Source of the DNA: Fundidesulfovibrio terrae
Lineage (GTDB): Bacteria > Desulfobacterota > Desulfovibrionia > Desulfovibrionales > Desulfovibrionaceae
DNA: 64,000 nucleotides
Assembly: GCF_022808915.1 (NCBI RefSeq)
Contig: NZ_JAKZFS010000001.1
Span: 760,644 to 824,643 of the forward strand
Direction: 5' to 3'
Position 1 is the first letter of the stretch. The number at the start of each line of letters is the position of its first letter. Of the stretch, positions 1-64,000 are shown one piece after another. Made by a program: the position numbers and the translations under genes. The notes under the pieces are model-generated. The model had not been told where the DNA came from, did no database searches, and saw nothing but the letters and a program-made list of their open reading frames with translations.

Positions 1-954
1 GGCGGTGTAGTCGGCCACGTAGGTGGTGAGGCCCTCGCACCAGTTGCCCCGGTCGTAATCCACCAGAACGCCGTTGCCCCACCAGGAATGGGCGATCTCG
101 TGGCGCAGGCTGGTCTCGGGGATGAAGGGCAGGGCGAGCACCTGGGAGCCGAGCAGGGTGTACGACGGGAATCCGTAGCCCGTGGGCAGGGGATTCTCCG
201 CCACGGCGAACTTCTCGAAGGCGTACGGGCCATGCAGGTCGCTGTAGAAGCGCAGGTGTCTGGCGGACGCCTCCAGATAGACCGGGGCCAAGCGGGCGGA
301 GCCTTCCAGCAGGAAGGTCTGCACGGGAACAGGGCCCACGCGCGATTCCTGGAAGTCGTACCGGGCCAGGCAGAGCCCGAGCCTGCCCTCGGGGCGGGGG
401 ATGTCCCAGGCGCTCACGGTGCGCCCCGGTTCTTCGGCGAACCCGGAAAGCGAGCCTTGAGTGACGGCCTTGATGCCTGACGGAGCAGACACGCGCACGG
501 CGTAGGCGTTTTCACCACCCTCCAGGACGGGATGCCAGAGGCTTGCGGGCATGAGCATGGCCCAATCCGGTCCGCAGGCGGCGTCGGAGGCGTCGGCTCC
601 GGGGTTGTCGGTGGTGGCGGGCAGGGATGCGGGCGGAGCGTCCAGGGGGAGCGTGTAGTGGAGCCTGAGTTCGCGCGCGCCGGGAGGCGGCGACAGGGTC
701 ACGGATGTGCCCGAACGGGCGAACCGGACGGGTTTGGCGTCGGCCGTGATGGCAAGCCCCGTGGCTCGTGACGACAGTTCGATGGTCAGGCGAGGTGGCG
801 TGCCGAGGACGAGCGCGACGATGTCGGTGACGGCCAGACGCTTGGCCGGGAGATCGAACGAGGCGTCGAGGGAGTGCCTAGCGGCTTCGGCGAGGGCCGC
901 ACAGGGGGCGAACGCGAGAAGGACGGCCAGGATCACGGGGATTGGGGTTCGCAT
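1..954 (-). CDS. Exported M1-family zinc metallopeptidase (3' part outside window)
   Basis: The first 318 codons of a longer gene that runs off the left edge, so the C-terminal half is missing. Translation begins MRTPIPVILAVLLAFAP and has a typical signal peptide (about residues 1-22), so the protein is exported. Near the window edge it carries the M1 gluzincin signature HEIAHSWWGN followed by NWCEG, which supplies the third zinc ligand (Glu). The segment before it matches the beta-sandwich N-terminal domain expected of aminopeptidase N-like enzymes. The start is the only good ATG after the signal-peptide-like region. It is a single minus-strand gene downstream of phage module A and separated from it by 145 nt. 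Family assignment is firm; the natural substrate cannot be told. Confidence 0.88.
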   Translation of the reverse strand, partial: MRTPIPVILAVLLAFAPCAALAEAARHSLDASFDLPAKRLAVTDIVALVLGTPPRLTIELSSRATGLAITADAKPVRFARSGTSVTLSPPPGARELRLHYTLPLDAPPASLPATTDNPGADASDAACGPDWAMLMPASLWHPVLEGGENAYAVRVSAPSGIKAVTQGSLSGFAEEPGRTVSAWDIPRPEGRLGLCLARYDFQESRVGPVPVQTFLLEGSARLAPVYLEASARHLRFYSDLHGPYAFEKFAVAENPLPTGYGFPSYTLLGSQVLALPFIPETSLRHEIAHSWWGNGVLVDYDRGNWCEGLTTYVADYTA

Positions 955-1099
955 GGGGACTCTGTACTCCGGATCGGCCCCGCGAGGAAGCGGTGGGGAG
1001 CGCCTGGAAGGGAGGGTGCCCGCGCCCCGGCATGAGCCGGAGCGCGAGCACTTCAGAGGATGGGCTCGGCAATATTTCGGCCGAGTTCACGTTTGAATT

Positions 1100-2242
1100 C
1101 TATTTGCCGAAGAGAGAACCGAGGGAACTGAACGAATTCATCATCCCGGGCATGCTTCCGCCGATGGACCTGAAAATCGAACCGGTGTCGCCGCGCTCCG
1201 AAGCGTCGACGATGCCGCCCGCCATCTTGCTGCCTATGGAAAGGACGCCGCCGATGGCCTGTGTCCATGGGGTGGGAATCATGCTCAGGGCTCCACCAAC
1301 CGTTCCGCCAATCGAGGAGATGAGCCCGCCCGTGCCGGACGACTTGTTGTCCGCGGCGGTGGCCTGCTGCTTGAGGAGCTTCTTTTCGTAGTGCTCGGTT
1401 TCCGGGTCCACGTGGCTCCAGATGCCGTAGGTGCGGTTCCAGGCGGCGTCGTTCTGCTGCGTGTCCCACTGCAGGCGCTGCATGTCCCAGTCCTGGCGGT
1501 TCTGGGCCAGCATGTTGTCGTAGTTCACCTGGCGCATGGCCTGGGAGTCGTTCCAGTCGCGCTGGGCGGTGCTGGCCTGCCAGTTCCAGGCGTTGTCGGC
1601 CGCGTTGTCCTGGTAGAGCATGTTGTTCATCTGCTCGTTCTCGGCCAGGCGATTAGCCCAGGCGTTGTAGTCCATCTGGTTGGCGGCGCTGTTCTCCTGC
1701 ATGCGGGCCTGCCATTCGGCCATGGCCTGCTGCTGGGCGTACTGCTGGTCCTGGGCCTGGAAGTTGTACCGCTGGGTGGCGGCGTTGGCCGCGTTGTTGC
1801 TGAGGGCGTCCATGTAGGAGCGGTTCACCTGGGTGTCCATCTGCCGGGTGTACTGGCTGGAGCCGTACATGCCCCGGGAGGAATAGGCGTCGGCCAGGTC
1901 GCGCTTGGCGCTGTCGTAGGCGCGCTGCGCGGCCTGCTCGCCGGGGTTGCGCACGGAGAGCTCGTAGCGGTCGTAGTCTCCGCCATCGAAGCCTTTGTAC
2001 TGCGGCGCGGAGGGGCCGTAGGTCTTGTAGCTGGGATCGGAGCCGCCGGAATCGTACTTCTGGTAGTTGAAGTTCTGGTAGCTGGGGGCGGTCCACTGGG
2101 TGTTCACCGGGGCCTGGGCCTTGTTGCCCCACCACTGGTTGTCGTCCAGGAACTTGGCTGGTTTGTACGGGTCCACGCCGTTGGCGGCAGCGATATTGTG
2201 GGATGCGATCAGCCCGAAAGTGGAAGGTCCTTGATAGCTCAT
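1100..2242 (-). CDS. Phage virion-type protein, possible DNA-ejection or internal virion protein
   Basis: 380 aa, starting MSYQGPSTFG with a clear GAGGAG ribosome-binding site. Residues about 20-110 are rich in Tyr, Asn, Trp and Gln. Residues about 110-270 are a long, highly polar segment rich in Gln, Asn, Ala and Trp, probably alpha-helical or coiled coil. The last 80 residues are Gly/Ser/Met-rich and weakly hydrophobic (GGLISSIGGTVGGALSMIP), ending in LFGK. This architecture resembles podovirus ejection or internal virion proteins, but no specific family is recognised. It lies 20 nt after the beta-propeller-like phage gene at 2263-3765 and is surely co-transcribed with it from the palindrome-bearing promoter at 3792-3839. 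A phage origin is inferred mainly from the neighbour and the composition. Confidence 0.6.
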   Translation of the reverse strand: MSYQGPSTFGLIASHNIAAANGVDPYKPAKFLDDNQWWGNKAQAPVNTQWTAPSYQNFNYQKYDSGGSDPSYKTYGPSAPQYKGFDGGDYDRYELSVRNPGEQAAQRAYDSAKRDLADAYSSRGMYGSSQYTRQMDTQVNRSYMDALSNNAANAATQRYNFQAQDQQYAQQQAMAEWQARMQENSAANQMDYNAWANRLAENEQMNNMLYQDNAADNAWNWQASTAQRDWNDSQAMRQVNYDNMLAQNRQDWDMQRLQWDTQQNDAAWNRTYGIWSHVDPETEHYEKKLLKQQATAADNKSSGTGGLISSIGGTVGGALSMIPTPWTQAIGGVLSIGSKMAGGIVDASERGDTGSIFRSIGGSMPGMMNSFSSLGSLFGK

Positions 2243-2262
2243 GTGGATTCTCCTCGAAGTGT

Positions 2263-3765
2263 TTATCCGGCGACCATGGCCGTCTCGGCCAGGCACTGCC
2301 TGAGCCGAACGCGGCCGCTGGTGGTTGTGATCTGAAAGGACAGGGCCGCGTCCCGGAAACGGGTGCGGGAGACGTTGCGTGTTTCGGCTGAAGTTCCCAG
2401 GGGCTGGGAGGCGTCCGCCAGGGGGGCGGTGGCGTCCGAGAGCTTCCCGAGCCCCGGATTGGCCGTCCAGGACAGTAGCGTCACCGGGCTCACCTGGTCG
2501 GAACCCAGGGCCTGGAGCCTGCCCTGGCCCGGCGTGAGAGCTTCGAAGTTCAGGCGGCTTGAGCGCAGGACCATCTCGCCCTGGGAAGTGAACACCCGGG
2601 TCCTGGCCAGACCCTTGATGTCCGCGAAGCTCCCGGGGGAGAGCTCGTCGCGCGATTCGCCTAGTCCCAGCCGGTAGAGCCGACCGTTCTGTCCGGCCAG
2701 GAATACGCGCTCGCCCGCCTGGCAGGCGCTGGCCAGAAACAGCCCCTGGAAGTCGAACCGGGTCCACGCCTGGTTGTGGGGGTGGTAGACCAGCACCTGG
2801 GAGTCGCCCTCGATGAAGGCCAGCATCACCCCGAGCTTGGGCATCAGGCGCATTTCGGCCACGTTCTTGCCGTTCAAGGCCGGGTTGACCGGATAGCCCG
2901 CTCCGCCCACCTGGATGTCGCCGTACTGCTGCACGCCCGCCAGGTTCATGATGCCGCCGGTCCCGGCGAAGAGGAGGTCGTTGCCCACGAACTCCACGGC
3001 GTGCCCGCTGTGGGCGGTAAGGTTCTTGGACAGCTGGCTGAGCGACCAGCCGGAGCTCGCCCCGGCGGTCTGCAGGCGCATGATGCGCTTGCCCGAATCG
3101 CCCGACTTGAACACGATCAGGTCCTGCCCGATGACCCCGAAGCCGGTGACGCGCAGCCCGTCGCCGTATCCGGCGCGCAAAAACACCGCCCCGCCCTGGT
3201 CGATGTCCCAATCGGTCTCGTCGTAGGGGCCGGACAAGGCCACGCCGTCCATGTCCTGGGCGGAGTTGGCCGCGAGGCGTCCGCCGATCTCCACCACGGC
3301 CGTGGCCGAAGGCGACCCGGCCAGGGTGGACAGGGCCTCGCCGTCGAAGGAGCGCAGGTGCGGGCCGCCGTCGGCTATGATGAGCTTGCCGTGGAAGGTG
3401 GCCAGGCTCGGGACCATGTCCGCCTGGTCCAGTTCGGCGAACTGTTTCCAGGTCGGGGATTGGCCGGATTCGTCCAGCCGGTGGAGCTTGCCGTCTGCGG
3501 TGGCGGCCACCAGCATGCCGGTGAGGGCGTCCTTCTCGAACCAGTGCAGCTTGACGATGCCCGCCCCGCCGCGGGGCGGACCGGCCGCGTGGACCAACCC
3601 CGGCCGCGTGGTCAGGATGGTGCGCCCGTCGGGGTAGAACATGTTGGACGCGTCGGCCAGCTGGTTTTCGGCCAGGGCGTCCGGATTGTCGGCAAGGTTG
3701 AGCCCGCCGTCGAAGGCGATGACCGCCGGGGAGATGTTTTGCTGTTTCACGGAGACTTTTGCCAC
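2263..3765 (-). CDS. Phage structural protein resembling P22 gp10-type tail stabilisation proteins
   Basis: 500 aa from a GTG start (positions 3765-3763) preceded by AAGGAGGGTAC, which decides the start. The N-terminus (AFDGGLNLADNPDALAENQ, then NMFYPDGRTILTTRPGL) is the typical opening of podovirus tail-stabilisation or head-closure proteins. These usually begin with a GGLN...L..gqa.dA.N...d.g.l..RpG pattern and fold as a beta-propeller. The rest consists of repeated short beta-type segments (for example GKLIIADGGPHLRSFDG and LLFAGTGGIMNLAG), in keeping with propeller blades. It is the first gene of module A and starts 54 nt downstream of the 20-bp palindrome shared with module B. No head, portal or terminase gene accompanies it. 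Confidence 0.65.
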   Translation of the reverse strand: MAKVSVKQQNISPAVIAFDGGLNLADNPDALAENQLADASNMFYPDGRTILTTRPGLVHAAGPPRGGAGIVKLHWFEKDALTGMLVAATADGKLHRLDESGQSPTWKQFAELDQADMVPSLATFHGKLIIADGGPHLRSFDGEALSTLAGSPSATAVVEIGGRLAANSAQDMDGVALSGPYDETDWDIDQGGAVFLRAGYGDGLRVTGFGVIGQDLIVFKSGDSGKRIMRLQTAGASSGWSLSQLSKNLTAHSGHAVEFVGNDLLFAGTGGIMNLAGVQQYGDIQVGGAGYPVNPALNGKNVAEMRLMPKLGVMLAFIEGDSQVLVYHPHNQAWTRFDFQGLFLASACQAGERVFLAGQNGRLYRLGLGESRDELSPGSFADIKGLARTRVFTSQGEMVLRSSRLNFEALTPGQGRLQALGSDQVSPVTLLSWTANPGLGKLSDATAPLADASQPLGTSAETRNVSRTRFRDAALSFQITTTSGRVRLRQCLAETAMVAG

Positions 3766-3791
3766 GTACCCTCCTTGCCAGGGTCGGGGGC

Positions 3792-3839
3792 ATTATCTCC
3801 AGGCGTTGGCGGAAGTATACCCACATAGCGCTATGTGGG
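3792..3839 (-). promoter_or_regulatory. Promoter of phage module A with a 20-bp perfect palindrome
   Basis: Positions 3820-3839 read CCCACATAGCGCTATGTGGG, a perfect 20-bp palindrome. In gene direction it is preceded by CTTTTT. A -10-like GATAAT (3797-3792) lies 23-28 nt after it and the GTG start 54 nt after it. No good -35 hexamer is present at the right distance; the palindrome edge occupies that place, which suggests an activator- or repressor-controlled promoter. The same palindrome with the same offsets precedes module B at 38206. Confidence 0.7.
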
Positions 3840-3856
3840 AAAAAGGCGGAAAAAAG

Positions 3857-4618
3857 TCAGCTGGGGCGCGAGAGGACGAACGCGCCCGCCCGGTGGGACA
3901 CGTCCCGGTCCGGGTAGGCCTCGGGGCGGGGGGCGATGTTCCAGGTCCAGGCGCGTAGCGGCTCGGGCAGGTCGATTCCTTCCAGCAGGGAGCCTTCGCG
4001 GACGCCGTCGTTCCAGGAAGTGTCGGTGAGCAGGCAGACGACTCCGGGCAAGCCGCGCAGCCACTCCAGATGCGCGGACTGGAGCCGGGCGGCGAACCCG
4101 GCCAGGTCCTCGGGCGTGTGCTTTCCGGCGGCCTTGAGGCGCTTCACAGGCAGAAGGGCCAGTTGGGAGAGGATGTTGGCCGAGACGGTCAGGTCGGGAG
4201 CAAGGTTCCGGTAGAGGTCCGGCGTGGCGGGGACGGGCATGCGACCGGCGGCCACGTCGGAGAGGGCGCCGGTCACGTCCACGCTGTCCAGCTGGACGCC
4301 CGCGAGCTTGCGTACGCGAAGCCGGGCAGTCCATGGGTGGACCAGGTCCGCCAGGACCACCCGCCCGAACATGGCGGAGAGCTCCTCCACGGGAATGTCC
4401 AGGATCGCCCCGGAGCCGAGGACCACGGCGGTGCCGCGAACCGGGCAGGTCCGGGCCGCCTCAAGCACGGCGGCCCGGCAGTTTTCCAGATGCTCGCGCC
4501 AGGCGGCCCGGCATCGCCGCGCCCTGGCTGAAATGGCTATGGATTCCTTCAGGTACCCGAGGGAGCGTCCCCACGGCGGGCATGGGGTCGCCAGGTATTC
4601 GAGTATCTCCGCCAGCAT
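3857..4618 (-). CDS. SAM-dependent methyltransferase-like protein
   Basis: 253 aa. The segment VRGTAVVLGSGAILDIPVEEL at about residue 60 looks like the glycine-rich SAM-binding motif I of class I methyltransferases. It is followed by VVLADLVHPWTARLR at the place of the acidic motif II loop. The C-terminal half contains LTDTSWND and WNIAPRPEAYPDRDVSHRAGAFVLSR, which resemble the terminal strands of a Rossmann methyltransferase. The gene starts 6 nt after the chemoreceptor stop and is probably co-transcribed with it, but nothing identifies it as a CheR enzyme. The substrate is unknown. Its stop lies just upstream of the module A promoter. Confidence 0.55.
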   Translation of the reverse strand: MLAEILEYLATPCPPWGRSLGYLKESIAISARARRCRAAWREHLENCRAAVLEAARTCPVRGTAVVLGSGAILDIPVEELSAMFGRVVLADLVHPWTARLRVRKLAGVQLDSVDVTGALSDVAAGRMPVPATPDLYRNLAPDLTVSANILSQLALLPVKRLKAAGKHTPEDLAGFAARLQSAHLEWLRGLPGVVCLLTDTSWNDGVREGSLLEGIDLPEPLRAWTWNIAPRPEAYPDRDVSHRAGAFVLSRPS

Positions 4619-4624
4619 GTCACC

Positions 4625-6676
4625 TTACGCTTCCAGCTGGTTGCCGCGCAGTTGCCCGATCACCTGCTCCAACGACTCGCTCTGGGATTCCAGCTCGCGC
4701 AGGGTCTCCTCCGAGCGGGTCATGCCTTGGGAGATGCGTCCGGCCAACTCGCGGATCTCGTCCACGGAGCGGGTGATCTCCTCGCTGGCTGCGGATTGCT
4801 GCTCGCTGGCCGTGGCGATGGCCCGCACCTGGTCCGAGGCGGTCTCCACCAGGGAGACGATCTCGTTCAGGGCCCCGCCGGAGTTCCTGGCCAGGGAGCT
4901 GGCCTGGGTGGCGGCTCCGGCCATGCGCTCCACCTTCTGGACGTTGTCCTGGGTTCCGCCCTGGATGGAGGCGATGGTGGCCCCGACCTCCTTGGTGGCG
5001 GTCTGGGTCTTCTCGGCGAGCTTGCGCACCTCGTCGGCCACAACGGCGAAGCCGCGCCCGTGCTCGCCCGCGCGGGCGGCCTCGATGGCGGCGTTCAGGG
5101 CCAGCAGGTTGGTCTGGTCGGCAATGTCGGAGATGGTGGTGAGCACCTGGTCCACTGCCTTGGTCTGGGTGGCCAGGGCGTCCATGGCGTTCTTGAGTTC
5201 CCCGGCCAGGGAGTCCACGCCCGAGATGGCGGTGACGGCCTGCTCCACCAGGCTTCGGCCCCCGTTGGCTTTTTCGCTGGCCAGCCCGGTCTGGGAAGCC
5301 GCATCCTGGGCGCTTCTGGCCACCTCCAGGATCGTGGCGTTCATCTCTTCCATGGCCGTGGCGGTCTCGGAGGTGCGGTCCTGCTGGGTCTGGGCGTCCT
5401 GCACGGCCTCGTCCATCTGCCTCGTCAGGATTTCCGAGGAATCGTTCACGCCCTTGACCACGCCCTCCAGCAGGGATGCCGCCTCCAGGAGACCCTCCAG
5501 GCGGGAGCGTTCGGCCTTGCACCCGGCCTCCTCGGCCTGGCGCAGGGCCTCCTGGGCCTTTTCGGCCTCGGCCTGGGCCAGGCTTTCCTTTTCCGCGATG
5601 CTGGCCAGGTTGGCCTTGAGAGTGGAGACCATCTCGCCCAGGGCAAGGGACATCCCGTTGAGCTCCACGCAGACCGTCTCCGTCTGGATTTCCTTCTTCA
5701 GATCTCCCCCGGCCACGGCCTTGGCAAAGTTCAGGCAGCGGGTCAGGGGGCTGGTGACCACCTTCACGGACAGAAGCCAGATGGCGACGGTGAGCACCAC
5801 TGTCACCAGGGCGGCCAGCAGGGCCTGACGGTTGATGGAGCCGCGCACCTGCTCGAACATGTCCTCCATGGGGGCCAGCACGCAGTAGGTCCATCCGGTG
5901 AAGGGGTCCTTGCCCACGGCGGCCAGGCGTCCGTCGGCGGAGGTCAGCAGGGCGTCGCCCTTGGTGGCCAGGGCCTGCTGCACGAGATCGTTCTTGGAGG
6001 AATCGGCCTTGAGCAGTTGGGCCGGATCGGGATGGGCGATGGCCGTTCCGTCCGGCTCGAAGATGAGCGCGTGCCCGGTGGAGCCGATCTTGGTGGAGGA
6101 CACCGCGCCCGTGAGCGCCTTGAGGTCCACGGCCGCCGTGAGCACGCCCGTGATCTGGCCTTCGGCCGACTTGACCGGCACGGCCACCACCAGCACCTCC
6201 TTGTTGGAGATGCGGCTGACGATGGCCTTGGAAATGAAGGACGTTTTTCCTCCGGAGGTGACGGCCTTGAAATAGTCGCGGTCGGCCATGTTGGCCTTGG
6301 CCAGGGAGCCGGGGAGGCTCGAGCCCACCAGGTCCCCCTTGGCGTCGTAGAGGCTCACGTAGTCGATGCCCAGCTCCTTCATGCCCGTCACGGTCGCGCT
6401 CATGCGCTTCTGGAAGGACTCCTGGTCGCCGGTGCCCGCGGCCGACGCCTTGACCACGGCGATATCCGTCCAGGTGGTGAGGGCCTGGGTCTTTAAGCGC
6501 ATGGAGTCGGAGACGTCCTTGACGATGGCCTGGGCGATGGTGGGCAGGTCGGAGCGCATCATGGCCAGGGCGGAGTCGCGGGTGGCGTTGGCTCCCAACC
6601 AGACAAGCCCGGCCAGCCCGGCGGTGACGACAAGCAACACAGGGGCGAGGAAAGCGGCCTTCAACGTCAGCCTCAT
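4625..6676 (-). CDS. Methyl-accepting chemotaxis protein with periplasmic Cache sensor
   Basis: 683 aa transmembrane chemoreceptor. Order: short cytoplasmic N-terminus, first membrane helix (about 6-28), a periplasmic dCache-type sensor (about 35-285, with [15 protein letters not shown] and ADRDYFKAV motifs), second membrane helix (about 288-310), HAMP (about 310-365), coiled coil, and the MCP signalling domain, whose tip includes [19 protein letters not shown]. It would pass ligand signals to CheW/CheA. The start at MRLTLKAAF is chosen over an ATG 27 nt upstream because GGAGG sits 9 nt before it. The ligand cannot be predicted. The methyltransferase-like gene follows closely. Confidence 0.92.
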
Positions 6677-6991
6677 GGCAAGACCTCCACGTATGAGATG
6701 CACGGGGCCGCCTGATGGCGGCGTTCAAACCATACCCGAGCGGAACGTCCTGGCAGGCGATACGGGCTTGCGCCCGGCTTTCAACGCGAACCGCACACCC
6801 ATTTGGGAGAATGAATGTTCAGCGATTCATGTATTTAGTGTTGCATAAAAAAAGCGTCTCGTCATCCCGGCTGCGGTGGCGATCCCGAAGCAAACGCCCG
6901 CCGTCCGGTGCCGTTCGGAAGGCTCCGGAACAGGCGGGCGTGTGTCGCTCGATGCGCATGATTCCAGGGGCGTGGCGCCGCAGCGGCGGCC
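6677..6991. other. 315-bp intergenic region with a weak terminator-like hairpin
   Basis: Holds the upstream region of the chemoreceptor gene and the 3' flank of flxA. An inverted repeat with arms ACGCCCGCC (6894-6902) and GGCGGGCGT (6933-6941) lies 50 nt after the flxA stop and may end the Hdr-Flx transcript, but the T-run after it is poor. An A/T-rich stretch near 6830-6853 may belong to the chemoreceptor promoter; no convincing -35/-10 pair or sigma28 box was found. No gene seen. Confidence 0.4.
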
Positions 6992-7822
6992 CTACAGCTC
7001 GTTGGGGAGCTCCTTGAGCTGGGCGTAGGTGAACACGGGGCCGTCCACGCACACGTATTTCGTGCCGATGTTGCAGCGTCCGCAGATGCCCACCCCGCAC
7101 TTCATGCGCTTCTCCAGGGTGGTGATGATCTGGTCGTCCTTGAAGCCGAGCTTCAGAAGGGCCTGAAGGGTGAACTTGATCATGATGGGCGGGCCGCAGG
7201 TGACGGCCACGGTGTTCTTGGGCGAGGGGTTCATCTCAAGGAGCACGTTGGGGATGAGCCCCACCTTGTGCTGCCAGCCCGGCGATTCCCGGTCGATGGT
7301 CAGCACGGTGGTCATGTCCTTGCGGGTGGTCCAGTCGTCCAGGTCGTAGCGGAAGGCCATGTCCTCGGGGCTGCGCGCGCCGTAGAGCAGGGTGATGTTC
7401 TTGTAGTCCTTGCGCTTGTCCAGCATGTACAGAAGCAGCGTGCGTAGCGGGGCCATGCCGATGCCGCCGCCCACGAACACCACGTTCTTGCCCTTCATGG
7501 CCTCGACGGGAAACGCGTTGCCAAGCGGCGCGCGAACGCCCACCTGGTCGCCTGCGTTCAGCGAGTGCAGCCTGGAGGTCACTTCCCCGGCCATCATCAC
7601 CGAGAACTGGAGATAGTCCATGCGCGTGGGCGGGGAGTTGATGACGAAGGTGGATTCGCCCACCCCGAACACGGAGAGCTGGCCCACCTGGCCGGGCTGA
7701 AAGCTGAACGCCTTCATGCGCTCGGGGTTGTTCAGCTTCACGCGGAAGGTCTTGATGGTGGGAGTTTCCTGGATGGTCTCCACCACGGTGGCGATCTCGG
7801 GGAGATAGGGATTTGAAGTCAT
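6992..7822 (-). CDS. flxA: FlxA: FAD/NAD(H)-binding [2Fe-2S] subunit of the Flx-Hdr complex
   Basis: 276 aa, ferredoxin-NADP reductase-like fold. An N-terminal FAD-binding barrel (about 1-100; FVINSPPTRMDYLQFSVM) is followed by an NAD-binding domain (about 108-225; VVFVGGGIGMAPLRTLL, then VAVTCGPPIMI). A C-terminal [2Fe-2S] binding loop has four cysteines (CGVGICGRC...C, about 238-258). This is the arrangement of the NAD(P)H-oxidising gamma subunits of sulfhydrogenases and of FlxA. In Desulfovibrio, FlxABCD-HdrABC is a described NADH dehydrogenase/heterodisulfide reductase thought to bifurcate electrons from NADH to ferredoxin and a thiol cofactor (DsrC proposed). It is the last gene of the hdrCBA-flxDCBA run. 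Confidence 0.88.
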   Translation of the reverse strand: MTSNPYLPEIATVVETIQETPTIKTFRVKLNNPERMKAFSFQPGQVGQLSVFGVGESTFVINSPPTRMDYLQFSVMMAGEVTSRLHSLNAGDQVGVRAPLGNAFPVEAMKGKNVVFVGGGIGMAPLRTLLLYMLDKRKDYKNITLLYGARSPEDMAFRYDLDDWTTRKDMTTVLTIDRESPGWQHKVGLIPNVLLEMNPSPKNTVAVTCGPPIMIKFTLQALLKLGFKDDQIITTLEKRMKCGVGICGRCNIGTKYVCVDGPVFTYAQLKELPNEL

Positions 7823-7835
7823 GGAGTATGGCTCC

Positions 7836-8900
7836 CTACTGCTTTTCAGGCTTGCTTACGGGACGTTCCACGGACAGGCGCACGATCTCGCGGATGTCCA
7901 CGCTGGCGGGGCAGAACTTGATGCACCGGCCGCAGCCGCAGCAAGCGATGGCCCCGCCGTGGATGTCCGGGTAGTAGCTGAACTTGTGGCCGACGCGGTT
8001 TTTCAGCCTGTGGGCCTTGGTGGGCCTGGGGTTGTGGCCGCTGGCCTCCAGGGTGAACTGGAAGGACATGCAGTTGTCCCAGGTGCGGATGCGCTCGCCG
8101 CGCATGCCCTTGCGTTCGTCGGTGACGTTGAAGCAGTAGCAGGTGGGGCACAGGTAGGTGCAGGCCCCACAACTGATGCACTTGGCGGAAACCTGTTCCC
8201 AGAAGCCCATGTCATCGAACTTCTCGATGAGCTTTGCCGGGGCCTCGGCCGGGCTCCATGCCTCGCCCAGGGCGGCCAGGGCCGCGGCGTGAGCGGCGCG
8301 GGCCTCCTTGACCTTCTTGGAGCCGTCGGAGAGGAGCTTGCTCGAAAGCAACTCCTTGCCCCGCTTAGACACGTCCTCCACCAGGAAGCCGCCCTCGAGG
8401 GGGGTCAGGAGCACGTCGGAGCCTTCCGGGTCCGAGGGCGAGCTGCCCACCCAGTGGCAGAAGCAGGCGTTCTCCGGATCGTCGCAGGCCATGGTCACGA
8501 AGAGGGTGCTTTCGCGCCGGGCCTTGTAGTAGGGGTCCTGGACCTTCTTGCCGTCGTACACCCGGTCGAACACGGTGAAGCCGCGCGCGTCGCAGGGGCG
8601 CGCGCCGAAAACCACCGTGGGCTCGGGCTCGATGGTTTCTTGGACCTCCACGGCCACCTGGCCCAGGTCCTCGGGGTTCTTGACGTAGGTGAAGGCCATG
8701 AGCCGCTCGGAGGCCGGGAAGATGCTGGCCTTGGGCGGCACGTTGGCCTGGCGGCCGAACACGGGCTCGGTGTCCTTGGCATAGGGGCGGAACACCACGG
8801 CGTTCTGCTCCGTGACAGGCACGAGAACCCGGCGCGATTCGGCCAGTTCGGCGATCCACTCGTTCAGTTTGTCCGCGGGAAGAAACTTGGCGGCCATCAC
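7836..8900 (-). CDS. flxB: FlxB: iron-sulfur subunit of the Flx-Hdr complex
   Basis: 354 aa. The N-terminal two thirds resemble the beta subunit of sulfhydrogenases and the AsrA family (LVPVTEQNAVVFRPYAK; FGARPCDARGFTVFDRVY; FVTMACDDPENACFCHWVG). The C-terminus has two ferredoxin-type clusters: CISCGACTYLCPTCYCF (about 255-271) and CCGCGRCIKFCPASVD (about 325-340). It would relay electrons between FlxA and the rest of the complex. The ATG overlaps the flxC stop by 4 nt, so the two are translationally coupled. The letter assignment between FlxB and FlxC follows gene order and resemblance. Confidence 0.82.
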   Translation of the reverse strand: MMAAKFLPADKLNEWIAELAESRRVLVPVTEQNAVVFRPYAKDTEPVFGRQANVPPKASIFPASERLMAFTYVKNPEDLGQVAVEVQETIEPEPTVVFGARPCDARGFTVFDRVYDGKKVQDPYYKARRESTLFVTMACDDPENACFCHWVGSSPSDPEGSDVLLTPLEGGFLVEDVSKRGKELLSSKLLSDGSKKVKEARAAHAAALAALGEAWSPAEAPAKLIEKFDDMGFWEQVSAKCISCGACTYLCPTCYCFNVTDERKGMRGERIRTWDNCMSFQFTLEASGHNPRPTKAHRLKNRVGHKFSYYPDIHGGAIACCGCGRCIKFCPASVDIREIVRLSVERPVSKPEKQ

Positions 8901-9865
8901 CAGCCCCTCTCGTTGATGTTGTCTTCCTCGACCTTGAAGGCCAGAAGCGGCGGCTTGACCTCGGGCTCGGTTCCGGCGCGGTAGTCGAACAATTCCTGGA
9001 TCTCCTTGCCCAGCTTGCGCTTGAGCAGGAGCAGGGGGATGTCCACGGGGCAGGCCCGCTCACACTCGCCGCACTCGGTGCAGCGCCCGGCCAGGTGCAT
9101 GGCGTGGATCATCTGGAAGAAGAACTTCTCCTCCAGGCCGTCGCCCTGGCTCACCCAGTTGGGGTCGCGGCTCTGGGCGATGCAGTGGTCGCGGCACACG
9201 CACATGGGACAGGCGTTGCGGCAGGCGTAGCAACGCACGCAGCGCTCCATCTGCCCGCGCCAGAACTCCATGCGCTCTTCCAGGGTCTGGTTCTCGAAGG
9301 CGGCCAGGTCCTCGTAGGCGTCCTGGGCCTGTCCCTCCACCGGGGTTCCGGCGAATTCGTCGTGGATGACGGCGTTGTGGTAGCGGCAGCGTCCGCATTT
9401 GTCCGCCAGCACGTCATTCAGGGCCAGGGCGACCTCCTTGCCGGAAACGGCCAGGATGAGCTTGCCGCCCTCGACGGTGGCGGATTTCACGCGGCCCATG
9501 TCCAGGTTCTGTTCCTGCAGGGCGCGCTTGACCTTGCCCAGGTCGGCCACGCCCTCGCAGGGCAGGCCGAAGACCACGATGTTGTCGCGGTTGATGAGCT
9601 TTTCCTGCAGAAGTTCCACCACCGAGCGGCTGTCGCAGCCCTTGACCACCACGCCGATCTTTTTCCCGCTGCCGTAGCGGGTGAGATAGGTGGAGAGGTT
9701 GTGCACGCACAGGGGGTCGAAGACCAGCTTCTCGATGTCCGCCGCGTTTTCGATGAATACGGGCGTGCGGTGCAGGCAGTCGTATCCGTGGCCCCAGCCG
9801 ATGACCATGTCGAGCTCGGGGAGCCGCCTGGCTATCTGGGCCTTGAGTTCTTCAAGTACTGGCAT
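8897..9865 (-). CDS. flxC: FlxC: dicluster ferredoxin subunit of the Flx-Hdr complex
   Basis: 322 aa. The N-terminal half (VIGWGHGYDCLHRTPVF; VVKGCDSRSVVELLQE; CGRCRYHNAVIHDE) resembles FrhB/FdhB-type coenzyme F420-related or formate dehydrogenase beta subunits. The C-terminal half carries two [4Fe-4S] motifs: CVRCYACRNACPMCVC (about 213-228) and CTECGECERACPVDIP (about 266-281). It lies between flxD and flxB in the continuous minus-strand operon. It is likely an electron-transfer subunit linking the NADH module to the MvhD-like FlxD and HdrA. Confidence 0.8.
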   Translation of the reverse strand: MPVLEELKAQIARRLPELDMVIGWGHGYDCLHRTPVFIENAADIEKLVFDPLCVHNLSTYLTRYGSGKKIGVVVKGCDSRSVVELLQEKLINRDNIVVFGLPCEGVADLGKVKRALQEQNLDMGRVKSATVEGGKLILAVSGKEVALALNDVLADKCGRCRYHNAVIHDEFAGTPVEGQAQDAYEDLAAFENQTLEERMEFWRGQMERCVRCYACRNACPMCVCRDHCIAQSRDPNWVSQGDGLEEKFFFQMIHAMHLAGRCTECGECERACPVDIPLLLLKRKLGKEIQELFDYRAGTEPEVKPPLLAFKVEEDNINERGW

Positions 9866-9877
9866 GATGTCCTCCGC

Positions 9878-10345
9878 CTAGGCCGGGATGTCCACTTCAA
9901 GGGTTCTGCCGAAGGCGCAGGCCCTAGCCTGAGCGTCCTTGCCGATGCGTTGGATGGGGCCGAGGGCGTGGATCTGGTTGGTGAAGGTGGTGACCACGTG
10001 CTGCCAGCGCTGGCCTTCCGAGGCCGAGACCCAGGTGTATTCGAAACGCCCCTGGTCGATGCCGATGACCGGAAGGAAACGCTTGAGCACCTCCAGGCGG
10101 CGCCTGGCGTAGTAGTTGCCCTCGGAATAGTGGCAGTCGCGCGGGTGGCAGCCCGAAACCAGCACGCCGTCCGCGCCGCCGATCAGGGTTTTCAGCACGA
10201 AGAGCGGATCGATGCGCCCCGAGCACGGGAGGCGGATGATGCGCAGGTCCGTGGGCTGGATGAACCGGCCCACGCCCGCCGTGTCCGCCCCGCCGTAGGA
10301 GCACCAGTTGCAGAGAAAGCCTACGATGCGCAATTCCTTGTCCAT
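9878..10345 (-). CDS. flxD: FlxD: MvhD-like [2Fe-2S] linker subunit
   Basis: 155 aa, the MvhD/FlpD family that connects electron-donating modules to HdrA. Conserved features visible are FLCNWCSYGGADTAG near the N-terminus, CSGRID, and SGCHPRDCHY, which together supply the cluster cysteines. The gene follows hdrA after only 2 nt. Its position next to hdrA matches the known hdrA-mvhD arrangement in methanogens and sulfate reducers. Confidence 0.88.
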   Translation of the reverse strand: MDKELRIVGFLCNWCSYGGADTAGVGRFIQPTDLRIIRLPCSGRIDPLFVLKTLIGGADGVLVSGCHPRDCHYSEGNYYARRRLEVLKRFLPVIGIDQGRFEYTWVSASEGQRWQHVVTTFTNQIHALGPIQRIGKDAQARACAFGRTLEVDIPA

Positions 10346-10347
10346 GC

Positions 10348-12321
10348 CTAGGCCTCCTCAAGCTGGTTTTCGAGCAGGACGTTGATCTCGGCCAGGATCT
10401 GGTTGTCGGTGAAGTGCTGGAGCTGGATGGCTCCCTGGCGGCAGGTGGAGGTGCACAGGCCGCAGCCCTGGCACACGGTCTCGATGACCTGCACCTTCAT
10501 CTCGCCGCGCTGCTCGAGTTCCTTGATGGCCCCGAACGGGCAGGTCATGGCGCACTTCATACAGCCCACGCAGCGCTTGAGGTCCACCTTGGCCACCTGC
10601 GGGTCGCTCTGCAGCTGGTCCTTGGAGAAGAGCCCCAGCACCTTGGCCGCGGCCGCGCTGCCCTGGGCCACCGAGGAGGGGATGTCCTTGGGCCCCTGGG
10701 CGCACCCGGCCAGGTAGACCCCGGCCGTGTTGGTCTCCACGGGCTTGAGCTTGGGATGCCCTTCCATGAAGAATCCGTAGGAATCGTACGAGATGCGAAG
10801 CTTCTCTGCCAGCTGGGCCGAGCCCGCCGCGCCTTCGGCGCCCACGGCCAGCACCACCAGGTCGGCCTCGACCTCCACCTGGGTTCCGGCCAGGGTGTCG
10901 GCGCCGCGCACGATCATCTTGTCGCCCTTGGGGTAGACCATGGACACGCGCCCGCGAATGTACTGCGCGCCGTATTCCTCCATGGTCCGCCGGGTGAACT
11001 CGTCGTACATCTTTCCGGGGGCGCGGATGTCCATGTAGAACACGTAGGACTGGCTGTCCGGGATGTGGTCCTTGGTGAGGATGGCCTGCTTGGCGGTGTA
11101 CATGCAGCAGAAGCCCGAGCAGTAGGGCCTTCCCACGGACTTGTCGCGCGAGCCCACGCACTGGATGAAGGCCACGGTCTTGGGCTCCTTGCCGTCGGAG
11201 GGGCGCTTGATGTGCCCGCCCGTCGGGCCGGAGGCCGAAAGGATGCGCTCGTACTGCAGCGAGGTGATCACGTCCGGGTAGCGGCCCGCGCCGTATTCGC
11301 CGTAGACGGTCCAGTCCATGAGGTCGTAGCCGGTGGCCGTGATGATAGCCCCCACTTCCTCGGTGACCATGACGTCCTGCTGCTCGTAGTCGATGCACTT
11401 GGTGGGGCAGACCTTGGCGCAGACGCCGCACTTGCCGGTCTTGAAGCGGATGCAGGAAGCCCGGTCGATGGCGGCCTTCTTGGGGATGGCCTGGGGGAAG
11501 GGAATGTTGATGGCCGTGGTCTTGCCCACGTTCTCGTTGAAGGGGTCCGGGCTTTTCTTGCTGGGGCACTTTTCCATGCAGGCCCCGCAGCCGGTGCAGT
11601 TCTTCCAGTCCACGTAGGTGGCCTTGCGGCGGATCTCCACCTGATAGTTGCCCACGTAGCCGAACACGTCGTCCACTTCGGCGTTGGCGTAGAGCGTGAT
11701 GTTGGGGTGCTGGGCCACGTCCACCATCTTGGGGCCGAGGATGCAACTGGAGCAGTCCACGGTGGGGAAGGTCTTGTCCAGCTTGGCCATCTTGCCGCCG
11801 ATAGAGGTGGTCTTCTCAACGAGCACCACTTCCAGACCGCCGTCGGCGCAGTCCAGGGCGGCCTGGATGCCGGCCACGCCGCCGCCGATGACCATGACCC
11901 GCTTGTTGATGGCGAAGCTCTTGGGGTAGAGCGGCTTGTTCTGGGCCAGCTTGGCCACGGCCATGCGCACCAGGTCGATGGCCTTGCGGGTGTTGGCCCC
12001 CTTGTCCTTGCCGATCCAGGAGACGTGCTCGCGGATGTTGGCCATTTCGAACATGTAGGGGTTAAGGCCCGCGCGGGCCACGGTGCGCATGAAGGTGGGG
12101 CCGTGCATGCGCGGGGTGCAGGAGGCCACCACGGCGCCGTCCAGGCCTTTTTCCTTGATGGCGCGGACGATGCCTTCCTGGCCCGGTTCCGAGCAGGCGT
12201 ACATGGTGTCCGAGGCGAAGGCCACCTCAGGCATGGCCTTGGCGGCCTCGGCCACCTTCACCACGTCCACGGTGCCCGCGATGTTGGAGCCGCAATGGCA
12301 GACGAAAACTCCGATCTTCAT
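10348..12321 (-). CDS. hdrA: HdrA: FAD and iron-sulfur electron-bifurcating subunit
   Basis: 657 aa, the usual size for a single-domain HdrA. An N-terminal domain with a VCHCGSN motif precedes the FAD-binding fold (VIGGGVAGIQAALDC, about 143-157). Further cysteine motifs are CSSCILGPKM, CTGCGACMEKCPS and CGVCAKVCPTKC, then CSGFCCMYTAKQA. Two C-terminal ferredoxin clusters are CVGCMKCAMTCP and CQGCGLCTSTC. HdrA is the flavin-based bifurcation site of heterodisulfide reductase complexes. A 136-nt spacer with two hairpins separates it from hdrB upstream, the largest gap in the operon. Confidence 0.95.
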   Translation of the reverse strand: MKIGVFVCHCGSNIAGTVDVVKVAEAAKAMPEVAFASDTMYACSEPGQEGIVRAIKEKGLDGAVVASCTPRMHGPTFMRTVARAGLNPYMFEMANIREHVSWIGKDKGANTRKAIDLVRMAVAKLAQNKPLYPKSFAINKRVMVIGGGVAGIQAALDCADGGLEVVLVEKTTSIGGKMAKLDKTFPTVDCSSCILGPKMVDVAQHPNITLYANAEVDDVFGYVGNYQVEIRRKATYVDWKNCTGCGACMEKCPSKKSPDPFNENVGKTTAINIPFPQAIPKKAAIDRASCIRFKTGKCGVCAKVCPTKCIDYEQQDVMVTEEVGAIITATGYDLMDWTVYGEYGAGRYPDVITSLQYERILSASGPTGGHIKRPSDGKEPKTVAFIQCVGSRDKSVGRPYCSGFCCMYTAKQAILTKDHIPDSQSYVFYMDIRAPGKMYDEFTRRTMEEYGAQYIRGRVSMVYPKGDKMIVRGADTLAGTQVEVEADLVVLAVGAEGAAGSAQLAEKLRISYDSYGFFMEGHPKLKPVETNTAGVYLAGCAQGPKDIPSSVAQGSAAAAKVLGLFSKDQLQSDPQVAKVDLKRCVGCMKCAMTCPFGAIKELEQRGEMKVQVIETVCQGCGLCTSTCRQGAIQLQHFTDNQILAEINVLLENQLEEA

Positions 12322-12364
12322 ATTCTCACCGCTCTCCTGACGGGCCGGTCCCGTCCGACGTCGG

Positions 12365-12419
12365 TTGGCATTTTGCCAAGCCCCCTAAACGGGATTCCAA
12401 AGGGAGGAACTCCCTTTGG
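12365..12419 (-). other. Two hairpins in the hdrB-hdrA spacer
   Basis: Perfect inverted repeats inside the operon: TTGGCA-TTT-TGCCAA at 12365-12379, and CCAAAGGGAG-GAA-CTCCCTTTGG at 12397-12419. Neither is followed by a T-run in the transcript direction, so they are unlikely to be intrinsic terminators. They may stabilise or process the mRNA, or be a small dispersed (REP-like) repeat. Confidence 0.6.
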
Positions 12420-12457
12420 CCGCCGGAGGCATCTTTTCCGCCTTTCTTTTCCTGATC

Positions 12458-13360
12458 TTATCCAGCCTTCCTCTCCGCCCTGGCTTCCAGTGAATCCAAG
12501 AGCGCCTTGGGACTCACGCAGAGCTTGGAGAGGCCCAGGTCCTTCTCGCCGATCCCCAGGGCCAGGCCCAGGAGCTGGGTGAAGTAGAACACCGGCATGT
12601 TGTGGCTGGTCTTGTTGGCCGAGTTGATCTGGTCCTGTCTGAGGTCCAGGTTCATCTGGCACAGGGGGCAGGCCGTGACCATGGCGTCGGCGCCGTTCAG
12701 CGCCGCCATGTCCAAGAGCTTGCCCGAAAGAGTCTGCACGATGTCGCGCCGGGCCACGCCGTAGGACGCGCCGCAGCACTCCACCTTGAGGGGAAAGGCG
12801 ACGGGTTCGGCCCCCACGGCCTCCATGAGCTGGTCCATGGCCACGGGGTTCTCGTGGTCGTCGAACTCCATGATCTCGGGCGGGCGGTTCATGATGCAGC
12901 CGTAGTACGGGGCGAGCTTCAGCCCCGTGAGCCACTTGAACACCTTGGGCCGCACGGCGTCCACGCCCACGTCCTCGATGATGGCCTGCAGCACGGACTT
13001 GACCGGCAGGGTGTTCCTCACGGGCTTGTCCAAAAGCCTGTTCACCTCGGCGGCGAACTCGGGTTTCCTGATCCGCACTGCCGCGGTCTTCAGGTTGGTC
13101 AGACAGCTGGGGCAGGGGGTGATGATGGCGCGGACGTCTTCCAGCATCTCGGCCAGGGCCAGGTTTCGCCCGGCCAGGGCGCTGGAGAGGCGGTGGTCCA
13201 CGGTGTGGGCCGGGGAGGAGCCGCAGCAGCTCCAGTCGGGGATGTCCACCAGTTCCATGCCCAGGGCTTGGCAGACCGCGCGGGTGGAGGTGTCGTATTC
13301 CTTGGACGTGCCAAGGCCCGAGCATCCGGGATAGTAGGCGTAACGCAGCCGCGTGCTCAT
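12458..13360 (-). CDS. hdrB: HdrB: heterodisulfide reductase catalytic subunit with two CCG domains
   Basis: 300 aa. It has the two CCG domains that hold the non-cubane [4Fe-4S] catalytic clusters of HdrB: YYPGCSG...DWSCCGSSPAHT...CPSC in the first half and VECCGASYG...CPLCQMNLD in the second. In Desulfovibrio the likely substrate is a thiol/disulfide such as DsrC rather than CoM-S-S-CoB (inference). The true start is MSTRLRYAYYPG at 13360, whose ATG overlaps the hdrC stop as ATGA; the longer reading frame upstream is out of frame with hdrC and not coding. Confidence 0.93.
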   Translation of the reverse strand: MSTRLRYAYYPGCSGLGTSKEYDTSTRAVCQALGMELVDIPDWSCCGSSPAHTVDHRLSSALAGRNLALAEMLEDVRAIITPCPSCLTNLKTAAVRIRKPEFAAEVNRLLDKPVRNTLPVKSVLQAIIEDVGVDAVRPKVFKWLTGLKLAPYYGCIMNRPPEIMEFDDHENPVAMDQLMEAVGAEPVAFPLKVECCGASYGVARRDIVQTLSGKLLDMAALNGADAMVTACPLCQMNLDLRQDQINSANKTSHNMPVFYFTQLLGLALGIGEKDLGLSKLCVSPKALLDSLEARAERKAG

Positions 13361-13917
13361 TTGTGGCCCTCCTGCCGGAACCGCTCGAATATCTTGGCGA
13401 TGGCCGCCGGGTTCTTCACCTTGTGGGGCAGGGGTGAAAGCTTGCCTTTGGGCAGGATCTTGGGGGCCAGGTCCACGTCGGTCCAGAAGCGTCCGGTCTT
13501 CATGATGAAACTCACCAGGAGGCCCATCTCGAAGGCCCGGCCGTTCTTCTCCACCGACTCCAGGAAGCTGTCCACGAAGGACTTCACCCCGTATTCGGTG
13601 TCCTGGCCCTCGCGCCGGGCCATGTGGCGCAGCGTGTCCATGACGTGGGCCACGTCGATGTTGTTGGGGCAGCGGGTGGTGCAGGACTGGCACGTGGCGC
13701 ACAGCCAGATGGAGCGGCAAGAGAGCAGGGTCTGTTTCTGCCCTGCCTGGAGAAGCCGCATGACCTGGTGGACGGGGATGTCGTAGACGAAGGTGTAGGG
13801 GCAACCGGCGGTGCAGTTGCCGCACTGGTAGCACAGGCTCACCTTCTGTCCGGATTCCTTCTCCACCCGGGCGATGAAATCCAGGTCCCGGGAGGCGGTG
13901 AGAGAGATGACGTTCAT
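13357..13917 (-). CDS. hdrC: HdrC: dicluster ferredoxin subunit of heterodisulfide reductase
   Basis: 186 aa, first gene of hdrCBA-flxDCBA. Two [4Fe-4S] motifs are visible: CYQCGNCTAGCPY (about 29-41) and CATCQSCTTRCPNNID (about 73-88). It has the normal length for the family. It feeds electrons from HdrA to the HdrB active site. It starts after a gap of about 300 nt that must hold the operon promoter, and overlaps hdrB by 4 nt. Confidence 0.93.
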   Translation of the reverse strand: MNVISLTASRDLDFIARVEKESGQKVSLCYQCGNCTAGCPYTFVYDIPVHQVMRLLQAGQKQTLLSCRSIWLCATCQSCTTRCPNNIDVAHVMDTLRHMARREGQDTEYGVKSFVDSFLESVEKNGRAFEMGLLVSFIMKTGRFWTDVDLAPKILPKGKLSPLPHKVKNPAAIAKIFERFRQEGHK

Positions 13918-14215
13918 AGGCCCAACTCAACCTCTGTTTAAGGATAAGATGCTTGCTTGAAGCGTCCAGTGTGTGGGGACGTATTCTTTACAGTCATGGC
14001 AAATCCACCGCAAGTCCTTTGAGAGGAACGGGCGGCATGCAAGACTGGACAGATGTACGTTTAGACTGTCCCTTTTCGGGCGGGACGACCCCTCGGAAAC
14101 GCCTGGCGCGGATCGAAGACATGCCGACGGACCACCCGTCGTACATGCCGTTCGCTCTCGCCCGCTCGCCTAGCATCCTCGCCAGGCGGTCCGGAGAGGC
14201 CGTCCCGTTACGCTT
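13918..14215. other. 298-bp spacer between the Hdr-Flx and Nfn operons
   Basis: Contains the promoter region of hdrC (minus strand) and the 3' flank of nfnB. No convincing -35/-10 pair, sigma54 element, Rex-like dyad or terminator was recognised. An 88-codon plus-strand frame here has no family resemblance and no usable ribosome-binding site, and is not called. Confidence 0.4.
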
Positions 14216-15646
14216 TTAGCCTATGAGCCGCCTGGCGATCTCCTTTGCGGCGCGCCGTCCCGCTCCCATGGCCGAGATGACCGTGGCCGCGCCGGTGACG
14301 ATGTCGCCGCCCGCGAACACATTGGGAATGGACGTTTCACCCGTCTCTTCATTGATGACGATGTAGCCCCACTTGTTGAGCTCAAGTCCCGGGGTGGACT
14401 GCCCGATCAGGGGGTTGGAGCCCGTGCCCACGGCGATGATGGCCATGTCGCAGGGGATTTCGCAGAACTCCCCGTCGCAGGCGATGGGGCTGCAGCGGCC
14501 GGACTCGTCGGGCTCGCCCAGCATCATCTTCTGCACGGTGAGGGACTTGAGCCAGCCCTTTTCGTCACCCACCAGCTCAACGGGGGCGTTCAGGCACATG
14601 AGCTCGATGCCCTCGTCCTTGGCGTGGTGGAGCTCCTCCAGGCGGGCGGGCATCTCCTTCTCGGTGCGGCGGTACACGATCATGACCCGCTCCGCGCCCA
14701 GGCGCTTGGCCGTGCGCGCGGCGTCCATGGCCACGTTGCCCGCGCCGAACACGGCCACGTTCTTGCCCGTGTAGGCCGGGGTGTCGTGCTCGGGGAAGTT
14801 GTAGGCCCGTCCCAGGTTCACCCGGGTGAGGTATTCGTTGGCGGAGAACACGCCGATCAGGTTTTCGCCGGGCACGCGCAGGAACTTGGGCAGGCCCGCG
14901 CCCACGCCGATGAACACGGCGTTGAAGCCCTGGTCCAGGAGGTCCTGCACGGTGATGGTCTTGCCGCCCACCCAGTTGGTGTGGAACTCCACGCCCTGGG
15001 CGCGCATGGCGTCGATCTCCTTGCGCACGATGGCCTTGGGCAGGCGGAACTCCGGGATGCCGTAGACCAGGACGCCGCCCAGCTCGTGCAGGGCCTCGTA
15101 CACGTGCACCTTGATGCCCTGGGCCGAGAGGTATCCGGCCACGGTGAGGCTGGACGGCCCGGCCCCGATGCAGGCCACCTTGAGGCCCTCGCGCTCCAGG
15201 GAGCAGGCGTGGTCGCCGGTGAGCTGTTCGCAGGCGTCGGAGGCCATGTAGGTGTCGGCCACGAAGCGCTCCAGGCGGCCGATGGCCACGGGCTCGCCCT
15301 TCTTGCCCAGGATGCAGGAACCCTCGCACTGGGTCTCCTGGGGGCAGACCCGGCCGCACACGGCGGGCAGGGAGTTGGTTTCGCGCAGCACCCGGTAGGC
15401 TTCGTGCAGGTCGCCCGCGACGATCTGCTTGATGAAGCCGGGGATGTCGATCTCCACCGGGCAGCCCTTGCGGCACAGGGGCTTCTTGCACTGGATGCAC
15501 CGGCTGGCCTCGATGGCGGCCATCTCCGGGGTGTAGCCCAGGGTCACTTCCTGGAAGTTCTTCACCCGCTCGGCGGCCGGCTGTTCCGGCATGGGCGTGC
15601 GGGGAGTCTTCACCTTCTTGTTATCGGCAGGAGCATTTGCAGACAT
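14216..15646 (-). CDS. nfnB: NfnB (large subunit): NADPH-dependent ferredoxin:NAD+ transhydrogenase
   Basis: 476 aa, of the glutamate synthase small subunit-like family. N-terminal ferredoxin-type cysteines (CIQCKKPLCRKGCPVEIDIP; VCGRVCPQETQCEGSC) precede two Rossmann domains: the FAD site (VACIGAGPSSLTVAGYL, about 165-181) and the NADPH site (VAVFGAGNVAMDAARTAKR, about 298-316). Alone it could be mistaken for GltD or a sulfide dehydrogenase subunit. The overlapping upstream gene is the partner NfnA, which makes the NfnAB bifurcating transhydrogenase the best reading. The start overlaps nfnA by 26 nt. Confidence 0.88.
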   Translation of the reverse strand: MSANAPADNKKVKTPRTPMPEQPAAERVKNFQEVTLGYTPEMAAIEASRCIQCKKPLCRKGCPVEIDIPGFIKQIVAGDLHEAYRVLRETNSLPAVCGRVCPQETQCEGSCILGKKGEPVAIGRLERFVADTYMASDACEQLTGDHACSLEREGLKVACIGAGPSSLTVAGYLSAQGIKVHVYEALHELGGVLVYGIPEFRLPKAIVRKEIDAMRAQGVEFHTNWVGGKTITVQDLLDQGFNAVFIGVGAGLPKFLRVPGENLIGVFSANEYLTRVNLGRAYNFPEHDTPAYTGKNVAVFGAGNVAMDAARTAKRLGAERVMIVYRRTEKEMPARLEELHHAKDEGIELMCLNAPVELVGDEKGWLKSLTVQKMMLGEPDESGRCSPIACDGEFCEIPCDMAIIAVGTGSNPLIGQSTPGLELNKWGYIVINEETGETSIPNVFAGGDIVTGAATVISAMGAGRRAAKEIARRLIG

Positions 15647-16478
15647 GGCTCTTCTTGAACTCCTCGTAGGAAATCTGTTCCATGACCTTGAAGGCCGAAA
15701 GGCGGCTGGAGAGCTCCTTGAAGTCCACCAGCTGTCCGTCGAACTCGGGGCCGTCCACGCAGGCGAACTTGGTCTTGCCGCCCACGCTCACCCGGCAGGC
15801 GCCGCACATGCCGATGCCGTCCACCATGATGGAGTTGAGACTCACCGTGGTATGGACGCCGAACGGCTTGGTGGTGCGGGCCACCGCGGCCATCATGGGC
15901 ACGGGGCCCACGGCCACGACCTCACCGATGGTGGGGTCGGCCTTCAGGCGCGCTTCCAGGATCTCGGTCACCAGGCCCTTGTGGCCGTAGGAGCCGTCGT
16001 CGGTGGAGACCAGCACCTCGGGACAGAAGCGCTTGAGCTCGTCCTCGAACAGGAGCAGGTCCTTGGTGCGCGCGCCGATGATGGCGATGACATGGTTGCC
16101 GGCCATGTGGTGCCCCTTGGCGATGTGGTGCATGGCCGCGATGCCGGTGCCGCCGCCCACGCAGATCACGGGGCCGGACAGCTTGTGGATGTCGGTGTCC
16201 TTTCCGAGGGGGCCGCAGAGGTCGAGGATTTCCTCGCCTTCCTTGAGGGTTTCAAGATGGGCGGTCGTCTTGCCGAGAACGAGATAGACGATGGTGATCG
16301 TCCCGGCCTCTTTGTCGGTGTCGGCGATGGTCAGGGGGATGCGTTCGCCCCCCTCGCACACGCGCAGAATGACGAAATTTCCGGGCTTGGCCTTGGCCGC
16401 GATGTGCGGCGCTTCCAGGGTCAGCTCGCTGGTCTGCCCCGGGATGAGGCTTCGTTTCTTTAAAATCCTGCTTGGCAT
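15621..16478 (-). CDS. nfnA: NfnA (small subunit): FAD/NAD-binding [2Fe-2S] protein
   Basis: 285 aa, dihydroorotate dehydrogenase electron-transfer-like subunit. An N-terminal FAD barrel (about 1-95, with GERIPLTIAD) is followed by an NAD-binding domain (about 100-225; VICVGGGTGIAAMHHIA). The C-terminal [2Fe-2S] loop is DGIGMCGACRVSVGG...FACVDGPEFDG. Together with NfnB it couples ferredoxin, NADH and NADPH by flavin-based bifurcation. A ribosome-binding site AGGAG precedes the ATG. The protein ends in a cysteine-rich tail (SHVCKCSCR). Confidence 0.88.
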   Translation of the reverse strand: MPSRILKKRSLIPGQTSELTLEAPHIAAKAKPGNFVILRVCEGGERIPLTIADTDKEAGTITIVYLVLGKTTAHLETLKEGEEILDLCGPLGKDTDIHKLSGPVICVGGGTGIAAMHHIAKGHHMAGNHVIAIIGARTKDLLLFEDELKRFCPEVLVSTDDGSYGHKGLVTEILEARLKADPTIGEVVAVGPVPMMAAVARTTKPFGVHTTVSLNSIMVDGIGMCGACRVSVGGKTKFACVDGPEFDGQLVDFKELSSRLSAFKVMEQISYEEFKKSHVCKCSCR

Positions 16479-16867
16479 CTCCTAACTCCTTGGGCGGTCT
16501 CTTCGTCAGGGCGGCGGCAATTCCTCCTGCGACGGTAGGACTTGCCGGTGGGAGCTTCGCGGTTTTCGTTTCCCCGCATTCCTAAGTGCGTCCGGTAGAG
16601 CGTCCGGTCAAGCACGGGAACGGCGCGGGGAGAAAGCCACGCGGCTCTTTTTGGCGGCGCGGGGGGCGTCCTCCCAAACGCTTCCCCGCGCGCGCCGCGG
16701 AATGCAAGACACCCTGTCAGCCAATCCCCGAAGGCATTGTATGCCTGCCAGCCAGCCTCGGAGAAGGGAGTCAAGCCTTCCCGCAAAAGCGCGAGCGTTC
16801 GCCCTCTTGCGGGAAGACCGGTCCGCCGGGTTGGCGTGTGGCGGACCGGCCCCCTCGGGTGGACCGG
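16479..16867. other. 389-bp spacer between nfnA and fumarase genes
   Basis: Holds the nfnA upstream region and the 3' flank of the fumarase operon. A tandem 9-bp direct repeat GCGTCCGGT occurs at 16588-16596 and 16600-16608 (12-bp period), about 110-130 nt upstream of nfnA. A GC-rich hairpin at 16818-16849 is listed separately. No gene seen. Confidence 0.4.
16818..16849 (-). terminator. Putative terminator of the fumarase operon
   Basis: Perfect 10-bp stem CCGGTCCGCC / GGCGGACCGG with a 12-nt loop, starting 18 nt after the stop of the fumarase beta subunit. In the minus direction it is followed by TCTTCCC, a weak U-tract, so termination may be partial. Confidence 0.5.
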
Positions 16868-17425
16868 CTAGCCCGCCAGGGCAGCCTCCAGGTTAGGCGT
16901 GGTGTAAAGTTCCCCGCCGTGACAATCGTTTATCACGAGCAGGGGGAATTTTTCCACGGTGAGTTCGCGGATGGCCTCGGGGCCCAAGTCCTCGTACGCG
17001 ATGACCTTCGCCGCCTTGATGGCCTGGGACAGCAGCGCGCCGGCGCCGCCGGTGGCGCCGAAATAGGCCGCCTTGTACTTGGCCATGGCGTCCTTGACTT
17101 CCGGGCTGCGCTTGCCCTTGCCGATGGTGCCCTTGAGCCCCAGGCTGTGCAGGCGGGGGGCGTAGGTGTCCATGCGGTAGGAGGTGGTGGGCCCGGCCGA
17201 GCCGATGGGGCGTCCCGGAGGCGCGGGGCTCGGTCCCACGTAGTAGATCAGCGCGCCCTTGAGGTCGAAGGGCAGGGCCTCTCCCTTGTCCAGGGAATCG
17301 GTCAGTCGCTTGTGGGCGGCGTCGCGGCCGGTGTAGATGGTGCCGGTGATGTACACCACGTCGCCGGACTTCAACTTCTCGATGTCCGCGTCGGTGAGCG
17401 GGGTCGTCAGGGTATATTCGGCCAT
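16868..17425 (-). CDS. Fumarase class I, beta (C-terminal) subunit
   Basis: 185 aa. Matches the C-terminal domain of class I iron-sulfur hydro-lyases: TPLTDADIEKLKSGDVVYITG, then GRDAAHKRL, GPSPAPPGRPIGSAGPTTS (substrate-binding loop) and CHGGELY near the end. With the alpha subunit it would interconvert fumarate and malate. The start is the ATG at 17425 overlapping the alpha-subunit stop by one base (TAATG), not the upstream ATG at 17461. Tartrate dehydratase is an alternative for this fold, but the fumarate reductase genes upstream favour fumarase. Confidence 0.88.
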   Translation of the reverse strand: MAEYTLTTPLTDADIEKLKSGDVVYITGTIYTGRDAAHKRLTDSLDKGEALPFDLKGALIYYVGPSPAPPGRPIGSAGPTTSYRMDTYAPRLHSLGLKGTIGKGKRSPEVKDAMAKYKAAYFGATGGAGALLSQAIKAAKVIAYEDLGPEAIRELTVEKFPLLVINDCHGGELYTTPNLEAALAG

Positions 17426-18264
17426 TAGAGCACGACCTCCTTGTGCCGCGCGGAGTGGCACTGCACGTTCACGGCCAGGGGCAGGCTGGCCAGATGGCAG
17501 GGGGCCACCATGATCTTGACGCCCAGGCAGGTGGTCTTGCCGCCCAGGCCCATGGGCCCGATGTTGAGCTTGTTGATGGAGGCCAGGACCTCTTCCTCAA
17601 GCTTGGCGATGTCGGCATCGGGATGCTTGTCGTCGATGTCGCGCAGGAGCGCCTTCTTGGAGTTGATGGCCGCCAGCTCGAAGTTGCCGCCGATGCCGAT
17701 GCCCACCAGGATGGGGGGGCAGGGGTTGGGGCCCGCCTCGGCCACGCGGTTGATGATGAACTCGCGAAGGCCCTTCCATCCGGCGGCCGGGGGGAACATC
17801 ATGACCCGGCTCATGTTCTCGGAGCCGCCGCCCTTGGCCATCATCCATATCTTCAGCTTGTCGCCGGGGACCAGGTCGAAGTGGATGATGGCGGGGCCGT
17901 TGTCCCCGGTGTTCTTGCGGGTGAAGGGATCGCAGGAGGACTTGCGCAGGTATCCCTCCTTGTAGCCCTTGACCATGCCCTCGTTGATGGCCTGGCGGAG
18001 GCTCATGCCCTCCACGTGGGCGTCCTCGCCCATCTCCACGAAGAACACGGCGAGGCCGCAGTCCTGGCAGAGGGGCAGGCCGGTCTCCCTGGAGAGCTCG
18101 GCGTTCTCGAGAAGCTGGCGGAAGGTTTCCTTAGCTGCCGGGTTCTCCTCGGCGGCCTGGCGTTCCTTGAAGGTCCGCAGGACGTCCTCGGGGAGTTCGC
18201 GGTTGGCCGCGATGCACATCTCGGCCACCTTGTCGATGATCGTCTGCGCTGGAATCGTACGCAT
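17425..18264 (-). CDS. Fumarase class I, alpha (N-terminal) subunit
   Basis: 279 aa. The [4Fe-4S]-dependent hydro-lyase N-terminal domain with LPLCQDCG (about 77-84), NTGDNGPA, GGGSENMSR and PCPPILVGIGIGGNFE, which carry the cluster cysteines and substrate contacts. It forms a two-subunit class I fumarase with the next gene and supplies fumarate to the fumarate reductase encoded immediately upstream. The 177-nt spacer before it contains GC-rich hairpins. Confidence 0.9.
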   Translation of the reverse strand: MRTIPAQTIIDKVAEMCIAANRELPEDVLRTFKERQAAEENPAAKETFRQLLENAELSRETGLPLCQDCGLAVFFVEMGEDAHVEGMSLRQAINEGMVKGYKEGYLRKSSCDPFTRKNTGDNGPAIIHFDLVPGDKLKIWMMAKGGGSENMSRVMMFPPAAGWKGLREFIINRVAEAGPNPCPPILVGIGIGGNFELAAINSKKALLRDIDDKHPDADIAKLEEEVLASINKLNIGPMGLGGKTTCLGVKIMVAPCHLASLPLAVNVQCHSARHKEVVL

Positions 18265-18287
18265 CGCATCTCCCTTTTTGGGGGGCC

Positions 18288-18364
18288 GGGGCGGGGGCTT
18301 TTAGCCCCCTGCCCCGTCCGGGGTCTAATCCCCACCGGACCCGGGGGTGGTGTGTTCTCCCCCG
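18288..18364 (-). other. GC-rich hairpins between frdB and the fumarase genes
   Basis: Two inverted repeats lie in the 177-nt spacer: GGGGC-GGGGGCT paired with AGCCCCCTGCCCC (18288-18315, one bulge), and CGGGGG/CCCCCG (18342-18364). In the transcript direction neither is followed by a good U-tract. They may attenuate or process the transcript between frdB and the fumarase genes. Confidence 0.45.
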
Positions 18365-18441
18365 GCGCTCCCTCGGTTCATGGCTCGTAAGCGGGCATCC
18401 CTTGGCAGTGGTGCGGCCCGCGAAGCCGATTGAATAAGGAC

Positions 18442-19203
18442 CTACAGGTTGATCTCCCGCTTGAGGAAACTGGGCAGGAAGTTGTTGACGGCGGCGAAGG
18501 CCATCTTCTTGCGCAGCTTGCCCAGAACGTCCTGCAGGGGCAGGTACTTGGGGCACACGTCCTGGCAGGCCAGGAGGCCCATGCAGCCGAAGATGCCCTC
18601 GTCGGTGCCGATGATGTCGAAGTATTCCTTCTCGGTACGCTCGTCGCGGGGATCGAGCATGAAGCGGGCGACGCGGTTCAGGGTCGTGGCTCCGAGGAAG
18701 TCCTCGCGCATCAGCGCCGTGCCGCAGGCGGCCACGCAGCAGCCGCACTCCACGCAGCGGTCGAGCTCGTAGATGGCTTCGGCCACGGCGTTGTCCATGC
18801 GCTCTTCCTGGGCGGTGGGGTCGAAGACCTTCTTGGTGTGGCACCAGGATTCGATCTTCTTGTACATGGCGCGGAACCAGGTTCCGGTGTCCACGGACAG
18901 GTCTCCCACCAGCTTGAAGATGGGCAGGGGCATGAGGGTGATCTCGTCGGGGAGATCCTTGGTCTTGGTGTGGCAGGCCAGGCCCGGGCGGCCGTTGACC
19001 ACCATGGCGCAGGCCCCGCAGATGCCGGCGCGGCAGCAGAAGTCGAACTGCAGCGAGGGGTCCTGTTCTTCGCGCAGGCGGTTCAGCACGATGAAGAGCG
19101 TCATGGACTCGGTTTCATCGATGGTGAAGCTCTGCATGTGCGGGACCGAGTTGGGGTCCTGCGGATTGTACCGGAATATATTGAATTTCAGCATTCTGGC
19201 CAT
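18442..19203 (-). CDS. frdB: Fumarate reductase / succinate dehydrogenase iron-sulfur subunit
   Basis: 253 aa. N-terminal plant-type [2Fe-2S] domain (CCRAGICGACAMVVNGRPGLAC, about 56-77). C-terminal [4Fe-4S]/[3Fe-4S] motifs are CVECGCCVAACG (about 155-166) and CMGLLACQDVCP (about 212-223). It passes electrons between FrdA and the diheme cytochrome FrdC. The start MARMLKFNIFRYNP at 19203 is chosen because AAGGAG precedes it and the family begins there; the frame extends further upstream without support. Confidence 0.93.
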   Translation of the reverse strand: MARMLKFNIFRYNPQDPNSVPHMQSFTIDETESMTLFIVLNRLREEQDPSLQFDFCCRAGICGACAMVVNGRPGLACHTKTKDLPDEITLMPLPIFKLVGDLSVDTGTWFRAMYKKIESWCHTKKVFDPTAQEERMDNAVAEAIYELDRCVECGCCVAACGTALMREDFLGATTLNRVARFMLDPRDERTEKEYFDIIGTDEGIFGCMGLLACQDVCPKYLPLQDVLGKLRKKMAFAAVNNFLPSFLKREINL

Positions 19204-19222
19204 TGTATGCTCCTTGCCTTCC

Positions 19223-21082
19223 CTAGGCCTTCTTGCCCTTGGGCGTGGCCTTGGGCGGGGTGTCCATGGGGATGATCTTGCCGCCGCCGTAGCCGCGTTC
19301 ACCAGGGGGAATCTCGAACACCGTGGTGGAGGGCTCGTAGTTGAGCGTCGGCAGGACATCCTCGGGCTTGGCCCAGGTGGCCAGGGTGCGGTTCAGCCAG
19401 TCGCGGTCGTTGCGCTCGGGGAAGTCCTCGCGGGTGTGCGCGCCGCGCGATTCGGTACGTTTCAGCGCCGCGTAGCACACGCACTGGGCCAGCTTGACCA
19501 TGCCTTCGATCTTGAGGGCGATGGCCAGCTCCTGGTTGGCGCCAAGGCCATTGGACTTGAGCCCCACCTTGCGGGCGCGCACCAGGATCTCGGAGAGCTT
19601 GTCCACGCTTTCCTGCAGGTCGGCGCCGTTACGGAAGATGCCCGCGCCCTTCATGATGGTGTCGAACATGGCGTTGCGCACGGCGTAGACGTTCTCGCGG
19701 CCGTTGGTGCCGTGGATGAGCGCCCGGATGCGGTCTTCCTGCTTGCGGTAGGCGTCGCGCATGCATTCGGTCTTGATGACCGTCTCGGTGCCAGAGAGGA
19801 ACTCCACCACCTTGCCGCCCACGTGCATGCCGGCCACGATGGTCTCGGCCAGGGAGTTGCCGCCCAGGCGGTTGAAGCCGTGCATGTCCCAGCAGGCTGC
19901 TTCGCCCGCGGAGTAGAGGCCCTTCAGGCCGTAGGCCGCGCCGTCCTTGTTGGTGCGCACGCCGCCCATGGAGTAGTGCTGGGTGGGGCGCACGGGGATG
20001 AGCTGGTGCACCGGGTCCACGCCCAGGAAGGATTCGCAGATCTCCTGCACTTCACGCAGCTTGGTGGTGATGTGCTTTTCGCCCAGGTGGCGGATGTCCA
20101 GCCAGAGGTGGTCGCCGTAGGGGCTCTTCACGCCCAGGCCCTTGCGCATGTGTTCGGTCATGCGGCGGCTGACCACGTCGCGGGAGGCCAGCTCGGCCTT
20201 GTCCGGCTCGTAGTCCGGCATGAAGCGGTACTGGTTCACGTCCAGGAGCGTTCCGCCGTCGCCTCGGCAGCCTTCGGTCACCAGGATGTCCGTGGGCACG
20301 ATGCCGGTGGGGTGGAACTGGATGGCCTCGGGGTTGCCCATGGGCACCACGCCGGTATCCAGGGCGGCGATGTGGCCGCCGCCGTCGCAGATGACCGCGT
20401 TGGTGGACTCGCGGTAGATGCGTCCGTAGCCGCCGGTGGCGATCAGCGTGGCGCGCGACAGGTAGGCACGCAGCTCGCCGGTCTTCAGGCAGCGCACGAT
20501 GGCGCCCATGCAGGTCTCGCCGTCATGGATCAGGGCGATGGCCTCGGTCTTGTCGTGGACTTCGACGCCCATCTGGGCGGCGCGGTTGTCCAGGGTGTAG
20601 AGCACGGCGTGGCCGGTGCCGTCCGAGGTGTAGCAGGTGCGCCACTTGGCGGTGCCGCCGAAGCTGCGGGAGTGGATGAGGCCCTCGTTCTCGGGCTTCT
20701 CGAAGGCGGTGAACGGCTTGCCGCCCTTGTAGTAGGTGGCCTCGCCGGGCACCACGCGGTTCCAGGGCACGCCCCAGAAGGCCATCTGGCGCATGGCGAT
20801 GGGGGCGGTGTCCACGAAGATGCGGGCGCATTCCTGGTCGGCGCCCCAGTCGGAGCCCTTCACCGTGTCCGCGAAGTGCACATCCGGGGAGTCGCCCTCG
20901 CCCATGGCCGAGTTGCCGAGCGCCGCCTGCATGCCGCCCTGGGCGGCCGAGGAGTGGGAGCGCCTGGCCGGGACCAGGGAGAGGCAGATGACGGAGAAGC
21001 CGTTGTCCGCGGCCTCGATGGCCACGCGCTCGCCGGCCAGGCCCGCGCCGATGCACAAGAGGTCGGTTTGGAATATCTGCAT
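19223..21082 (-). CDS. frdA: Fumarate reductase / succinate dehydrogenase flavoprotein subunit
   Basis: 619 aa. N-terminal dinucleotide fold LLCIGAGLAGERVAIEAAD, then HSSAAQGGMQAALGN around the histidine that binds FAD covalently. HPTGIVPTDILVTEGCRGDGG and RPTQHYSMGGVRTN are substrate-site signatures, and the capping domain and C-terminal helical domain are complete. It reduces fumarate with menaquinol-derived electrons (or runs in reverse). The order frdC-frdA-frdB and the cytochrome type match the Wolinella-type quinol:fumarate reductase. Confidence 0.95.
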   Translation of the reverse strand: MQIFQTDLLCIGAGLAGERVAIEAADNGFSVICLSLVPARRSHSSAAQGGMQAALGNSAMGEGDSPDVHFADTVKGSDWGADQECARIFVDTAPIAMRQMAFWGVPWNRVVPGEATYYKGGKPFTAFEKPENEGLIHSRSFGGTAKWRTCYTSDGTGHAVLYTLDNRAAQMGVEVHDKTEAIALIHDGETCMGAIVRCLKTGELRAYLSRATLIATGGYGRIYRESTNAVICDGGGHIAALDTGVVPMGNPEAIQFHPTGIVPTDILVTEGCRGDGGTLLDVNQYRFMPDYEPDKAELASRDVVSRRMTEHMRKGLGVKSPYGDHLWLDIRHLGEKHITTKLREVQEICESFLGVDPVHQLIPVRPTQHYSMGGVRTNKDGAAYGLKGLYSAGEAACWDMHGFNRLGGNSLAETIVAGMHVGGKVVEFLSGTETVIKTECMRDAYRKQEDRIRALIHGTNGRENVYAVRNAMFDTIMKGAGIFRNGADLQESVDKLSEILVRARKVGLKSNGLGANQELAIALKIEGMVKLAQCVCYAALKRTESRGAHTREDFPERNDRDWLNRTLATWAKPEDVLPTLNYEPSTTVFEIPPGERGYGGGKIIPMDTPPKATPKGKKA

Positions 21083-21092
21083 GTCGGTATCC

Positions 21093-21752
21093 TTATTTGA
21101 TTGCCAGGAACCAGAAGCGCAGCAGCGTGAGCACGCCGATGCCGATCATGATGGCGGTGAGCATGTTCTCCTTCTTCTTGAAGCCGAACCGCCCCTTGCT
21201 GTCGATAACGCCCCATTTGACCATGATGCGGTAGAAGCCGATGCCCACGTGCAGCTCCACCATGGGCAAGAGCACCAGATAGAAGAGCATCCACCAGCCG
21301 CCCTGGACGCGCGCGGCGGACTTGGCCGCGGTGATGGGGAGGTCAGTGAGCACAACCCACATGTGGATGGAGCCCATGAGGAGGATGATCATGGCCGTGA
21401 CGGCCTGGACGACCCACAACCAGGTGTCGGAGTGGTGCATGCGCTTGGCGTTGGCCAGCATGACGCCCTGCTCCTTGGAGGTGAAGGGGATCTTGCGCGC
21501 GGCCAGCACGAAGTGGAAGAGGAACAGGGCGAAGATGGCGGGACCGCCAACCTGGGCCATGCCGGTCGCTTCGAAGAAGTGGCCGATGGCGTTCATGACG
21601 CCGGGGCCTATGATCACGCTTGAGACCAGGAACAGGTGCGCCCACATGAACATGACCAGGCATGCGCCGGACAGCATCTGGAACCAGTCCAGATAGGCCG
21701 CGCACCTGCAGCTGACCACGGGTTTGTGGGTGGCGATGGACGGGATCGACAT
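21093..21752 (-). CDS. frdC: Fumarate reductase diheme cytochrome b subunit
   Basis: 219 aa with five predicted membrane helices and histidines at the places expected for diheme cytochrome b of the Wolinella FrdC family (MFMWAHLFLVSS, FLFHFVLAARK, MHHSDTWLWVVQ, GSIHMWVVLTD, MVELHVGIGFYR). It anchors FrdAB to the membrane and exchanges electrons with menaquinone. It lies 20 nt after the symporter gene and 10 nt before frdA, so the four genes form one unit. Confidence 0.92.
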   Translation of the reverse strand: MSIPSIATHKPVVSCRCAAYLDWFQMLSGACLVMFMWAHLFLVSSVIIGPGVMNAIGHFFEATGMAQVGGPAIFALFLFHFVLAARKIPFTSKEQGVMLANAKRMHHSDTWLWVVQAVTAMIILLMGSIHMWVVLTDLPITAAKSAARVQGGWWMLFYLVLLPMVELHVGIGFYRIMVKWGVIDSKGRFGFKKKENMLTAIMIGIGVLTLLRFWFLAIK

Positions 21753-21772
21753 TTACTTCCTCCTCCCTTGAG

Positions 21773-23104
21773 TTAGGCGTCGGTCTTGTTGCAACCGACT
21801 GCGGGTTCCATGACGAGTACTTCTTCCGGCTGCTCGGCTTCCAGTTCATAATCGCCGTCCAGAACGCATTTCAACCGGTTTTTATCAAGAGAGTTCTCCC
21901 AGTTGGCCACAACGATCGTGGCAACGCCGTTGCCGATCATGTTGGTGAGCGCCCGGCAGGTCGCCATGAACCAGTCCACGCCCAGGAGCAGGGCCAATCC
22001 CGCCACAGGCAGGGTAGGCACGGTGGAGAGCGTGGCGGCCAGGCAGATGAAGCCGCCGCCGGCCACTGCGGCCGCGCCCTTGGAGGTGAGCAGCAGGATG
22101 CCCAGGATGGTCATTTCCTGCCCGAAGGTGAGCGGGGTGTTGGTGGCCTGGGCGATGAACACGGCCGCCATGGTAAGGTAGATGCTGGTGCCGTCCAGGT
22201 TGAAGGTGTAGCCGGTGGGGATGGTCAGGCCCACGACCGACTGGGCGCACCCGGCGTTCTCCAGCTTGGCCATGAGGCGGGGGAGCACGGTTTCCGAGGA
22301 GGAGGTGCCCATGACCACGAAGAATTCTTCCTTGATGTACTTGATGAATTTCCAGAGGCTGAATCCGTTCAGCTTGGCGATGGTGCCGAGCACCAGGAAG
22401 ACGAACAGGAAGGCGGTGAGGTAGACGCCCGCCAGGAGCTTGAGAAGGCCGGTGAGGGTGCCGCCGCCGAAGCTGGCCACGGCGAAGGCCATGGCGCCCA
22501 TGGCGCCCAGGGGCGCGAGCTTCATGATGTAGCCGATGGCCACGAACATGCCGTGGGTGAACTCGTCGATGAAGTGCAGCACCTTCTCGCCCTGCTTGCC
22601 CATATGGGCCAGGCCGAAGCCGAAGAGGATCGAGAACAGCAGCACCTGGAGAATCTCACCCCGGGCGAAGGCGTCCACCACGGAGTTGGGGATGATGTTC
22701 ATCACGAAGTCCAGGGTGCTCAGATGCTTCGAGCCCGAGGTGAACTGGGCGATCCCGTGGGTGTCCAGCTGGGAGACGTCCACGTTGATTCCCTTGCCGG
22801 GCGCGATCAGGTGCACCATGGCCAAGCCGATGACCAGGGCCAGGGTGGTGACGGCCTCGAAGTAGAGCAGGGCCTTGACGCCCACGCGGCCGACCTTCTT
22901 CATGTCGCCCATTTTGGCGATGCCCACGACGACCGTTCCGAAGATGATGGGCGCGATCATCATTTTGATGAGCTTGATGAAGCCCGTGCCGATCGGCTTG
23001 AGATCCTTGGCCAGATGGGGCGCGAAGAATCCGAGGGTTATGCCGATGGCGATGCCCACGATGACCTGGAAATACAACGTCTGGTAAAACTTCTTTCCTT
23101 CCAC
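21773..23104 (-). CDS. Dicarboxylate/amino acid:cation symporter (DAACS family)
   Basis: 443 aa, polytopic, of the SLC1-like family that includes DctA and GltP. Signatures are the serine-rich re-entrant loop [13 protein letters not shown], the [18 protein letters not shown] segment and the C-terminal [25 protein letters not shown]. As first gene before frdCAB and fumarase it most likely imports fumarate, malate, succinate or aspartate for fumarate respiration (inference from context). It is preceded by a strong sigma54 promoter and a palindromic candidate activator site. It is a paralogue of the gene at 23558-24910. Confidence 0.9.
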
Positions 23105-23282
23105 TGTCCCACTCCTCGAGTCGCACTGCTGTTGAAAACGGATGTTCCGACCGACCTCTCTTTGGCCGCCGCGCCGCCGGATACGTTCCGGAGGGGGGCG
23201 GTGTTCTCTGAAATGCCTCAGCCTCGAAAGACCATGTTAGGGTTGCGTGATGCTGGTTCCTGTCGGGCGACTTCCCTTTGAG

Positions 23283-23297
23283 GCAATAAGCGTGCCA
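23283..23297 (-). promoter_or_regulatory. Sigma54 (-24/-12) promoter for the symporter-frd-fum operon
   Basis: Minus-strand sequence TGGCACGCTTATTGC matches the sigma54 consensus TGGCAC-N5-TTGC at every defined position, with GG and GC ten bases apart. It would start transcription near 23271, leaving a leader of about 165 nt before the symporter ATG at 23104. Confidence 0.85.
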
Positions 23298-23407
23298 GTT
23301 TGCGCCTCTTGGGTGGGCGCCTGGGAAGTCCTTTGCAGAAGAGGGTTTATGGTTTGCGGGCGGACGGGAGCAGGCAGTGGGTGCTCCCTCGGTGGTGTGG
23401 CGCTACC

Positions 23408-23445
23408 ATGTGGCGCACGCCACACATGTGTGGCGTGCGCCACAT
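23408..23445. promoter_or_regulatory. 38-bp perfect palindrome: candidate enhancer (UAS) for a sigma54 activator
   Basis: The 38 bp are a perfect palindrome built from two 16-bp near-palindromes, TGTGGCGCACGCCACA and TGTGGCGTGCGCCACA, separated by CATG. Their centres are 20 bp apart (two helical turns). The element is centred about 155 bp upstream of the predicted sigma54 start site, the usual place for an enhancer-binding protein. It is not followed by a T-run on either strand. Confidence 0.65.
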
Positions 23446-23489
23446 ATGTGTGCGGTGATGGTCGGGGCGTCGGAACAAGGGGACGGGAC

Positions 23490-23530
23490 AAAAAAGACCG
23501 GTCCGTACGGCTGGCATATACGGACCGGTC
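23490..23530 (-). terminator. Rho-independent terminator of the second symporter gene
   Basis: Perfect 12-bp stem GACCGGTCCGTA / TACGGACCGGTC with an 11-nt loop, followed in the minus direction by six T residues (the A-run at 23490-23495). It starts 28 nt after the stop codon at 23558 and separates that gene from the next operon's regulatory region. Confidence 0.88.
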
Positions 23531-23557
23531 TCGCGTTACGCTTTGCAGGCTCGGTAA

Positions 23558-24910
23558 TTAGGCCTTGTCGTTCTTGCCGCTGGGCTGCTCGGCGATGAGC
23601 ATGTCCTCGGGGTCGTCGGCGTAGCCGTTGGAGAGGCTGCCCGCGAGCACCGTCTGGAGCTTCTTCTCGTTCAGCGCGCCTTCCCACTTGGCGACCACCA
23701 GGGTGGCCACGCCGTTGCCGATCAGGTTGGTGATGGCGCGGGCTTCGGACATGAAGCGGTCCACGCCCAGAAGCAGGGTGAGCGAGGCCATGGGGATGTT
23801 GCCCACGGAGCCCATGGTGGCGGCCAGGGTGATGAAGCCGCCGCCGGTGACCGCCGCCGCTCCCTTGGAGGTCAGGAGCAGGACGAACATCATGTAGAGC
23901 TGGTCGGCCAGGGTCAGGGGGGTGTTGGTGGCCTGGGCCAGGAACACGACCGCCATGGTCAGGTAGATGCAGGTGCCGTCCAGGTTGAAGGAATAGCCCA
24001 TGGGCAGGGTCAGGCCCACCACGGACTGGTCGGCGCCCGCGTTCTCCATCTTGGCCATCATGCGGGGCAGGGCCGCCTCGGAGGACGAGGTGCCAAGCAC
24101 CAGGAGGATTTCCTCAGAGATGTACTTGAGGTATTTCCACAGGGAGAACCCGGCCAGCTTGCACACGATCCACAGCACCACGAAGATGAACAGCAGGCAC
24201 GTGGAGTAGACGTCGATCATCAGCCTGCCCAGGGCCAGGAGCGCGTCCGCCCCCTGGGTGGACACCACCACGGCCATGGCTCCGAACGCGCCGAACGGCG
24301 CGAAGTACATGATGTAATGGACGACCTTGAAGATGCCCTTGGCGAACTCGTCGATGAATTGCGTGACGTGTCTGGCCTTGTCGCCCAGGGCGGAGAGGCC
24401 GGTGCCGAAGAGGATGGAGAAGAACAGGACCTGGAGGATGTCGCCCTTGGAGAACGCGCCCACCACCGAATCCGGAACGATGTTGGTGAGGAATTCCACG
24501 GTGGAGAGCTTCTTGGTCTCGCCGGCGTACGCCTCGACCTTCTTCACCTGCGCGGCGTCGGCCTGCATCTTGGCGGCGTACTCGTCCATGCCCACGCCGG
24601 GCTTGGTGAAGTTGACCACCACCATGCCGATGGCCAGGGCGAAAAGGGTCATTGTCCAGAAATAGAGCATGGCCTTGAGGCCCACGCGGCCCACCTTGCC
24701 CATGTCGCCCATCTTGGCGATGCCGGTGACCACCGTGCAGAAGATGATGGGAGCGATGACCATCTTGACCATCTTGATGAATGTCTTGGCCAGGGGCTCG
24801 AGCCCGGAGGCGAAATGCTTGGTCTGGGGAATGAAGCCGATGAGAATGCCCATGGCGATGCCGAAAAGAACCCAGAAATACAAAGTCTTGTAAATCTTTT
24901 TGCCTGCCAT
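23558..24910 (-). CDS. Dicarboxylate/amino acid:cation symporter (DAACS family), second copy
   Basis: 450 aa, close paralogue of the protein at 21773-23104. It has the same GTSSSEAALPRMMAKMENAG loop, LPMGYSFNLDGTCIYLTMA and RAITNLIGNGVATLVVAKWE motifs. It differs in a longer extracytoplasmic segment (MQADAAQVKKVEAYAGETKK). A monocistronic unit: it has its own terminator at 23490-23530 and a sigma54-like promoter at 25103-25117. The substrate is probably a C4-dicarboxylate or acidic amino acid. Confidence 0.9.
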   Translation of the reverse strand: MAGKKIYKTLYFWVLFGIAMGILIGFIPQTKHFASGLEPLAKTFIKMVKMVIAPIIFCTVVTGIAKMGDMGKVGRVGLKAMLYFWTMTLFALAIGMVVVNFTKPGVGMDEYAAKMQADAAQVKKVEAYAGETKKLSTVEFLTNIVPDSVVGAFSKGDILQVLFFSILFGTGLSALGDKARHVTQFIDEFAKGIFKVVHYIMYFAPFGAFGAMAVVVSTQGADALLALGRLMIDVYSTCLLFIFVVLWIVCKLAGFSLWKYLKYISEEILLVLGTSSSEAALPRMMAKMENAGADQSVVGLTLPMGYSFNLDGTCIYLTMAVVFLAQATNTPLTLADQLYMMFVLLLTSKGAAAVTGGGFITLAATMGSVGNIPMASLTLLLGVDRFMSEARAITNLIGNGVATLVVAKWEGALNEKKLQTVLAGSLSNGYADDPEDMLIAEQPSGKNDKA

Positions 24911-25295
24911 TTTTCCTGTCTCCTGGATCGCGCTGAAACGATTGTTGTCGTTGGGTGCGGACCTCCGCAGAGTACCGGGCGCGCCGGTGTCCGGGTCGAG
25001 AAGCAGTCGGTCGGTTGTGTACGTATCCTCCTTGAAAGTTGAGTATCGGCGGGGAGGGCGCCGGTTCGAAAAGGTTCTGAACCTGTCTGTTTTGAAAGGT
25101 TAGCACAGAGTCCGCCACAATAACAGGAGAAAATGAGGGGGAGGGGGCTAACCGGCCAGAAACGGTGGCAAAATGGGAATGCGGATGACAAAAAATGCCC
25201 TCGGAGAAGCCGGAAGGCCGCCTGAGGAGTTCCTGCGGCGCATTTTCAGGCCGTCGCGCCCCCGTGGGGCACGGCGTGGGGCAGGGAAAACCAGG
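24911..25295. other. 385-bp spacer: leader and promoter of the second symporter, 3' flank of the regulator
   Basis: Apart from the sigma54-like element at 25103-25117, the region contains an A/T-richer leader and a polypurine stretch (25130-25147). No second copy of the TGTGGCG dyads was found here. No terminator for the regulator gene ending at 25296 could be recognised. Confidence 0.4.
25103..25117 (-). promoter_or_regulatory. Sigma54-like promoter for the second symporter
   Basis: Minus-strand TGGCGGACTCTGTGC has GG and GC exactly ten bases apart and matches TGGC and TGC of the TGGCAC-N5-TTGC consensus. It is weaker than the element at 23283. It would give a leader of about 180 nt, similar to the paralogue's. 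Confidence 0.5.
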
Positions 25296-28200
25296 CTACT
25301 GGATGGCGAACTTTTCCATGTTGCGGTAGAGCGTGCGCCGGTCCACGCCCAGAAGGCGCGCGGCCTTGGCCCGGTTGTTGGCCGAGCGCTCCAGGGCCTC
25401 CAGGATGTCCTCGCGCGAGAGCCCCCGTTGGAGGAAACGCTCCGGGGCGGGGCTGGCGTGGCGCTGGGGGACAGCAAGGCGCGGGGCCGGACCTCGCGTG
25501 AGCTCCGGGGGCAGGTGGGCGGGCAGGATTTCCCCGCCCGGGCACAGGATGCTGGCGTGCTCCAGCGCGGAACGCAACTCGCGCACGTTGCCGGGCCAGG
25601 GGTAGGTCATGAAGATGCGCATGACCTCCTCGCCCACCCGGGCGATGTGCTTGCCGAAGCTCGCCCTGAAGAGCCCCAGGAAGTGCTCGCACAGAAGCGG
25701 GATGTCCTCGGTGCGCTCGCGCAGCGGCGGCACGTGGATCACCATGACCTTGAGGCGGTAGTAGAGGTCCTCCCGGAAGAGGCCCTGGCGGATTTTCTCC
25801 AGCATGTCCACGTTGGTGGCCGCGATGACGCGCACGTTGGCCCGGCGTGTCTTGGAGTCGCCCACCCGCTCGAACTCCTTGCGCTCCAGCACCCGCAGGA
25901 GGTTCAGCTGGATGCGCGGGGAGATGTCCCCGATTTCGTCCAGGAAGATGGTGCCGCCCTCAGCAGCCTCGAAGCGTCCCACCTTGTCGCGGATGGCCCC
26001 TGTGAAGGCCCCGCGCACGTGCCCGAAGAGCTCGCTCTCCAAAAGGCTTTCGGACAGGGCCGAGCAGTTCACCTTGATGAGGGGGCTCTTGGCCCTGGGG
26101 CCGCCGTAGTGCAGGGCCTCGGCCACCAGCTCCTTGCCGGTGCCGGATTCGCCCGTGACCAGCACCGTGGACTCCACCTCGGAGAGCTGGTCCAGCACCG
26201 CGTAGATGGAGCGCATCACCTTGGACTTGCCGATGAGCCCCCGGTGGCCGTGCAGGTCGGTGAGGCGCTTCTCCAGGTCGGCCAGGCGGGTGATGTCTCG
26301 TATGACCAGCACCGCGCCCACGAAGTTGTTTTCCGGGTCCAGGAGCGGGGAGGAGTTGATGACCACGGTCTGGCCCGGCCGGTTGCCCTTGCACTCCACC
26401 CGGTACTCCTGCACCGGCTCGCGGGTCTTGAGGGTGGTGGAGATCACCTCGAAGCAGGCCCGCTTGCAGTGCCCGGCCACCAAGTGCAGATGCTTGCCGT
26501 GGGCGGACTCGCAGCCGATGCAGCACAGTTCGGAGAGGGCCCGGTTGGTCTGGAGCACGTTCATCTCGGTGTCCACCACGATGATGGCGTCCGGGATGGA
26601 GCGGAACACGGCCTCAAGGTTCAGGCGCAGGCGCTCCTTCTCGTCCATGACCTTCTCGTAGGCCCGCTCGGCCATGACCCGCTCGGTGATGTCGCGGCCC
26701 ACGGACTGGTATTCCATCAGCCTGCCCTGATGGTCGAAGAGGGCGTGGTCGTTGCGGGCCAGCCAGCGCTCCTCGCCGCCTGGGGTGTCCAGCTTGAACT
26801 CGATGGCTCCTACTGGGTTGGACGGCGACAGGGATTTCAGGTGGCGCTCCAGCAGTTCGGCCTCGTCCGGAGGCAGCCCGGCCATGTAGACCGAACCCAG
26901 GAGCTCCTCCTTGGACTTGCCGAAATACCTGGCCACGGCGGCGTTGGCGAAAGTGATGGTGCCGTCGGGGCGGAAGCGGCAGACCAGCTCGGTCTGGTCC
27001 TCGACGATGGCCCGGTAGCGCGCCTCGCTGGATTCGAGCGCCTCCTTGATGAGGCGCCGCGCCGTGACGTCGGTCAGGTAGCCCACGATCTCGGCCGGGC
27101 GTCCCAGGTCGTCGAGCACCAGGCGGAACTGGTCGCGTATCCAGCGGGTTAGGCCCTGGGCGTTGATGAAGCGGTATTCGCGGGTGCCCTGGCCCATGGC
27201 CAGCTGCAGGCGCAGCTCGGCCTCCATGATGGGGGCGTCGTCGGCGTTCAGGCGCGAGAGCCAAAAGCCGTGGTCCTTGATGAAATCGTCGGGGGTGAAG
27301 CCTGTCAGGTCCTCCACGTTGTCGGAGATGAAGGTCAGTTCCAGCTCGCCCACGGGGCGGCGGGAGTATATCACCGCCGGAGAGCTGGTGAGCAGGGCCT
27401 GGAGCCGGGCCTGGGTGCGTGCCAGCTTGTCCTCGGCCTCCTTGCGCTCGGTGATGTCCTGCACCATGGGCAGGTAGTAGCTGGGGTTGCCGGAGGCGTC
27501 GCGCAACAGCCCCGCCGAGAGGTGCACCCAGACCACCTTGCCGCTCTTGTGGATGTAGCGCTTGTCGAGCTCGTAGTGTTCTATCATCCCGCCGCGCAGC
27601 TTGGCCGAGCGGTCCAGGGCTCCCTCCACGTCGTCGGGGTGGGAGAGGATGATGATGTTCTTGCCGAGGAGTTCCTCCTCCTCGTAGCCGGTGATGCGGC
27701 AGAAAGTCTCGTTGGCCCGGATGAAGGTCCAGTCCAGGGAGAGCATGGCCGCCCCGATGGGGGACTGGTCGAAGGTGCGCCGGAACTTTTCCTCGGATTC
27801 CCGGAGCGACGTCTCCGCTTCCCGCAAAGCCTCCTCGGCGCGTTTGCGTTCGGTGATGTCGATGTTCAGGCCTTCGATGTACAAAAGCCTGCCGTTGTGG
27901 TCGCGCACCTGGCGCGCGCTGGTGTTGATCCAGCGCACCCCGCCGTCCTTGCGCCGGAAGCGGGTCTCGAAGCCGGTGATGCGTCCCTGGGCCTCCAGCT
28001 GGTTCAGAAGGTAGTCGCGATCGGCAGGGTCCACGTAGAGCTGGGTGCGCAGGTCGGTGAGGGAACCTATGAGCTCTTCCGGGCTGGCGTAGCCCAGGAT
28101 GTCGCACAGGGCCGGGTTCACGGCCATGAAGCGCCCGTCCGCCGTGGACTGGAACACGCCCTCCACGGCGTTCTTGAAGAAGGAGGCATACTTGCGCTCG

Positions 28201-28547
28201 GCCTGCTTGAGCGGGGTGAGGTCGGTGAAGGTGATGATGCTCTTGAGGCCCTTGGGGGTGTCCAGGGGCCGCACCGAGATGAGCACGGGCATGCGCGTGC
28301 CTTCGGCCCCCTGGAGCATGCGCTCCTGGGGCGGGAGCTGGGCCGTCAGGTCCATGGGCGGGAACTTCTCGGGCTCGCAAAGGCATTCCAGCCCGTGGCA
28401 GGCCCGGCCCACCACCTCCCCCTCGGCGCGTCCCAGAAGCTCCAATGCCTTGGGATTGGCATGTTCGATGACGTAGCTCGCGACGTCCACCACCAGGATG
28501 CCGGCGTCGATGGCTTCGAGAAGGTCGAGATTGCTGCTCAAGGACAT
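25296..28547 (-). CDS. Multi-PAS sigma54-dependent transcriptional activator
   Basis: 1083 aa. Six PAS-type sensor domains occupy about residues 1-755; most end in DITERK/DVTARR-type linkers. They are followed by the AAA+ sigma54-activation domain (about 758-990) with Walker A GESGTGKELV, the sigma54-contacting loop GAFTGA, Walker B GGTIFLDEIGD and the arginine-finger segment. The protein ends in a Fis-type helix-turn-helix (KAARLLGVDRRTLYRNMEKF). The sixth PAS is cysteine-rich (CCIGC...HCKRAC), so a metal, Fe-S or redox signal is possible. The first PAS also has clustered cysteines. The start MSLSSNLDL at 28547 is preceded by GGGAGAG. No receiver domain is present. It is adjacent to two sigma54-type promoters of C4-transport genes, which it may control. 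Confidence 0.92.
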   Translation of the reverse strand: MSLSSNLDLLEAIDAGILVVDVASYVIEHANPKALELLGRAEGEVVGRACHGLECLCEPEKFPPMDLTAQLPPQERMLQGAEGTRMPVLISVRPLDTPKGLKSIITFTDLTPLKQAERKYASFFKNAVEGVFQSTADGRFMAVNPALCDILGYASPEELIGSLTDLRTQLYVDPADRDYLLNQLEAQGRITGFETRFRRKDGGVRWINTSARQVRDHNGRLLYIEGLNIDITERKRAEEALREAETSLRESEEKFRRTFDQSPIGAAMLSLDWTFIRANETFCRITGYEEEELLGKNIIILSHPDDVEGALDRSAKLRGGMIEHYELDKRYIHKSGKVVWVHLSAGLLRDASGNPSYYLPMVQDITERKEAEDKLARTQARLQALLTSSPAVIYSRRPVGELELTFISDNVEDLTGFTPDDFIKDHGFWLSRLNADDAPIMEAELRLQLAMGQGTREYRFINAQGLTRWIRDQFRLVLDDLGRPAEIVGYLTDVTARRLIKEALESSEARYRAIVEDQTELVCRFRPDGTITFANAAVARYFGKSKEELLGSVYMAGLPPDEAELLERHLKSLSPSNPVGAIEFKLDTPGGEERWLARNDHALFDHQGRLMEYQSVGRDITERVMAERAYEKVMDEKERLRLNLEAVFRSIPDAIIVVDTEMNVLQTNRALSELCCIGCESAHGKHLHLVAGHCKRACFEVISTTLKTREPVQEYRVECKGNRPGQTVVINSSPLLDPENNFVGAVLVIRDITRLADLEKRLTDLHGHRGLIGKSKVMRSIYAVLDQLSEVESTVLVTGESGTGKELVAEALHYGGPRAKSPLIKVNCSALSESLLESELFGHVRGAFTGAIRDKVGRFEAAEGGTIFLDEIGDISPRIQLNLLRVLERKEFERVGDSKTRRANVRVIAATNVDMLEKIRQGLFREDLYYRLKVMVIHVPPLRERTEDIPLLCEHFLGLFRASFGKHIARVGEEVMRIFMTYPWPGNVRELRSALEHASILCPGGEILPAHLPPELTRGPAPRLAVPQRHASPAPERFLQRGLSREDILEALERSANNRAKAARLLGVDRRTLYRNMEKFAIQ

Positions 28548-28642
28548 TACGGACTCTCTCCCGCCGCATTGGTTAAGCCCGGGGCGGCCCCCTGGCAAGA
28601 GGCTTTGACAACGCCGCCGGGCTTTGTCACAGCTCGGGGCAT

Positions 28643-31600
28643 ATGAATCGCAAAGATTTCAGCGTGAAGACGTCCGTTCTGCTGCTCGTGGCCGTGCTGG
28701 CCGTGGCGGCGGGCCTGCGCCTCTGGCAGCTGGACCGGGCAGCCCTGTGGGAGGACGACTACTTCAACCTGAGCCGCGGGCTCATGCCGCTTGCCGGGAT
28801 GTTCCACGCCCAGATGTATTCCGGCCCCACCGAGACCTTCCACGACTACCAGCCCCCGCTCCAGTACGCCCTCGTCCATGCGGCCCTAGCCGTGTCCCGG
28901 ACGAGCCTGGCGGCGAGGCTGGTCAGCTTCGCGGCGGTGATGCTGTCGATCGTGGGCCTCTTCCGCCTGGGAGCAGGGCTGTTCGGGGCGAGGGCCGGCC
29001 TTTTCTCGGCCCTGCTTGCGGCGCTGTCGCTCTTTTCCATCGATGCGGCCAGGTCCATCAAGACCTACGGCGTCTATTTTGGCGCGTCCGTCTGGGCGCT
29101 GCACTTTCTCTACCAGGCCGTGTGCCGGGGGCGGTCGCGCCTGTGGTGGGCCTTCGTCCCCTGCGCCGCGGCCATGGTCTATTCGTCCTTCCTGGGAATT
29201 CCGAGCCTGGCCGCCCAGATCGCCTTCGCCGGGGCGGTGCTGACGGGTGAGGCGATCGCCCGCGCGCCCGGCTGGCAGCGCCGCGTCCGGCATTTCGCCT
29301 GGGCCTGCCTGGGCGTGTCCGCCCTGTGCCTGCCCTGGGTCCCGGCCGTGGGCTTCATCCGGGAGATGTTTTACAATCCCGGAGCGGACCCCATGGCCAG
29401 GATGAGTCTCGCCAAGGTCCTCGAGTTCGCGGGCGGGTTCGTCAGCCACGTGTTCGAGACCCCGGCCTGGGGATGGGCCGGTCTGCCGCTTCTGGCCCTG
29501 GCCGGCTGCGTGGCGGCCCTGGCCGTGCGCCGCTTCAGGGAACTCGCTTTGCTGGCGCTGTGGACCGGGCTTCCCGCGGCCACCCTCCTGACCAGCCGCT
29601 CCGAAATGAGCGAGGCGCTGTCCACGCGCCACTTCTACAACGTGTTCGGCTTTCTGGTCCTGGCGGCGGGCCTGGGGGCCGACGCCCTGCCGAGGCTCCT
29701 TCCCGAGCGGTTCGAGAGGGCCGCCGGGCTGGCCCTGGGCGGCCTCCTGTGCGTGTGGGCCAGCGCCCCGGGCCTCTTGCGCCTGCCCGAATACTACGCC
29801 CGCTCTATCAGCTACGACCGCGACGTGGCCTACTGGCTGTACGCCCATGCGGGCGATGCGGACTCCCTGGACGTGCAGGGTTGGAAACGGGCCACGAAAC
29901 GCTTCGCCATGAACTGGTATCTCCCCGGGGTGTTCACCTCTTCCGGCGAGAGGGCCGCCCCGGGCTACCACCGCGTGCTGACCCTGGAGAACTCCCTGGA
30001 CTCGCGCATTGCCGGGTTTCCGGAGCCGGACCTCTGGCGCGAGAGCTTCACGCTCGGCCCCTTCGGCACGCAGCTCAGCCTGCGGGGTGAACTTGGTCGT
30101 TCCCCGCTGGCCGTGACGCCGGACAGCCAGGGGCGCTTCCGCTACTCCGACGACTTCTCCGGGCTTGCGCTGCGCCGGGACGCGCACTCGCTGCGAAACG
30201 CCTCCACGGACCGGCGGCTCGGCGTGCTCCTGCCCTCGGACTGGTCCAGGCCCGGCGAGGCGGTCTACCGGTTCGTTCTGCCCGAGGGCGTCCGGGTCCG
30301 GTCCATCTCGGCCAAGGTCACGGGCGTGCTCTACAAGAGGCATCCGTCCAGCCGCACCGAAGCCAGGATCGGCCTCGCGGCGGGCGCGTCCCCGGAGTCC
30401 CTGCGAGAGGCGGGGGCGATCTCCCTGGACGACTTTCTCGCGAAGGACGGAACCCTGTCCCGCCAGCCCTGCGAGCCCCTGGAGGAGATACCCATCTACG
30501 GTGCCTGCGCCAGGGAGGCCAAGACCTGGGACCTGACCGGGTTCGCCGGCGGGGGGCGGGAATTCTCCGTGCGCCTCTCCATCACGCCCGGCAAGGAGGA
30601 AGGCTACCTCTTCGTGGACGATTTCCAGCTCGATGTGCGGTGCGAGCCCGGAAGCGCTCCCCGGCCGGATCCGCCGGCGCTGGAACTCGAGACCCTCATG
30701 GCCAACGGGCGCGTGCGGCCCTGGCGGCCGGGCGCGGCCAGCCTGGATGGGCTCTACGCCTTCGCTCCCGGCCAGGGGGCCGTCGCGGGCCTGTCCGCCC
30801 CGGGAACATCCCTGGGAACCCCGGACGACCTGGACCGCTTCCGCCGGGAACATCCGAGTTTGGCCCCGGTGTACCGACTGCGGGACTCCTCGGGAGCGGT
30901 GGCCGCCGAGTTCTATGATCCGCCGCTGGCGTTTTCCGACGCCCTGCCGCGGCGGGACGTCTCGAACCGGACCGCGTTCACGGCCCGGGGAGTGGTGCTC
31001 GCGGGGCGCCTGAACGCGCCGGAGCTTGCCGTGGCGGGTTCCAGGTTGGCCATCCCCGTGGCCGCGCCGCGCGGCTCGGTGCTCATGTTGAACCCGGGCG
31101 GCGAGGGCAGGCTTATCTGGTCGCCGGACTTCTCCAAGGGGGCTTACGCCGGCCTGGACTTCGACTCCCAGGACAACCTGCGACCCTCCCCCGACGCCGA
31201 CAACGACGGCGGCCTGACCTGCCGGGAGGAACGCCCCTGCTCGTTCACGGCCCGGTTCGTGTCGGCTCTGCCCGTGCGCCGGGTGCGCCTGGAATGGTAT
31301 CCGCGCGTGGTGGGCTCCCCGGACGGGAAAAACGTGGTGCGCCTGTCGTATTCCACCGACGAGGGGCAGACCTTCACTCCCCTGGAGGAATTCACCGGGC
31401 GCGGGCTGGCCTCCTGGAGCCAGATGTTCGCAAAGCACGCCGCGGTGCTGGACTTTTCCAGGCCGGTGAATCATTTCATGCTCAAGGTGGAGCTCTCCGG
31501 CGAGGACGCGCAGCTCTGGTCCCACGCGCGCGCGGCCGACCGCATGTGGCTGGAGGCGTCGCTGGACGCGCGATCCGTGGGCACGGTGGAACTGCCCGCC

Positions 31601-31705
31601 GCCGATTTCCCGCTCGGCCTCACGGGGCCCGCCGGGAACGACTTCCGCGTCCGTTTCATGGACAGGCCCGTGCCGATGTTGGACTCCATCAAGGACTGGA
31701 GGTGA
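28643..31705 (+). CDS. Membrane glycosyltransferase-like protein (GT-C fold) with large periplasmic domain
   Basis: 1020 aa. The N-terminal half (about 1-390) has 10-11 membrane helices. The first extracytoplasmic loop WEDDYFNLSRG has the acidic pair expected of GT-C enzymes such as the GT39/GT83 (ArnT/PMT) groups, which use lipid-linked sugars. The remaining 600 residues are soluble, beta-rich and periplasmic by topology; one stretch (DNDGGLTCREERPCSFTARF) follows an SPDADND acidic loop that may bind calcium. No known C-terminal domain is recognised. It stops 2 nt before the MscS-type gene, so the two are co-transcribed. Confidence 0.65.
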   Translation: MNRKDFSVKTSVLLLVAVLAVAAGLRLWQLDRAALWEDDYFNLSRGLMPLAGMFHAQMYSGPTETFHDYQPPLQYALVHAALAVSRTSLAARLVSFAAVMLSIVGLFRLGAGLFGARAGLFSALLAALSLFSIDAARSIKTYGVYFGASVWALHFLYQAVCRGRSRLWWAFVPCAAAMVYSSFLGIPSLAAQIAFAGAVLTGEAIARAPGWQRRVRHFAWACLGVSALCLPWVPAVGFIREMFYNPGADPMARMSLAKVLEFAGGFVSHVFETPAWGWAGLPLLALAGCVAALAVRRFRELALLALWTGLPAATLLTSRSEMSEALSTRHFYNVFGFLVLAAGLGADALPRLLPERFERAAGLALGGLLCVWASAPGLLRLPEYYARSISYDRDVAYWLYAHAGDADSLDVQGWKRATKRFAMNWYLPGVFTSSGERAAPGYHRVLTLENSLDSRIAGFPEPDLWRESFTLGPFGTQLSLRGELGRSPLAVTPDSQGRFRYSDDFSGLALRRDAHSLRNASTDRRLGVLLPSDWSRPGEAVYRFVLPEGVRVRSISAKVTGVLYKRHPSSRTEARIGLAAGASPESLREAGAISLDDFLAKDGTLSRQPCEPLEEIPIYGACAREAKTWDLTGFAGGGREFSVRLSITPGKEEGYLFVDDFQLDVRCEPGSAPRPDPPALELETLMANGRVRPWRPGAASLDGLYAFAPGQGAVAGLSAPGTSLGTPDDLDRFRREHPSLAPVYRLRDSSGAVAAEFYDPPLAFSDALPRRDVSNRTAFTARGVVLAGRLNAPELAVAGSRLAIPVAAPRGSVLMLNPGGEGRLIWSPDFSKGAYAGLDFDSQDNLRPSPDADNDGGLTCREERPCSFTARFVSALPVRRVRLEWYPRVVGSPDGKNVVRLSYSTDEGQTFTPLEEFTGRGLASWSQMFAKHAAVLDFSRPVNHFMLKVELSGEDAQLWSHARAADRMWLEASLDARSVGTVELPAADFPLGLTGPAGNDFRVRFMDRPVPMLDSIKDWR

Positions 31706-31707
31706 TC

Positions 31708-34032
31708 ATGAGGCGCTTGAGCGTTGCCGTTCTCACTGCCTGCGTCTTTCTGGCCGGGGCCGTCCCCTGCCTGGCCCAGGGCGGCGTGGCCTGGAGGGAG
31801 GTCCTCAAGGGCATCGAGCGCGACCTAGACCGCCGCGCCGAGGAGGTGGAGGCCATACGCGCGGAGTTGCCGAACATCATGGCCAAAGCCCAGCAGAGCC
31901 TGGCCCGCATGGACAACAAGCTCACGCAGGTGTCGATCCTGCGCGGGGTGGCCGGGAGAACCCCCTGGGCCCTGCGGACCCTCGTGGCCCACACCTCCGG
32001 CATCAGGCGGGATTTCGAACTGAGCGGACACTACCTGGACCTTGCCAGGGCGCACCTCTCGCGCATCAAGGAGGACAACGCCACCCTCAAGGAAATCAGG
32101 CGCAAAGGCCCCGAGAACGAGTACAACGACGAGACCATCGCCGCCCTTGCCCCGGCCACGGCGAAGCTCAAGGCCATCAAGAAGGACGTGGACGAGATCA
32201 AGTCTGAAGTGGACGCCCAGATCGGCCAGTTCGCCCAGTTCCGCCAGAACCTGGACAGCCTGCGCGGCGAGTTCAGGACCGACTACATACGCGTGCTGAC
32301 CGAGCACTATTTCCGGCGCACCCATCCCCCCCTGGACGGGTACGGAATCGCCCTGCTCAAGAACCAGGCCGGCGCCTGGCGGGAGGACTATCCCCGTTTC
32401 CTCCTGCCGGTGCTGGCCTGGACCGAATGGACTGAGCTCGCCTTGTTCGGCCTGCCTGCCTGGCTGCTCCTGTATTTTGCCGGAGCCGGCGCGGCGCGGC
32501 GCATGGGCGTTTCACAGGAGCGGCGCGTGCGTCTGGGCTGGCCGCTTCTGTCGTTTGGGGTGTCCCTGTACCTGGTCACGCTCGAGGTCCCCTACACGGC
32601 GAGCCACATGCTGAACCTGGCGTTGGTCAGCGTGGCGGCATGGGGAGCGGTGCTCCTGGTGCGGCACAGGCAGGCGGGGAATCAACTGGACTTCCTGCTG
32701 CTCCTGTACGTGGCCGGGTGCCTGGCTCAGGCCGCCGACATCCCGGCGGAGATGCTCTGCGTGGGCGGCGCGCCCCTTCTGGCCCTGGCGGCATGGAACC
32801 GCTGGAGGGCCGGAGCGCGGGGCACCGGCGCCGCGCTCGCCGCGCTCTCCCTGGCCGCTCTTTCAGGCTTCGGCCCCCAGGCCGTGGTGCTGGCCCAGGC
32901 ATGGTTCATGTTCACGCTCACGCGGGCGGCAGCGGGTTCCCTCAAGGCCTGGCTGCAGGAGCTGGGCGGCATCTGGACCGGCTACGTCTACCCCCTGGCC
33001 GTGACCGTGCTCTACGTCACCTACCTGAGCTGGGTGCTCATCTTCATGGGCGGACCAGGGTTCCTGGATTACGTGTTCGCCCTGGAGGTCTCGCTCGGCC
33101 CGGTCAAGGTGTCCCTGGACGCGGTGGCCGTCATGGCGCTGATGTTTTTCGCGGCCAGGCTCATGCTGGCCTGGGTTCCGGCCGGGCTCGACCGGGCCAC
33201 CTTCTCGGGCAAGGCCCTGGACCAGGCCCTGGCCCACACCCTCTCCACGCTTCTCTCCTACGTCACCTGGCTTACGTTCCTGCTGGCGGTGCTGCACATC
33301 CTGGGGCTGCCGCTCACCGGCCTCACCTGGATCGCCTCGGGCCTGTCCGTGGGCGTGGGCTTCGGGCTCAAGGACATCATCAACAACTTCGTTTCTGGCC
33401 TGATCATCCTGTTTGGCGGCTCCATCAAGAAGGGGGACGTGGTCCAGACCGGCAAGACCCTGGGCGAGGTGGTGGCCGTGTCCGTGCGCAACACCACCGT
33501 GCGCACCCTGGACAACTCCATGGTCATCATCCCCAACTCCAGCTTCCTCAAGGGCGAGATCATCAACTGGAGCTACCAGGACAAGCGCATCCGCCTGACC
33601 ATACCGGTAAGCGTGGTGCCCGGCACCAAGATCAAGAAGGTGCGCAAGATCCTCGAGCAGGCCGCCCTGGCCAACGAGCTGGTGCTGAGGGATCCGGAAC
33701 CGTCGGTGATGCTGCGCCAGTTCGGCAAGATGGGTCTCGACTTCGAACTCTACGTCTGGATCGCCGACTTCCGCGACAAGTACCGCGTGGAGTCCGAGCT
33801 GGCCGCGGACATCGACCAGCTCCTGCAGGAGAACAAGATCACCGTGGCCTTCCAGAGCGCCAAGGTGAAGTACAAGCCCAAGGGCAGCGAGGAGGCCCAG
33901 CGCGAGGCCGCCCGCGAGGAACTGCGCGCCAAGCGCCACGCCGTGTTCGCCTTGGTCAGGCCGCTTAGGCGCGTGCACTTGCGGGCCAAATGGGGCATGG
34001 CCGCCCAGGCGCCGGTCAAGGACGAATCCTGA
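31708..34032 (+). CDS. MscS-family mechanosensitive ion channel, long form
   Basis: 774 aa. Signal peptide (about 1-23), a periplasmic coiled-coil region (about 30-205), about nine to eleven membrane helices (about 225-560), then the MscS core: pore helix GLSVGVGFGLKDIINNFVSG and the beta domain GDVVQTGKTLGEVVAVSVRNTTVRT...IIPNSSFLKG. This layout resembles the long MscK/YbdG-like members. It releases solutes on osmotic down-shock. A GGAGGTG site precedes the ATG at 31708. It ends in a charged tail. Confidence 0.9.
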   Translation: MRRLSVAVLTACVFLAGAVPCLAQGGVAWREVLKGIERDLDRRAEEVEAIRAELPNIMAKAQQSLARMDNKLTQVSILRGVAGRTPWALRTLVAHTSGIRRDFELSGHYLDLARAHLSRIKEDNATLKEIRRKGPENEYNDETIAALAPATAKLKAIKKDVDEIKSEVDAQIGQFAQFRQNLDSLRGEFRTDYIRVLTEHYFRRTHPPLDGYGIALLKNQAGAWREDYPRFLLPVLAWTEWTELALFGLPAWLLLYFAGAGAARRMGVSQERRVRLGWPLLSFGVSLYLVTLEVPYTASHMLNLALVSVAAWGAVLLVRHRQAGNQLDFLLLLYVAGCLAQAADIPAEMLCVGGAPLLALAAWNRWRAGARGTGAALAALSLAALSGFGPQAVVLAQAWFMFTLTRAAAGSLKAWLQELGGIWTGYVYPLAVTVLYVTYLSWVLIFMGGPGFLDYVFALEVSLGPVKVSLDAVAVMALMFFAARLMLAWVPAGLDRATFSGKALDQALAHTLSTLLSYVTWLTFLLAVLHILGLPLTGLTWIASGLSVGVGFGLKDIINNFVSGLIILFGGSIKKGDVVQTGKTLGEVVAVSVRNTTVRTLDNSMVIIPNSSFLKGEIINWSYQDKRIRLTIPVSVVPGTKIKKVRKILEQAALANELVLRDPEPSVMLRQFGKMGLDFELYVWIADFRDKYRVESELAADIDQLLQENKITVAFQSAKVKYKPKGSEEAQREAAREELRAKRHAVFALVRPLRRVHLRAKWGMAAQAPVKDES

Positions 34033-34115
34033 CCGAGCGGGGGCTTCCATTTTTTTTCGACTTCCTCCTGTAACCGCCGGGGGCACCGGCGGCGACACAC
34101 TGGGCGGAGGCTCAC

Positions 34116-34712
34116 GTGGGCATGACCCCCTCGGGGGACGCGAAAGCGGTAGCGCGCGTCCTGGCTGGAGATACGGAAGCGTTCGAGGTGCTGGTGCGCG
34201 CGCATCAGGAGCATCTCTTCCGCCTGTTGTCGCGCCACCTGCCCCGCAGCGAAGTGGCCGAGGCGGCCCAGGAGGCCCTGCTGGACGCCTACCAGAACCT
34301 CTCCAAGCTGCGCGAGCCCGAACGGTTCAAGGCCTGGCTGTCCTCCATAGCGCTGCGGCGTTCGGCGGACTTCTGGCGGGAGAACTCCAGGCGGGCCGAG
34401 CGCGGCGTGGACTTCTCCAGCCCCGAGGAGCTGGCCTGGCTGGAAGACGCCATGCTGGAGGATTCCTCCCGGCGCTTCGAGGAGATGACCGAACGTAGGG
34501 AGGCCGCCAAGCTGGTGGAGACCCTGATGGAGGAAGTGAGCCCGGAGGACCGCATCGCCCTGGAGCTCTACTACGCCGAGGAATACGACGTGGCCGAGAT
34601 CGGCGAGATGCTGGGTTGGGGCGAATCCAAGGTGAAGGTGCGCTTGCACCGCGCCCGCAAGAAAATGGCCCGCAAGTGCGAAAGCCTGCTGGGTCAGGGA
34701 GTGAGGCCATGA
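34116..34712 (+). CDS. ECF-type RNA polymerase sigma factor
   Basis: 198 aa. Region 2 (AFEVLVRAHQEHLFRLLSRH, then EVAEAAQEALLDAYQNLSKL, about 18-70) and region 4 (SPEDRIALELYYAEEYDVAEIGEMLGWGESKVKVRLHRARKKM, about 140-185) are clear. There is no region 1 or 3, as in ECF sigmas. A GTG start at 34116 lies 5 nt after GGCGGAGG; an ATG at 34122 is also possible. It overlaps the next small gene by 4 nt (ATGA), the common arrangement of a sigma factor with its anti-sigma partner. Confidence 0.92.
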   Translation: MGMTPSGDAKAVARVLAGDTEAFEVLVRAHQEHLFRLLSRHLPRSEVAEAAQEALLDAYQNLSKLREPERFKAWLSSIALRRSADFWRENSRRAERGVDFSSPEELAWLEDAMLEDSSRRFEEMTERREAAKLVETLMEEVSPEDRIALELYYAEEYDVAEIGEMLGWGESKVKVRLHRARKKMARKCESLLGQGVRP

Positions 34713-34987
34713 AGGAAAGGTTGGACCGCATCTGCGCCAAGGTGGTGTCTTCAAGGCCCGTGGCGGCCGTTCCGCCCGGGTTCGCCGGACGGGTGATGGC
34801 CCACGTGCGTGAACGCGCCGAACAGGCCCTGGACGGCTGGTTCGTGCGCCGGGTGGCGGTTCCGCTCATGGCGGGCGGCGGCGCGGCGTCGCTGGGGCTC
34901 GGCCTGGCCTGGATATGGCTGTGGCAGGCGGGCTACACCGCCGAGTTGTCCCTTCTGGTCTCAGGGCATCCCTGGGCCGGGTTCTAG
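34709..34987 (+). CDS. Small single-pass membrane protein, putative anti-sigma factor
   Basis: 92 aa. A cytoplasmic N-terminal part of about 55 residues (MKERLDRICAKVVSSRPVAA...FAGRVMAHVRERAEQ) is followed by one membrane helix (about 54-74) and a short outside tail. No zinc-binding HxxxCxxC motif is present, so it is not a ZAS-type anti-sigma. Translational coupling to the ECF sigma gene and the topology are the reasons for the proposal. No family is recognised. Confidence 0.6.
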   Translation: MKERLDRICAKVVSSRPVAAVPPGFAGRVMAHVRERAEQALDGWFVRRVAVPLMAGGGAASLGLGLAWIWLWQAGYTAELSLLVSGHPWAGF

Positions 34988-34995
34988 GAGAGGAG

Positions 34996-35382
34996 ATGAA
35001 CAAGCGCAGGCTCGTTTTCGCGGCGATCGGAATCTTTCTGGCCGGACTCCTGACCGGAGGCGTGTCCATGGCCTTCTACGGCAAGATGCGTCTGGCCCCC
35101 CTCGTCAGGATGGACAAGCTGGGTGCGGCGGGCTTCTTCCTGGAACGCATGGATTTCGCCCTCAAGCTTTCCGACAAACAGAAGCAAGAGATCCGGCCCA
35201 TCATCGAGGACACCCTGGCCCGCATACGCGAGTCGCGCATCCCCTGCATCTCGGGGGAGGACGTGGCCCTCAAGGCAGGAGCCGAGCGCATACGGCCTCT
35301 GCTGGAACCGGAGCAGCAGGACAAGTTCACGGCCTTCCTGGAAAAGGCCAAGGAACGCCGCAAGAAATTCTACGGCCAATGA
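34996..35382 (+). CDS. Periplasmic CpxP/Spy/ZraP-like protein
   Basis: 128 aa, with an uncleaved signal anchor (RRLVFAAIGIFLAGLLTGGV, about 4-23). An all-helical, charged periplasmic domain has a family-like LSDKQKQEIRPIIEDTLARIRE and LEPEQQDKFTAFLEKAKERR repeat-like pair. Such heavy-metal sensor/chaperone proteins often sit next to ECF sigma and anti-sigma genes (CnrX-type systems). A strong GGAGAGGAG precedes the ATG. It may sense metal or envelope stress for the sigma factor. Confidence 0.72.
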   Translation: MNKRRLVFAAIGIFLAGLLTGGVSMAFYGKMRLAPLVRMDKLGAAGFFLERMDFALKLSDKQKQEIRPIIEDTLARIRESRIPCISGEDVALKAGAERIRPLLEPEQQDKFTAFLEKAKERRKKFYGQ

Positions 35383-35475
35383 TCGCCTGCCGAGAGATAT
35401 TCCGCCGGGTTTGACGCGGCGGGGGATTTTCGTCACCATGCGTAAAATCCCCACACCGGAACCCGGCGGACGTAG

Positions 35476-36393
35476 ATGCCCAATCTTCCCGTTTTCTCCA
35501 CCATCGGCCAGGCCATGGCCGTCTTCGGCCTGCATATCGGGGCGCTCTCCAAATGGGCGCTCATCCCATTCTTTCTGTCCGCCGCTGCCCTGGGGGCCGC
35601 TTTCGGCCTGGGGCTGTGGTTGCAGCCTCCGGGCGGAGCGGGATTCCCCTACTGGTGGATGGGATTTCTCCCGGCCGCCATATTCTGCCTGGTGGCCTGG
35701 ACCCCCTACGCCATCCGGGTCAACCAGCTGGCCGTGGCCGGGCGCGTCGAGCCCGTGGGCTACCTGGAAACCATGTTTTCGTCCGTGGGCCTCAGATATC
35801 TGGCCTACGCCATCATCGTCGGCTTCATTCAGCTCGCTGGGATCGCGATCTCGGCCCTGCCGGTGCTCCTGGTGGCGCACTCCGGCACGCAGGACGGCAA
35901 CTCTTCCAGGGTCGTCCTGGCAGTGGCCCTCACTGTGGTGCTCGTGCTGGCCTTCTTCATCCTGACCTCGCCGCTCAATCTGGTCTACCCGGCGGCTGCG
36001 CTGGAGCGCGAACCGTCGCTGGGCAGGGCCTACAACCTGGGCGCGCACCGGAAATTGCGCCTGTTCGCGTGCGTCTTCCTGACCGCCGCGCTTTTCGGCG
36101 TGCTCGGGCAGGTGGTGGAATTCGCGGCCTCGGCCATGGGGGCGCAGAAGTCCGGCATGGTGCGGCTGGCCTTCGTCCCCGTGCAGATACTGCTCAGCTT
36201 CTTCAGCTACGTGACAGCCACGGCGGTGCCTGCAGTGGCCTACCGCATCCTGGCCGGCCTGCCGGACCCGCGCGGAGCAGAGCCCGTCCCGGGGAACCAG
36301 CCCTCCGGCACCTCCGGTTCGTCCGGAACGCCCGCCGTCCGGAATGCCGCCCCGGACGAGCCCGGGGATTTCCCCGGCACGGGCGGAGCGTGA
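35476..36393 (+). CDS. Polytopic membrane protein of unknown function (tandem paralogue 1)
   Basis: 305 aa with six predicted membrane helices (about 12-260) and a low-complexity cytoplasmic tail rich in Pro, Ser and Gly (about 262-305). The N-terminal segment MAVFGLHIGALSKWALIPFFLSAAA has the same pattern as the next two genes, and all three have a long loop with conserved R/Y residues after helix 2 (YAIRVNQLAVAGR). No known family is recognised. It lies 94 nt after the CpxP-like gene. Confidence 0.7.
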   Translation: MPNLPVFSTIGQAMAVFGLHIGALSKWALIPFFLSAAALGAAFGLGLWLQPPGGAGFPYWWMGFLPAAIFCLVAWTPYAIRVNQLAVAGRVEPVGYLETMFSSVGLRYLAYAIIVGFIQLAGIAISALPVLLVAHSGTQDGNSSRVVLAVALTVVLVLAFFILTSPLNLVYPAAALEREPSLGRAYNLGAHRKLRLFACVFLTAALFGVLGQVVEFAASAMGAQKSGMVRLAFVPVQILLSFFSYVTATAVPAVAYRILAGLPDPRGAEPVPGNQPSGTSGSSGTPAVRNAAPDEPGDFPGTGGA

Positions 36394-36499
36394 GCCCGTC
36401 CGGCCACGATTCCCATCCGTCGTGAAACCGCAACCCGCACGCCTCGCGCCCGGCTGTCCGGATGTTCCGGCCGGCCGCGCGTTGCAAAGGAGCTGACAC

Positions 36500-37357
36500 A
36501 TGGGGGAGAGCCTTCGTGCTCCCTGGAGCTTTTCGCCGCTGGCCGTGGTGGCTGAAAGCCTGGCCTTCACGGCCGCCAATATCCGGTCCATAGCCACGTG
36601 GGCGCTCGCGCCCCTGGGCTACGGCCTGGCCTTTCACTACCTGCTGCCCGCGTCGGCCGATCCCAGCGAGGCCGCGCCGGGTTTCCTGCCCCTGCTGATG
36701 CTTCTGGGCTGCGTCCTCTTGTGGATCAGGGTGCCCCTGGAACTCAGGGTGTACCGCAAATATCTGCTGGATGAATCCCCGGGCCGCTTCTACGGGCTGG
36801 AGCTCATTCAGGGCCGGACCTGGACCTACCTGTGGGCCTACATCCGGGTCATGTGCCTGTTCGTGGCCGTGCTCGGGCCGGGGGTGATGATTGCGGTGAT
36901 GCTCTTCGCGCCGCTTCTCAAGAGCGGCTTCGCCGGGTCCGCCCCGGAGCTGGTCCGGACGCTGGCCCCGGCGGCGGGCATGATCGTCCTGTTGGGACTT
37001 CTCTACGCCGTGCTCGCGCCCCGGGTGATCCTGGCGTTCCCCGACGTGGCCCTGGGGGGCAAGGGGCTCCTCTTCCAATCCGGGCCGTTCATGGCCCTGG
37101 CCCGCAAGGCGCGTTGGCGCATGGTGGCGGTGATGGCCGTGGTCTGGGCCCCGGAGCACGCCCTCAACGCCTTGTCGTACGTGGGGGGAGATTGGGATTG
37201 GTGGAAGTCCGCGTCCGAGGGCTGGTGGTTCATCCCGGCGAGCTACCTGCTCGGTTTCGCCACTCTCATCGTTTCCTCGGCGGCCGGGGCGGTCATCTAC
37301 CGGCGGCTGCGCCAGGGCCTGTCCGGGTCCGAAACTTCCGGGGAAGACGCCGCGTGA
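36500..37357 (+). CDS. Polytopic membrane protein of unknown function (tandem paralogue 2)
   Basis: 285 aa with about six membrane helices. The N-terminus (VAESLAFTAANIRSIATWALAPLGYGLAFHYLLP) and the loop LWIRVPLELRVYRKYLLDE parallel those of the genes before and after. AGGAG precedes the ATG. The stop overlaps the GTG start of the third member (GTGA), so they are co-translated. Function unknown. Confidence 0.7.
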   Translation: MGESLRAPWSFSPLAVVAESLAFTAANIRSIATWALAPLGYGLAFHYLLPASADPSEAAPGFLPLLMLLGCVLLWIRVPLELRVYRKYLLDESPGRFYGLELIQGRTWTYLWAYIRVMCLFVAVLGPGVMIAVMLFAPLLKSGFAGSAPELVRTLAPAAGMIVLLGLLYAVLAPRVILAFPDVALGGKGLLFQSGPFMALARKARWRMVAVMAVVWAPEHALNALSYVGGDWDWWKSASEGWWFIPASYLLGFATLIVSSAAGAVIYRRLRQGLSGSETSGEDAA

Positions 37358-38136
37358 GCGGCGGCGGGCCGTGCCTGCCGCCCGGGCGGCTTGCAGTGCT
37401 GTCCACCTTCGCCGAGGCGTTGGCCCTCTCGGCCAGGCATTCGCTCCGGCTCTTCGCCTGGAGCGCCCCCGTCACCGCAGCGGGGCTGGCGGCCACGGCC
37501 GCCGTGGCTCTGTTTCCGGACATCCCGGCCGTGTACCTGGGCGCCCCGGCGGCGTTTCTCCTTTATTTCGCCGTCGCGTTCTGCGCCTTCTGCGTGCGGG
37601 TGCACCGGTTGATCCTTTGGCCCGGCGAGCCACCTTCCGTCCGAGCAGCCCTGACTTTCCCCTCCGGCACCTGGCGCTACGCGCGCGGCTTGGCCGTTGC
37701 GGCGGCCGTGGGCGTCCTGCCCGCTACGGCAGTGTGGCTGGTCCTGGACGCCTTGTCTCCGGAGGGCATGCCGGAGGCGGACTGGGCCGCCCTCTCGCTG
37801 GTTCTGGCCTTCCTGGCCGCCCAGGCGGCCATGGCCAGGAGCCTGTTTCTCTACCTGACCGGCCTTTCCCTGCACGCTCGCGGCTCCTGGCGAGTCTCCA
37901 CGGCCATGGCTCGAGGCTGCCGAGGGCGGCTGGCCCTGCTTGGTCTCGCCTCCGGGGCCTACACCCTGGGAGTGAGCGCCTTTGCCGGATGGATGGTGGG
38001 GATGGTCTTTCCCGACGGTCCCCAGGGTCTGCTCGAATTCCTGACCATCGTGGTGGGCCTGCCCGCCCAGATGGGGTGTTTTGCCTGCCTTCAGGCCGCC
38101 TGTTACCGGCGGCTCTCCCCCGATCCGCTCTCCTGA
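37354..38136 (+). CDS. Polytopic membrane protein of unknown function (tandem paralogue 3)
   Basis: 260 aa, read from a GTG at 37354 that overlaps the previous stop by 4 nt. Six predicted helices. The opening LSTFAEALALSARHSLRLFAWSAPVTAAGL and the loop CVRVHRLILWPGE match the layout of the two upstream paralogues. The last helices and the C-terminus (GCFACLQAACYRRLSP) are shorter. No known family. It ends 69 nt before the palindrome of phage module B. Confidence 0.65.
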   Translation: MSGGGPCLPPGRLAVLSTFAEALALSARHSLRLFAWSAPVTAAGLAATAAVALFPDIPAVYLGAPAAFLLYFAVAFCAFCVRVHRLILWPGEPPSVRAALTFPSGTWRYARGLAVAAAVGVLPATAVWLVLDALSPEGMPEADWAALSLVLAFLAAQAAMARSLFLYLTGLSLHARGSWRVSTAMARGCRGRLALLGLASGAYTLGVSAFAGWMVGMVFPDGPQGLLEFLTIVVGLPAQMGCFACLQAACYRRLSPDPLS

Positions 38137-38205
38137 TCCCGTTGTTTCTGCTTAATGCCCTGAAATAGCTTCTTTTCAGTTCACAAAAATAATTTCAACT
38201 TTTTA

Positions 38206-38253
38206 CCCACATAGCGCTATGTGGGGTGAAATCCATCGGTCTCTGCGTATTAT
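38206..38253 (+). promoter_or_regulatory. Promoter of phage module B with the same 20-bp palindrome
   Basis: CCCACATAGCGCTATGTGGG at 38206-38225, identical to the copy at 3820-3839 and likewise preceded by CTTTTT. The -10-like TATTAT (38248-38253) sits at offset 23-28, as in module A. The ATG is 53 nt after the palindrome and the block CCTGGCAAGGAG before the start is shared. The palindrome centre would be near -44 relative to a start site at about 38260. Confidence 0.7.
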
Positions 38254-38278
38254 TGCGCTCACCTGGCAAGGAGAGACC

Positions 38279-39025
38279 ATGGCTTATACGCGAACCACAG
38301 TAATCGACGCTTCTCCCTCGGGGGATTCGGTCAAGCAGGCGGTCCTGGACCTGGACGCCGACCTGACCGGAGCCTTCGACGGGCTCAACCAGATTCAGGC
38401 CGTCCTGTCCCTGAAGATCAACCAGTCCGAGTACGACCAGCCGAGCGGAGTGCCTCGCCTGGACGCCTCGGGAAAGATCCAGGCCGGGCAGCTTCCCGGT
38501 ACCCTGGCAGACCTGCCCATCGGCATGATCGCCCCCTTCGGCCTGGAGACCCTGCCCACGGGGAGCAACTGGCTGGAGTGCAACGGCTCCGAGCTTTCCA
38601 TCGCCGACTACCAGAGCTTGTACGCCGCCATAGGCAACGCCTTCGGTCTGGCCGCAAGCCCCTCCAACTTCAAGCTGCCCGACCTGCGCGGCCAGTTTCT
38701 GCGCGGCTGGGACCATGGGCGCGGGCTGGATCCCGATGCGGCCGTGCGAACGGGAGGCGACCACGTGGGCTCCACCCAGGCCGACATCATGAAGAAGCAC
38801 TGCCATCCCATCGGCGGCGTGGTGGGCACGGCCGGTGGCGGCACCGGAGTGGTGGACTGCCAGGCTTGGGACAATGGTCCGTACAACTACGGCACCACGG
38901 ACTTCACGCATACCACCGACAAGAACGTCGGTTCGCTGGACGCCGACCCCTACTACGGCCGTGCCCGGGGCAACGAGACCCGGCCCGTGAACACGGCGGT
39001 CATGTACTGCGTCAAGTGGAGGTAA
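38279..39025 (+). CDS. Phage tail fibre protein with tail-collar domain
   Basis: 248 aa. The C-terminal 150 residues are a Phage Tail Collar domain: IGMIAPFG...LPTGSNWLECNGSELSIADYQ, then NFKLPDLRGQFLRGWDHGRG and a terminal ETRPVNTAVMYCVKWR. The N-terminal part (MAYTRTTVIDASPSGDSVKQ) is a virion-attachment segment typical of phage tail fibres. The start is the ATG at 38279 with GGCAAGGAG; an in-frame ATG at 38219 lies inside the palindrome and is not used. First gene of module B. Confidence 0.85.
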   Translation: MAYTRTTVIDASPSGDSVKQAVLDLDADLTGAFDGLNQIQAVLSLKINQSEYDQPSGVPRLDASGKIQAGQLPGTLADLPIGMIAPFGLETLPTGSNWLECNGSELSIADYQSLYAAIGNAFGLAASPSNFKLPDLRGQFLRGWDHGRGLDPDAAVRTGGDHVGSTQADIMKKHCHPIGGVVGTAGGGTGVVDCQAWDNGPYNYGTTDFTHTTDKNVGSLDADPYYGRARGNETRPVNTAVMYCVKWR

Positions 39026-39030
39026 AAATA

Positions 39031-39558
39031 ATGATTCTCTATTGTTACGATGAGTCCGGCGTCTACACCGGCCCCGTGTCTCCGGCCCTGTCCCCGGCTC
39101 GCCCCTTCGTGGGAGGCGAGCCCAACTACCTGCGCCCGGCCCGCTCCACGGACAAGGCTCCTCCGGCGGCCGGTCCCGGCTACGTGCCCATGTTTGATGG
39201 CTCGAAATGGACCCTCGCCGAAGACCGCCGCGGAACCGTGGCCTACGACACCGTCTCGGGAAAACCCCGGGCAGTCATAAGCCTGGGCGCCCTCCCCGAA
39301 GGATGGGTGGAGACCCCCCCGCCCTCGGACTGCCACGTCTGGTCCGGCGACGCCTGGCTGGAGGACCCGTCTCTGCGGCTCGCACTGGTGCGCCGTGAGC
39401 GCACCGCCCGGCTGGCTTCCTGCGACTGGACGCAGCTCGCCGATGCGCCCCTGTCCGGCCCGAGCAAGGCCGCCTGGGCCGCCTACCGGCAGGAGCTACG
39501 CGACTACCCCGCCGGCTGGAACACCGACAAACCCTGGCCCCTGGCCCCCACGGAGTAG
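39031..39558 (+). CDS. Phage tail assembly chaperone-like protein
   Basis: 175 aa. The C-terminal region RRERTARLASCDWTQLADAP followed by KAAWAAYRQELRDYPAGW is the hallmark of the Phage_tail_APC family of tail assembly chaperones, often encoded directly after a tail fibre gene. The N-terminal half (VYTGPVSPALSP...AGPGYVPMFDGSKWTLAEDRRG) matches the usual extension. It begins 5 nt after the collar gene with a GGAGG site. Confidence 0.8.
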   Translation: MILYCYDESGVYTGPVSPALSPARPFVGGEPNYLRPARSTDKAPPAAGPGYVPMFDGSKWTLAEDRRGTVAYDTVSGKPRAVISLGALPEGWVETPPPSDCHVWSGDAWLEDPSLRLALVRRERTARLASCDWTQLADAPLSGPSKAAWAAYRQELRDYPAGWNTDKPWPLAPTE

Positions 39559-39561
39559 ACC

Positions 39562-39894
39562 ATGGCCTACCGTTACGACCTCAAGATCGACCAGGGCGCG
39601 ACCCTGGCCCTGGAAATCGAGTGCCAGGACGACGCGGGAAATCCCATGGCTCTTTCTGGCTACTCGGCCTCGGCCCAGGTGCGCTACCGTTACGCCGACA
39701 CGAGCCCGGCCGCCGTGTTCGCTTGCACCCTGAACGAGACGCCTGGGCTGGTGTCCCTCAAGCTGGGCGCGGCCCAGACCGCGGCCCTCTCCAAGCCCTT
39801 CGGGGTCTGGGACTGCGAGCTCACCGCCCCGGACGGCACCGTGCAGCGTCTGGCCGAGGGCAAGGTGGCCGTCTCCCCGGAGGTGAGCAGATGA
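39562..39894 (+). CDS. Small phage tail-module protein of unknown function
   Basis: 110 aa. MAYRYDLKIDQGATLALEIECQD and the following beta-rich sequence recall small conserved proteins found beside tail genes in tailed phages (IDQGAtf.L.i.l.d pattern). It starts 3 nt after the previous stop and its stop overlaps the next ATG (ATGA). No enzymatic motif. Confidence 0.6.
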   Translation: MAYRYDLKIDQGATLALEIECQDDAGNPMALSGYSASAQVRYRYADTSPAAVFACTLNETPGLVSLKLGAAQTAALSKPFGVWDCELTAPDGTVQRLAEGKVAVSPEVSR

Positions 39895-40679
39895 GCGCTG
39901 TGGTGAAGAGAATCGTGCTCTCGACCCCGGCGGCGGTGGGGTCCACCGCCCAGTTCAGCGCCCTGGAGCGTTGCCGGGCCTATTCGGCCACGGCAACGGA
40001 CGCCCAGGCCCAGGCCCAGGCCTCGTCCGCTTCGGCCCAGGCGGCCTCCAGCGTGGCAGAGGCCGCGCGCGACGCCGCCCTTGTCGCGGTGGGCAGCGTC
40101 AAGGTTACGCAAAACGATGCGCAGGCCAGCGTCCTGGATTCGGCCTTGGGAGTGTCCGCGCCCCTGAATAAGACGGTACTCGTCCCCGGCGGCGACGAGA
40201 CCTTGAGGCTCGGGGTAGACGCCCTGGGCGGGGCGAGCGCCTCCCAGGCGGGGTCGGCTGGCGTCGCGCCCGCTCCCCTGGCCGGCGAGCAGCAGAAGTT
40301 CCTGCGTGGCGACGCCACCTGGCAGACTCTGGACCGGGCATCGCTCGGGCTCATAAACGTGGAGGACGCCTGGACCCTGCTTCCCGGCGCGGTCACCATG
40401 CTCTCGTCCACACAGGCCGCCGTGGCCGGGGACTGCGCGGCCACAGCCTCCCTGGGCCGCGCGCTCAAGCCCGACCTGCCCTCCGGGAATTTCGGCTACG
40501 TGGCCGACGCCGTCTACGACGCGGCCAATTCCAGGACCATCATCACCGTGGAGGGCTTCGCGGTGACCGGCCAATGCACCCAGCTCTGGGTGGGCCAGGA
40601 TCCGCGCAATGCCCCTTCGGCCTCGTCCAGCGGCTCGGACCTCTATCTGGCCGCCAACTACAACTGCCTCATGTACTAG
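39891..40679 (+). CDS. Phage tail-module protein with alanine-rich helical linker
   Basis: 262 aa. Residues about 33-70 are an Ala/Gln/Ser-rich stretch (ATATDAQAQAQASSASAQAA) typical of trimeric coiled coils in tail fibres. The middle has a fibre-like segment (LAGEQQKFLRGDATWQTLD) seen in many phage tail fibre proteins. The C-terminal 100 residues are beta-rich. It is likely a fibre or fibre-attachment protein. It is translationally coupled to the preceding gene and ends 11 nt before the next. Confidence 0.6.
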   Translation: MSAVVKRIVLSTPAAVGSTAQFSALERCRAYSATATDAQAQAQASSASAQAASSVAEAARDAALVAVGSVKVTQNDAQASVLDSALGVSAPLNKTVLVPGGDETLRLGVDALGGASASQAGSAGVAPAPLAGEQQKFLRGDATWQTLDRASLGLINVEDAWTLLPGAVTMLSSTQAAVAGDCAATASLGRALKPDLPSGNFGYVADAVYDAANSRTIITVEGFAVTGQCTQLWVGQDPRNAPSASSSGSDLYLAANYNCLMY

Positions 40680-40690
40680 GAGAGATATCG

Positions 40691-41086
40691 ATGAGCAGCC
40701 ATCCCAGTTTCCCGGGCACCCCGGCCATCACCGGAGCCCTGTCCCTGGCCAACGCCACCGGCACGTCTTTAGTGGACTTCTACACCGCCTCGCCGGGCGG
40801 GAACGGAGTCATGTGCGGCCGTCTGCGGGCCGCCAGCTCCGACACCAACGCGGTGACGCTTCAGTTCGCGCGCTCCATCGGCGGCACGGACTACATCATC
40901 GGCGAGTCGCAGGTCCCGGCCGGGTCCGGCACCAACGGCACCGCTGTGTGGAAGGATCTCCTGGCCGACCTCAACCTGGGCAACGCCATGACCCTGTCCC
41001 CTGGCGAAAAGCTCAGGGTGCGGGCCAAGACCGCGGTCACGGCCACCCTCAAGATCGACCTGATCATGGAAGGCGCTCCGCTGTGA
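40691..41086 (+). CDS. Small phage tail-module protein of unknown function
   Basis: 131 aa, beta-rich (LSLANATGTSLVDFYTASPGGNGVMCGRL), with no membrane helix or signal. Its stop overlaps the GTG start of the first glycine-rich protein (GTGA). No family recognised; phage nature is inferred from position within the module and lack of any metabolic feature. Confidence 0.55.
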   Translation: MSSHPSFPGTPAITGALSLANATGTSLVDFYTASPGGNGVMCGRLRAASSDTNAVTLQFARSIGGTDYIIGESQVPAGSGTNGTAVWKDLLADLNLGNAMTLSPGEKLRVRAKTAVTATLKIDLIMEGAPL

Positions 41087-42303
41087 GCCTCTTCTCGGTG
41101 AAACAGCCGGGCGGGGCGGGCGTGCAGCAATGGGCGTCCGCCATCACTGTGGGCAAGTCGCTCAAGGACCTCTACGCCTCGCAGGGCGACGTAACGCTCA
41201 TCGGGGCCAACACCGTGGCCACGCTCCAGGACGGCCCCGAGAAGGTGGTGCGCTACGGCAACCTGACCCTTGGCGACGGAACCACGGCCACGAGCCTGAC
41301 AGCCTCAAATCGTTGCAAGGGGCTGACCATCATCTGCGACAACCTGACAGTCAGGAACAACGCCACCCTGAACATGACCGGGAAGGGGGCGCGGGTTATG
41401 ACCAACGACGACCCCTTCTTCCCGTTCGTGGACTTCAGGATTCCCAACCAGATCACGCTCTCTTCAAGTCAAATCACCTTGGCTCAAGCCCTGGCGACCA
41501 TCAAGGCGCAGGGATTCGCTCCGTGGGACCAGGGCACTTGGCAGCACCTTGTTTCTTCCCTGTACGGGTTCAACTTGTCCGTGAGTCAAACCGGTACGTT
41601 GGCGCTGATGTTGGCGTCTGGATGTGGAATCGGGGTTAACGGAGGGCGGTGCGCCAACAGCGGCGCAGCAGGCGGAAGTGGGACCGCAGGGGTAAATGGT
41701 GGGACCGGAAGCGGTGGTTCTGGGGCTGCCTGGAGCAGCGGGACGGTCTGGGCTGGATACTCCGGGGCCGGCTGCCCTTATGCCGGAGGTTCTGGCTCCG
41801 GCGGGGCCTCGGCCGCCGGCGGGTATGGCGGATGCAGTTCCTGCGGAAAGGCCTCTTCCCAGTATTCCGGCCCAGGAGGGGGGGGCGGCATTTTTTGGTA
41901 CAATAACTGGGGCGGCCAGTACACGCAGTTCGCTGAAGCAAGCTACGGAAGCGGCGGGGCAGGCAACCCGGGCGGATCGGCCGCAAACGATACCGGCCAA
42001 GGCGGAAGCGGGTGCGGCGGGAAGTTGACCATCATTTGTTTTGGGACTGTCACCATCCAATCCGGCGGGAAAATCGAGGCCAACGGCATCGCCGGTGGTT
42101 CCGGGGTCTACAGCGGAGGGGGAGGCTCCGGTGGCGGACACATCTCGATCGTCACTCCCTTGGCTGCTCTCTATTCCAACAATGGCACTGTCCAGGCTTC
42201 AGGGGGGGCTGGAGGAACCAGCAGTGGAGGATATTCAACGGGTGGCCCTGGCGGCGCCGGTTCTGTCATCACGAAGACATTCTCCGACCTGGGGTGGATG
42301 TAA
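41083..42303 (+). CDS. Glycine-rich phage tail/adhesin-like protein (paralogue 1)
   Basis: 406 aa from a GTG start coupled to the upstream stop. The N-terminal domain (about 1-185) includes DGPEKVVRYGNLTL, LTIICDNLTVRNNATLNMTGKGARV and a FAPWDQGTWQ segment. The middle (about 186-300) is Gly/Ser/Ala-rich with scattered Cys and Tyr. The conserved C-terminal domain (about 300-406) starts GCGGKLTIICFGTVTIQSGGKIEANG and ends GGAGSVITKTFSDLGWM. The Gly-rich middle recalls polyglycine-type adhesin tips of phage fibres. No signal peptide. Two paralogues follow. Confidence 0.65.
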   Translation: MSLFSVKQPGGAGVQQWASAITVGKSLKDLYASQGDVTLIGANTVATLQDGPEKVVRYGNLTLGDGTTATSLTASNRCKGLTIICDNLTVRNNATLNMTGKGARVMTNDDPFFPFVDFRIPNQITLSSSQITLAQALATIKAQGFAPWDQGTWQHLVSSLYGFNLSVSQTGTLALMLASGCGIGVNGGRCANSGAAGGSGTAGVNGGTGSGGSGAAWSSGTVWAGYSGAGCPYAGGSGSGGASAAGGYGGCSSCGKASSQYSGPGGGGGIFWYNNWGGQYTQFAEASYGSGGAGNPGGSAANDTGQGGSGCGGKLTIICFGTVTIQSGGKIEANGIAGGSGVYSGGGGSGGGHISIVTPLAALYSNNGTVQASGGAGGTSSGGYSTGGPGGAGSVITKTFSDLGWM

Positions 42304-43532
42304 TGAGCATTTATTCCATCAAACAAGCCCAGACAGGCATCGTCCCCTGGGCCGACATCGTGCCCGTGGGCAAGAACATCAAGAACCTCTACGACTCCGC
42401 TGGGGACGTGACGATCTCAAGCCCCACGCAGATCGCCACCCTCATCGATGGCCCCGAGAAGGTGGTCAGGTACGGGAACCTCGTCCTATCTTCCACCTTG
42501 ACGGCCACGAACCGTTGCAAGGGCCTCACGGTCATCTGCGACAACCTAACCGTGCAAAACGGTGGCGTCCTGAGCATGACGGGGAAAGGGGCGCGCGTTC
42601 TCACCAACGACGACCCGTTCTTCCCTTTCACGGACTTTTTGATCCCCGATCAGGTCACGCTCTCGTCCTCCCTGATCTCCAAGGCCCAGGCTCTGGCCAT
42701 CATCCGGGCCCAGGGGATCGCCCCATGGGATCAGGGGACATGGCAGACATTGGTGAGCAAGTTGTTCGGGTTCAACCTGGCCGTGAGCCAGCCGGGGCAG
42801 GTGGCCCTTCTTTCCGTTCTTGGATGTGGCGCTGGACAGCCTGGGAGGGTCATCGGCGGCAATGGTGGCAGTGCGGGTAATGCGGGCATGAATGGAGGCA
42901 CTGGCGGTGGCGGAGAAGGTGGAGGATGGAACTCCAACTGCAACGCTAGTAGCGGGGCCACGGGCGCTGGATGTCCGTATTCCGGCGGTTCTGCTGGCGG
43001 CGGGGTAGCTGCCTACGATTCCTGGTACGGAGTCAACCATGCGGACGGGCAGGCGTCTTCTCCGTATTCCGGCCCCGGCGCTTGCGGGGGGGCATCTTAT
43101 TGCGGGGCGCCAAATAGGTATACCGGGCTTGGTTCGCAGATAGGAGGCACCCAGTACGGTGGCGGTGGCGGGGGAGCCGGAAGTCCTGGTGGAATGCCCG
43201 GGAATCAAAGCTCTTGCTACCAGGGAGGAAGTGGGTGCGGTGGAAAGCTGGTGGTCATCTGCTTTGGAGCCGTAAACATCCTCTCAGGCGGCAAAATCGA
43301 GGCGAACGGGATGCCGGGCGGAGTTGGCGGTCCGGGCGCGGGCTCTGGATACCCAGGCGGAGGAGGGTCCGGAGGCGGGCATATCTCAATCATCACTCCA
43401 TCCTACACGACCGCCGGAACCGTCCAGGCCGCTGGTGGAATAGGCGGAGTAGGGAGCACATACGGCGGCTCCGGCGGTGCCGGATGCGTCGTAACCAAAA
43501 CATTCGCGCAGATGGGAACTGCGTGGCAATAA
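42303..43532 (+). CDS. Glycine-rich phage tail/adhesin-like protein (paralogue 2)
   Basis: 409 aa, ATG overlapping the previous stop (TAATG). N- and C-terminal domains are nearly superimposable on paralogue 1 (DGPEKVVRYGNL; NRCKGLTVICDNLTV; TNDDPFFPFTDF; IAPWDQGTWQ; CGGKLVVICFGAVNILSGGK; GGAGCVVTKTFAQMG). The central Gly-rich part differs in sequence and length and contains CNASSGATGAGCPYSGG and several other Cys. Conserved ends with a divergent middle suggest receptor-binding variation. Confidence 0.65.
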   Translation: MSIYSIKQAQTGIVPWADIVPVGKNIKNLYDSAGDVTISSPTQIATLIDGPEKVVRYGNLVLSSTLTATNRCKGLTVICDNLTVQNGGVLSMTGKGARVLTNDDPFFPFTDFLIPDQVTLSSSLISKAQALAIIRAQGIAPWDQGTWQTLVSKLFGFNLAVSQPGQVALLSVLGCGAGQPGRVIGGNGGSAGNAGMNGGTGGGGEGGGWNSNCNASSGATGAGCPYSGGSAGGGVAAYDSWYGVNHADGQASSPYSGPGACGGASYCGAPNRYTGLGSQIGGTQYGGGGGGAGSPGGMPGNQSSCYQGGSGCGGKLVVICFGAVNILSGGKIEANGMPGGVGGPGAGSGYPGGGGSGGGHISIITPSYTTAGTVQAAGGIGGVGSTYGGSGGAGCVVTKTFAQMGTAWQ

Positions 43533-43541
43533 GGATAACAC

Positions 43542-44060
43542 ATGGAAATCACTCTGTTTCATAGCGCACAGGTGGAAGAGTCCCGCGCCATCGTCCAGGA
43601 GCTTGGCGGCGAACCCGTTGGAAACGACGTCACTATCGACCACGGCGGGCGCGGCGTGCGCATCGTCTCCAAGCACGCCCTGGCCGTGGGCGTCTGCCCT
43701 AACTTCAGCGCTTACCCGGCCATCGTGGTCACGGGCGAGGACGGCTCCACGCGGGTCAAATCCCCCGTAGGCACCTGGGCCGAATGCCTGGACTTCATCG
43801 ACAATCCTCCCGTGCCGCCCGCTCCCGTGCGGCGGGTGGAGTACTCCAAACTGGAGTTTCTGAACCGCTTCACCGACGAGGAAAAGGTCCAGCTCAAGGC
43901 TTTGGAGGCTACCGACCCGGTGGTGGGCCTGTTCTGGGAGGAGTACCGCGCGGCCGAATCGATCCGCGTGGACGACCCCAGGACAATCAAGTCCGTCGAA
44001 CACCTAGCCTCCATGCACTACATCACCGACGACAGGAAGGCCGAGATTCTGGGGTGCTGA
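43542..44060 (+). CDS. Phage tail-module protein of unknown function
   Basis: 172 aa. An N-terminal part (MEITLFHSAQVEESRAIVQELGG...VSKHALAVGVCPNFSAYPAIVV) precedes a linker (NPPVPPAPVRRVEYS) and a helical C-terminal region (KLEFLNRFTDEEKVQLKALE...TDDRKAEILG). The second part resembles small tail-assembly proteins with an FLxRFTdeE pattern, so it may be a chaperone for the glycine-rich fibre proteins on either side. Confidence 0.55.
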   Translation: MEITLFHSAQVEESRAIVQELGGEPVGNDVTIDHGGRGVRIVSKHALAVGVCPNFSAYPAIVVTGEDGSTRVKSPVGTWAECLDFIDNPPVPPAPVRRVEYSKLEFLNRFTDEEKVQLKALEATDPVVGLFWEEYRAAESIRVDDPRTIKSVEHLASMHYITDDRKAEILGC

Positions 44061-44120
44061 CATGCACCCGCCCGGGCGGGTGCGCAGGCACGACAACAGA
44101 CTTCATGCCGAGGAGGAAGC

Positions 44121-45287
44121 ATGAGCATTTATTCAGTGAAATCGCCCCCGCAAGGCGTGCAGGCGTGGCAAAGCGATCTGCTCGTCGGTAAGGGGATCTT
44201 CGATTATTACGATTCCCAGGGAGACGCCGCGATATCCATGGCGGCACAAATACCCTGCGTGCAGGACGGCCCCATGGTGGCGCGCAGATACAACAACCTT
44301 ACCATCTCTGCGCAACTCACAACGCAGTACCGTTGCCGGGGTCTGCTCTTGCTGGTGGACGGCAACCTGACCGTAAGCTCCGGCGGCGACCTGTCCATGA
44401 CCGCCCGGGGGGCCGCCGGACACTCGAAGATGGGGCTTTATGACATGCTCATTCCGGACAGGATAACGCTGGCCTCGAAGCGCATGTCTCAGCGGGACGT
44501 TCTGGCCAGCCTGAGGAGCAACGGCTACGCCATCATCGACCGCTGGCTGTGGGACGATTGGGGCAAAATCGACGGCATGAGCGCCACGGCTTGGGCGGGA
44601 GGCATGGTGTTGTTGTCGGCGGCCGGATGTGGGGTCGGAAAAGTGCCCCAGGCGGGCACGACAAATTACCAAGCGACCTCTGGAGCGGCAGGAATCAACG
44701 GTGGGGCTGGAGCGGGGGCTCCTGGGTGCATTCATAGTGCAGGTGCGACAACAGCCGCCAAGACCTCGCGCGGAGGATCTGGCCGGCCTTGGGGTGGGGG
44801 GGCGGGGGGTGGCGGGCAGACCAATGGAGATGGCCTCAACTATCCTTATGATCCGAATGCCGATGACTACGGTGGTAAAGGCGGTGATGGGATGGCGATC
44901 GCCGATAATGCCTCCAACTGGGTTTCGGGCAGCGGGGCGGGGAATACACCTGGGGTAATCCAGGTGGCCGGTAGCTCTAATTCTGTCGGACAGAGTGGCA
45001 CGGGAGGTTGCCTTTACGTCATATGCAAGGGCAATATCCTCATTAGCTTGGGGGGCTTGATCGAGGCCGACGGGAAGCAGGGTGGAGTCAACACGAGCTA
45101 CACGAATTATTTCGCCCCAGGCGGCTCGTCAGGTGGCGGTCATGTCTCCTTAATCTACGGGGGCACATACACCAACAACGGAACGGTTCGAGCCAACGGA
45201 GGTGCAGCCGGTGTAGCGACGTTGAACCAGAACGCTGGCGGCGCCGGCTCGGTCGTGACCAAAACCTTCGGCCAGATGGGCTGGTAG
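44121..45287 (+). CDS. Glycine-rich phage tail/adhesin-like protein (paralogue 3)
   Basis: 388 aa, with AGGAGGAAGC before the ATG. More diverged than paralogues 1 and 2 in the N-terminal domain (VQDGPMVARRYNNLTI; CRGLLLLVDGNLTVSSGG; MTARGAAGHSK; IIDRWLWDDWG). The Gly-rich middle and the C-terminal domain are conserved (GTGGCLYVICKGNILISLGGLIEADG; GGAGSVVTKTFGQMGW). Last gene of module B. No terminator was recognised between it and the convergent oxidase gene. Confidence 0.62.
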   Translation: MSIYSVKSPPQGVQAWQSDLLVGKGIFDYYDSQGDAAISMAAQIPCVQDGPMVARRYNNLTISAQLTTQYRCRGLLLLVDGNLTVSSGGDLSMTARGAAGHSKMGLYDMLIPDRITLASKRMSQRDVLASLRSNGYAIIDRWLWDDWGKIDGMSATAWAGGMVLLSAAGCGVGKVPQAGTTNYQATSGAAGINGGAGAGAPGCIHSAGATTAAKTSRGGSGRPWGGGAGGGGQTNGDGLNYPYDPNADDYGGKGGDGMAIADNASNWVSGSGAGNTPGVIQVAGSSNSVGQSGTGGCLYVICKGNILISLGGLIEADGKQGGVNTSYTNYFAPGGSSGGGHVSLIYGGTYTNNGTVRANGGAAGVATLNQNAGGAGSVVTKTFGQMGW

Positions 45288-45303
45288 CGCCCGCTCTTTC
45301 TTC

Positions 45304-46500
45304 CTACCCCGCCAGCGCCATGGCCTTGTCCGCCAGGACCGGGGCCAACGCCATGGCGCTGGTGAACGCCGGTGATATGGCGTTCAGCACGTGCAGGTCC
45401 GCCTCGCCGGACTCGGTCAGGAAATCCATGACCAGCGTGTTGGCCACCACGTCTACCAACTGTGGCCGTATGCCCGCCTTGGGGCTTGGCGCGACGTCCT
45501 CGGGCCTGAGCGAATCCACCAGCTTGGCCGCGTCGGCGAAGAAATGGCGGAACAGGTACTTGCGCGGCTCTGAGAGGGCAACAGTCCGGAAAGTCGGGTT
45601 GGTGGCGAAGAGTACGGCGTCTCGCCAGAGGATCTCCGGGGCCTCGGCGTCGAGGCCCTGCAGGACGCCATAGTTCTCGCGCCCGAAAGCCGGGATGGCC
45701 GTGGGGCCGATGTATACGTCACCGTATACGGATCGGGTGAAGTGGATGCCCAGGAAAGGCGTGGAGGGATCGGGCACGGGATAGATGCTCCCACGCACCA
45801 AGTGAGCCGCCTCGGGACGCAGCTTACGGTAGACGCCCTTGAAGGGCACCAGCACGTAGCGCAACCCGAGCCCGTGCTGGTGGGCCAGCTTGTCCGCGTA
45901 CGCGCCGCAGGCGTTGACCAGGGCGCCGTACTCCACAGGCCCGGCGCTGGTGGACAGAACTCGTCTGCCTCCCGGGCCCAGGGCCGTCACGCCCAGGCGC
46001 ACCTCGGCCAAGACGCTGGCACGGAGGTCTGCGCGCAGGCTTTTCAGGATTTCCTTGGGGTCCACCACCGCCGTCAGGGGCGAATGGATGGCCTGCTCCA
46101 CGGTGCGGGCGTGGGGCTCGATCTCGCGGAGCCGGGCCTGGTCCACCAGGCTCACCTCGGCTCCGGCGTTCACTGCCCGTTCATACAGGGCGCGCAGCAC
46201 AGGCAGTTCCGCCTCGGTCTTGGCCACGATCACCTTGCCCGATTCCGTGAGAGGCAGCCCGCGCTCCTTGCAGTAGGCGCGCATGAGCCTGTTTCCCGCC
46301 AGGCAGGTGGCGGCCCGGGCGCTGCCAGGCGAATAGTAGATGCCCGCGTGCAGAACGCCCGAGTTGCGTCCCGACGCGTGCTTGCCGGGCCGGTCCTCCT
46401 TATCCAGGACCAACACTCTCACTCCCTGCGACACCAGTTCCCTGGCCAGGGTCAGGCCAATGATTCCCGCCCCGGCGATGACGATATCCGCGTGCTTCAT
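45304..46500 (-). CDS. lhgO: FAD-dependent oxidoreductase, probable L-2-hydroxyglutarate oxidase/dehydrogenase
   Basis: 398 aa, DAO/glycerol-3-phosphate dehydrogenase-type fold. FAD motif ADIVIAGAGIIGLTLAREL at the N-terminus with the downstream glutamate/aspartate (LVLDKEDRPG). The LhgO signature ASGRNSGVLHAGIYYSPGS, then SPLTAVVDPKEI and GIHFTRSVYGDVYIGPTAIPAFGREN, are typical of the family. It would oxidise L-2-hydroxyglutarate to 2-oxoglutarate and pass electrons to quinone. It is monocistronic, convergent with the phage module and divergent from the DUF748 gene (88-nt gap). Confidence 0.85.
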   Translation of the reverse strand: MKHADIVIAGAGIIGLTLARELVSQGVRVLVLDKEDRPGKHASGRNSGVLHAGIYYSPGSARAATCLAGNRLMRAYCKERGLPLTESGKVIVAKTEAELPVLRALYERAVNAGAEVSLVDQARLREIEPHARTVEQAIHSPLTAVVDPKEILKSLRADLRASVLAEVRLGVTALGPGGRRVLSTSAGPVEYGALVNACGAYADKLAHQHGLGLRYVLVPFKGVYRKLRPEAAHLVRGSIYPVPDPSTPFLGIHFTRSVYGDVYIGPTAIPAFGRENYGVLQGLDAEAPEILWRDAVLFATNPTFRTVALSEPRKYLFRHFFADAAKLVDSLRPEDVAPSPKAGIRPQLVDVVANTLVMDFLTESGEADLHVLNAISPAFTSAMALAPVLADKAMALAG

Positions 46501-46588
46501 GAAAGAATTGTGGGCTCGGCTGATGAAAAAATCAAGACACGGCGAGCGGCTATTCCCGCCGGCGTCTTTTTTGTGCTATGGGACGGTC

Positions 46589-49500
46589 ATGTCCTCCACA
46601 TCCGGATTTTTGTCCTCGGTGGACGCCTGGCTTAGCCGCATCCGTCATGCGGCTGGGGAGCTGCGATCCACGGGCCTGGGAACGGTCTTGGGTGCATCGG
46701 CGCTGGGGTTCCTGGTGCTGGCGCACGGGGTGCTGCTGATGGCGCTGGCCGGTTCGGTCGTGGCGCCGTTTCTGGTCCAGAAGTACCTGCAGGACGAGGC
46801 GTCGCGCGCTCTCGGCCGCGAGATCAGGCTCGACTCCCTTCGCCTCAACCCCTTCACCTTCGACCTCACTGCCTCAGGCCTCTCCATCATGGACAAGGAC
46901 GGCGGCGAACCCTTGGCCGGGTTCACCAGGCTGGAGTTGAACCTGGACCCGTCGAAGTTGGCCGGCAGCAGGCTGGCGGTCAGCCGCTTCATCCTGGAGA
47001 ACCCCACCGTGCGTTTGGCCAGGGACGGACAGGGCCGTCTCAACATCGCCGACCTGATCCCCGAGGCCGCCCCGTCCGCGCAGCCGCAACCTCAGACGTT
47101 CGAGCTTGTTCCGGCGGGGCTGTTGTTCTCGCTGTCCGACGTCCGGATCACCGACGGCAGGGTGTCCTTCGACGACGCGCGCACCGGAATCCGTCAGGAG
47201 GTCAGGGATCTGCACTTTTTCATCGATTCCCTGTCCAGCGACCAGCCCGGGCTGCGGGAGATATTCAGCTCAGGCGGCCAGCTCAACGAATCGAATCTCA
47301 CCCTCTCGGTAAAGGCGGACCTCTCCGGCCAGACTCCCGAAGCCGAAGCCCGCCTGACCCTCAAGAATGTGGTGTTCAGGCACTACACCCCCTATCTTTT
47401 GGCGCTTGCCCGCCCGCTGGACCTCAAGATGGACGAGGCGGGCGTCCGTGTCCGGGTGGTGCTGCCCGCGAAGGGTCAGCCAGGCCTGCCGTTCGTGGAC
47501 GGCGACGCCAGGATCGCCGGGGTGGCGCTGGGCAACGGGGACGAGCGCGCGGCGGAGCTGGAAAGCCTGGACGTGCAGGGCGCGTCCTTCGATCCCGCCT
47601 CGGGCGCGGTGACGGTCGAGCGGGTGGTGGCGCAGTCGCCCATGGTGCGAATCAGGCGCGACGAGGCGGGCATCGTCGACCTGCTGGCCATGCTGCAACC
47701 CCCCTCGGGCGAGCGGCCGCGAGAGGAATCCGGACCGGCTCCGCGCCTGCGCGTCCTTGAGGCACGGCTCAAGGGCGGGCGGGCGGATCTTGTGGACGAG
47801 GGTCTGGGAATCTCGCTGGCCCTGACGGACGTCGAGGCGGGGCTCAAGGGCCTCGATACGCAGGGCGCCGCTCTGGAGTCGCTCTCCGTGGAAGCCGCGG
47901 GTGACCATTTCAAGCGTCTCGCCCTCACCGCCGCAGGCTCGTACAGCCCGGCCGGGCTCACGGGCAAGGCTGTGATGGAGGGCGCGGATCTGGCCAAGCC
48001 CTTCCCCCTGCTCAAGCGCCTGATGCCCAAGCTGGCCCTGGCCGGGACGGCGGGATTCGACCTCGCCTATTCCGTGGACGAAAAGGATGGACGCTTCCTA
48101 CCGAAGCTCAAGGGCGGCCTGGACATCCACGATTTCAAGGCCGTGGTCGAGGGGCAGGCCAAACCGCTCTTCAGCGCCGGGACCGTGGGCGTGACCGGAA
48201 TCGACGCCGACGTGGACGCACGCAAGGTTTTGCTGGGACAAGTCAGGCTGAGCGGCGGCGGAGCGGCTCTGGCGCGAGGGGAGAAGGGGGCCTTCCCGGC
48301 CCTCGAGATTCTCCCGGCCGGTTCCGGCAGCTCCTCCGGAGCCGGTGGGGGAGGCCAGGCAGGGAGCCCCTGGACGGTCCTGGTGGACCAGTTGGGACTG
48401 TCCGATTTTTCGGCGGAATACCAGGACGCGGCGGGAAGAATCGAACAGCGCGTCGACTTGGACGAATTGGCTGTGAAGAATATCTCATCGTCCTTGGAGA
48501 AGCCCCTGGCCGTGTCGGTCAAGGGGGCGCTGCCCATGGGGGACGCCAAGGCCCCCTTCGAACTCTCGGGCGAATTGAGGCCGAAGGAGCCGGGGGCCTC
48601 GCTCACGGTGAACCTCACGAGTCTGCCCCTGGCGGAGCTGTCCCGCCTGGCCCCGGGCTTGCCCGTGGCGGTGCTCTCGGGGAGGGCCGGGCTGTCCGGC
48701 CAGGCCGTGCTGTCGCTGGGCCAGACAGCCCCGTCCGGATCATTCACGGGCGACGCGTCGCTCACGGACCTCAAGCTGGCCCGCCCCGGCGGGAACGAGC
48801 CGTGGGCCTCGCTGGCCGGGCTTTCGGTCAAGGGGGCCTCCGCGACCCTGTCCCCCCTGGAATTCAAGGCGGCGGGCGTGGTGCTCGACTCACCCTGGCT
48901 TGTCCTGGTCCTGGACAAGGACGGCAAGCCCGTATTGCCCTTCGAGACGGCCTCCGGGCAGGACAAGGCCAAGCAGGGCGTGCCGTTGCCGGGGTATGGC
49001 GTGGACAGGATCGAAATCCGGGGCGGCAAGGTGGACGTCACCGCCGAGGGGTTCGATCCCGCGCTGTCCGGCCAGATAGCCGATATCGCCCTCACGGTTT
49101 CCGACGTGCGGCCGGGCCAGCCCGCCAAGCTCGCAGGCAGCTTCGTTCTCGGCCACTCGGGGCGTTTCCAGACCGAGGGGCAGGCCGGATGGGTTTCGGA
49201 CGCCCCCATGCTGGATATGCGCGCCACGCTGGAGAATTTCGACCTGGGCGAGCTGTCGCCGGTGAGCCGAAAGTTCACGGGCTTCCCAATCAACCGGGGC
49301 AAGCTTGGACTCAAGCTGGATTACAAGGCCGGGGCCAAATCTCTGGACCTCAAGAACAAGATCGTGGCCATGGGCATCCAACTCGGTCGCAAGTCCGGCC
49401 AGCCGGGCGGCAAGGACGTGCCCCTGGACCTGGCTGTGAGCCTGCTCTCGGACGCCAAGGGGGTCATCGACCTGGACATCCCGGTGAAGGGAGACCTCAC

Positions 49501-50068
49501 CCACGCCAAGGCGGACCTGCGCGACGTGATCTCCACGGCCATGGCCGGGGCCTTCGCACGCATCCTGTTCTCCCCGCTGGCCTTCCTCAACGTGGCCAAG
49601 GGTGGTGGGCGCACGGCCGCCGTGGGCTTCACGCCGGGAACGGCGGAACTGACCGCCGATGGCAAAAAACTTCTGGGCGACTTGGCGGCGGTGCTGGTCA
49701 AGCGGCCCATGCTCAAGCTTGAGGTTCTGGCCTACGCCGACCCGGCTTCCGAGGCCGACGCCTTCGCCCGGGCCCTCGCGGCCAAGGCTCCGCCCGCGCC
49801 CCCTGCCACGCCCGCGTCCAAAGCCACCAAGGGTCGGCCCGCCAAGGAAGCCCAGCCCGCCGAGGCCGCTCCCGCTCCGTCCAAGGCTCCGAGCGCCGAG
49901 GAATGGGCAGGCCTGGCCCGGGCGCGTTGGGAGGCCGTGCGGGGGGTTTTGACCACCCAGGGCGGCCTGCCCGACAGCCGAATCTTCCCCATGTCAGGGG
50001 ATTTCCTGCACCCGCCAAAAATGGAGGGCGCGCCCGCCGCCCGGGCGGACGTGACCCTGACCAACTAG
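46589..50068 (+). CDS. Large DUF748/AsmA-like envelope protein
   Basis: 1159 aa. One N-terminal membrane anchor (about 35-62) is followed by LQDEASRALGREIRLDSLRLNPFTFDLTASG, the classic opening of DUF748/AsmA-like proteins. A very long beta-rich periplasmic region comprises repeated segments. The C-terminal part (VGFTPGTAELTADGKKLLGDLAAVLVKRPMLKLEV) is OmpA-like and ends in an Ala/Pro/Lys linker plus a short tail. Such proteins are thought to bridge the periplasm for lipid transport or envelope integrity (family-level knowledge). The start at 46589 precedes the membrane helix; an upstream in-frame ATG would overlap the divergent lhgO promoter. Confidence 0.82.
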   Translation: MSSTSGFLSSVDAWLSRIRHAAGELRSTGLGTVLGASALGFLVLAHGVLLMALAGSVVAPFLVQKYLQDEASRALGREIRLDSLRLNPFTFDLTASGLSIMDKDGGEPLAGFTRLELNLDPSKLAGSRLAVSRFILENPTVRLARDGQGRLNIADLIPEAAPSAQPQPQTFELVPAGLLFSLSDVRITDGRVSFDDARTGIRQEVRDLHFFIDSLSSDQPGLREIFSSGGQLNESNLTLSVKADLSGQTPEAEARLTLKNVVFRHYTPYLLALARPLDLKMDEAGVRVRVVLPAKGQPGLPFVDGDARIAGVALGNGDERAAELESLDVQGASFDPASGAVTVERVVAQSPMVRIRRDEAGIVDLLAMLQPPSGERPREESGPAPRLRVLEARLKGGRADLVDEGLGISLALTDVEAGLKGLDTQGAALESLSVEAAGDHFKRLALTAAGSYSPAGLTGKAVMEGADLAKPFPLLKRLMPKLALAGTAGFDLAYSVDEKDGRFLPKLKGGLDIHDFKAVVEGQAKPLFSAGTVGVTGIDADVDARKVLLGQVRLSGGGAALARGEKGAFPALEILPAGSGSSSGAGGGGQAGSPWTVLVDQLGLSDFSAEYQDAAGRIEQRVDLDELAVKNISSSLEKPLAVSVKGALPMGDAKAPFELSGELRPKEPGASLTVNLTSLPLAELSRLAPGLPVAVLSGRAGLSGQAVLSLGQTAPSGSFTGDASLTDLKLARPGGNEPWASLAGLSVKGASATLSPLEFKAAGVVLDSPWLVLVLDKDGKPVLPFETASGQDKAKQGVPLPGYGVDRIEIRGGKVDVTAEGFDPALSGQIADIALTVSDVRPGQPAKLAGSFVLGHSGRFQTEGQAGWVSDAPMLDMRATLENFDLGELSPVSRKFTGFPINRGKLGLKLDYKAGAKSLDLKNKIVAMGIQLGRKSGQPGGKDVPLDLAVSLLSDAKGVIDLDIPVKGDLTHAKADLRDVISTAMAGAFARILFSPLAFLNVAKGGGRTAAVGFTPGTAELTADGKKLLGDLAAVLVKRPMLKLEVLAYADPASEADAFARALAAKAPPAPPATPASKATKGRPAKEAQPAEAAPAPSKAPSAEEWAGLARARWEAVRGVLTTQGGLPDSRIFPMSGDFLHPPKMEGAPAARADVTLTN

Positions 50069-50445
50069 CTCCGGGGCTGCCGCGTCGGTGCGCGTCCGGC
50101 CGGGCTTGGTGCCCGCGAAGGGTTTACACTTGATCGACCCTGCCAACATGGCGGAATGATGCCGTATTGCCCCTGACGGCTTGCGCGGTGTCGGAATAAT
50201 TTCCAGACCGTGTTCAGCAATTCCGTTTCGGCTGGATGAGGCTGTCAGGAATAAACTATGAAATCATGGCTTTGCGACAGGCTTCCTCCTCGCAGGAGAA
50301 GGGCATGCGATTTGCTGCAACGCCTTTCTACCCGACAGGATGTTCTGGCGCGTGCGCGGGATAACGCAAAACCGTTCTCATGCAAAAGAGGGCCTGCTTG
50401 TCCGGAGCCCCCCAAGCCGCGACGCGCGGCGAGAGGAGGAACGCC
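50069..50445. other. 377-bp upstream region of the PEP-CTERM gene
   Basis: Non-coding. It holds a sigma54-like promoter (50301-50315, separate entry), a partial dyad GGAATAATTTCC near 50196-50207, a related TGTCAGGAATAA about 50 bp further on, and a purine/pyrimidine inverted repeat CTTCCTCCT...AGGAGAAG (50282-50301) directly before the promoter. No terminator for the DUF748 gene was recognised. Confidence 0.4.
50301..50315 (+). promoter_or_regulatory. Sigma54-like promoter for the PEP-CTERM gene
   Basis: GGGCATGCGATTTGC matches TGGCACG-N4-TTGC at all but two positions, with GG and GC exactly ten bases apart. Transcription would begin near 50327, about 120 nt before the ATG. PEP-CTERM genes in other Proteobacteria are often under RpoN with the PrsK/PrsR pair (established knowledge), which fits. 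Confidence 0.55.
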
Positions 50446-51030
50446 ATGATCCGTATCCTTCAGGCATTGTTGGCCGTGCTCGTCCTGATGGCGGCCGCGC
50501 CCAATGGTTTCGCGGCGCTTATCGAATACGACGCATCTCTCAACGGGACCAGCGAGGTCCCACCCAACGCGTCTCCGGCCACGGGATTCGCGCGGGTGTT
50601 TTTCGACATCGTCGCCCACTCCTTGATCGTGCACGAGACGTTCTCCGGCCTGCTCGCTCCGGCCACCGCGGCGCATATCCACAGCCCGGCGCTACCAGGC
50701 GTCAACGCCGCGGTGGCCGTGGGTTTCACCGGCTTCCCGTTCGGAACCACCAGCGGCACCTACGACCACACGTTCGACACCAGCGACCCGTCGATCTACA
50801 CTCTGAGCTTCCTCTCGGGCAACGGGGGAACGGCGGCCGGGGCCGAGGCCGCGCTCGGGGCGAGCCTGGCCGCCGGGACGGCCTACGTGAACATCCACAA
50901 CTCCGTTTTTCCGGGAGGCGAGATCCGCGGCCAGCTCACGAGCGCCGTGCCGGAACCGGTCTCCATGATTCTGCTCGGCTCGGGACTGGCCTGCGTGGCC
51001 GGAGCCGGTTTCAGGAGAAGACGCCGCTAG
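50446..51030 (+). CDS. CHRD-domain exported protein with PEP-CTERM sorting signal
   Basis: 194 aa. Signal peptide (about 1-24), then a CHRD domain (about 26-165; LNGTSEVPPNASPATGFARV, AAHIHSPALPGVNAAV, VNIHNSVFPGGEIRGQL). The C-terminus is a complete PEP-CTERM tripartite signal: VPEP, hydrophobic helix SMILLGSGLACVAGAGF, then RRRRR. It should be processed by an exosortase and released to the surface or matrix. No exosortase is in the window. GAGAGGAGGA precedes the ATG at 50446. Confidence 0.92.
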   Translation: MIRILQALLAVLVLMAAAPNGFAALIEYDASLNGTSEVPPNASPATGFARVFFDIVAHSLIVHETFSGLLAPATAAHIHSPALPGVNAAVAVGFTGFPFGTTSGTYDHTFDTSDPSIYTLSFLSGNGGTAAGAEAALGASLAAGTAYVNIHNSVFPGGEIRGQLTSAVPEPVSMILLGSGLACVAGAGFRRRRR

Positions 51031-51206
51031 CAGGCGGGGACATTCTGATGTGATCCACGTTGGCGGGCGTGCCCCAGGGAACCCTTGGCCCGCGTCCGGT
51101 GATGCCGGAGGCCGTTGCGGCCCCGGGATGCCCCCGCACGCGCCGGGAACGGCCGCCAGAGCCCACGCTCTTGCCCAGGCTTCGCCTTGTCTGCTAGCAC
51201 GGACTC

Positions 51207-53147
51207 ATGTCCGCGCTGGTCCATTCCTTCGCCGTGTTCGACACCTGCCTGGCCAGGCTTTACGTGCGCCCAACCGACCTGCTCTTCGCCCTGGCCGCCC
51301 GCATCCTGCCGGGGCCAGCAAGCCGCGAGGACCTACACGAGTTCGTGCGCCTGCGCCTCCTGGCCGAGGAAAAGGCCCGCAAGGACCTGGGCCTGGAGGC
51401 GGCGGGCCTCGGGCTGGTCTACGAGCGCTTTCCCAAGGCCAACCCCTGGGGCCTGGACCCCGATCTGGCGCAAAGTTCCGAGCTGGACCTCTGCGTCCAC
51501 TCCGTGAGCCCCGTCCCGCCGGTGCTCAGGCAGGTGCGGCGACTCATCGGGCAGGGCGAGCGCGTGGTGTACATTACCGACTCCATCCTGCCGGGCCCGG
51601 CGCTTCGGCGCATGATGGAGGCCAACGGCTTCGCGGGCGAGATCTATTCGGCGGGCGAGACGGGCAAGACCAAAGCCAGCGGGCAGCTCTTCAGCCTGGT
51701 GCTGGCCGCCGAGGGCCTGGAGGCCGGGCAGCTGGTGCACACCGGCCCGGATTCGGCTGCGGACTACAAGCGGCCTCGTTCCATGGGCATCAAGACGGAT
51801 TTTCGCTCCGAGGCGGTGCTCACCAGCCACGAGCAGCACCTCTTGCGCCTGCACCGCGACTGTGCCCCGGCCCTGTCGCGCAGCGTCGCCGCCAGCAGGC
51901 TGGCCCGGCTGCGCGACGAGCCTGAGGCGAAGCTTGCGGGGCTTCGCGCCCTGGCCGCCGACGTGGTGGCCCCGGTGCTCACGGCCTTCGTGGCCTGGAC
52001 TCTGGACGAGGCCGCGCGCGCCGGGCTTGCGCGCCTGTACTTCCTGGCCCGCGAGGGGCAGGTCCTGCACCGGCTGGCCCAGGTGCTGTCCCCGGCGGTG
52101 AACGGCCCCGAGCCGCGCTACCTCATGGGCTCCCTGGCCTGCTGGATGGCCCCCGGACTGGCCGGGCTCGACCGTGAAGAATTCTCCTGGCTGGCAGCGG
52201 CCGGGCAGTCGCGAAGGCCGGTGGATCTCCTGGCCAAGCTCTCGCTCACGCCCGAGGAACTCCTGCAGGCCGTGGGCAGGAGCATGCCCGCGCTCCTCTC
52301 CGACCATCCCCTGGACGACGCCGGACTGGCCGGGCTGTGGACCCTGCTGGAGGACGGCGGGGCGCGCAGGCTCCTGGCCGGGAAGGCGGCCCTGGCCCGC
52401 GAGCTCATGCTCGCTTACCTGGAGCAGGAGGGAGCTCTCGAAGGCCCGGTGCTGGCCGTGGCCGACATGGGCTGGACCCTGACCACCCAGCGGGCCCTGC
52501 GCGAGGTGCTGGCCGCGCGCGGCGTGGACGTGACGGGATATTATTTCGGGCTCACCGGGGTGCGGCTCGGGCGCATGGAGGCCGGGGCCCACAGGGCGCT
52601 CTTCATCGAGCGCGCGGCCCAGTCCGTGCCCGGCTCCCTGGACAGCCTGCTGTTCAAGCATGTGGCCCTTTTGGAGCGGGTGTTCACCCGCGCCGACCAC
52701 GGTCGGGTGCTGGGCTACGAACGAAAGGGCGGCACGGTCGTTCCGGTGCTCGGCCCCACGCCGCAGGGGGCGGCCCAGACCCGCGAGGTGCAGGAGACGG
52801 TGCTGGCCTACGCGGAGAGCCTGGTGCGCTCGGGATGGGGCGAGGACACGGTGTCGGCCCTGCGCGAGACGGCGGTGGAATCCCTGAGGCGCTTCCTGGC
52901 ATCCCCCGAACCGGGACAGGCCAGGGCCGTGGCCGGGCTGCCCGGCCAGGATGAGCGCGACCTCCCGCTTCTGCGCGGGCTGGGGATTCTGGACGTTGCG
53001 GCGGCCTGGCTGGGAGGTTCGACGCCCGGGCACGGCGGCGACGGGGGGCTGTGGCTGGAGGGGTGCGTGGCAGCGAGCCCCGGCTGGATCAGGTCCCTTG
53101 CGCGCAGGCCTCGTCTGGCGGCCCTTTTGCGTTCGCGGTTCTCCTAG
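51207..53147 (+). CDS. HAD-like protein of surface polysaccharide loci
   Basis: 646 aa. The N-terminal SFAVFDTCLAR corresponds to the SFDvFDTlL.R opening of HAD-like proteins found in capsule, LPS and flagellar glycan loci; the usual first Asp is replaced by Ala (FAVFD), so catalysis may be altered. VVYITDSILPGPALRRMME and TGPDSAADYKRPRSMG correspond to HAD motifs II to IV. The C-terminal half has the companion domain with LARLYFLAREGQVLHRLAQ and VADMGWTLTTQRALREVL. The exact role is unknown. It is the first gene of the glycosylation locus. Confidence 0.68.
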   Translation: MSALVHSFAVFDTCLARLYVRPTDLLFALAARILPGPASREDLHEFVRLRLLAEEKARKDLGLEAAGLGLVYERFPKANPWGLDPDLAQSSELDLCVHSVSPVPPVLRQVRRLIGQGERVVYITDSILPGPALRRMMEANGFAGEIYSAGETGKTKASGQLFSLVLAAEGLEAGQLVHTGPDSAADYKRPRSMGIKTDFRSEAVLTSHEQHLLRLHRDCAPALSRSVAASRLARLRDEPEAKLAGLRALAADVVAPVLTAFVAWTLDEAARAGLARLYFLAREGQVLHRLAQVLSPAVNGPEPRYLMGSLACWMAPGLAGLDREEFSWLAAAGQSRRPVDLLAKLSLTPEELLQAVGRSMPALLSDHPLDDAGLAGLWTLLEDGGARRLLAGKAALARELMLAYLEQEGALEGPVLAVADMGWTLTTQRALREVLAARGVDVTGYYFGLTGVRLGRMEAGAHRALFIERAAQSVPGSLDSLLFKHVALLERVFTRADHGRVLGYERKGGTVVPVLGPTPQGAAQTREVQETVLAYAESLVRSGWGEDTVSALRETAVESLRRFLASPEPGQARAVAGLPGQDERDLPLLRGLGILDVAAAWLGGSTPGHGGDGGLWLEGCVAASPGWIRSLARRPRLAALLRSRFS

Positions 53148-53153
53148 CCCTCG

Positions 53154-54206
53154 TCAGGCCAGGCAGTAGAGCACCGTATCCAGGTGCTCGTGCGAGTGAT
53201 GCCCCACGAAGCAGCGGTATCCTGGAACGAGTTCGCGCACGAACAGCGGCAGCTCCCACAGGTCGCAGGGCTTGTGGTACAGGCATATCTGGAGCCTGGG
53301 CCTGAACCTGCGGATGGTCCGTTGCGCCCCTTCCAGGGCGGCCAGTTCGGCCCCTTCGATGTCGAGCTTGATCAGGTCTACCTTGTCGATGCCGCGCCGC
53401 TCGACGAAGCTGTCCAGGGTGGTGGCATCCACCGTGATCCCGCCTTCCCCGCCGATTCTGTTGCCGTGGGACATGGCGAAGGCCTCGAAAAAACCCACCT
53501 GGCCGTCATGGTTCCACAGGGCCATGTTCACCGGATGGACGTTGGCCTGGCCGGCTTTTTCGACGGCCTGGACCATCTCCTGGAAGGATGCGGGCGTGGG
53601 TTCGAAGGCGTATATGCGGCAGTCCGGCCCTGCCTGGCTCCTGAACAGGGCGATGGAGTCGCCCGAGGCGGCTCCGCCGTCCACGATGCAGTCGCCGCTC
53701 CGGGCCAGCACCAGGGGGTGGCCGTACATGGGATAATCGGAAAGGCGCGGCAGGGGCGTGCCGTGGAAACGCAGGCGCAGAACGTCCGCGTAGGTGTCCC
53801 GCGAATCCCGGTCGGAAAGCGACGCGAGCACCTGCTCGATGGCTCCGGCGTTTTCGCGCAGCAGGCGCAGGGGAGGGCGTTCGGCCAGGTCGTCGCGGTA
53901 GAGGTTCCTGAAACCCATGGAGAAGAGCTGCGCGAAGATGGCCTGGTGCGCGAAGCTGCAGATGAGGACCGCCGCCCCCACCGCGATCTGCGCCGGAGCC
54001 GTCACCGGCAGGCCGTCCACGTTCGTCCCCTGGCGGCGGGGGTTGTTGTCGGCGAAGCAGGGCACGCGGATGCCCATGCTCTCGAGCCTGCGCCTGCACC
54101 TGCGCCCGCGCGCTCCCGTGCCGAAGACCACGAACTCCCCAGGGAGCTCCTCCTCGAAGGGGTTGAAGGGCCTGGCCGAGGCCGTCCTGAGGATGTCGTC
54201 CAGCAT
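53154..54206 (-). CDS. FkbM-family methyltransferase with N-terminal Rossmann-like domain
   Basis: 350 aa. Residues about 18-105 form a nucleotide-binding-like domain (VVFGTGARGRRCRRRLESMG; CFADNN; VLICSFAHQAIFAQL). The C-terminal FkbM methyltransferase (about 165-345) shows CIVDGGAASGDSIALF, IYAFEPTPASFQEM and VDLIKLDIEGAELAALEGA. FkbM enzymes usually O-methylate sugars. The start MLDDILRTAS at 54206 is set by GGGAGGG; upstream in-frame codons overlap the preceding gene. It follows the Maf-like gene by 11 nt. Confidence 0.85.
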   Translation of the reverse strand: MLDDILRTASARPFNPFEEELPGEFVVFGTGARGRRCRRRLESMGIRVPCFADNNPRRQGTNVDGLPVTAPAQIAVGAAVLICSFAHQAIFAQLFSMGFRNLYRDDLAERPPLRLLRENAGAIEQVLASLSDRDSRDTYADVLRLRFHGTPLPRLSDYPMYGHPLVLARSGDCIVDGGAASGDSIALFRSQAGPDCRIYAFEPTPASFQEMVQAVEKAGQANVHPVNMALWNHDGQVGFFEAFAMSHGNRIGGEGGITVDATTLDSFVERRGIDKVDLIKLDIEGAELAALEGAQRTIRRFRPRLQICLYHKPCDLWELPLFVRELVPGYRCFVGHHSHEHLDTVLYCLA

Positions 54207-54217
54207 GTCCCTCCCGT

Positions 54218-56011
54218 TTACTCCGGGCGCCCCGGCAGGGCCTGGACGCGCTTGTGCTGGGCCAGGAGAATCTTCAGGAGCGCCTCGCACATCCGGTCCA
54301 TGTACCCCAGGAAGTACCGCGCGCCTTCCATGCGCCTGCCTTCATCCGCGCCTTCGAAGAAGGCCGTATGGAAGCGGGTGTTGTCGAAGTCCGCGAACCG
54401 CTGGAGCATGAAGGATGTGTTGTCCTGGTCGCTGGCCGCGATGAACGCCGCGGCGGAGCTGAAGCTTTCCCCTGCCTGGCGCGCCGCGCGCTGCTTGGTT
54501 TTCCACAGGGTCAGCTCCTGGCGGATGTAGTCCAGGACCCGTTCGCGCCGCGCGCTGAAATCCGTGGAGGAGATGCTGTCGAGGTTGCGGGCCAGCCCCG
54601 GATCCTCCGGCAGGACCGGGGCCGGATCGAAGGCGATCCCCGGGCCCTGGAGGATGCTCGAGGGGGTGAGGTTGACCACCTCCATGTTGGCCATGCGGAT
54701 GCGGTCCGCGAACCACTGGGCGGAGTCGAAGAAATTGAGGGTGGTGAACATGCGGCTGCCGTCGGCGGCGGTGGCCGGATAGAGCTGCGGCCAGCGGTGG
54801 GTGAGCGTCATTTCGTTGACGCCGGAGGCGTGGGCCTCGTGCTGGCTGCCCTTGGAGTAGTTCATGGCCAGGGGGTCGGGGGAGGCCAGCTGCACCCCGG
54901 CCAGGTAGACCCTGGAGCAGCCCATGTATTCGGCCAGGGCGAAAGCCGTGGTGATCACCGAGCCGTGCAGCAGCAGCGAATCGCGCTTGGGGAAGGGCTG
55001 GCCCGGGAAATTGCCGAAGAACCAGGCCCGCTCGAATCCGCCCTGGCCGGTGGTGGACAGGCAATGGGCGACCAGCCGAGCCTTCTTGAGCCCGGGGAGG
55101 CCCGCCAGGGTTGGCTCGGAGTCCATGGACGTGTCGTTGATGATCACGAAGTCCGGTTCGATCCCGGCCTTCAGCAGCGGCTTGAGGGCGCTGTTGACGG
55201 CGATGACGGCGGCCCGGTCCTGGTTTGCGCGGATGAATTCGATCTGGCCCGTGAGCGCCGGCCCGGCCGCCGCCAGGATCGCGGTGTGCCCGGTCAGCGC
55301 GCCGAGCAGGTCGCTCAGCTCCCCGCCTCGCAGGCAGGGCGCGAGGTTTTCGTAGAGGTGCTTGTAGCGGTCGTAGACGGCGTTGCGCACCAGGGGGCGG
55401 ATCGGCAGCCCCCGGATGTTGTCCTGGCTGTCCAGGGTGTAGATGACGTTGCGGTAGTAGAAGAGCTCGAGGACCTCCTCCACGCGGCGCACGTAGCCGG
55501 GCAGCGCTTCCGGCAGCCCCTCGCAGGCGAAGAACAGGGGATAGCCCAGCGAGGCCAGGTTCTCGGGCAGTATCTGCAGGAGGGGGCTCGGCGTCCGGTC
55601 CGGGTCGCCCGCCACGAAGAACACTCCCTTGCCCGCCAGTTCCCAGGGCTTCTCGTCGTCCAGGAAAGCGGCCATGCGCTCGGGGTCCGGCTCGAAAATC
55701 AGGCAGACGCCATCGGTGCGGGCCAGGGCCGCCTGCAGCTCGGGTGTGCGCTGGGCGCCCAGGAACACCAGCAGGCGCGTGCGCCGCATGGCCTCGTCCA
55801 GGCCCGTGTCCGGAGGCGGGAAGGCGAACACCTCGGGGCCGAAATCGCCTTCCGATCCACCGGCGAAAGGGCGGGCCAGGGCGGGATTGCAGTATGCCCA
55901 GAGGGGGTTGTGGGCGTGAAAGGCGTGGCGCGCGCCCGGCGTGTAGCTTCCGGCCCCGGCCTGGCTCAGGGCCAGGAGCCCAAGTTGATCGAACACCGCC
56001 AAGGATTTCAT
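54218..56011 (-). CDS. Maf/DUF115 family protein (motility accessory factor-like)
   Basis: 597 aa. The central DUF115 domain (about 215-400) has NLAPCLRGGELSDLLGALTGHTAILAAAGPAL, AVNSALKPLLKAGIEPDFVIINDTS and LAEYMGCSRVYLAGVQLA. Maf proteins transfer nonulosonic acids such as pseudaminic or legionaminic acid to flagellin (known from Campylobacter, Helicobacter and Aeromonas). The C-terminal 130 residues are helical (KTKQRAARQAGESFSSAAAF). Flagellin glycosylation is therefore a plausible role for the locus, but no flagellin gene is in the window. Confidence 0.8.
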   Translation of the reverse strand: MKSLAVFDQLGLLALSQAGAGSYTPGARHAFHAHNPLWAYCNPALARPFAGGSEGDFGPEVFAFPPPDTGLDEAMRRTRLLVFLGAQRTPELQAALARTDGVCLIFEPDPERMAAFLDDEKPWELAGKGVFFVAGDPDRTPSPLLQILPENLASLGYPLFFACEGLPEALPGYVRRVEEVLELFYYRNVIYTLDSQDNIRGLPIRPLVRNAVYDRYKHLYENLAPCLRGGELSDLLGALTGHTAILAAAGPALTGQIEFIRANQDRAAVIAVNSALKPLLKAGIEPDFVIINDTSMDSEPTLAGLPGLKKARLVAHCLSTTGQGGFERAWFFGNFPGQPFPKRDSLLLHGSVITTAFALAEYMGCSRVYLAGVQLASPDPLAMNYSKGSQHEAHASGVNEMTLTHRWPQLYPATAADGSRMFTTLNFFDSAQWFADRIRMANMEVVNLTPSSILQGPGIAFDPAPVLPEDPGLARNLDSISSTDFSARRERVLDYIRQELTLWKTKQRAARQAGESFSSAAAFIAASDQDNTSFMLQRFADFDNTRFHTAFFEGADEGRRMEGARYFLGYMDRMCEALLKILLAQHKRVQALPGRPE

Positions 56012-56195
56012 ACGCCCCTAACTATAGCGCAAGCGCGTTGCGCGGGCAACCTCGGCGGCCCCCGGGGGGAGTGTCGCGCGGGCACGGGGCGTGCATCAAT
56101 TTCGCGCTTCGTTGCGCGCGGGCAGTCTTTGCCGTACCCTGCGCCACGTCCGCCCTTTCGGGCGCTCGCGGCAACCTTCCAACCCGGACCGGCCA

Positions 56196-57005
56196 ATGAA
56201 AGTCTCCGTAGTGGTCCCCACATACAACCAGGCCCGGTATCTTTCCGCCTGCCTGGATTCCCTCTGGTTCCAGGATCATCCCGACCTGGAGATCGTGCTG
56301 GTGGACGACGGGTCCACCGACGGCACCGGCGACGTGATCCGGGACTGGCTCGCCCACCGCGAGACCGACCAGGCCTCCTTCGCCAGCTGCTACGATCCCG
56401 GGCAAGACGTCCTTGAGCGCATGCACCATCCCCGCTACCCCGAAGAAGGCCGGTCCATCACGGTGATCACCTTCGAGCGCAACCGGGGACTGGCGGCGGC
56501 CCTGAACGCCGGATTCCGGACCTGCACCGGAGAGGCCTGCACCTACGTGCCCTCGGACGACTGGTGCGCGCCTCAGATGTTCTCCGAACTCGTCCGGGCG
56601 CTGGAAGAAGGCCCGGCCGACTTCGCCTTCGCCGACATGCTCATCGTGGACGACTCCTTCCGGGTGCTCCGGCGCTTCGACCTGCCCGACTACAGCTTTG
56701 AACGCTCCTTCGCCGACTGGTACCTGTGCGGCGACGCCAAGCTCTACCGCCGGGCGCTGCACGAGCGCCACGGCTACTACGACGAGACGCTGCTGGCCCA
56801 CGACCACGAGCTGTTCCAGCGCTTCGCCATGGGGGGGGCGCGCTTCGTGCACGTGCCCAAGGCCCTCTTCGCCAAGCGCGACCACTCCTCCGGGCGCGAG
56901 GTGCACATCCACGCTCCCGAGAACTGGAAGCGGCTCATCGGGGAATCCAAGCGCATCGTCATGGCCGCCCGCGAGTGGCTGGCCGGGGGAGGCTTCAACC
57001 GATGA
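56196..57005 (+). CDS. Family 2 glycosyltransferase
   Basis: 269 aa. GT-A fold: MKVSVVVPTYNQARYLSACLDSL, IVLVDDGSTDGTGDVI and ERNRGLAAALNAGF. The divalent-metal motif is replaced by PSDDW, and the acceptor-side motif is LLAHDHELFQRF. It transfers a nucleotide-activated sugar during surface glycan synthesis. The stop overlaps the ATG of the next radical SAM gene (ATGA). The start at 56196 is the first residue of the fold; the upstream frame has no support. Confidence 0.9.
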   Translation: MKVSVVVPTYNQARYLSACLDSLWFQDHPDLEIVLVDDGSTDGTGDVIRDWLAHRETDQASFASCYDPGQDVLERMHHPRYPEEGRSITVITFERNRGLAAALNAGFRTCTGEACTYVPSDDWCAPQMFSELVRALEEGPADFAFADMLIVDDSFRVLRRFDLPDYSFERSFADWYLCGDAKLYRRALHERHGYYDETLLAHDHELFQRFAMGGARFVHVPKALFAKRDHSSGREVHIHAPENWKRLIGESKRIVMAAREWLAGGGFNR

Positions 57006-58195
57006 CCGGCGACTCCTGCGTCTACCTCCACGAGCCCGGCCGGTTCAGCCCCAGGGGCGTCCTGGACGTGGGGCTCAAGTGCCCGCATTCCTGCAAATTC
57101 TGCTACTACAGCTACTGGGACAAGACCGATTCGCAGTTCGGGGCCTTGCGCAAGGCCGCCTTCCGCCCGGGGGGGGACTGCAAGGCGATCCTTTCCGCCT
57201 TCGCCGCTCAGGGACTCGGCTTCTACGACGTCACCGGCGGCGAGCCCTGCGCCCACCCGGACATGCCGGACGTAGTGGCCCACGGCACGAGCCTGGGGCT
57301 CAAGGGGCGCATCATCACCCTGGGACAGCTGCTCACCGGCAGGGACCGCCTGCTGGACAGGCTTCTGGACGCGGGACTGACGGATTTCCTCTTTTCCATG
57401 CACGCCGTGGACGAGGAGCGCTTCAAGAGCTTCACCGGCGGTTCGTGGAACAGGCTGTCCGGGGTGCTTGACGAGCTGGAGGGGCGGGGATTTGCCTACG
57501 GGGCCAACTCGGTGATCTTCGAGGGCAACCTGGACCACCTGGAGGACATCGCCAGGGAGTCGGCCAGGCGCCTCACCTACGTGCACAACTTCATCGTGTT
57601 CAACGCCTACCACGAGTGGAACTCCAGGCACCGGGCCGCCGGGGTGCAGGCCCGCTACCGCGACGTGGCCCCGCGCATCGCGCGGGCCGTGGAGATCCTG
57701 GACGGGGCGGGCGTGGCCGTGAACATCCGCTACGTGCCCCTGTGCGTGTTTCCGGGGCTCACGCGCCATGTGGTGGGTCTTCTGGGCCTGCCCTACGATC
57801 CCTTCGAGTGGCGCAACAGGGCCTGCAACCCGGACAGGGAGCCCGCCTACTGCGCCGAGATCCTGCCCATTCCCGAGTCGGGGGTGCGCGAGCGCTTCGC
57901 CTTCGCGCCGCTTGAGGAGAGGCTGCCCAACGGGACCGGGCTCATGGGCATGCGCGGGGAGCGCTTCACGGTGTTCCCGGCCAAGTGCGCCTCCTGCGCG
58001 GCCCTGCCCGCCTGCGACGGGGTGGACCCCAAGTACCTGGAGCGAAACGGCGACGCGGAGTTCATGCCCTTTCCGAGCATGGATCTCTCGGGCCCTCTTC
58101 TGCGCGCGCGAATGGAGTACGCCCGGGCCTTCGCGGTGAAGCTCACCCCGGACGTGGATGTCCGCAAGGCTCTCGGCGCGGCCTTGGCCGGTTGA
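57002..58195 (+). CDS. Radical SAM enzyme with C-terminal auxiliary cysteines
   Basis: 397 aa. The radical SAM cluster motif is CPHSCKFC (about 24-31), followed by GFYDVTGGEPCAHP for SAM binding. The C-terminal region CASCAALPACDGVDPKYL (about 325-342) resembles a truncated SPASM/twitch auxiliary cluster site. It is coupled to the GT2 gene before it. It shares NIRYVPLC and the C-terminal CxxC...CDG pattern with the enzyme at 60674-61870, so the two are paralogues. The substrate is unknown; a glycan or nucleotide-sugar modification is inferred from context. Confidence 0.82.
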   Translation: MTGDSCVYLHEPGRFSPRGVLDVGLKCPHSCKFCYYSYWDKTDSQFGALRKAAFRPGGDCKAILSAFAAQGLGFYDVTGGEPCAHPDMPDVVAHGTSLGLKGRIITLGQLLTGRDRLLDRLLDAGLTDFLFSMHAVDEERFKSFTGGSWNRLSGVLDELEGRGFAYGANSVIFEGNLDHLEDIARESARRLTYVHNFIVFNAYHEWNSRHRAAGVQARYRDVAPRIARAVEILDGAGVAVNIRYVPLCVFPGLTRHVVGLLGLPYDPFEWRNRACNPDREPAYCAEILPIPESGVRERFAFAPLEERLPNGTGLMGMRGERFTVFPAKCASCAALPACDGVDPKYLERNGDAEFMPFPSMDLSGPLLRARMEYARAFAVKLTPDVDVRKALGAALAG

Positions 58196-58210
58196 AGCGG
58201 GGGGTGCGGC

Positions 58211-59293
58211 CTATTCCCCGGGGAGGATTTCCGCCGGATCGACGACCTCCAGCTTGGCGGCCCAGGGGGTCTTGTCGCGCTTGAGGCGCGAGAGCCTAAA
58301 CAGGACGTAGCGGGCGAACAGCTTCCATTCCGGACCGGGCAGAACGTCCGGATGGAGCTTCGCCGCGGCCCTGATCTCGGCCCAGGTGCCCACCCGGAAG
58401 AGCATGGTCACGAAGTCCTTGCGCCCGAGTATGGGCTTGAACCGGGCTTTGTTGGCCAACATATGGTCGATGATGGCCTGCCTGAACTGGGCGTGGGGCG
58501 GGTGCTTGCTCATGCACCCCACGGAGTTGATGGCCCCGAGCACCGGGTTGGACCCGAAGTTGTTCTCCCCGTGGCGGCGGTAGCAGCCGTGGATGGTGGG
58601 GATGAGCAGCGAGTAGCCGATCAGGTTGGCGAAGTGGGCGATGTAGTAGTCCGCGCAGATGCGGAACGACCGCGGCTGGTCCTCCAGGATGAGCCGCAGG
58701 GTGTCGGCCCTGAACATCATGGAGCTGGCCGTGGCCCATATCCAGAAGCCGCGCTGGAAGGTGGTCTTGCGCACGTAGCGGAACTGCCCCTTGGACATGT
58801 GGTCCAGGTGCTCGCCCGAGACCACTTGGCCCGCGCCGTCGATCTGGTACTGGTTGGTGCTGGTCATGGCCACGGGCTTGCGGCCCAGGTGGGCCTTCAC
58901 GTGGGTCTCCAGGAAGTCCTCCAAGAGTACGTCGTCGGCATCCAAGAGCACCACGAACACGCCCTTGGCCCGGGAGAGCCCGGTCTTGAAGCCCTCCATC
59001 TGGCCGCAGTTGGCCTCGTGCGAAACCAGCGAGAAGCGCCCCCCGGCTTCGGGCGAGGCCGCGAACTCCTGTATGAGCGCGGGGCTCTGGTCCGTTGAGC
59101 GGTCGTCCACCACGATGCATTCCCAGTGGGGATAGCTCTGCCTGGCCACGGAGCGCAGGCAGTCCACCACGTAGGGGGCGTAGTTGAAGCTGGTGACGAT
59201 CACCGAGACCAGGGGCTTGGCGATCCCGGCCCGGTCCAGGCGCTGGTCCGCGAGTGTGGGGCCGAGTTGGAGGGACGGCGTCGTGGTGGTCAT
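58211..59293 (-). CDS. Family 2 glycosyltransferase
   Basis: 360 aa. GT-A motifs VSVIVTSFNYAPYVVDCLRS (about 29-48), CIVVDDRSTDQSP, EANCGQMEGFKTGLSRAKG and VVLLDADDVL. The C-terminal 120 residues are helical and basic and probably membrane-associated. The start MTTTTPSLQL at 59293 overlaps the stop of the upstream radical SAM gene (ATGA). It is convergent with the radical SAM gene at 57002-58195 (15-nt gap). Confidence 0.88.
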   Translation of the reverse strand: MTTTTPSLQLGPTLADQRLDRAGIAKPLVSVIVTSFNYAPYVVDCLRSVARQSYPHWECIVVDDRSTDQSPALIQEFAASPEAGGRFSLVSHEANCGQMEGFKTGLSRAKGVFVVLLDADDVLLEDFLETHVKAHLGRKPVAMTSTNQYQIDGAGQVVSGEHLDHMSKGQFRYVRKTTFQRGFWIWATASSMMFRADTLRLILEDQPRSFRICADYYIAHFANLIGYSLLIPTIHGCYRRHGENNFGSNPVLGAINSVGCMSKHPPHAQFRQAIIDHMLANKARFKPILGRKDFVTMLFRVGTWAEIRAAAKLHPDVLPGPEWKLFARYVLFRLSRLKRDKTPWAAKLEVVDPAEILPGE

Positions 59294-60693
59294 GCTTTCC
59301 TGCCCGGGGCGGGGTGGTTCAGTTTCAGGGAGCGGATGAAGGCCGGGCTGATAGCCGTGCCCAGAAAAGAGTACGTAAGCCCGCGCCGCGCGCATTCCAG
59401 GGCGAGACGGCGCACACCTTCCCGGACCGCGTCCGGAGTGCGCTTCTCGAAGAAGTCCTTGGAGATCGTCACATTGCGTATTCCGGCCCGGACGCAACGA
59501 TCCACGAAGGCGTCGGTTTCCTCGGCTCCGGCGTTTTGGGTGGTGACGATGTATTTCAGATGCACCTGCTGCGGGTTCAAGGCCGCGTAGGTTTCGACGT
59601 TTTTCCAGACCGCCTCGAACCCGTCCACGTTGCGCACCTGCCTGTACGTCTCCCGCGTTCCGGCGTCGATGCTGCACACAATGCGCAGCCTGCCTTCCCG
59701 CAGCCCCTGCTCGATGGAGGGAGAACGCACCAGGGCGTTGGTGTACACCAAACCGGATGCGCCCTCGGCGAGCATCTTTCCGGTTATGTGCGCGAAGTGT
59801 GGGTTGATGGTCGGCTCCCCGAACCCGCCCCAGTCGAAGCGGTAGCCGGGGGCGAGCAGCCCCTGGTCGCGGAGCAGGTCGTATACCTCCACCGGGTCGT
59901 AATCGCAGCCGGCGTGGATGTCCTTCACGTTGCAGTAGGAGCAGGCCAGGTTGCAGGCGGTGCTCGTGTCCATGTGCAGAAGCGTGATCGCGTCCGGAGA
60001 GTTCACGCCGTGTTCGGGGGCAAGCTCCGGGCAGGATGCGCAGAAGCCGCATTCGCCTCTGTCGATGGCCTCCACGAGGAGCTTTCTGATGCGCCCGAGC
60101 CGCTCAAGGGCCCGCAAGGGCGCATCGGCGCGGACCAAGTCGGGCATCCAGCAGCACAGGGAAAAACCCGTGGGGCGCATGTACAATCCCGAGAGCGATT
60201 CGCATCTCCAACAGGTGCCTTGCCGCACGCGAGTGGCCTGGGGCGGCGCGTTCAAGGGGTGGGCGATGATGCCCAGGAGCCGGACGATGTTTTCCTCGGG
60301 AGCGTCCAGATAGGCAATGGTTTCGGCCGGTTCGAGAAAGACGTGGAATGCGTCGACTCCCCTGGTCCGCAGCTCCCGTTCGATGGCCCTGTGGAAGGTC
60401 GACGCCACGACGATGACGATCTGCTCCTCGCCATGGACGCGCTGAAGCTCCGGCAGTTCGTCGACGGGATGGATCTTAAGCGCTTCGCATCTCCCGGACT
60501 TGAAGGAGTCCAGAAACCCGATGGGATCGAGGCCGCTCCCGAGCGCGCGGACATCCGCGAGAAGGCGCTTTCCCCGCCCGCCCGAACCGTAGATCAGAAG
60601 CTTCCCGGACGCAGGGAGCCTGCTTGTATCCGAGAGATAGGTCACTCTGCCCGCGCCGCCGGGCCGCGCCGGACTACCGTGCCCAAGCGGCAT
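59290..60693 (-). CDS. Radical SAM enzyme fused to an N-terminal Rossmann-like domain
   Basis: 467 aa. Residues about 25-125 are a nucleotide-binding-like domain (LLIYGSGGRGKRLLADVRALG; IGFLDSFKSG; IVVASTFHRAIEREL), like the N-terminus of the FkbM protein at 53154. The radical SAM domain (about 235-430) has CNLACSYC and WGGFGEPTINP. Extra cysteines lie between the domains (CWRCES, CCWMPD, CGFCASCP), a possible auxiliary cluster region before the core. ATG at 60693 is favoured by GGAGG 7 nt upstream, with a 20-nt overlap with the preceding gene. Confidence 0.78.
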   Translation of the reverse strand: MPLGHGSPARPGGAGRVTYLSDTSRLPASGKLLIYGSGGRGKRLLADVRALGSGLDPIGFLDSFKSGRCEALKIHPVDELPELQRVHGEEQIVIVVASTFHRAIERELRTRGVDAFHVFLEPAETIAYLDAPEENIVRLLGIIAHPLNAPPQATRVRQGTCWRCESLSGLYMRPTGFSLCCWMPDLVRADAPLRALERLGRIRKLLVEAIDRGECGFCASCPELAPEHGVNSPDAITLLHMDTSTACNLACSYCNVKDIHAGCDYDPVEVYDLLRDQGLLAPGYRFDWGGFGEPTINPHFAHITGKMLAEGASGLVYTNALVRSPSIEQGLREGRLRIVCSIDAGTRETYRQVRNVDGFEAVWKNVETYAALNPQQVHLKYIVTTQNAGAEETDAFVDRCVRAGIRNVTISKDFFEKRTPDAVREGVRRLALECARRGLTYSFLGTAISPAFIRSLKLNHPAPGRKA

Positions 60694-61870
60694 CTTCGTC
60701 CTCCACGATCTTCACCTGGCGGGAGATGTAGAACTTGGGATCGTCCACCAGGGGAATCCGCTGGGTCTGGGCCTCGTCCGCGCCGTGCAGGGAGGCGTAG
60801 TCGCCGTGGAAGCCGTCGCAAATGCCCCTGAGCCCGCATGACTCGCAGGCCGGGGCGAACTTGTAGCCGCAGTGCTCGCGGGCGCGCACGTAGGCGCTGT
60901 GGCGGTATTCGTCCTCACGGCTTACGGAGGCGTCCTCCAGGTAGCCTTCGTGGCCGAAAAGCTTGGAGCGGGAATTGGCCCACTTGAGCGTCACCGGGGC
61001 TTCCAGGTCGCCGCCCTGCCTGCGCTGCGGGTTGCGCCCGGTCCAGGACCAGGAGGCGTAGTCCCATTCGTGCAGGTCGTAGGGGAGCTGCTGGAAGTTG
61101 TAGAAGCTCTTGCGGTGGCGCTCCGGCACCTGGCACAGGGGCAGGTAGCGCACGTTGGCCTCCAGGCCGTTTTCCTCCAGGTAGTCGAGGGCGTCCACCA
61201 GGGGGCCGCGAACCTCAGTGTAGCAGGGCACGTCCTGGCCCGAACGCTGCCCCTTCTGCTGGTCCTCGAAGGGATTGAAGGCGATGAAGTTCACCACCCT
61301 GGCCCCGCTTTCCACGGCCAGGCGGGAGATTTCGGCCAGGTGCGGCAGCACCGACTTGGCCAGCACGCAGTTGAAGCGGAAGGGGATGTTCAGGGCCACC
61401 AGGTTTTCCAGGGCCTTCATCTGGCGGGCTGAGCCGCCGGGCAGGCCCACGGCGCGGTCGTAGTCCTCGCGCAGGCCGTGCACGGAGACCAGCAGGTCGC
61501 GCAGTCCGGCATCCTTGAGAGCTTGGCAGCGCTCGCGCTTGTCCAGCACGATGGCGTTGGTGATGAGCGTGGGCAGAAGCCCGATCTGCCGGCAATGGGC
61601 CACCAGGGCGCCGATGTCCGGGTAGATGGTGGGTTCGCCGCCCTGGATGTCCACGGCCGTGTTGCCGTAGTGCTCGCGCTGTGTCGAGCAGATGCCCTTG
61701 GCCTTGTCCAGGCTCATGAAGGGATGGTCCGGATGTTCGCTGGTGCTGATCCGGGTCTGGAAATAGCAGAAGTGGCAGCGCAGGTTGCAGGTCTGGCCGA
61801 GCCACAGGACGCCGCGGCGGGTGAGCACGCGCCGGGTGGTGGTGGAATATCCCTTGCCGTTTGCAGGCAT
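60674..61870 (-). CDS. Radical SAM enzyme with C-terminal auxiliary cysteines (paralogue)
   Basis: 398 aa. CNLRCHFC (about 29-36) is the radical SAM motif and DIQGGEPTIYPDIG the SAM-binding GGEP motif. VNFIAFNPF and VRYLPLCQVPERH follow, and the C-terminal CGYKFAPACESCGLRGICDG gives auxiliary cluster cysteines. It is a paralogue of the 57002-58195 enzyme. The start MPANGKGYSTTTRR at 61870 is the first methionine with an acceptable site (AAGGAT); the frame upstream overlaps the next gene. Probably co-transcribed with the radical SAM genes on both sides. Confidence 0.83.
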   Translation of the reverse strand: MPANGKGYSTTTRRVLTRRGVLWLGQTCNLRCHFCYFQTRISTSEHPDHPFMSLDKAKGICSTQREHYGNTAVDIQGGEPTIYPDIGALVAHCRQIGLLPTLITNAIVLDKRERCQALKDAGLRDLLVSVHGLREDYDRAVGLPGGSARQMKALENLVALNIPFRFNCVLAKSVLPHLAEISRLAVESGARVVNFIAFNPFEDQQKGQRSGQDVPCYTEVRGPLVDALDYLEENGLEANVRYLPLCQVPERHRKSFYNFQQLPYDLHEWDYASWSWTGRNPQRRQGGDLEAPVTLKWANSRSKLFGHEGYLEDASVSREDEYRHSAYVRAREHCGYKFAPACESCGLRGICDGFHGDYASLHGADEAQTQRIPLVDDPKFYISRQVKIVEDEDAAWAR

Positions 61871-61884
61871 GTGTCGATCCTTGT

Positions 61885-62766
61885 TCAAGAAGTCTGTTCC
61901 GGGTCGCCCTCGCCGCCCAGGCGGTCGGCGATGCGCTTGCGGTACTGGGCCTCTTCCTCCACCTCGGACATGTACCAGTTGGGGTGGGGGTTCCAGTCCT
62001 CGGGCATGCACTCGCCGCTGAACAGGGCGATGCGCTGCCTGCGAACCTTGGGGGACTCGATGCGCGTAAGCTCGCCCAGGTTGCCCTGGCTCACGTCGTC
62101 CACCTCCTCGGTGGACTTGCGCCTGGGCAGGGGGATGGCGCAGCCGCAGCGCGGGCACCAGCGCTCCTTCTGCTCCGTGAACTCGCCCGGTTCGCGCTTC
62201 CACCAGCCAGGCGTGACGGGCCAGCCGCCAGGGCCGTCGAAGAGCATGTCGAAGGCGGCGGCCACCTCGCAGAAGAAGGCCCCCTTGGGGGTGATGGTAG
62301 CGGACCAGTAGGTCTGCACCCAGCAGTTGTCGATGAGGCTCCACATCTTCACCGGGTCGGGCACGGCGTCCTTGGCCGCCACCAGCACCGGCTGGTGCAG
62401 GATGGCATCGATGGAGTGGTCGTTCAGGTAGAGGTTTCCGTACACTTCCTTGATGAGCTCGCCATACCTGGCGCTGTACTGCTTAGGGATGGTGGACCAC
62501 AGCCCCCGGCGTTTCTTGTCGGGAATCCGGCGCTCCAGGTAGCGGGCGAACTTTTCGAATTCGGGGTGCAGCAGGGGCTCGCCGCCGATGGTGCCCACCA
62601 TGCCGGGGAATTCGACGAGAGAGTCCACGGCCTGCTTGAACGTCTCGAAATCCATGAAAAAAGGCTTGCGATGATGGCCGATGAGCCGGGTGCAGTTGGA
62701 GCACTTGTTCACGCAGGCGTTGGTGATGTCGATCTGGATGATCTTCATTTGATGGAGCGCAATCAT
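61885..62766 (-). CDS. Radical SAM family protein
   Basis: 293 aa. IDITNACVNKCSNCTRLIGHHRKPFFM (about 11-37) has the CxxxCxxC cluster motif, and GTIGGEPLLHPEFE the GGEP-type motif. The C-terminal half includes WSATITPKGAFFCEVAAAFD and WCPRCGC, giving further cysteines. This pattern occurs in radical SAM proteins of polysaccharide loci. GGAGGTCGT precedes the ATG at 62766. It is the first of a three-gene radical SAM run followed by a GT2. The reaction is unknown. Confidence 0.82.
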   Translation of the reverse strand: MIALHQMKIIQIDITNACVNKCSNCTRLIGHHRKPFFMDFETFKQAVDSLVEFPGMVGTIGGEPLLHPEFEKFARYLERRIPDKKRRGLWSTIPKQYSARYGELIKEVYGNLYLNDHSIDAILHQPVLVAAKDAVPDPVKMWSLIDNCWVQTYWSATITPKGAFFCEVAAAFDMLFDGPGGWPVTPGWWKREPGEFTEQKERWCPRCGCAIPLPRRKSTEEVDDVSQGNLGELTRIESPKVRRQRIALFSGECMPEDWNPHPNWYMSEVEEEAQYRKRIADRLGGEGDPEQTS

Positions 62767-62823
62767 ACGACCTCCCCTTGGGATGCGGCGAATCTAGCAA
62801 TTCCTGTGCCTTAAGGCCAGGGT

Positions 62824-62955
62824 TCAGCTCCAGAGGACCCCGGCGTCCTCGTTCACCGCGTCCGAGACGAATATTCCCCGGAAATGGGCCTCGCATGGGT
62901 CCAGCGATCCCCCGGCCTTTCGCTCAGGCGGCCGCCGGTCGAAGGGCGGATGCAT
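62824..62955 (-). CDS. Possible small ORF (43 aa)
   Basis: A 43-codon frame starting ATGCATCCG at 62955 with AAGGAGG four bases before it, ending TGA at 62824, in the 226-nt gap between the sulfotransferase and the first radical SAM gene. The product begins MHPPFDRRPPERKAGG and ends NEDAGVLWS, with a single Cys. No similarity is recognised. It may be a genuine small protein or a chance frame in GC-rich DNA. Confidence 0.35.
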   Translation of the reverse strand: MHPPFDRRPPERKAGGSLDPCEAHFRGIFVSDAVNEDAGVLWS

Positions 62956-62992
62956 CCGGCCTCCTTGTCCGGTTCGGGGAGTCATCCCGGTG

Positions 62993-63802
62993 TCACGAGA
63001 TATTCGGGTACAGCGTGAAGAGCTTCTCCGCGTCCTGCATGACCCGCTCGATGCCGGATGCGTCCTCCTCAGTCAGTATGGGGAGGTATCTGCCGATGTT
63101 GGACGCGGAAATCGCGGTTCCGAACAGCTTGGAGTACGCCTCGTCATTCTTGAAGTCCGTGATGTCAAAGTCCGAACGCCGCCAGAGGCTGGGAGCGTCG
63201 AGACCGGAAATGCCGAGCAGGGATTCCAATTCGGAAAAGGGGGTCTCGCGGACCAGGGTCTCGTAACGGATGCAGACAACCCGCCCGGCCAACGCCGGCG
63301 CTGAGTCGATCAGGCGGCCGTAGAGCCGGGCATAGCGGTTTGCCTGCTCGTGCACGTAGCCCGAGTCGTACCAGCCGGGATCGTTTCTTTGCTTGCGGAT
63401 CCTCACCACCTGGGATGCCGCCACGTCGCGCACGTCCCTGACGAGCACAGCCAGGGTGGCGTCCGGGATCAGTTCACAGGTTTCCGGGGCCACGGCCAGC
63501 AACTCCGGGTCCTTGAGCACCAAGGTGCGCGGCTTGCGGAAGCCTGTCCAGAAATCCGAAAGAACTCCGTTTATCAATGTCACGTTGTACGAAGTGAAAT
63601 CATCCAGGGTTTTGAAATAACCATTCGTATGCACATGGAATGTCGCATGGCCATGGGCGTATGCTTCAATGAGTTTTGTAAGCCAGCTGCATTCCTTCAC
63701 GAAGGGGTTCGTGTCGGGGGACGTGCATATCAAAGCATGGAGCAGTGTTGTCCCTGAGCGAGCGTAACCGGCAATAAAGATCGGTTTGTACCTCTGTTCC
63801 AT
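62993..63802 (-). CDS. Sulfotransferase family protein
   Basis: 269 aa. The N-terminal IFIAGYARSGTTLLHALI is the 5'-phosphosulfate loop of PAPS-dependent sulfotransferases. LAVLVRDVRDVAASQV is the 3'-phosphate-binding region. It would transfer sulfate to a sugar or lipid of the surface glycan. The start MEQRYKPIF at 63802 is preferred because GGTGG precedes it and the fold begins there; an upstream ATG at 63868 adds 22 residues with no support. Confidence 0.82.
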   Translation of the reverse strand: MEQRYKPIFIAGYARSGTTLLHALICTSPDTNPFVKECSWLTKLIEAYAHGHATFHVHTNGYFKTLDDFTSYNVTLINGVLSDFWTGFRKPRTLVLKDPELLAVAPETCELIPDATLAVLVRDVRDVAASQVVRIRKQRNDPGWYDSGYVHEQANRYARLYGRLIDSAPALAGRVVCIRYETLVRETPFSELESLLGISGLDAPSLWRRSDFDITDFKNDEAYSKLFGTAISASNIGRYLPILTEEDASGIERVMQDAEKLFTLYPNIS

Positions 63803-63903
63803 AAAACCACCTTCAGCTTGGAACTTGGAATAAGTACCCGGCATTCCCTCCTGCCGGGCCACTGACACGCAATGGCCTGCGCCGCCAATCGAACGAGGGA
63901 CAA

Positions 63904-64000
63904 ATGTCCATCAATCACGGTATGAAATCAATGACCACGGACGCGCTCAATTTCCTGACGCGTCATGCCCAGAGTCATTCCCGGCGATGGCGTGGCCTCA
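63904..64000 (+). CDS. Start of a plus-strand gene cut by the window edge
   Basis: An open frame begins ATGTCCATC at 63904 after GAGGGAC and is uninterrupted to the window end (MSINHGMKSMTTDALNFLTR...). Only 32 residues are visible, so no function can be given. It is divergent from the sulfotransferase gene. Confidence 0.5.
   Translation, partial: MSINHGMKSMTTDALNFLTRHAQSHSRRWRGL

Follow-up and report, generated by a model that had tools for sequence, protein, structure and literature searches.

A palindromic array beside a sigma54 activator gene as predicted enhancer of a fumarate reductase operon in Fundidesulfovibrio terrae

Gene content of the locus

The window analysed here, a 64-kb stretch of the Fundidesulfovibrio terrae genome, carries two DctA-type transporter genes that flank a palindromic array and a sigma54-type promoter, followed by genes for a quinol:fumarate reductase and a fumarase and preceded by the gene of a sigma54 activator (enhancer-binding protein, EBP) (Table 1). 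DctA-1 is 80–89% identical to the first gene of the locus in relatives and sits between the activator gene and the array. Its importance had been overlooked in the original prediction, as had the terminator that closes the DctA-1 transcript ahead of the array and the further half-site at 23396–23401. Against named genomes, DctA-2 found its matches in Desulfuromonadales, Burkholderiales and similar groups at 60–64%. The closest PDB entry to the fumarate reductase is 5xmj, the quinol:fumarate reductase of Desulfovibrio gigas. Between frdA and the frdB frame as listed there is an overlap of 137 nt; because the frdB family match begins at residue 53, the gene probably starts near 19203 instead.

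Table 1. Features of the fumarate reductase locus, listed in the direction of transcription (positions refer to the window)
Feature	Position	Strand	Basis or remark
One-component sigma54 activator (EBP) with PAS domains, AAA+ GAFTGA and C-terminal Fis-type HTH	25296..28598	-	Pfam, orthologue alignment
Decayed -24/-12 relic TGGCGGACTCTGTGC of DctA-1	25103..25117	-	208 nt from ATG, ancestral distance
DctA-1	23558..24910	-	NCBIfam DctA above cutoff
Intrinsic terminator (15-bp stem, loop, U-run)	23488..23532	-	-29.7 kcal/mol, z -4.66
Predicted enhancer core, 38-bp perfect palindrome with two TGTGGC-N4-GCCACA dyads	23408..23445	.	Self-complementarity, conserved array
Further predicted enhancer half-site GCCACA	23396..23401	-	-104 relative to the -24 element
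Predicted sigma54 promoter TGGCACG-CTTA-TTGC	23283..23297	-	Consensus scan, conservation in relatives
Expected 5' untranslated leader	23105..23271	-	Inferred from promoter position
DctA-2, inserted transporter, first gene of the operon	21773..23104	-	NCBIfam DctA above cutoffs
frdC, diheme-type cytochrome b of quinol:fumarate reductase	21093..21752	-	20 nt after DctA-2
frdA, flavoprotein subunit	19223..21082	-	Sequence matches
frdB, iron-sulfur subunit	18442..19359 (listed ORF)	-	Family match
Fumarase alpha subunit, Fe-S type	17425..18264	-	Family match
Fumarase beta subunit	16868..17461	-	Family match

Palindromic array and sigma54-type promoter

The element TGGCACGCTTATTGC (23297–23283, minus strand) matches TGGCACG-N4-TTGC without mismatch, as originally predicted, and is the only perfect match in the 64-kb window. 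It combines the -24 GG and -12 GC of sigma54 promoters at 10-bp spacing. The genome encodes RpoN (one PF04552 match, 4.7e-60), and the promoter sequence points to sigma54 dependence of the dctA2-frd operon. Transcription would be expected to start near 23271, about 12 nt downstream of the -12 element; the resulting leader had no match in Rfam.

Positions 23408–23445 equal their own reverse complement across all 38 bp and hold two 16-bp dyads, TGTGGCG-N2-CGCCACA, at 23409–23424 and 23429–23444. The perfect palindrome, the 20 bp between the dyad centres and the distance of about 155 bp from the palindrome centre to the expected start near 23271 all hold as first described. With up to three mismatches allowed, the tandem dyad pattern occurred once in the window, with none, against 0.00 occurrences expected from shuffles of the window. 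A genome-wide search for TGTGGCG-N2-CGCCACA, which the original prediction had proposed, returned exactly two copies in the 3.9-Mb genome, both within 23408–23445, all other sites having at least two mismatches. The array pattern with one mismatch was found at six further places, fewer than in the reversed control, and the activator therefore probably has a single target in this genome as far as the simple patterns used can tell. The idea of a wider regulon was dropped on the same count.

The dyad ends, TGT-N10-ACA, are of the usual EBP site type, and the half-site at 23396–23401 has a counterpart at -101 to -106 of the -24 element in many relatives. The array has the make-up of an EBP enhancer, with at least two dyads placed 80–200 bp upstream of a promoter and conserved together with it.

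The neighbouring activator

The activator matches Sigma54_activat (7.8e-66), several PAS domains and HTH_8 in Pfam, and its GAFTGA motif and HTH align in the orthologues, as is characteristic of EBPs. Its translation likely starts at an internal ATG, at 28569 or 28547. Among 14 Pfam families there was no Response_reg match, PAS domains being present instead; an assignment to DctD, an NtrC-type response regulator, was rejected for want of a receiver domain. NifA gave the best NCBIfam score for the HTH and AAA+ region and was likewise rejected, at 354.6 bits against a cutoff of 528.85. In the PAS region before the AAA+ domain, C692, C711, C715 and C736 are conserved without change in almost every orthologue whose sequence extends over them. 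This cysteine cluster is possibly a redox or metal sensor, and its near invariance makes redox or metal sensing as possible as dicarboxylate sensing.

Co-occurrence of activator, array and promoter

Orthologues of the activator were identified in 34 of 288 family genomes, distributed over five genera. Nearly all activator-positive genomes share one order: activator, TGTGGC/GCCACA array, -24/-12 element, transporter gene, frdCAB-fumAB. Next to the array, almost every one of these genomes encodes a counterpart of the gene first put forward as the candidate activator (25296–28547). Thirty-four loci were readable, namely 33 from the orthologue list and that of G193, whose activator is below the cutoff; G192 was left out because its locus lies at a contig edge. 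Of these loci, 33 carry a -24/-12 element that departs from the consensus at no more than one position, and 32 an array scoring above all 300 shuffles. In genome G191 the activator comes with neither array nor promoter; G028 combines a perfect promoter with diverged half-sites (TGGGGC/GCCCCA) that do not exceed the shuffles. A link between this half-site variant and an R-to-K exchange in the recognition helix fits G028 and G285, and was dropped because G290 has the variant with an unchanged helix.

As a control, we started from the frdC genes of 65 genomes that lack a close orthologue of the activator and inspected 1.5 kb upstream of frdC at the best 30 loci; neither a -24/-12 element (up to one mismatch) nor a half-site cluster was present at any of the 30. 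Conservation of the palindrome at orthologous operons, on which the original prediction had been made to depend, thus takes the form of array plus -24/-12 element at 32 of 34 activator-positive and none of 30 activator-negative loci (Fisher p 6e-16, a value that ignores phylogeny and overstates independence because related genomes share ancestry). When the family was scanned independently for the tandem pattern, 18 of the 288 genomes matched, 16 of them activator-positive; the other two contained looser N6 matches that were not near any operon gene.

Enhancer geometry

At activator-positive loci the array mostly starts 141–148 bp upstream of the -24/-12 element. From the intact first dyad to -24 the distance is 145–147 bp in the window's genus, 144–148 bp in g29 (forward type) and 141–146 bp in g25. 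What the arrays share is a cluster of some three to six half-sites whose distance to the promoter hardly varies, and the half-site of the window at -104 recurs near -103 in relatives. Successive forward half-sites are separated by 20 bp in the window's genus, 18–19 bp in g29, 16 bp in G011 and 29–31 bp in g25. The proposal that a 20-bp spacing places two activator dimers on the same DNA face is therefore compatible with the window itself but not general: the spacing characterises the genus and not the system as a whole. With dyad spacing that varies and a distance that hardly changes, the roughly 33 arrays form a natural series on enhancer geometry and sigma54 activation.

Relocation of the array and exchange of the transporter

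In relatives, array and promoter usually stand directly before DctA-1, whereas in the window array and perfect promoter follow DctA-1 and its terminator and precede DctA-2. The arrangement of the window is the derived one. Upstream of DctA-1 (24911–25295) there is no enhancer dyad and no sigma54 site with three or fewer mismatches; what is found is the relic listed in Table 1. The DctA-1 leader in the window aligns with that of relatives. This leader of about 190 nt is conserved in the genus, e.g. AAGGTCCGCA and AGCGCGATCGAGGAG, and lies at 12107–12300 in L131, at 11440–11630 in L133, similarly in relatives, and at 24911–25090 in the window. Neither the region nor the relatives' leaders had a match in Rfam, and the leaders of the genus yielded no convincing consensus fold.

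An orthologue of DctA-2 (77%) was found only in G005, at an unlinked place and without array or promoter. In G002, another species of the window's genus, array and sigma54 promoter are located between DctA-1 and frdC (L132, 8484–8647) and DctA-2 is lacking, a parallel relocation. Both there and in the window the array moved together with the promoter and frdCAB. The transporter slot is occupied by a DASS-type (Na_sulph_symp) carrier in G034 (L138, 6680–8029) and G201 (L196, 738–2219) and, by sequence, also in G195, and the transporter is missing in G196, G286 and G293. G201 has two arrays with promoters, the second before frdC. The G002 locus, the loci with a DASS-type carrier or no transporter, and the window together indicate that the cassette follows frdCAB and that the transporter is exchangeable. 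DctA-1 appears to have left the control of the enhancer, and DctA-2 to have taken its place.

Tentatively, and with less than even confidence, we suggest that the regulator-enhancer-promoter cassette is kept at fumarate reductase while its transporter is swapped, and that the retained distance of about 145 bp (about 14 helical turns) reflects a fixed loop geometry. If so, the enhancer would need this geometry despite rewired dyads and would not act at any distance.

Proposed mechanism and alternative explanations

Since array and promoter recur with the activator at one and the same operon in about 32 genomes, and neither was found at operons of genomes that lack the activator, the array is the predicted site of this activator. 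It is very probably where the neighbouring PAS-domain protein lands to switch on fumarate uptake and reduction. The explanation as a whole, in which the activator from 25296–28598 acts on the array to drive sigma54 transcription of dctA2-frdCAB-fumAB, we hold with high, though not complete, confidence. The activator would bind the array as two or three dimers, and its PAS domains would register a signal, perhaps redox state or the supply of C4-dicarboxylates. Once assembled, the AAA+ domains would use DNA looping to contact RNA polymerase-sigma54 at the -24/-12 element, some 145 bp further downstream, and remodel it. Transcription of dctA2-frdCAB-fumAB would allow fumarate or malate to be taken up and reduced to succinate.

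Another EBP of the same cell might bind the array at an otherwise genuine promoter, given that the genome has 34 Sigma54_activat matches, about 30 of them full-length, one of which could also act here. We regard this as unlikely: nearly all genomes with this particular activator carry the array next to its gene, and the frd operons of activator-negative genomes lack the array. For other EBPs a comparable association is not known, co-occurrence having been computed for this EBP only.

CRP/FNR-type sites resemble TGTGGCG-N2-CGCCACA in length and symmetry, so the dyads could be 16-bp TGT-N10-ACA sites of a CRP/FNR-family dimer that works independently of the sigma54 activator. That origin is very improbable: the array is centred at about -155, not near -41 or between -61 and -90 as class I and II activation require, and it comprises several half-sites with variable dyad spacing, unlike CRP/FNR sites. 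Moreover, its presence across genera goes with that of the EBP and of the -24/-12 element, and it is found nowhere else in the genome, although a CRP/FNR regulator would usually have several targets.

Hardly credible is a reading of the palindrome as a hairpin, terminator or mobile-element end instead of a protein-bound regulatory site, even though it forms a perfect inverted repeat shortly after the end of a gene. A distinct canonical terminator with a U-run already lies before it, the array is upstream of the promoter and hence not within its transcript, relatives keep the half-sites and not the perfect palindrome, which is the pattern of a protein site, and the genome contains no further copies.

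Comparison with known systems

In rhizobia and Vibrio, DctB/DctD control, with sigma54 and an EBP, drives the DctA symporter through upstream dyads. The arrangement described here is like that of DctB/DctD and dctA in pairing sigma54 and an EBP with upstream dyads at a DctA symporter (PMC11077940), but the receiver domain that marks DctD as a response regulator is absent from the activator of the window, which has PAS domains instead. The dyad ends fit the TGT-N10-ACA of the NifA upstream activating sequence exactly; unlike NifA, however, the activator scores below the NifA cutoff and has PAS domains instead of a GAF sensor, and lies beside an operon other than nif. GcsR of Pseudomonas aeruginosa likewise acts from a three-site EBP enhancer, with three separately bound dyads upstream of an RpoN promoter, but is TyrR-like and glycine-responsive and has the motif TGTAACG-N4-CGTTCCG (PMC4894688).

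The sigma54 regulome of Desulfovibrio vulgaris Hildenborough lists 36 regulons with typically one to four operons per EBP (PMC4641369). Its one-component EBP regulons are similar in having a single-target EBP beside a sigma54 promoter and half-sites with TGT/ACA ends; none of the 36, however, controls fumarate reductase, and the word 'fumarate' is absent from the main text (PMC4641369). The nearest functional precedent is dcuB of Geobacter sulfurreducens, which encodes a fumarate/succinate exchanger under RpoN control, a C4-dicarboxylate transporter needed for fumarate respiration (PMC2725144). It differs in its DcuB-type transporter, in not being linked to frdCAB and in belonging to a different bacterial class, and the sections of that paper considered here name neither an enhancer nor a cognate EBP (PMC2725144). 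The literature searched, mostly outside subscription journals, contained nothing on sigma54 or an EBP with fumarate reductase in Desulfovibrio and no regulator for the frd operon. A one-component EBP regulon at fumarate reductase is thus of a known type, of which this member is not described in that literature.

Physiological context

Fumarate reductase and dicarboxylate uptake decide growth on, or disproportionation of, fumarate and malate in these bacteria, and a specific candidate activator, DNA site and promoter can now be assigned to the fumarate reductase operon in five genera. For D. alaskensis G20 on malate and fumarate, both frd and the transhydrogenase nfnAB-2 are important to fitness (PMC4215793). 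An NfnAB-like transhydrogenase pair (14216–16478) follows the fumarase genes in the window and may be part of the operon's physiological unit; the nfnB-like gene (15621–16478) has a counterpart behind the operon in at least six relatives. Further downstream, HdrA-like and HdrC-like proteins are encoded at 10348–13917.
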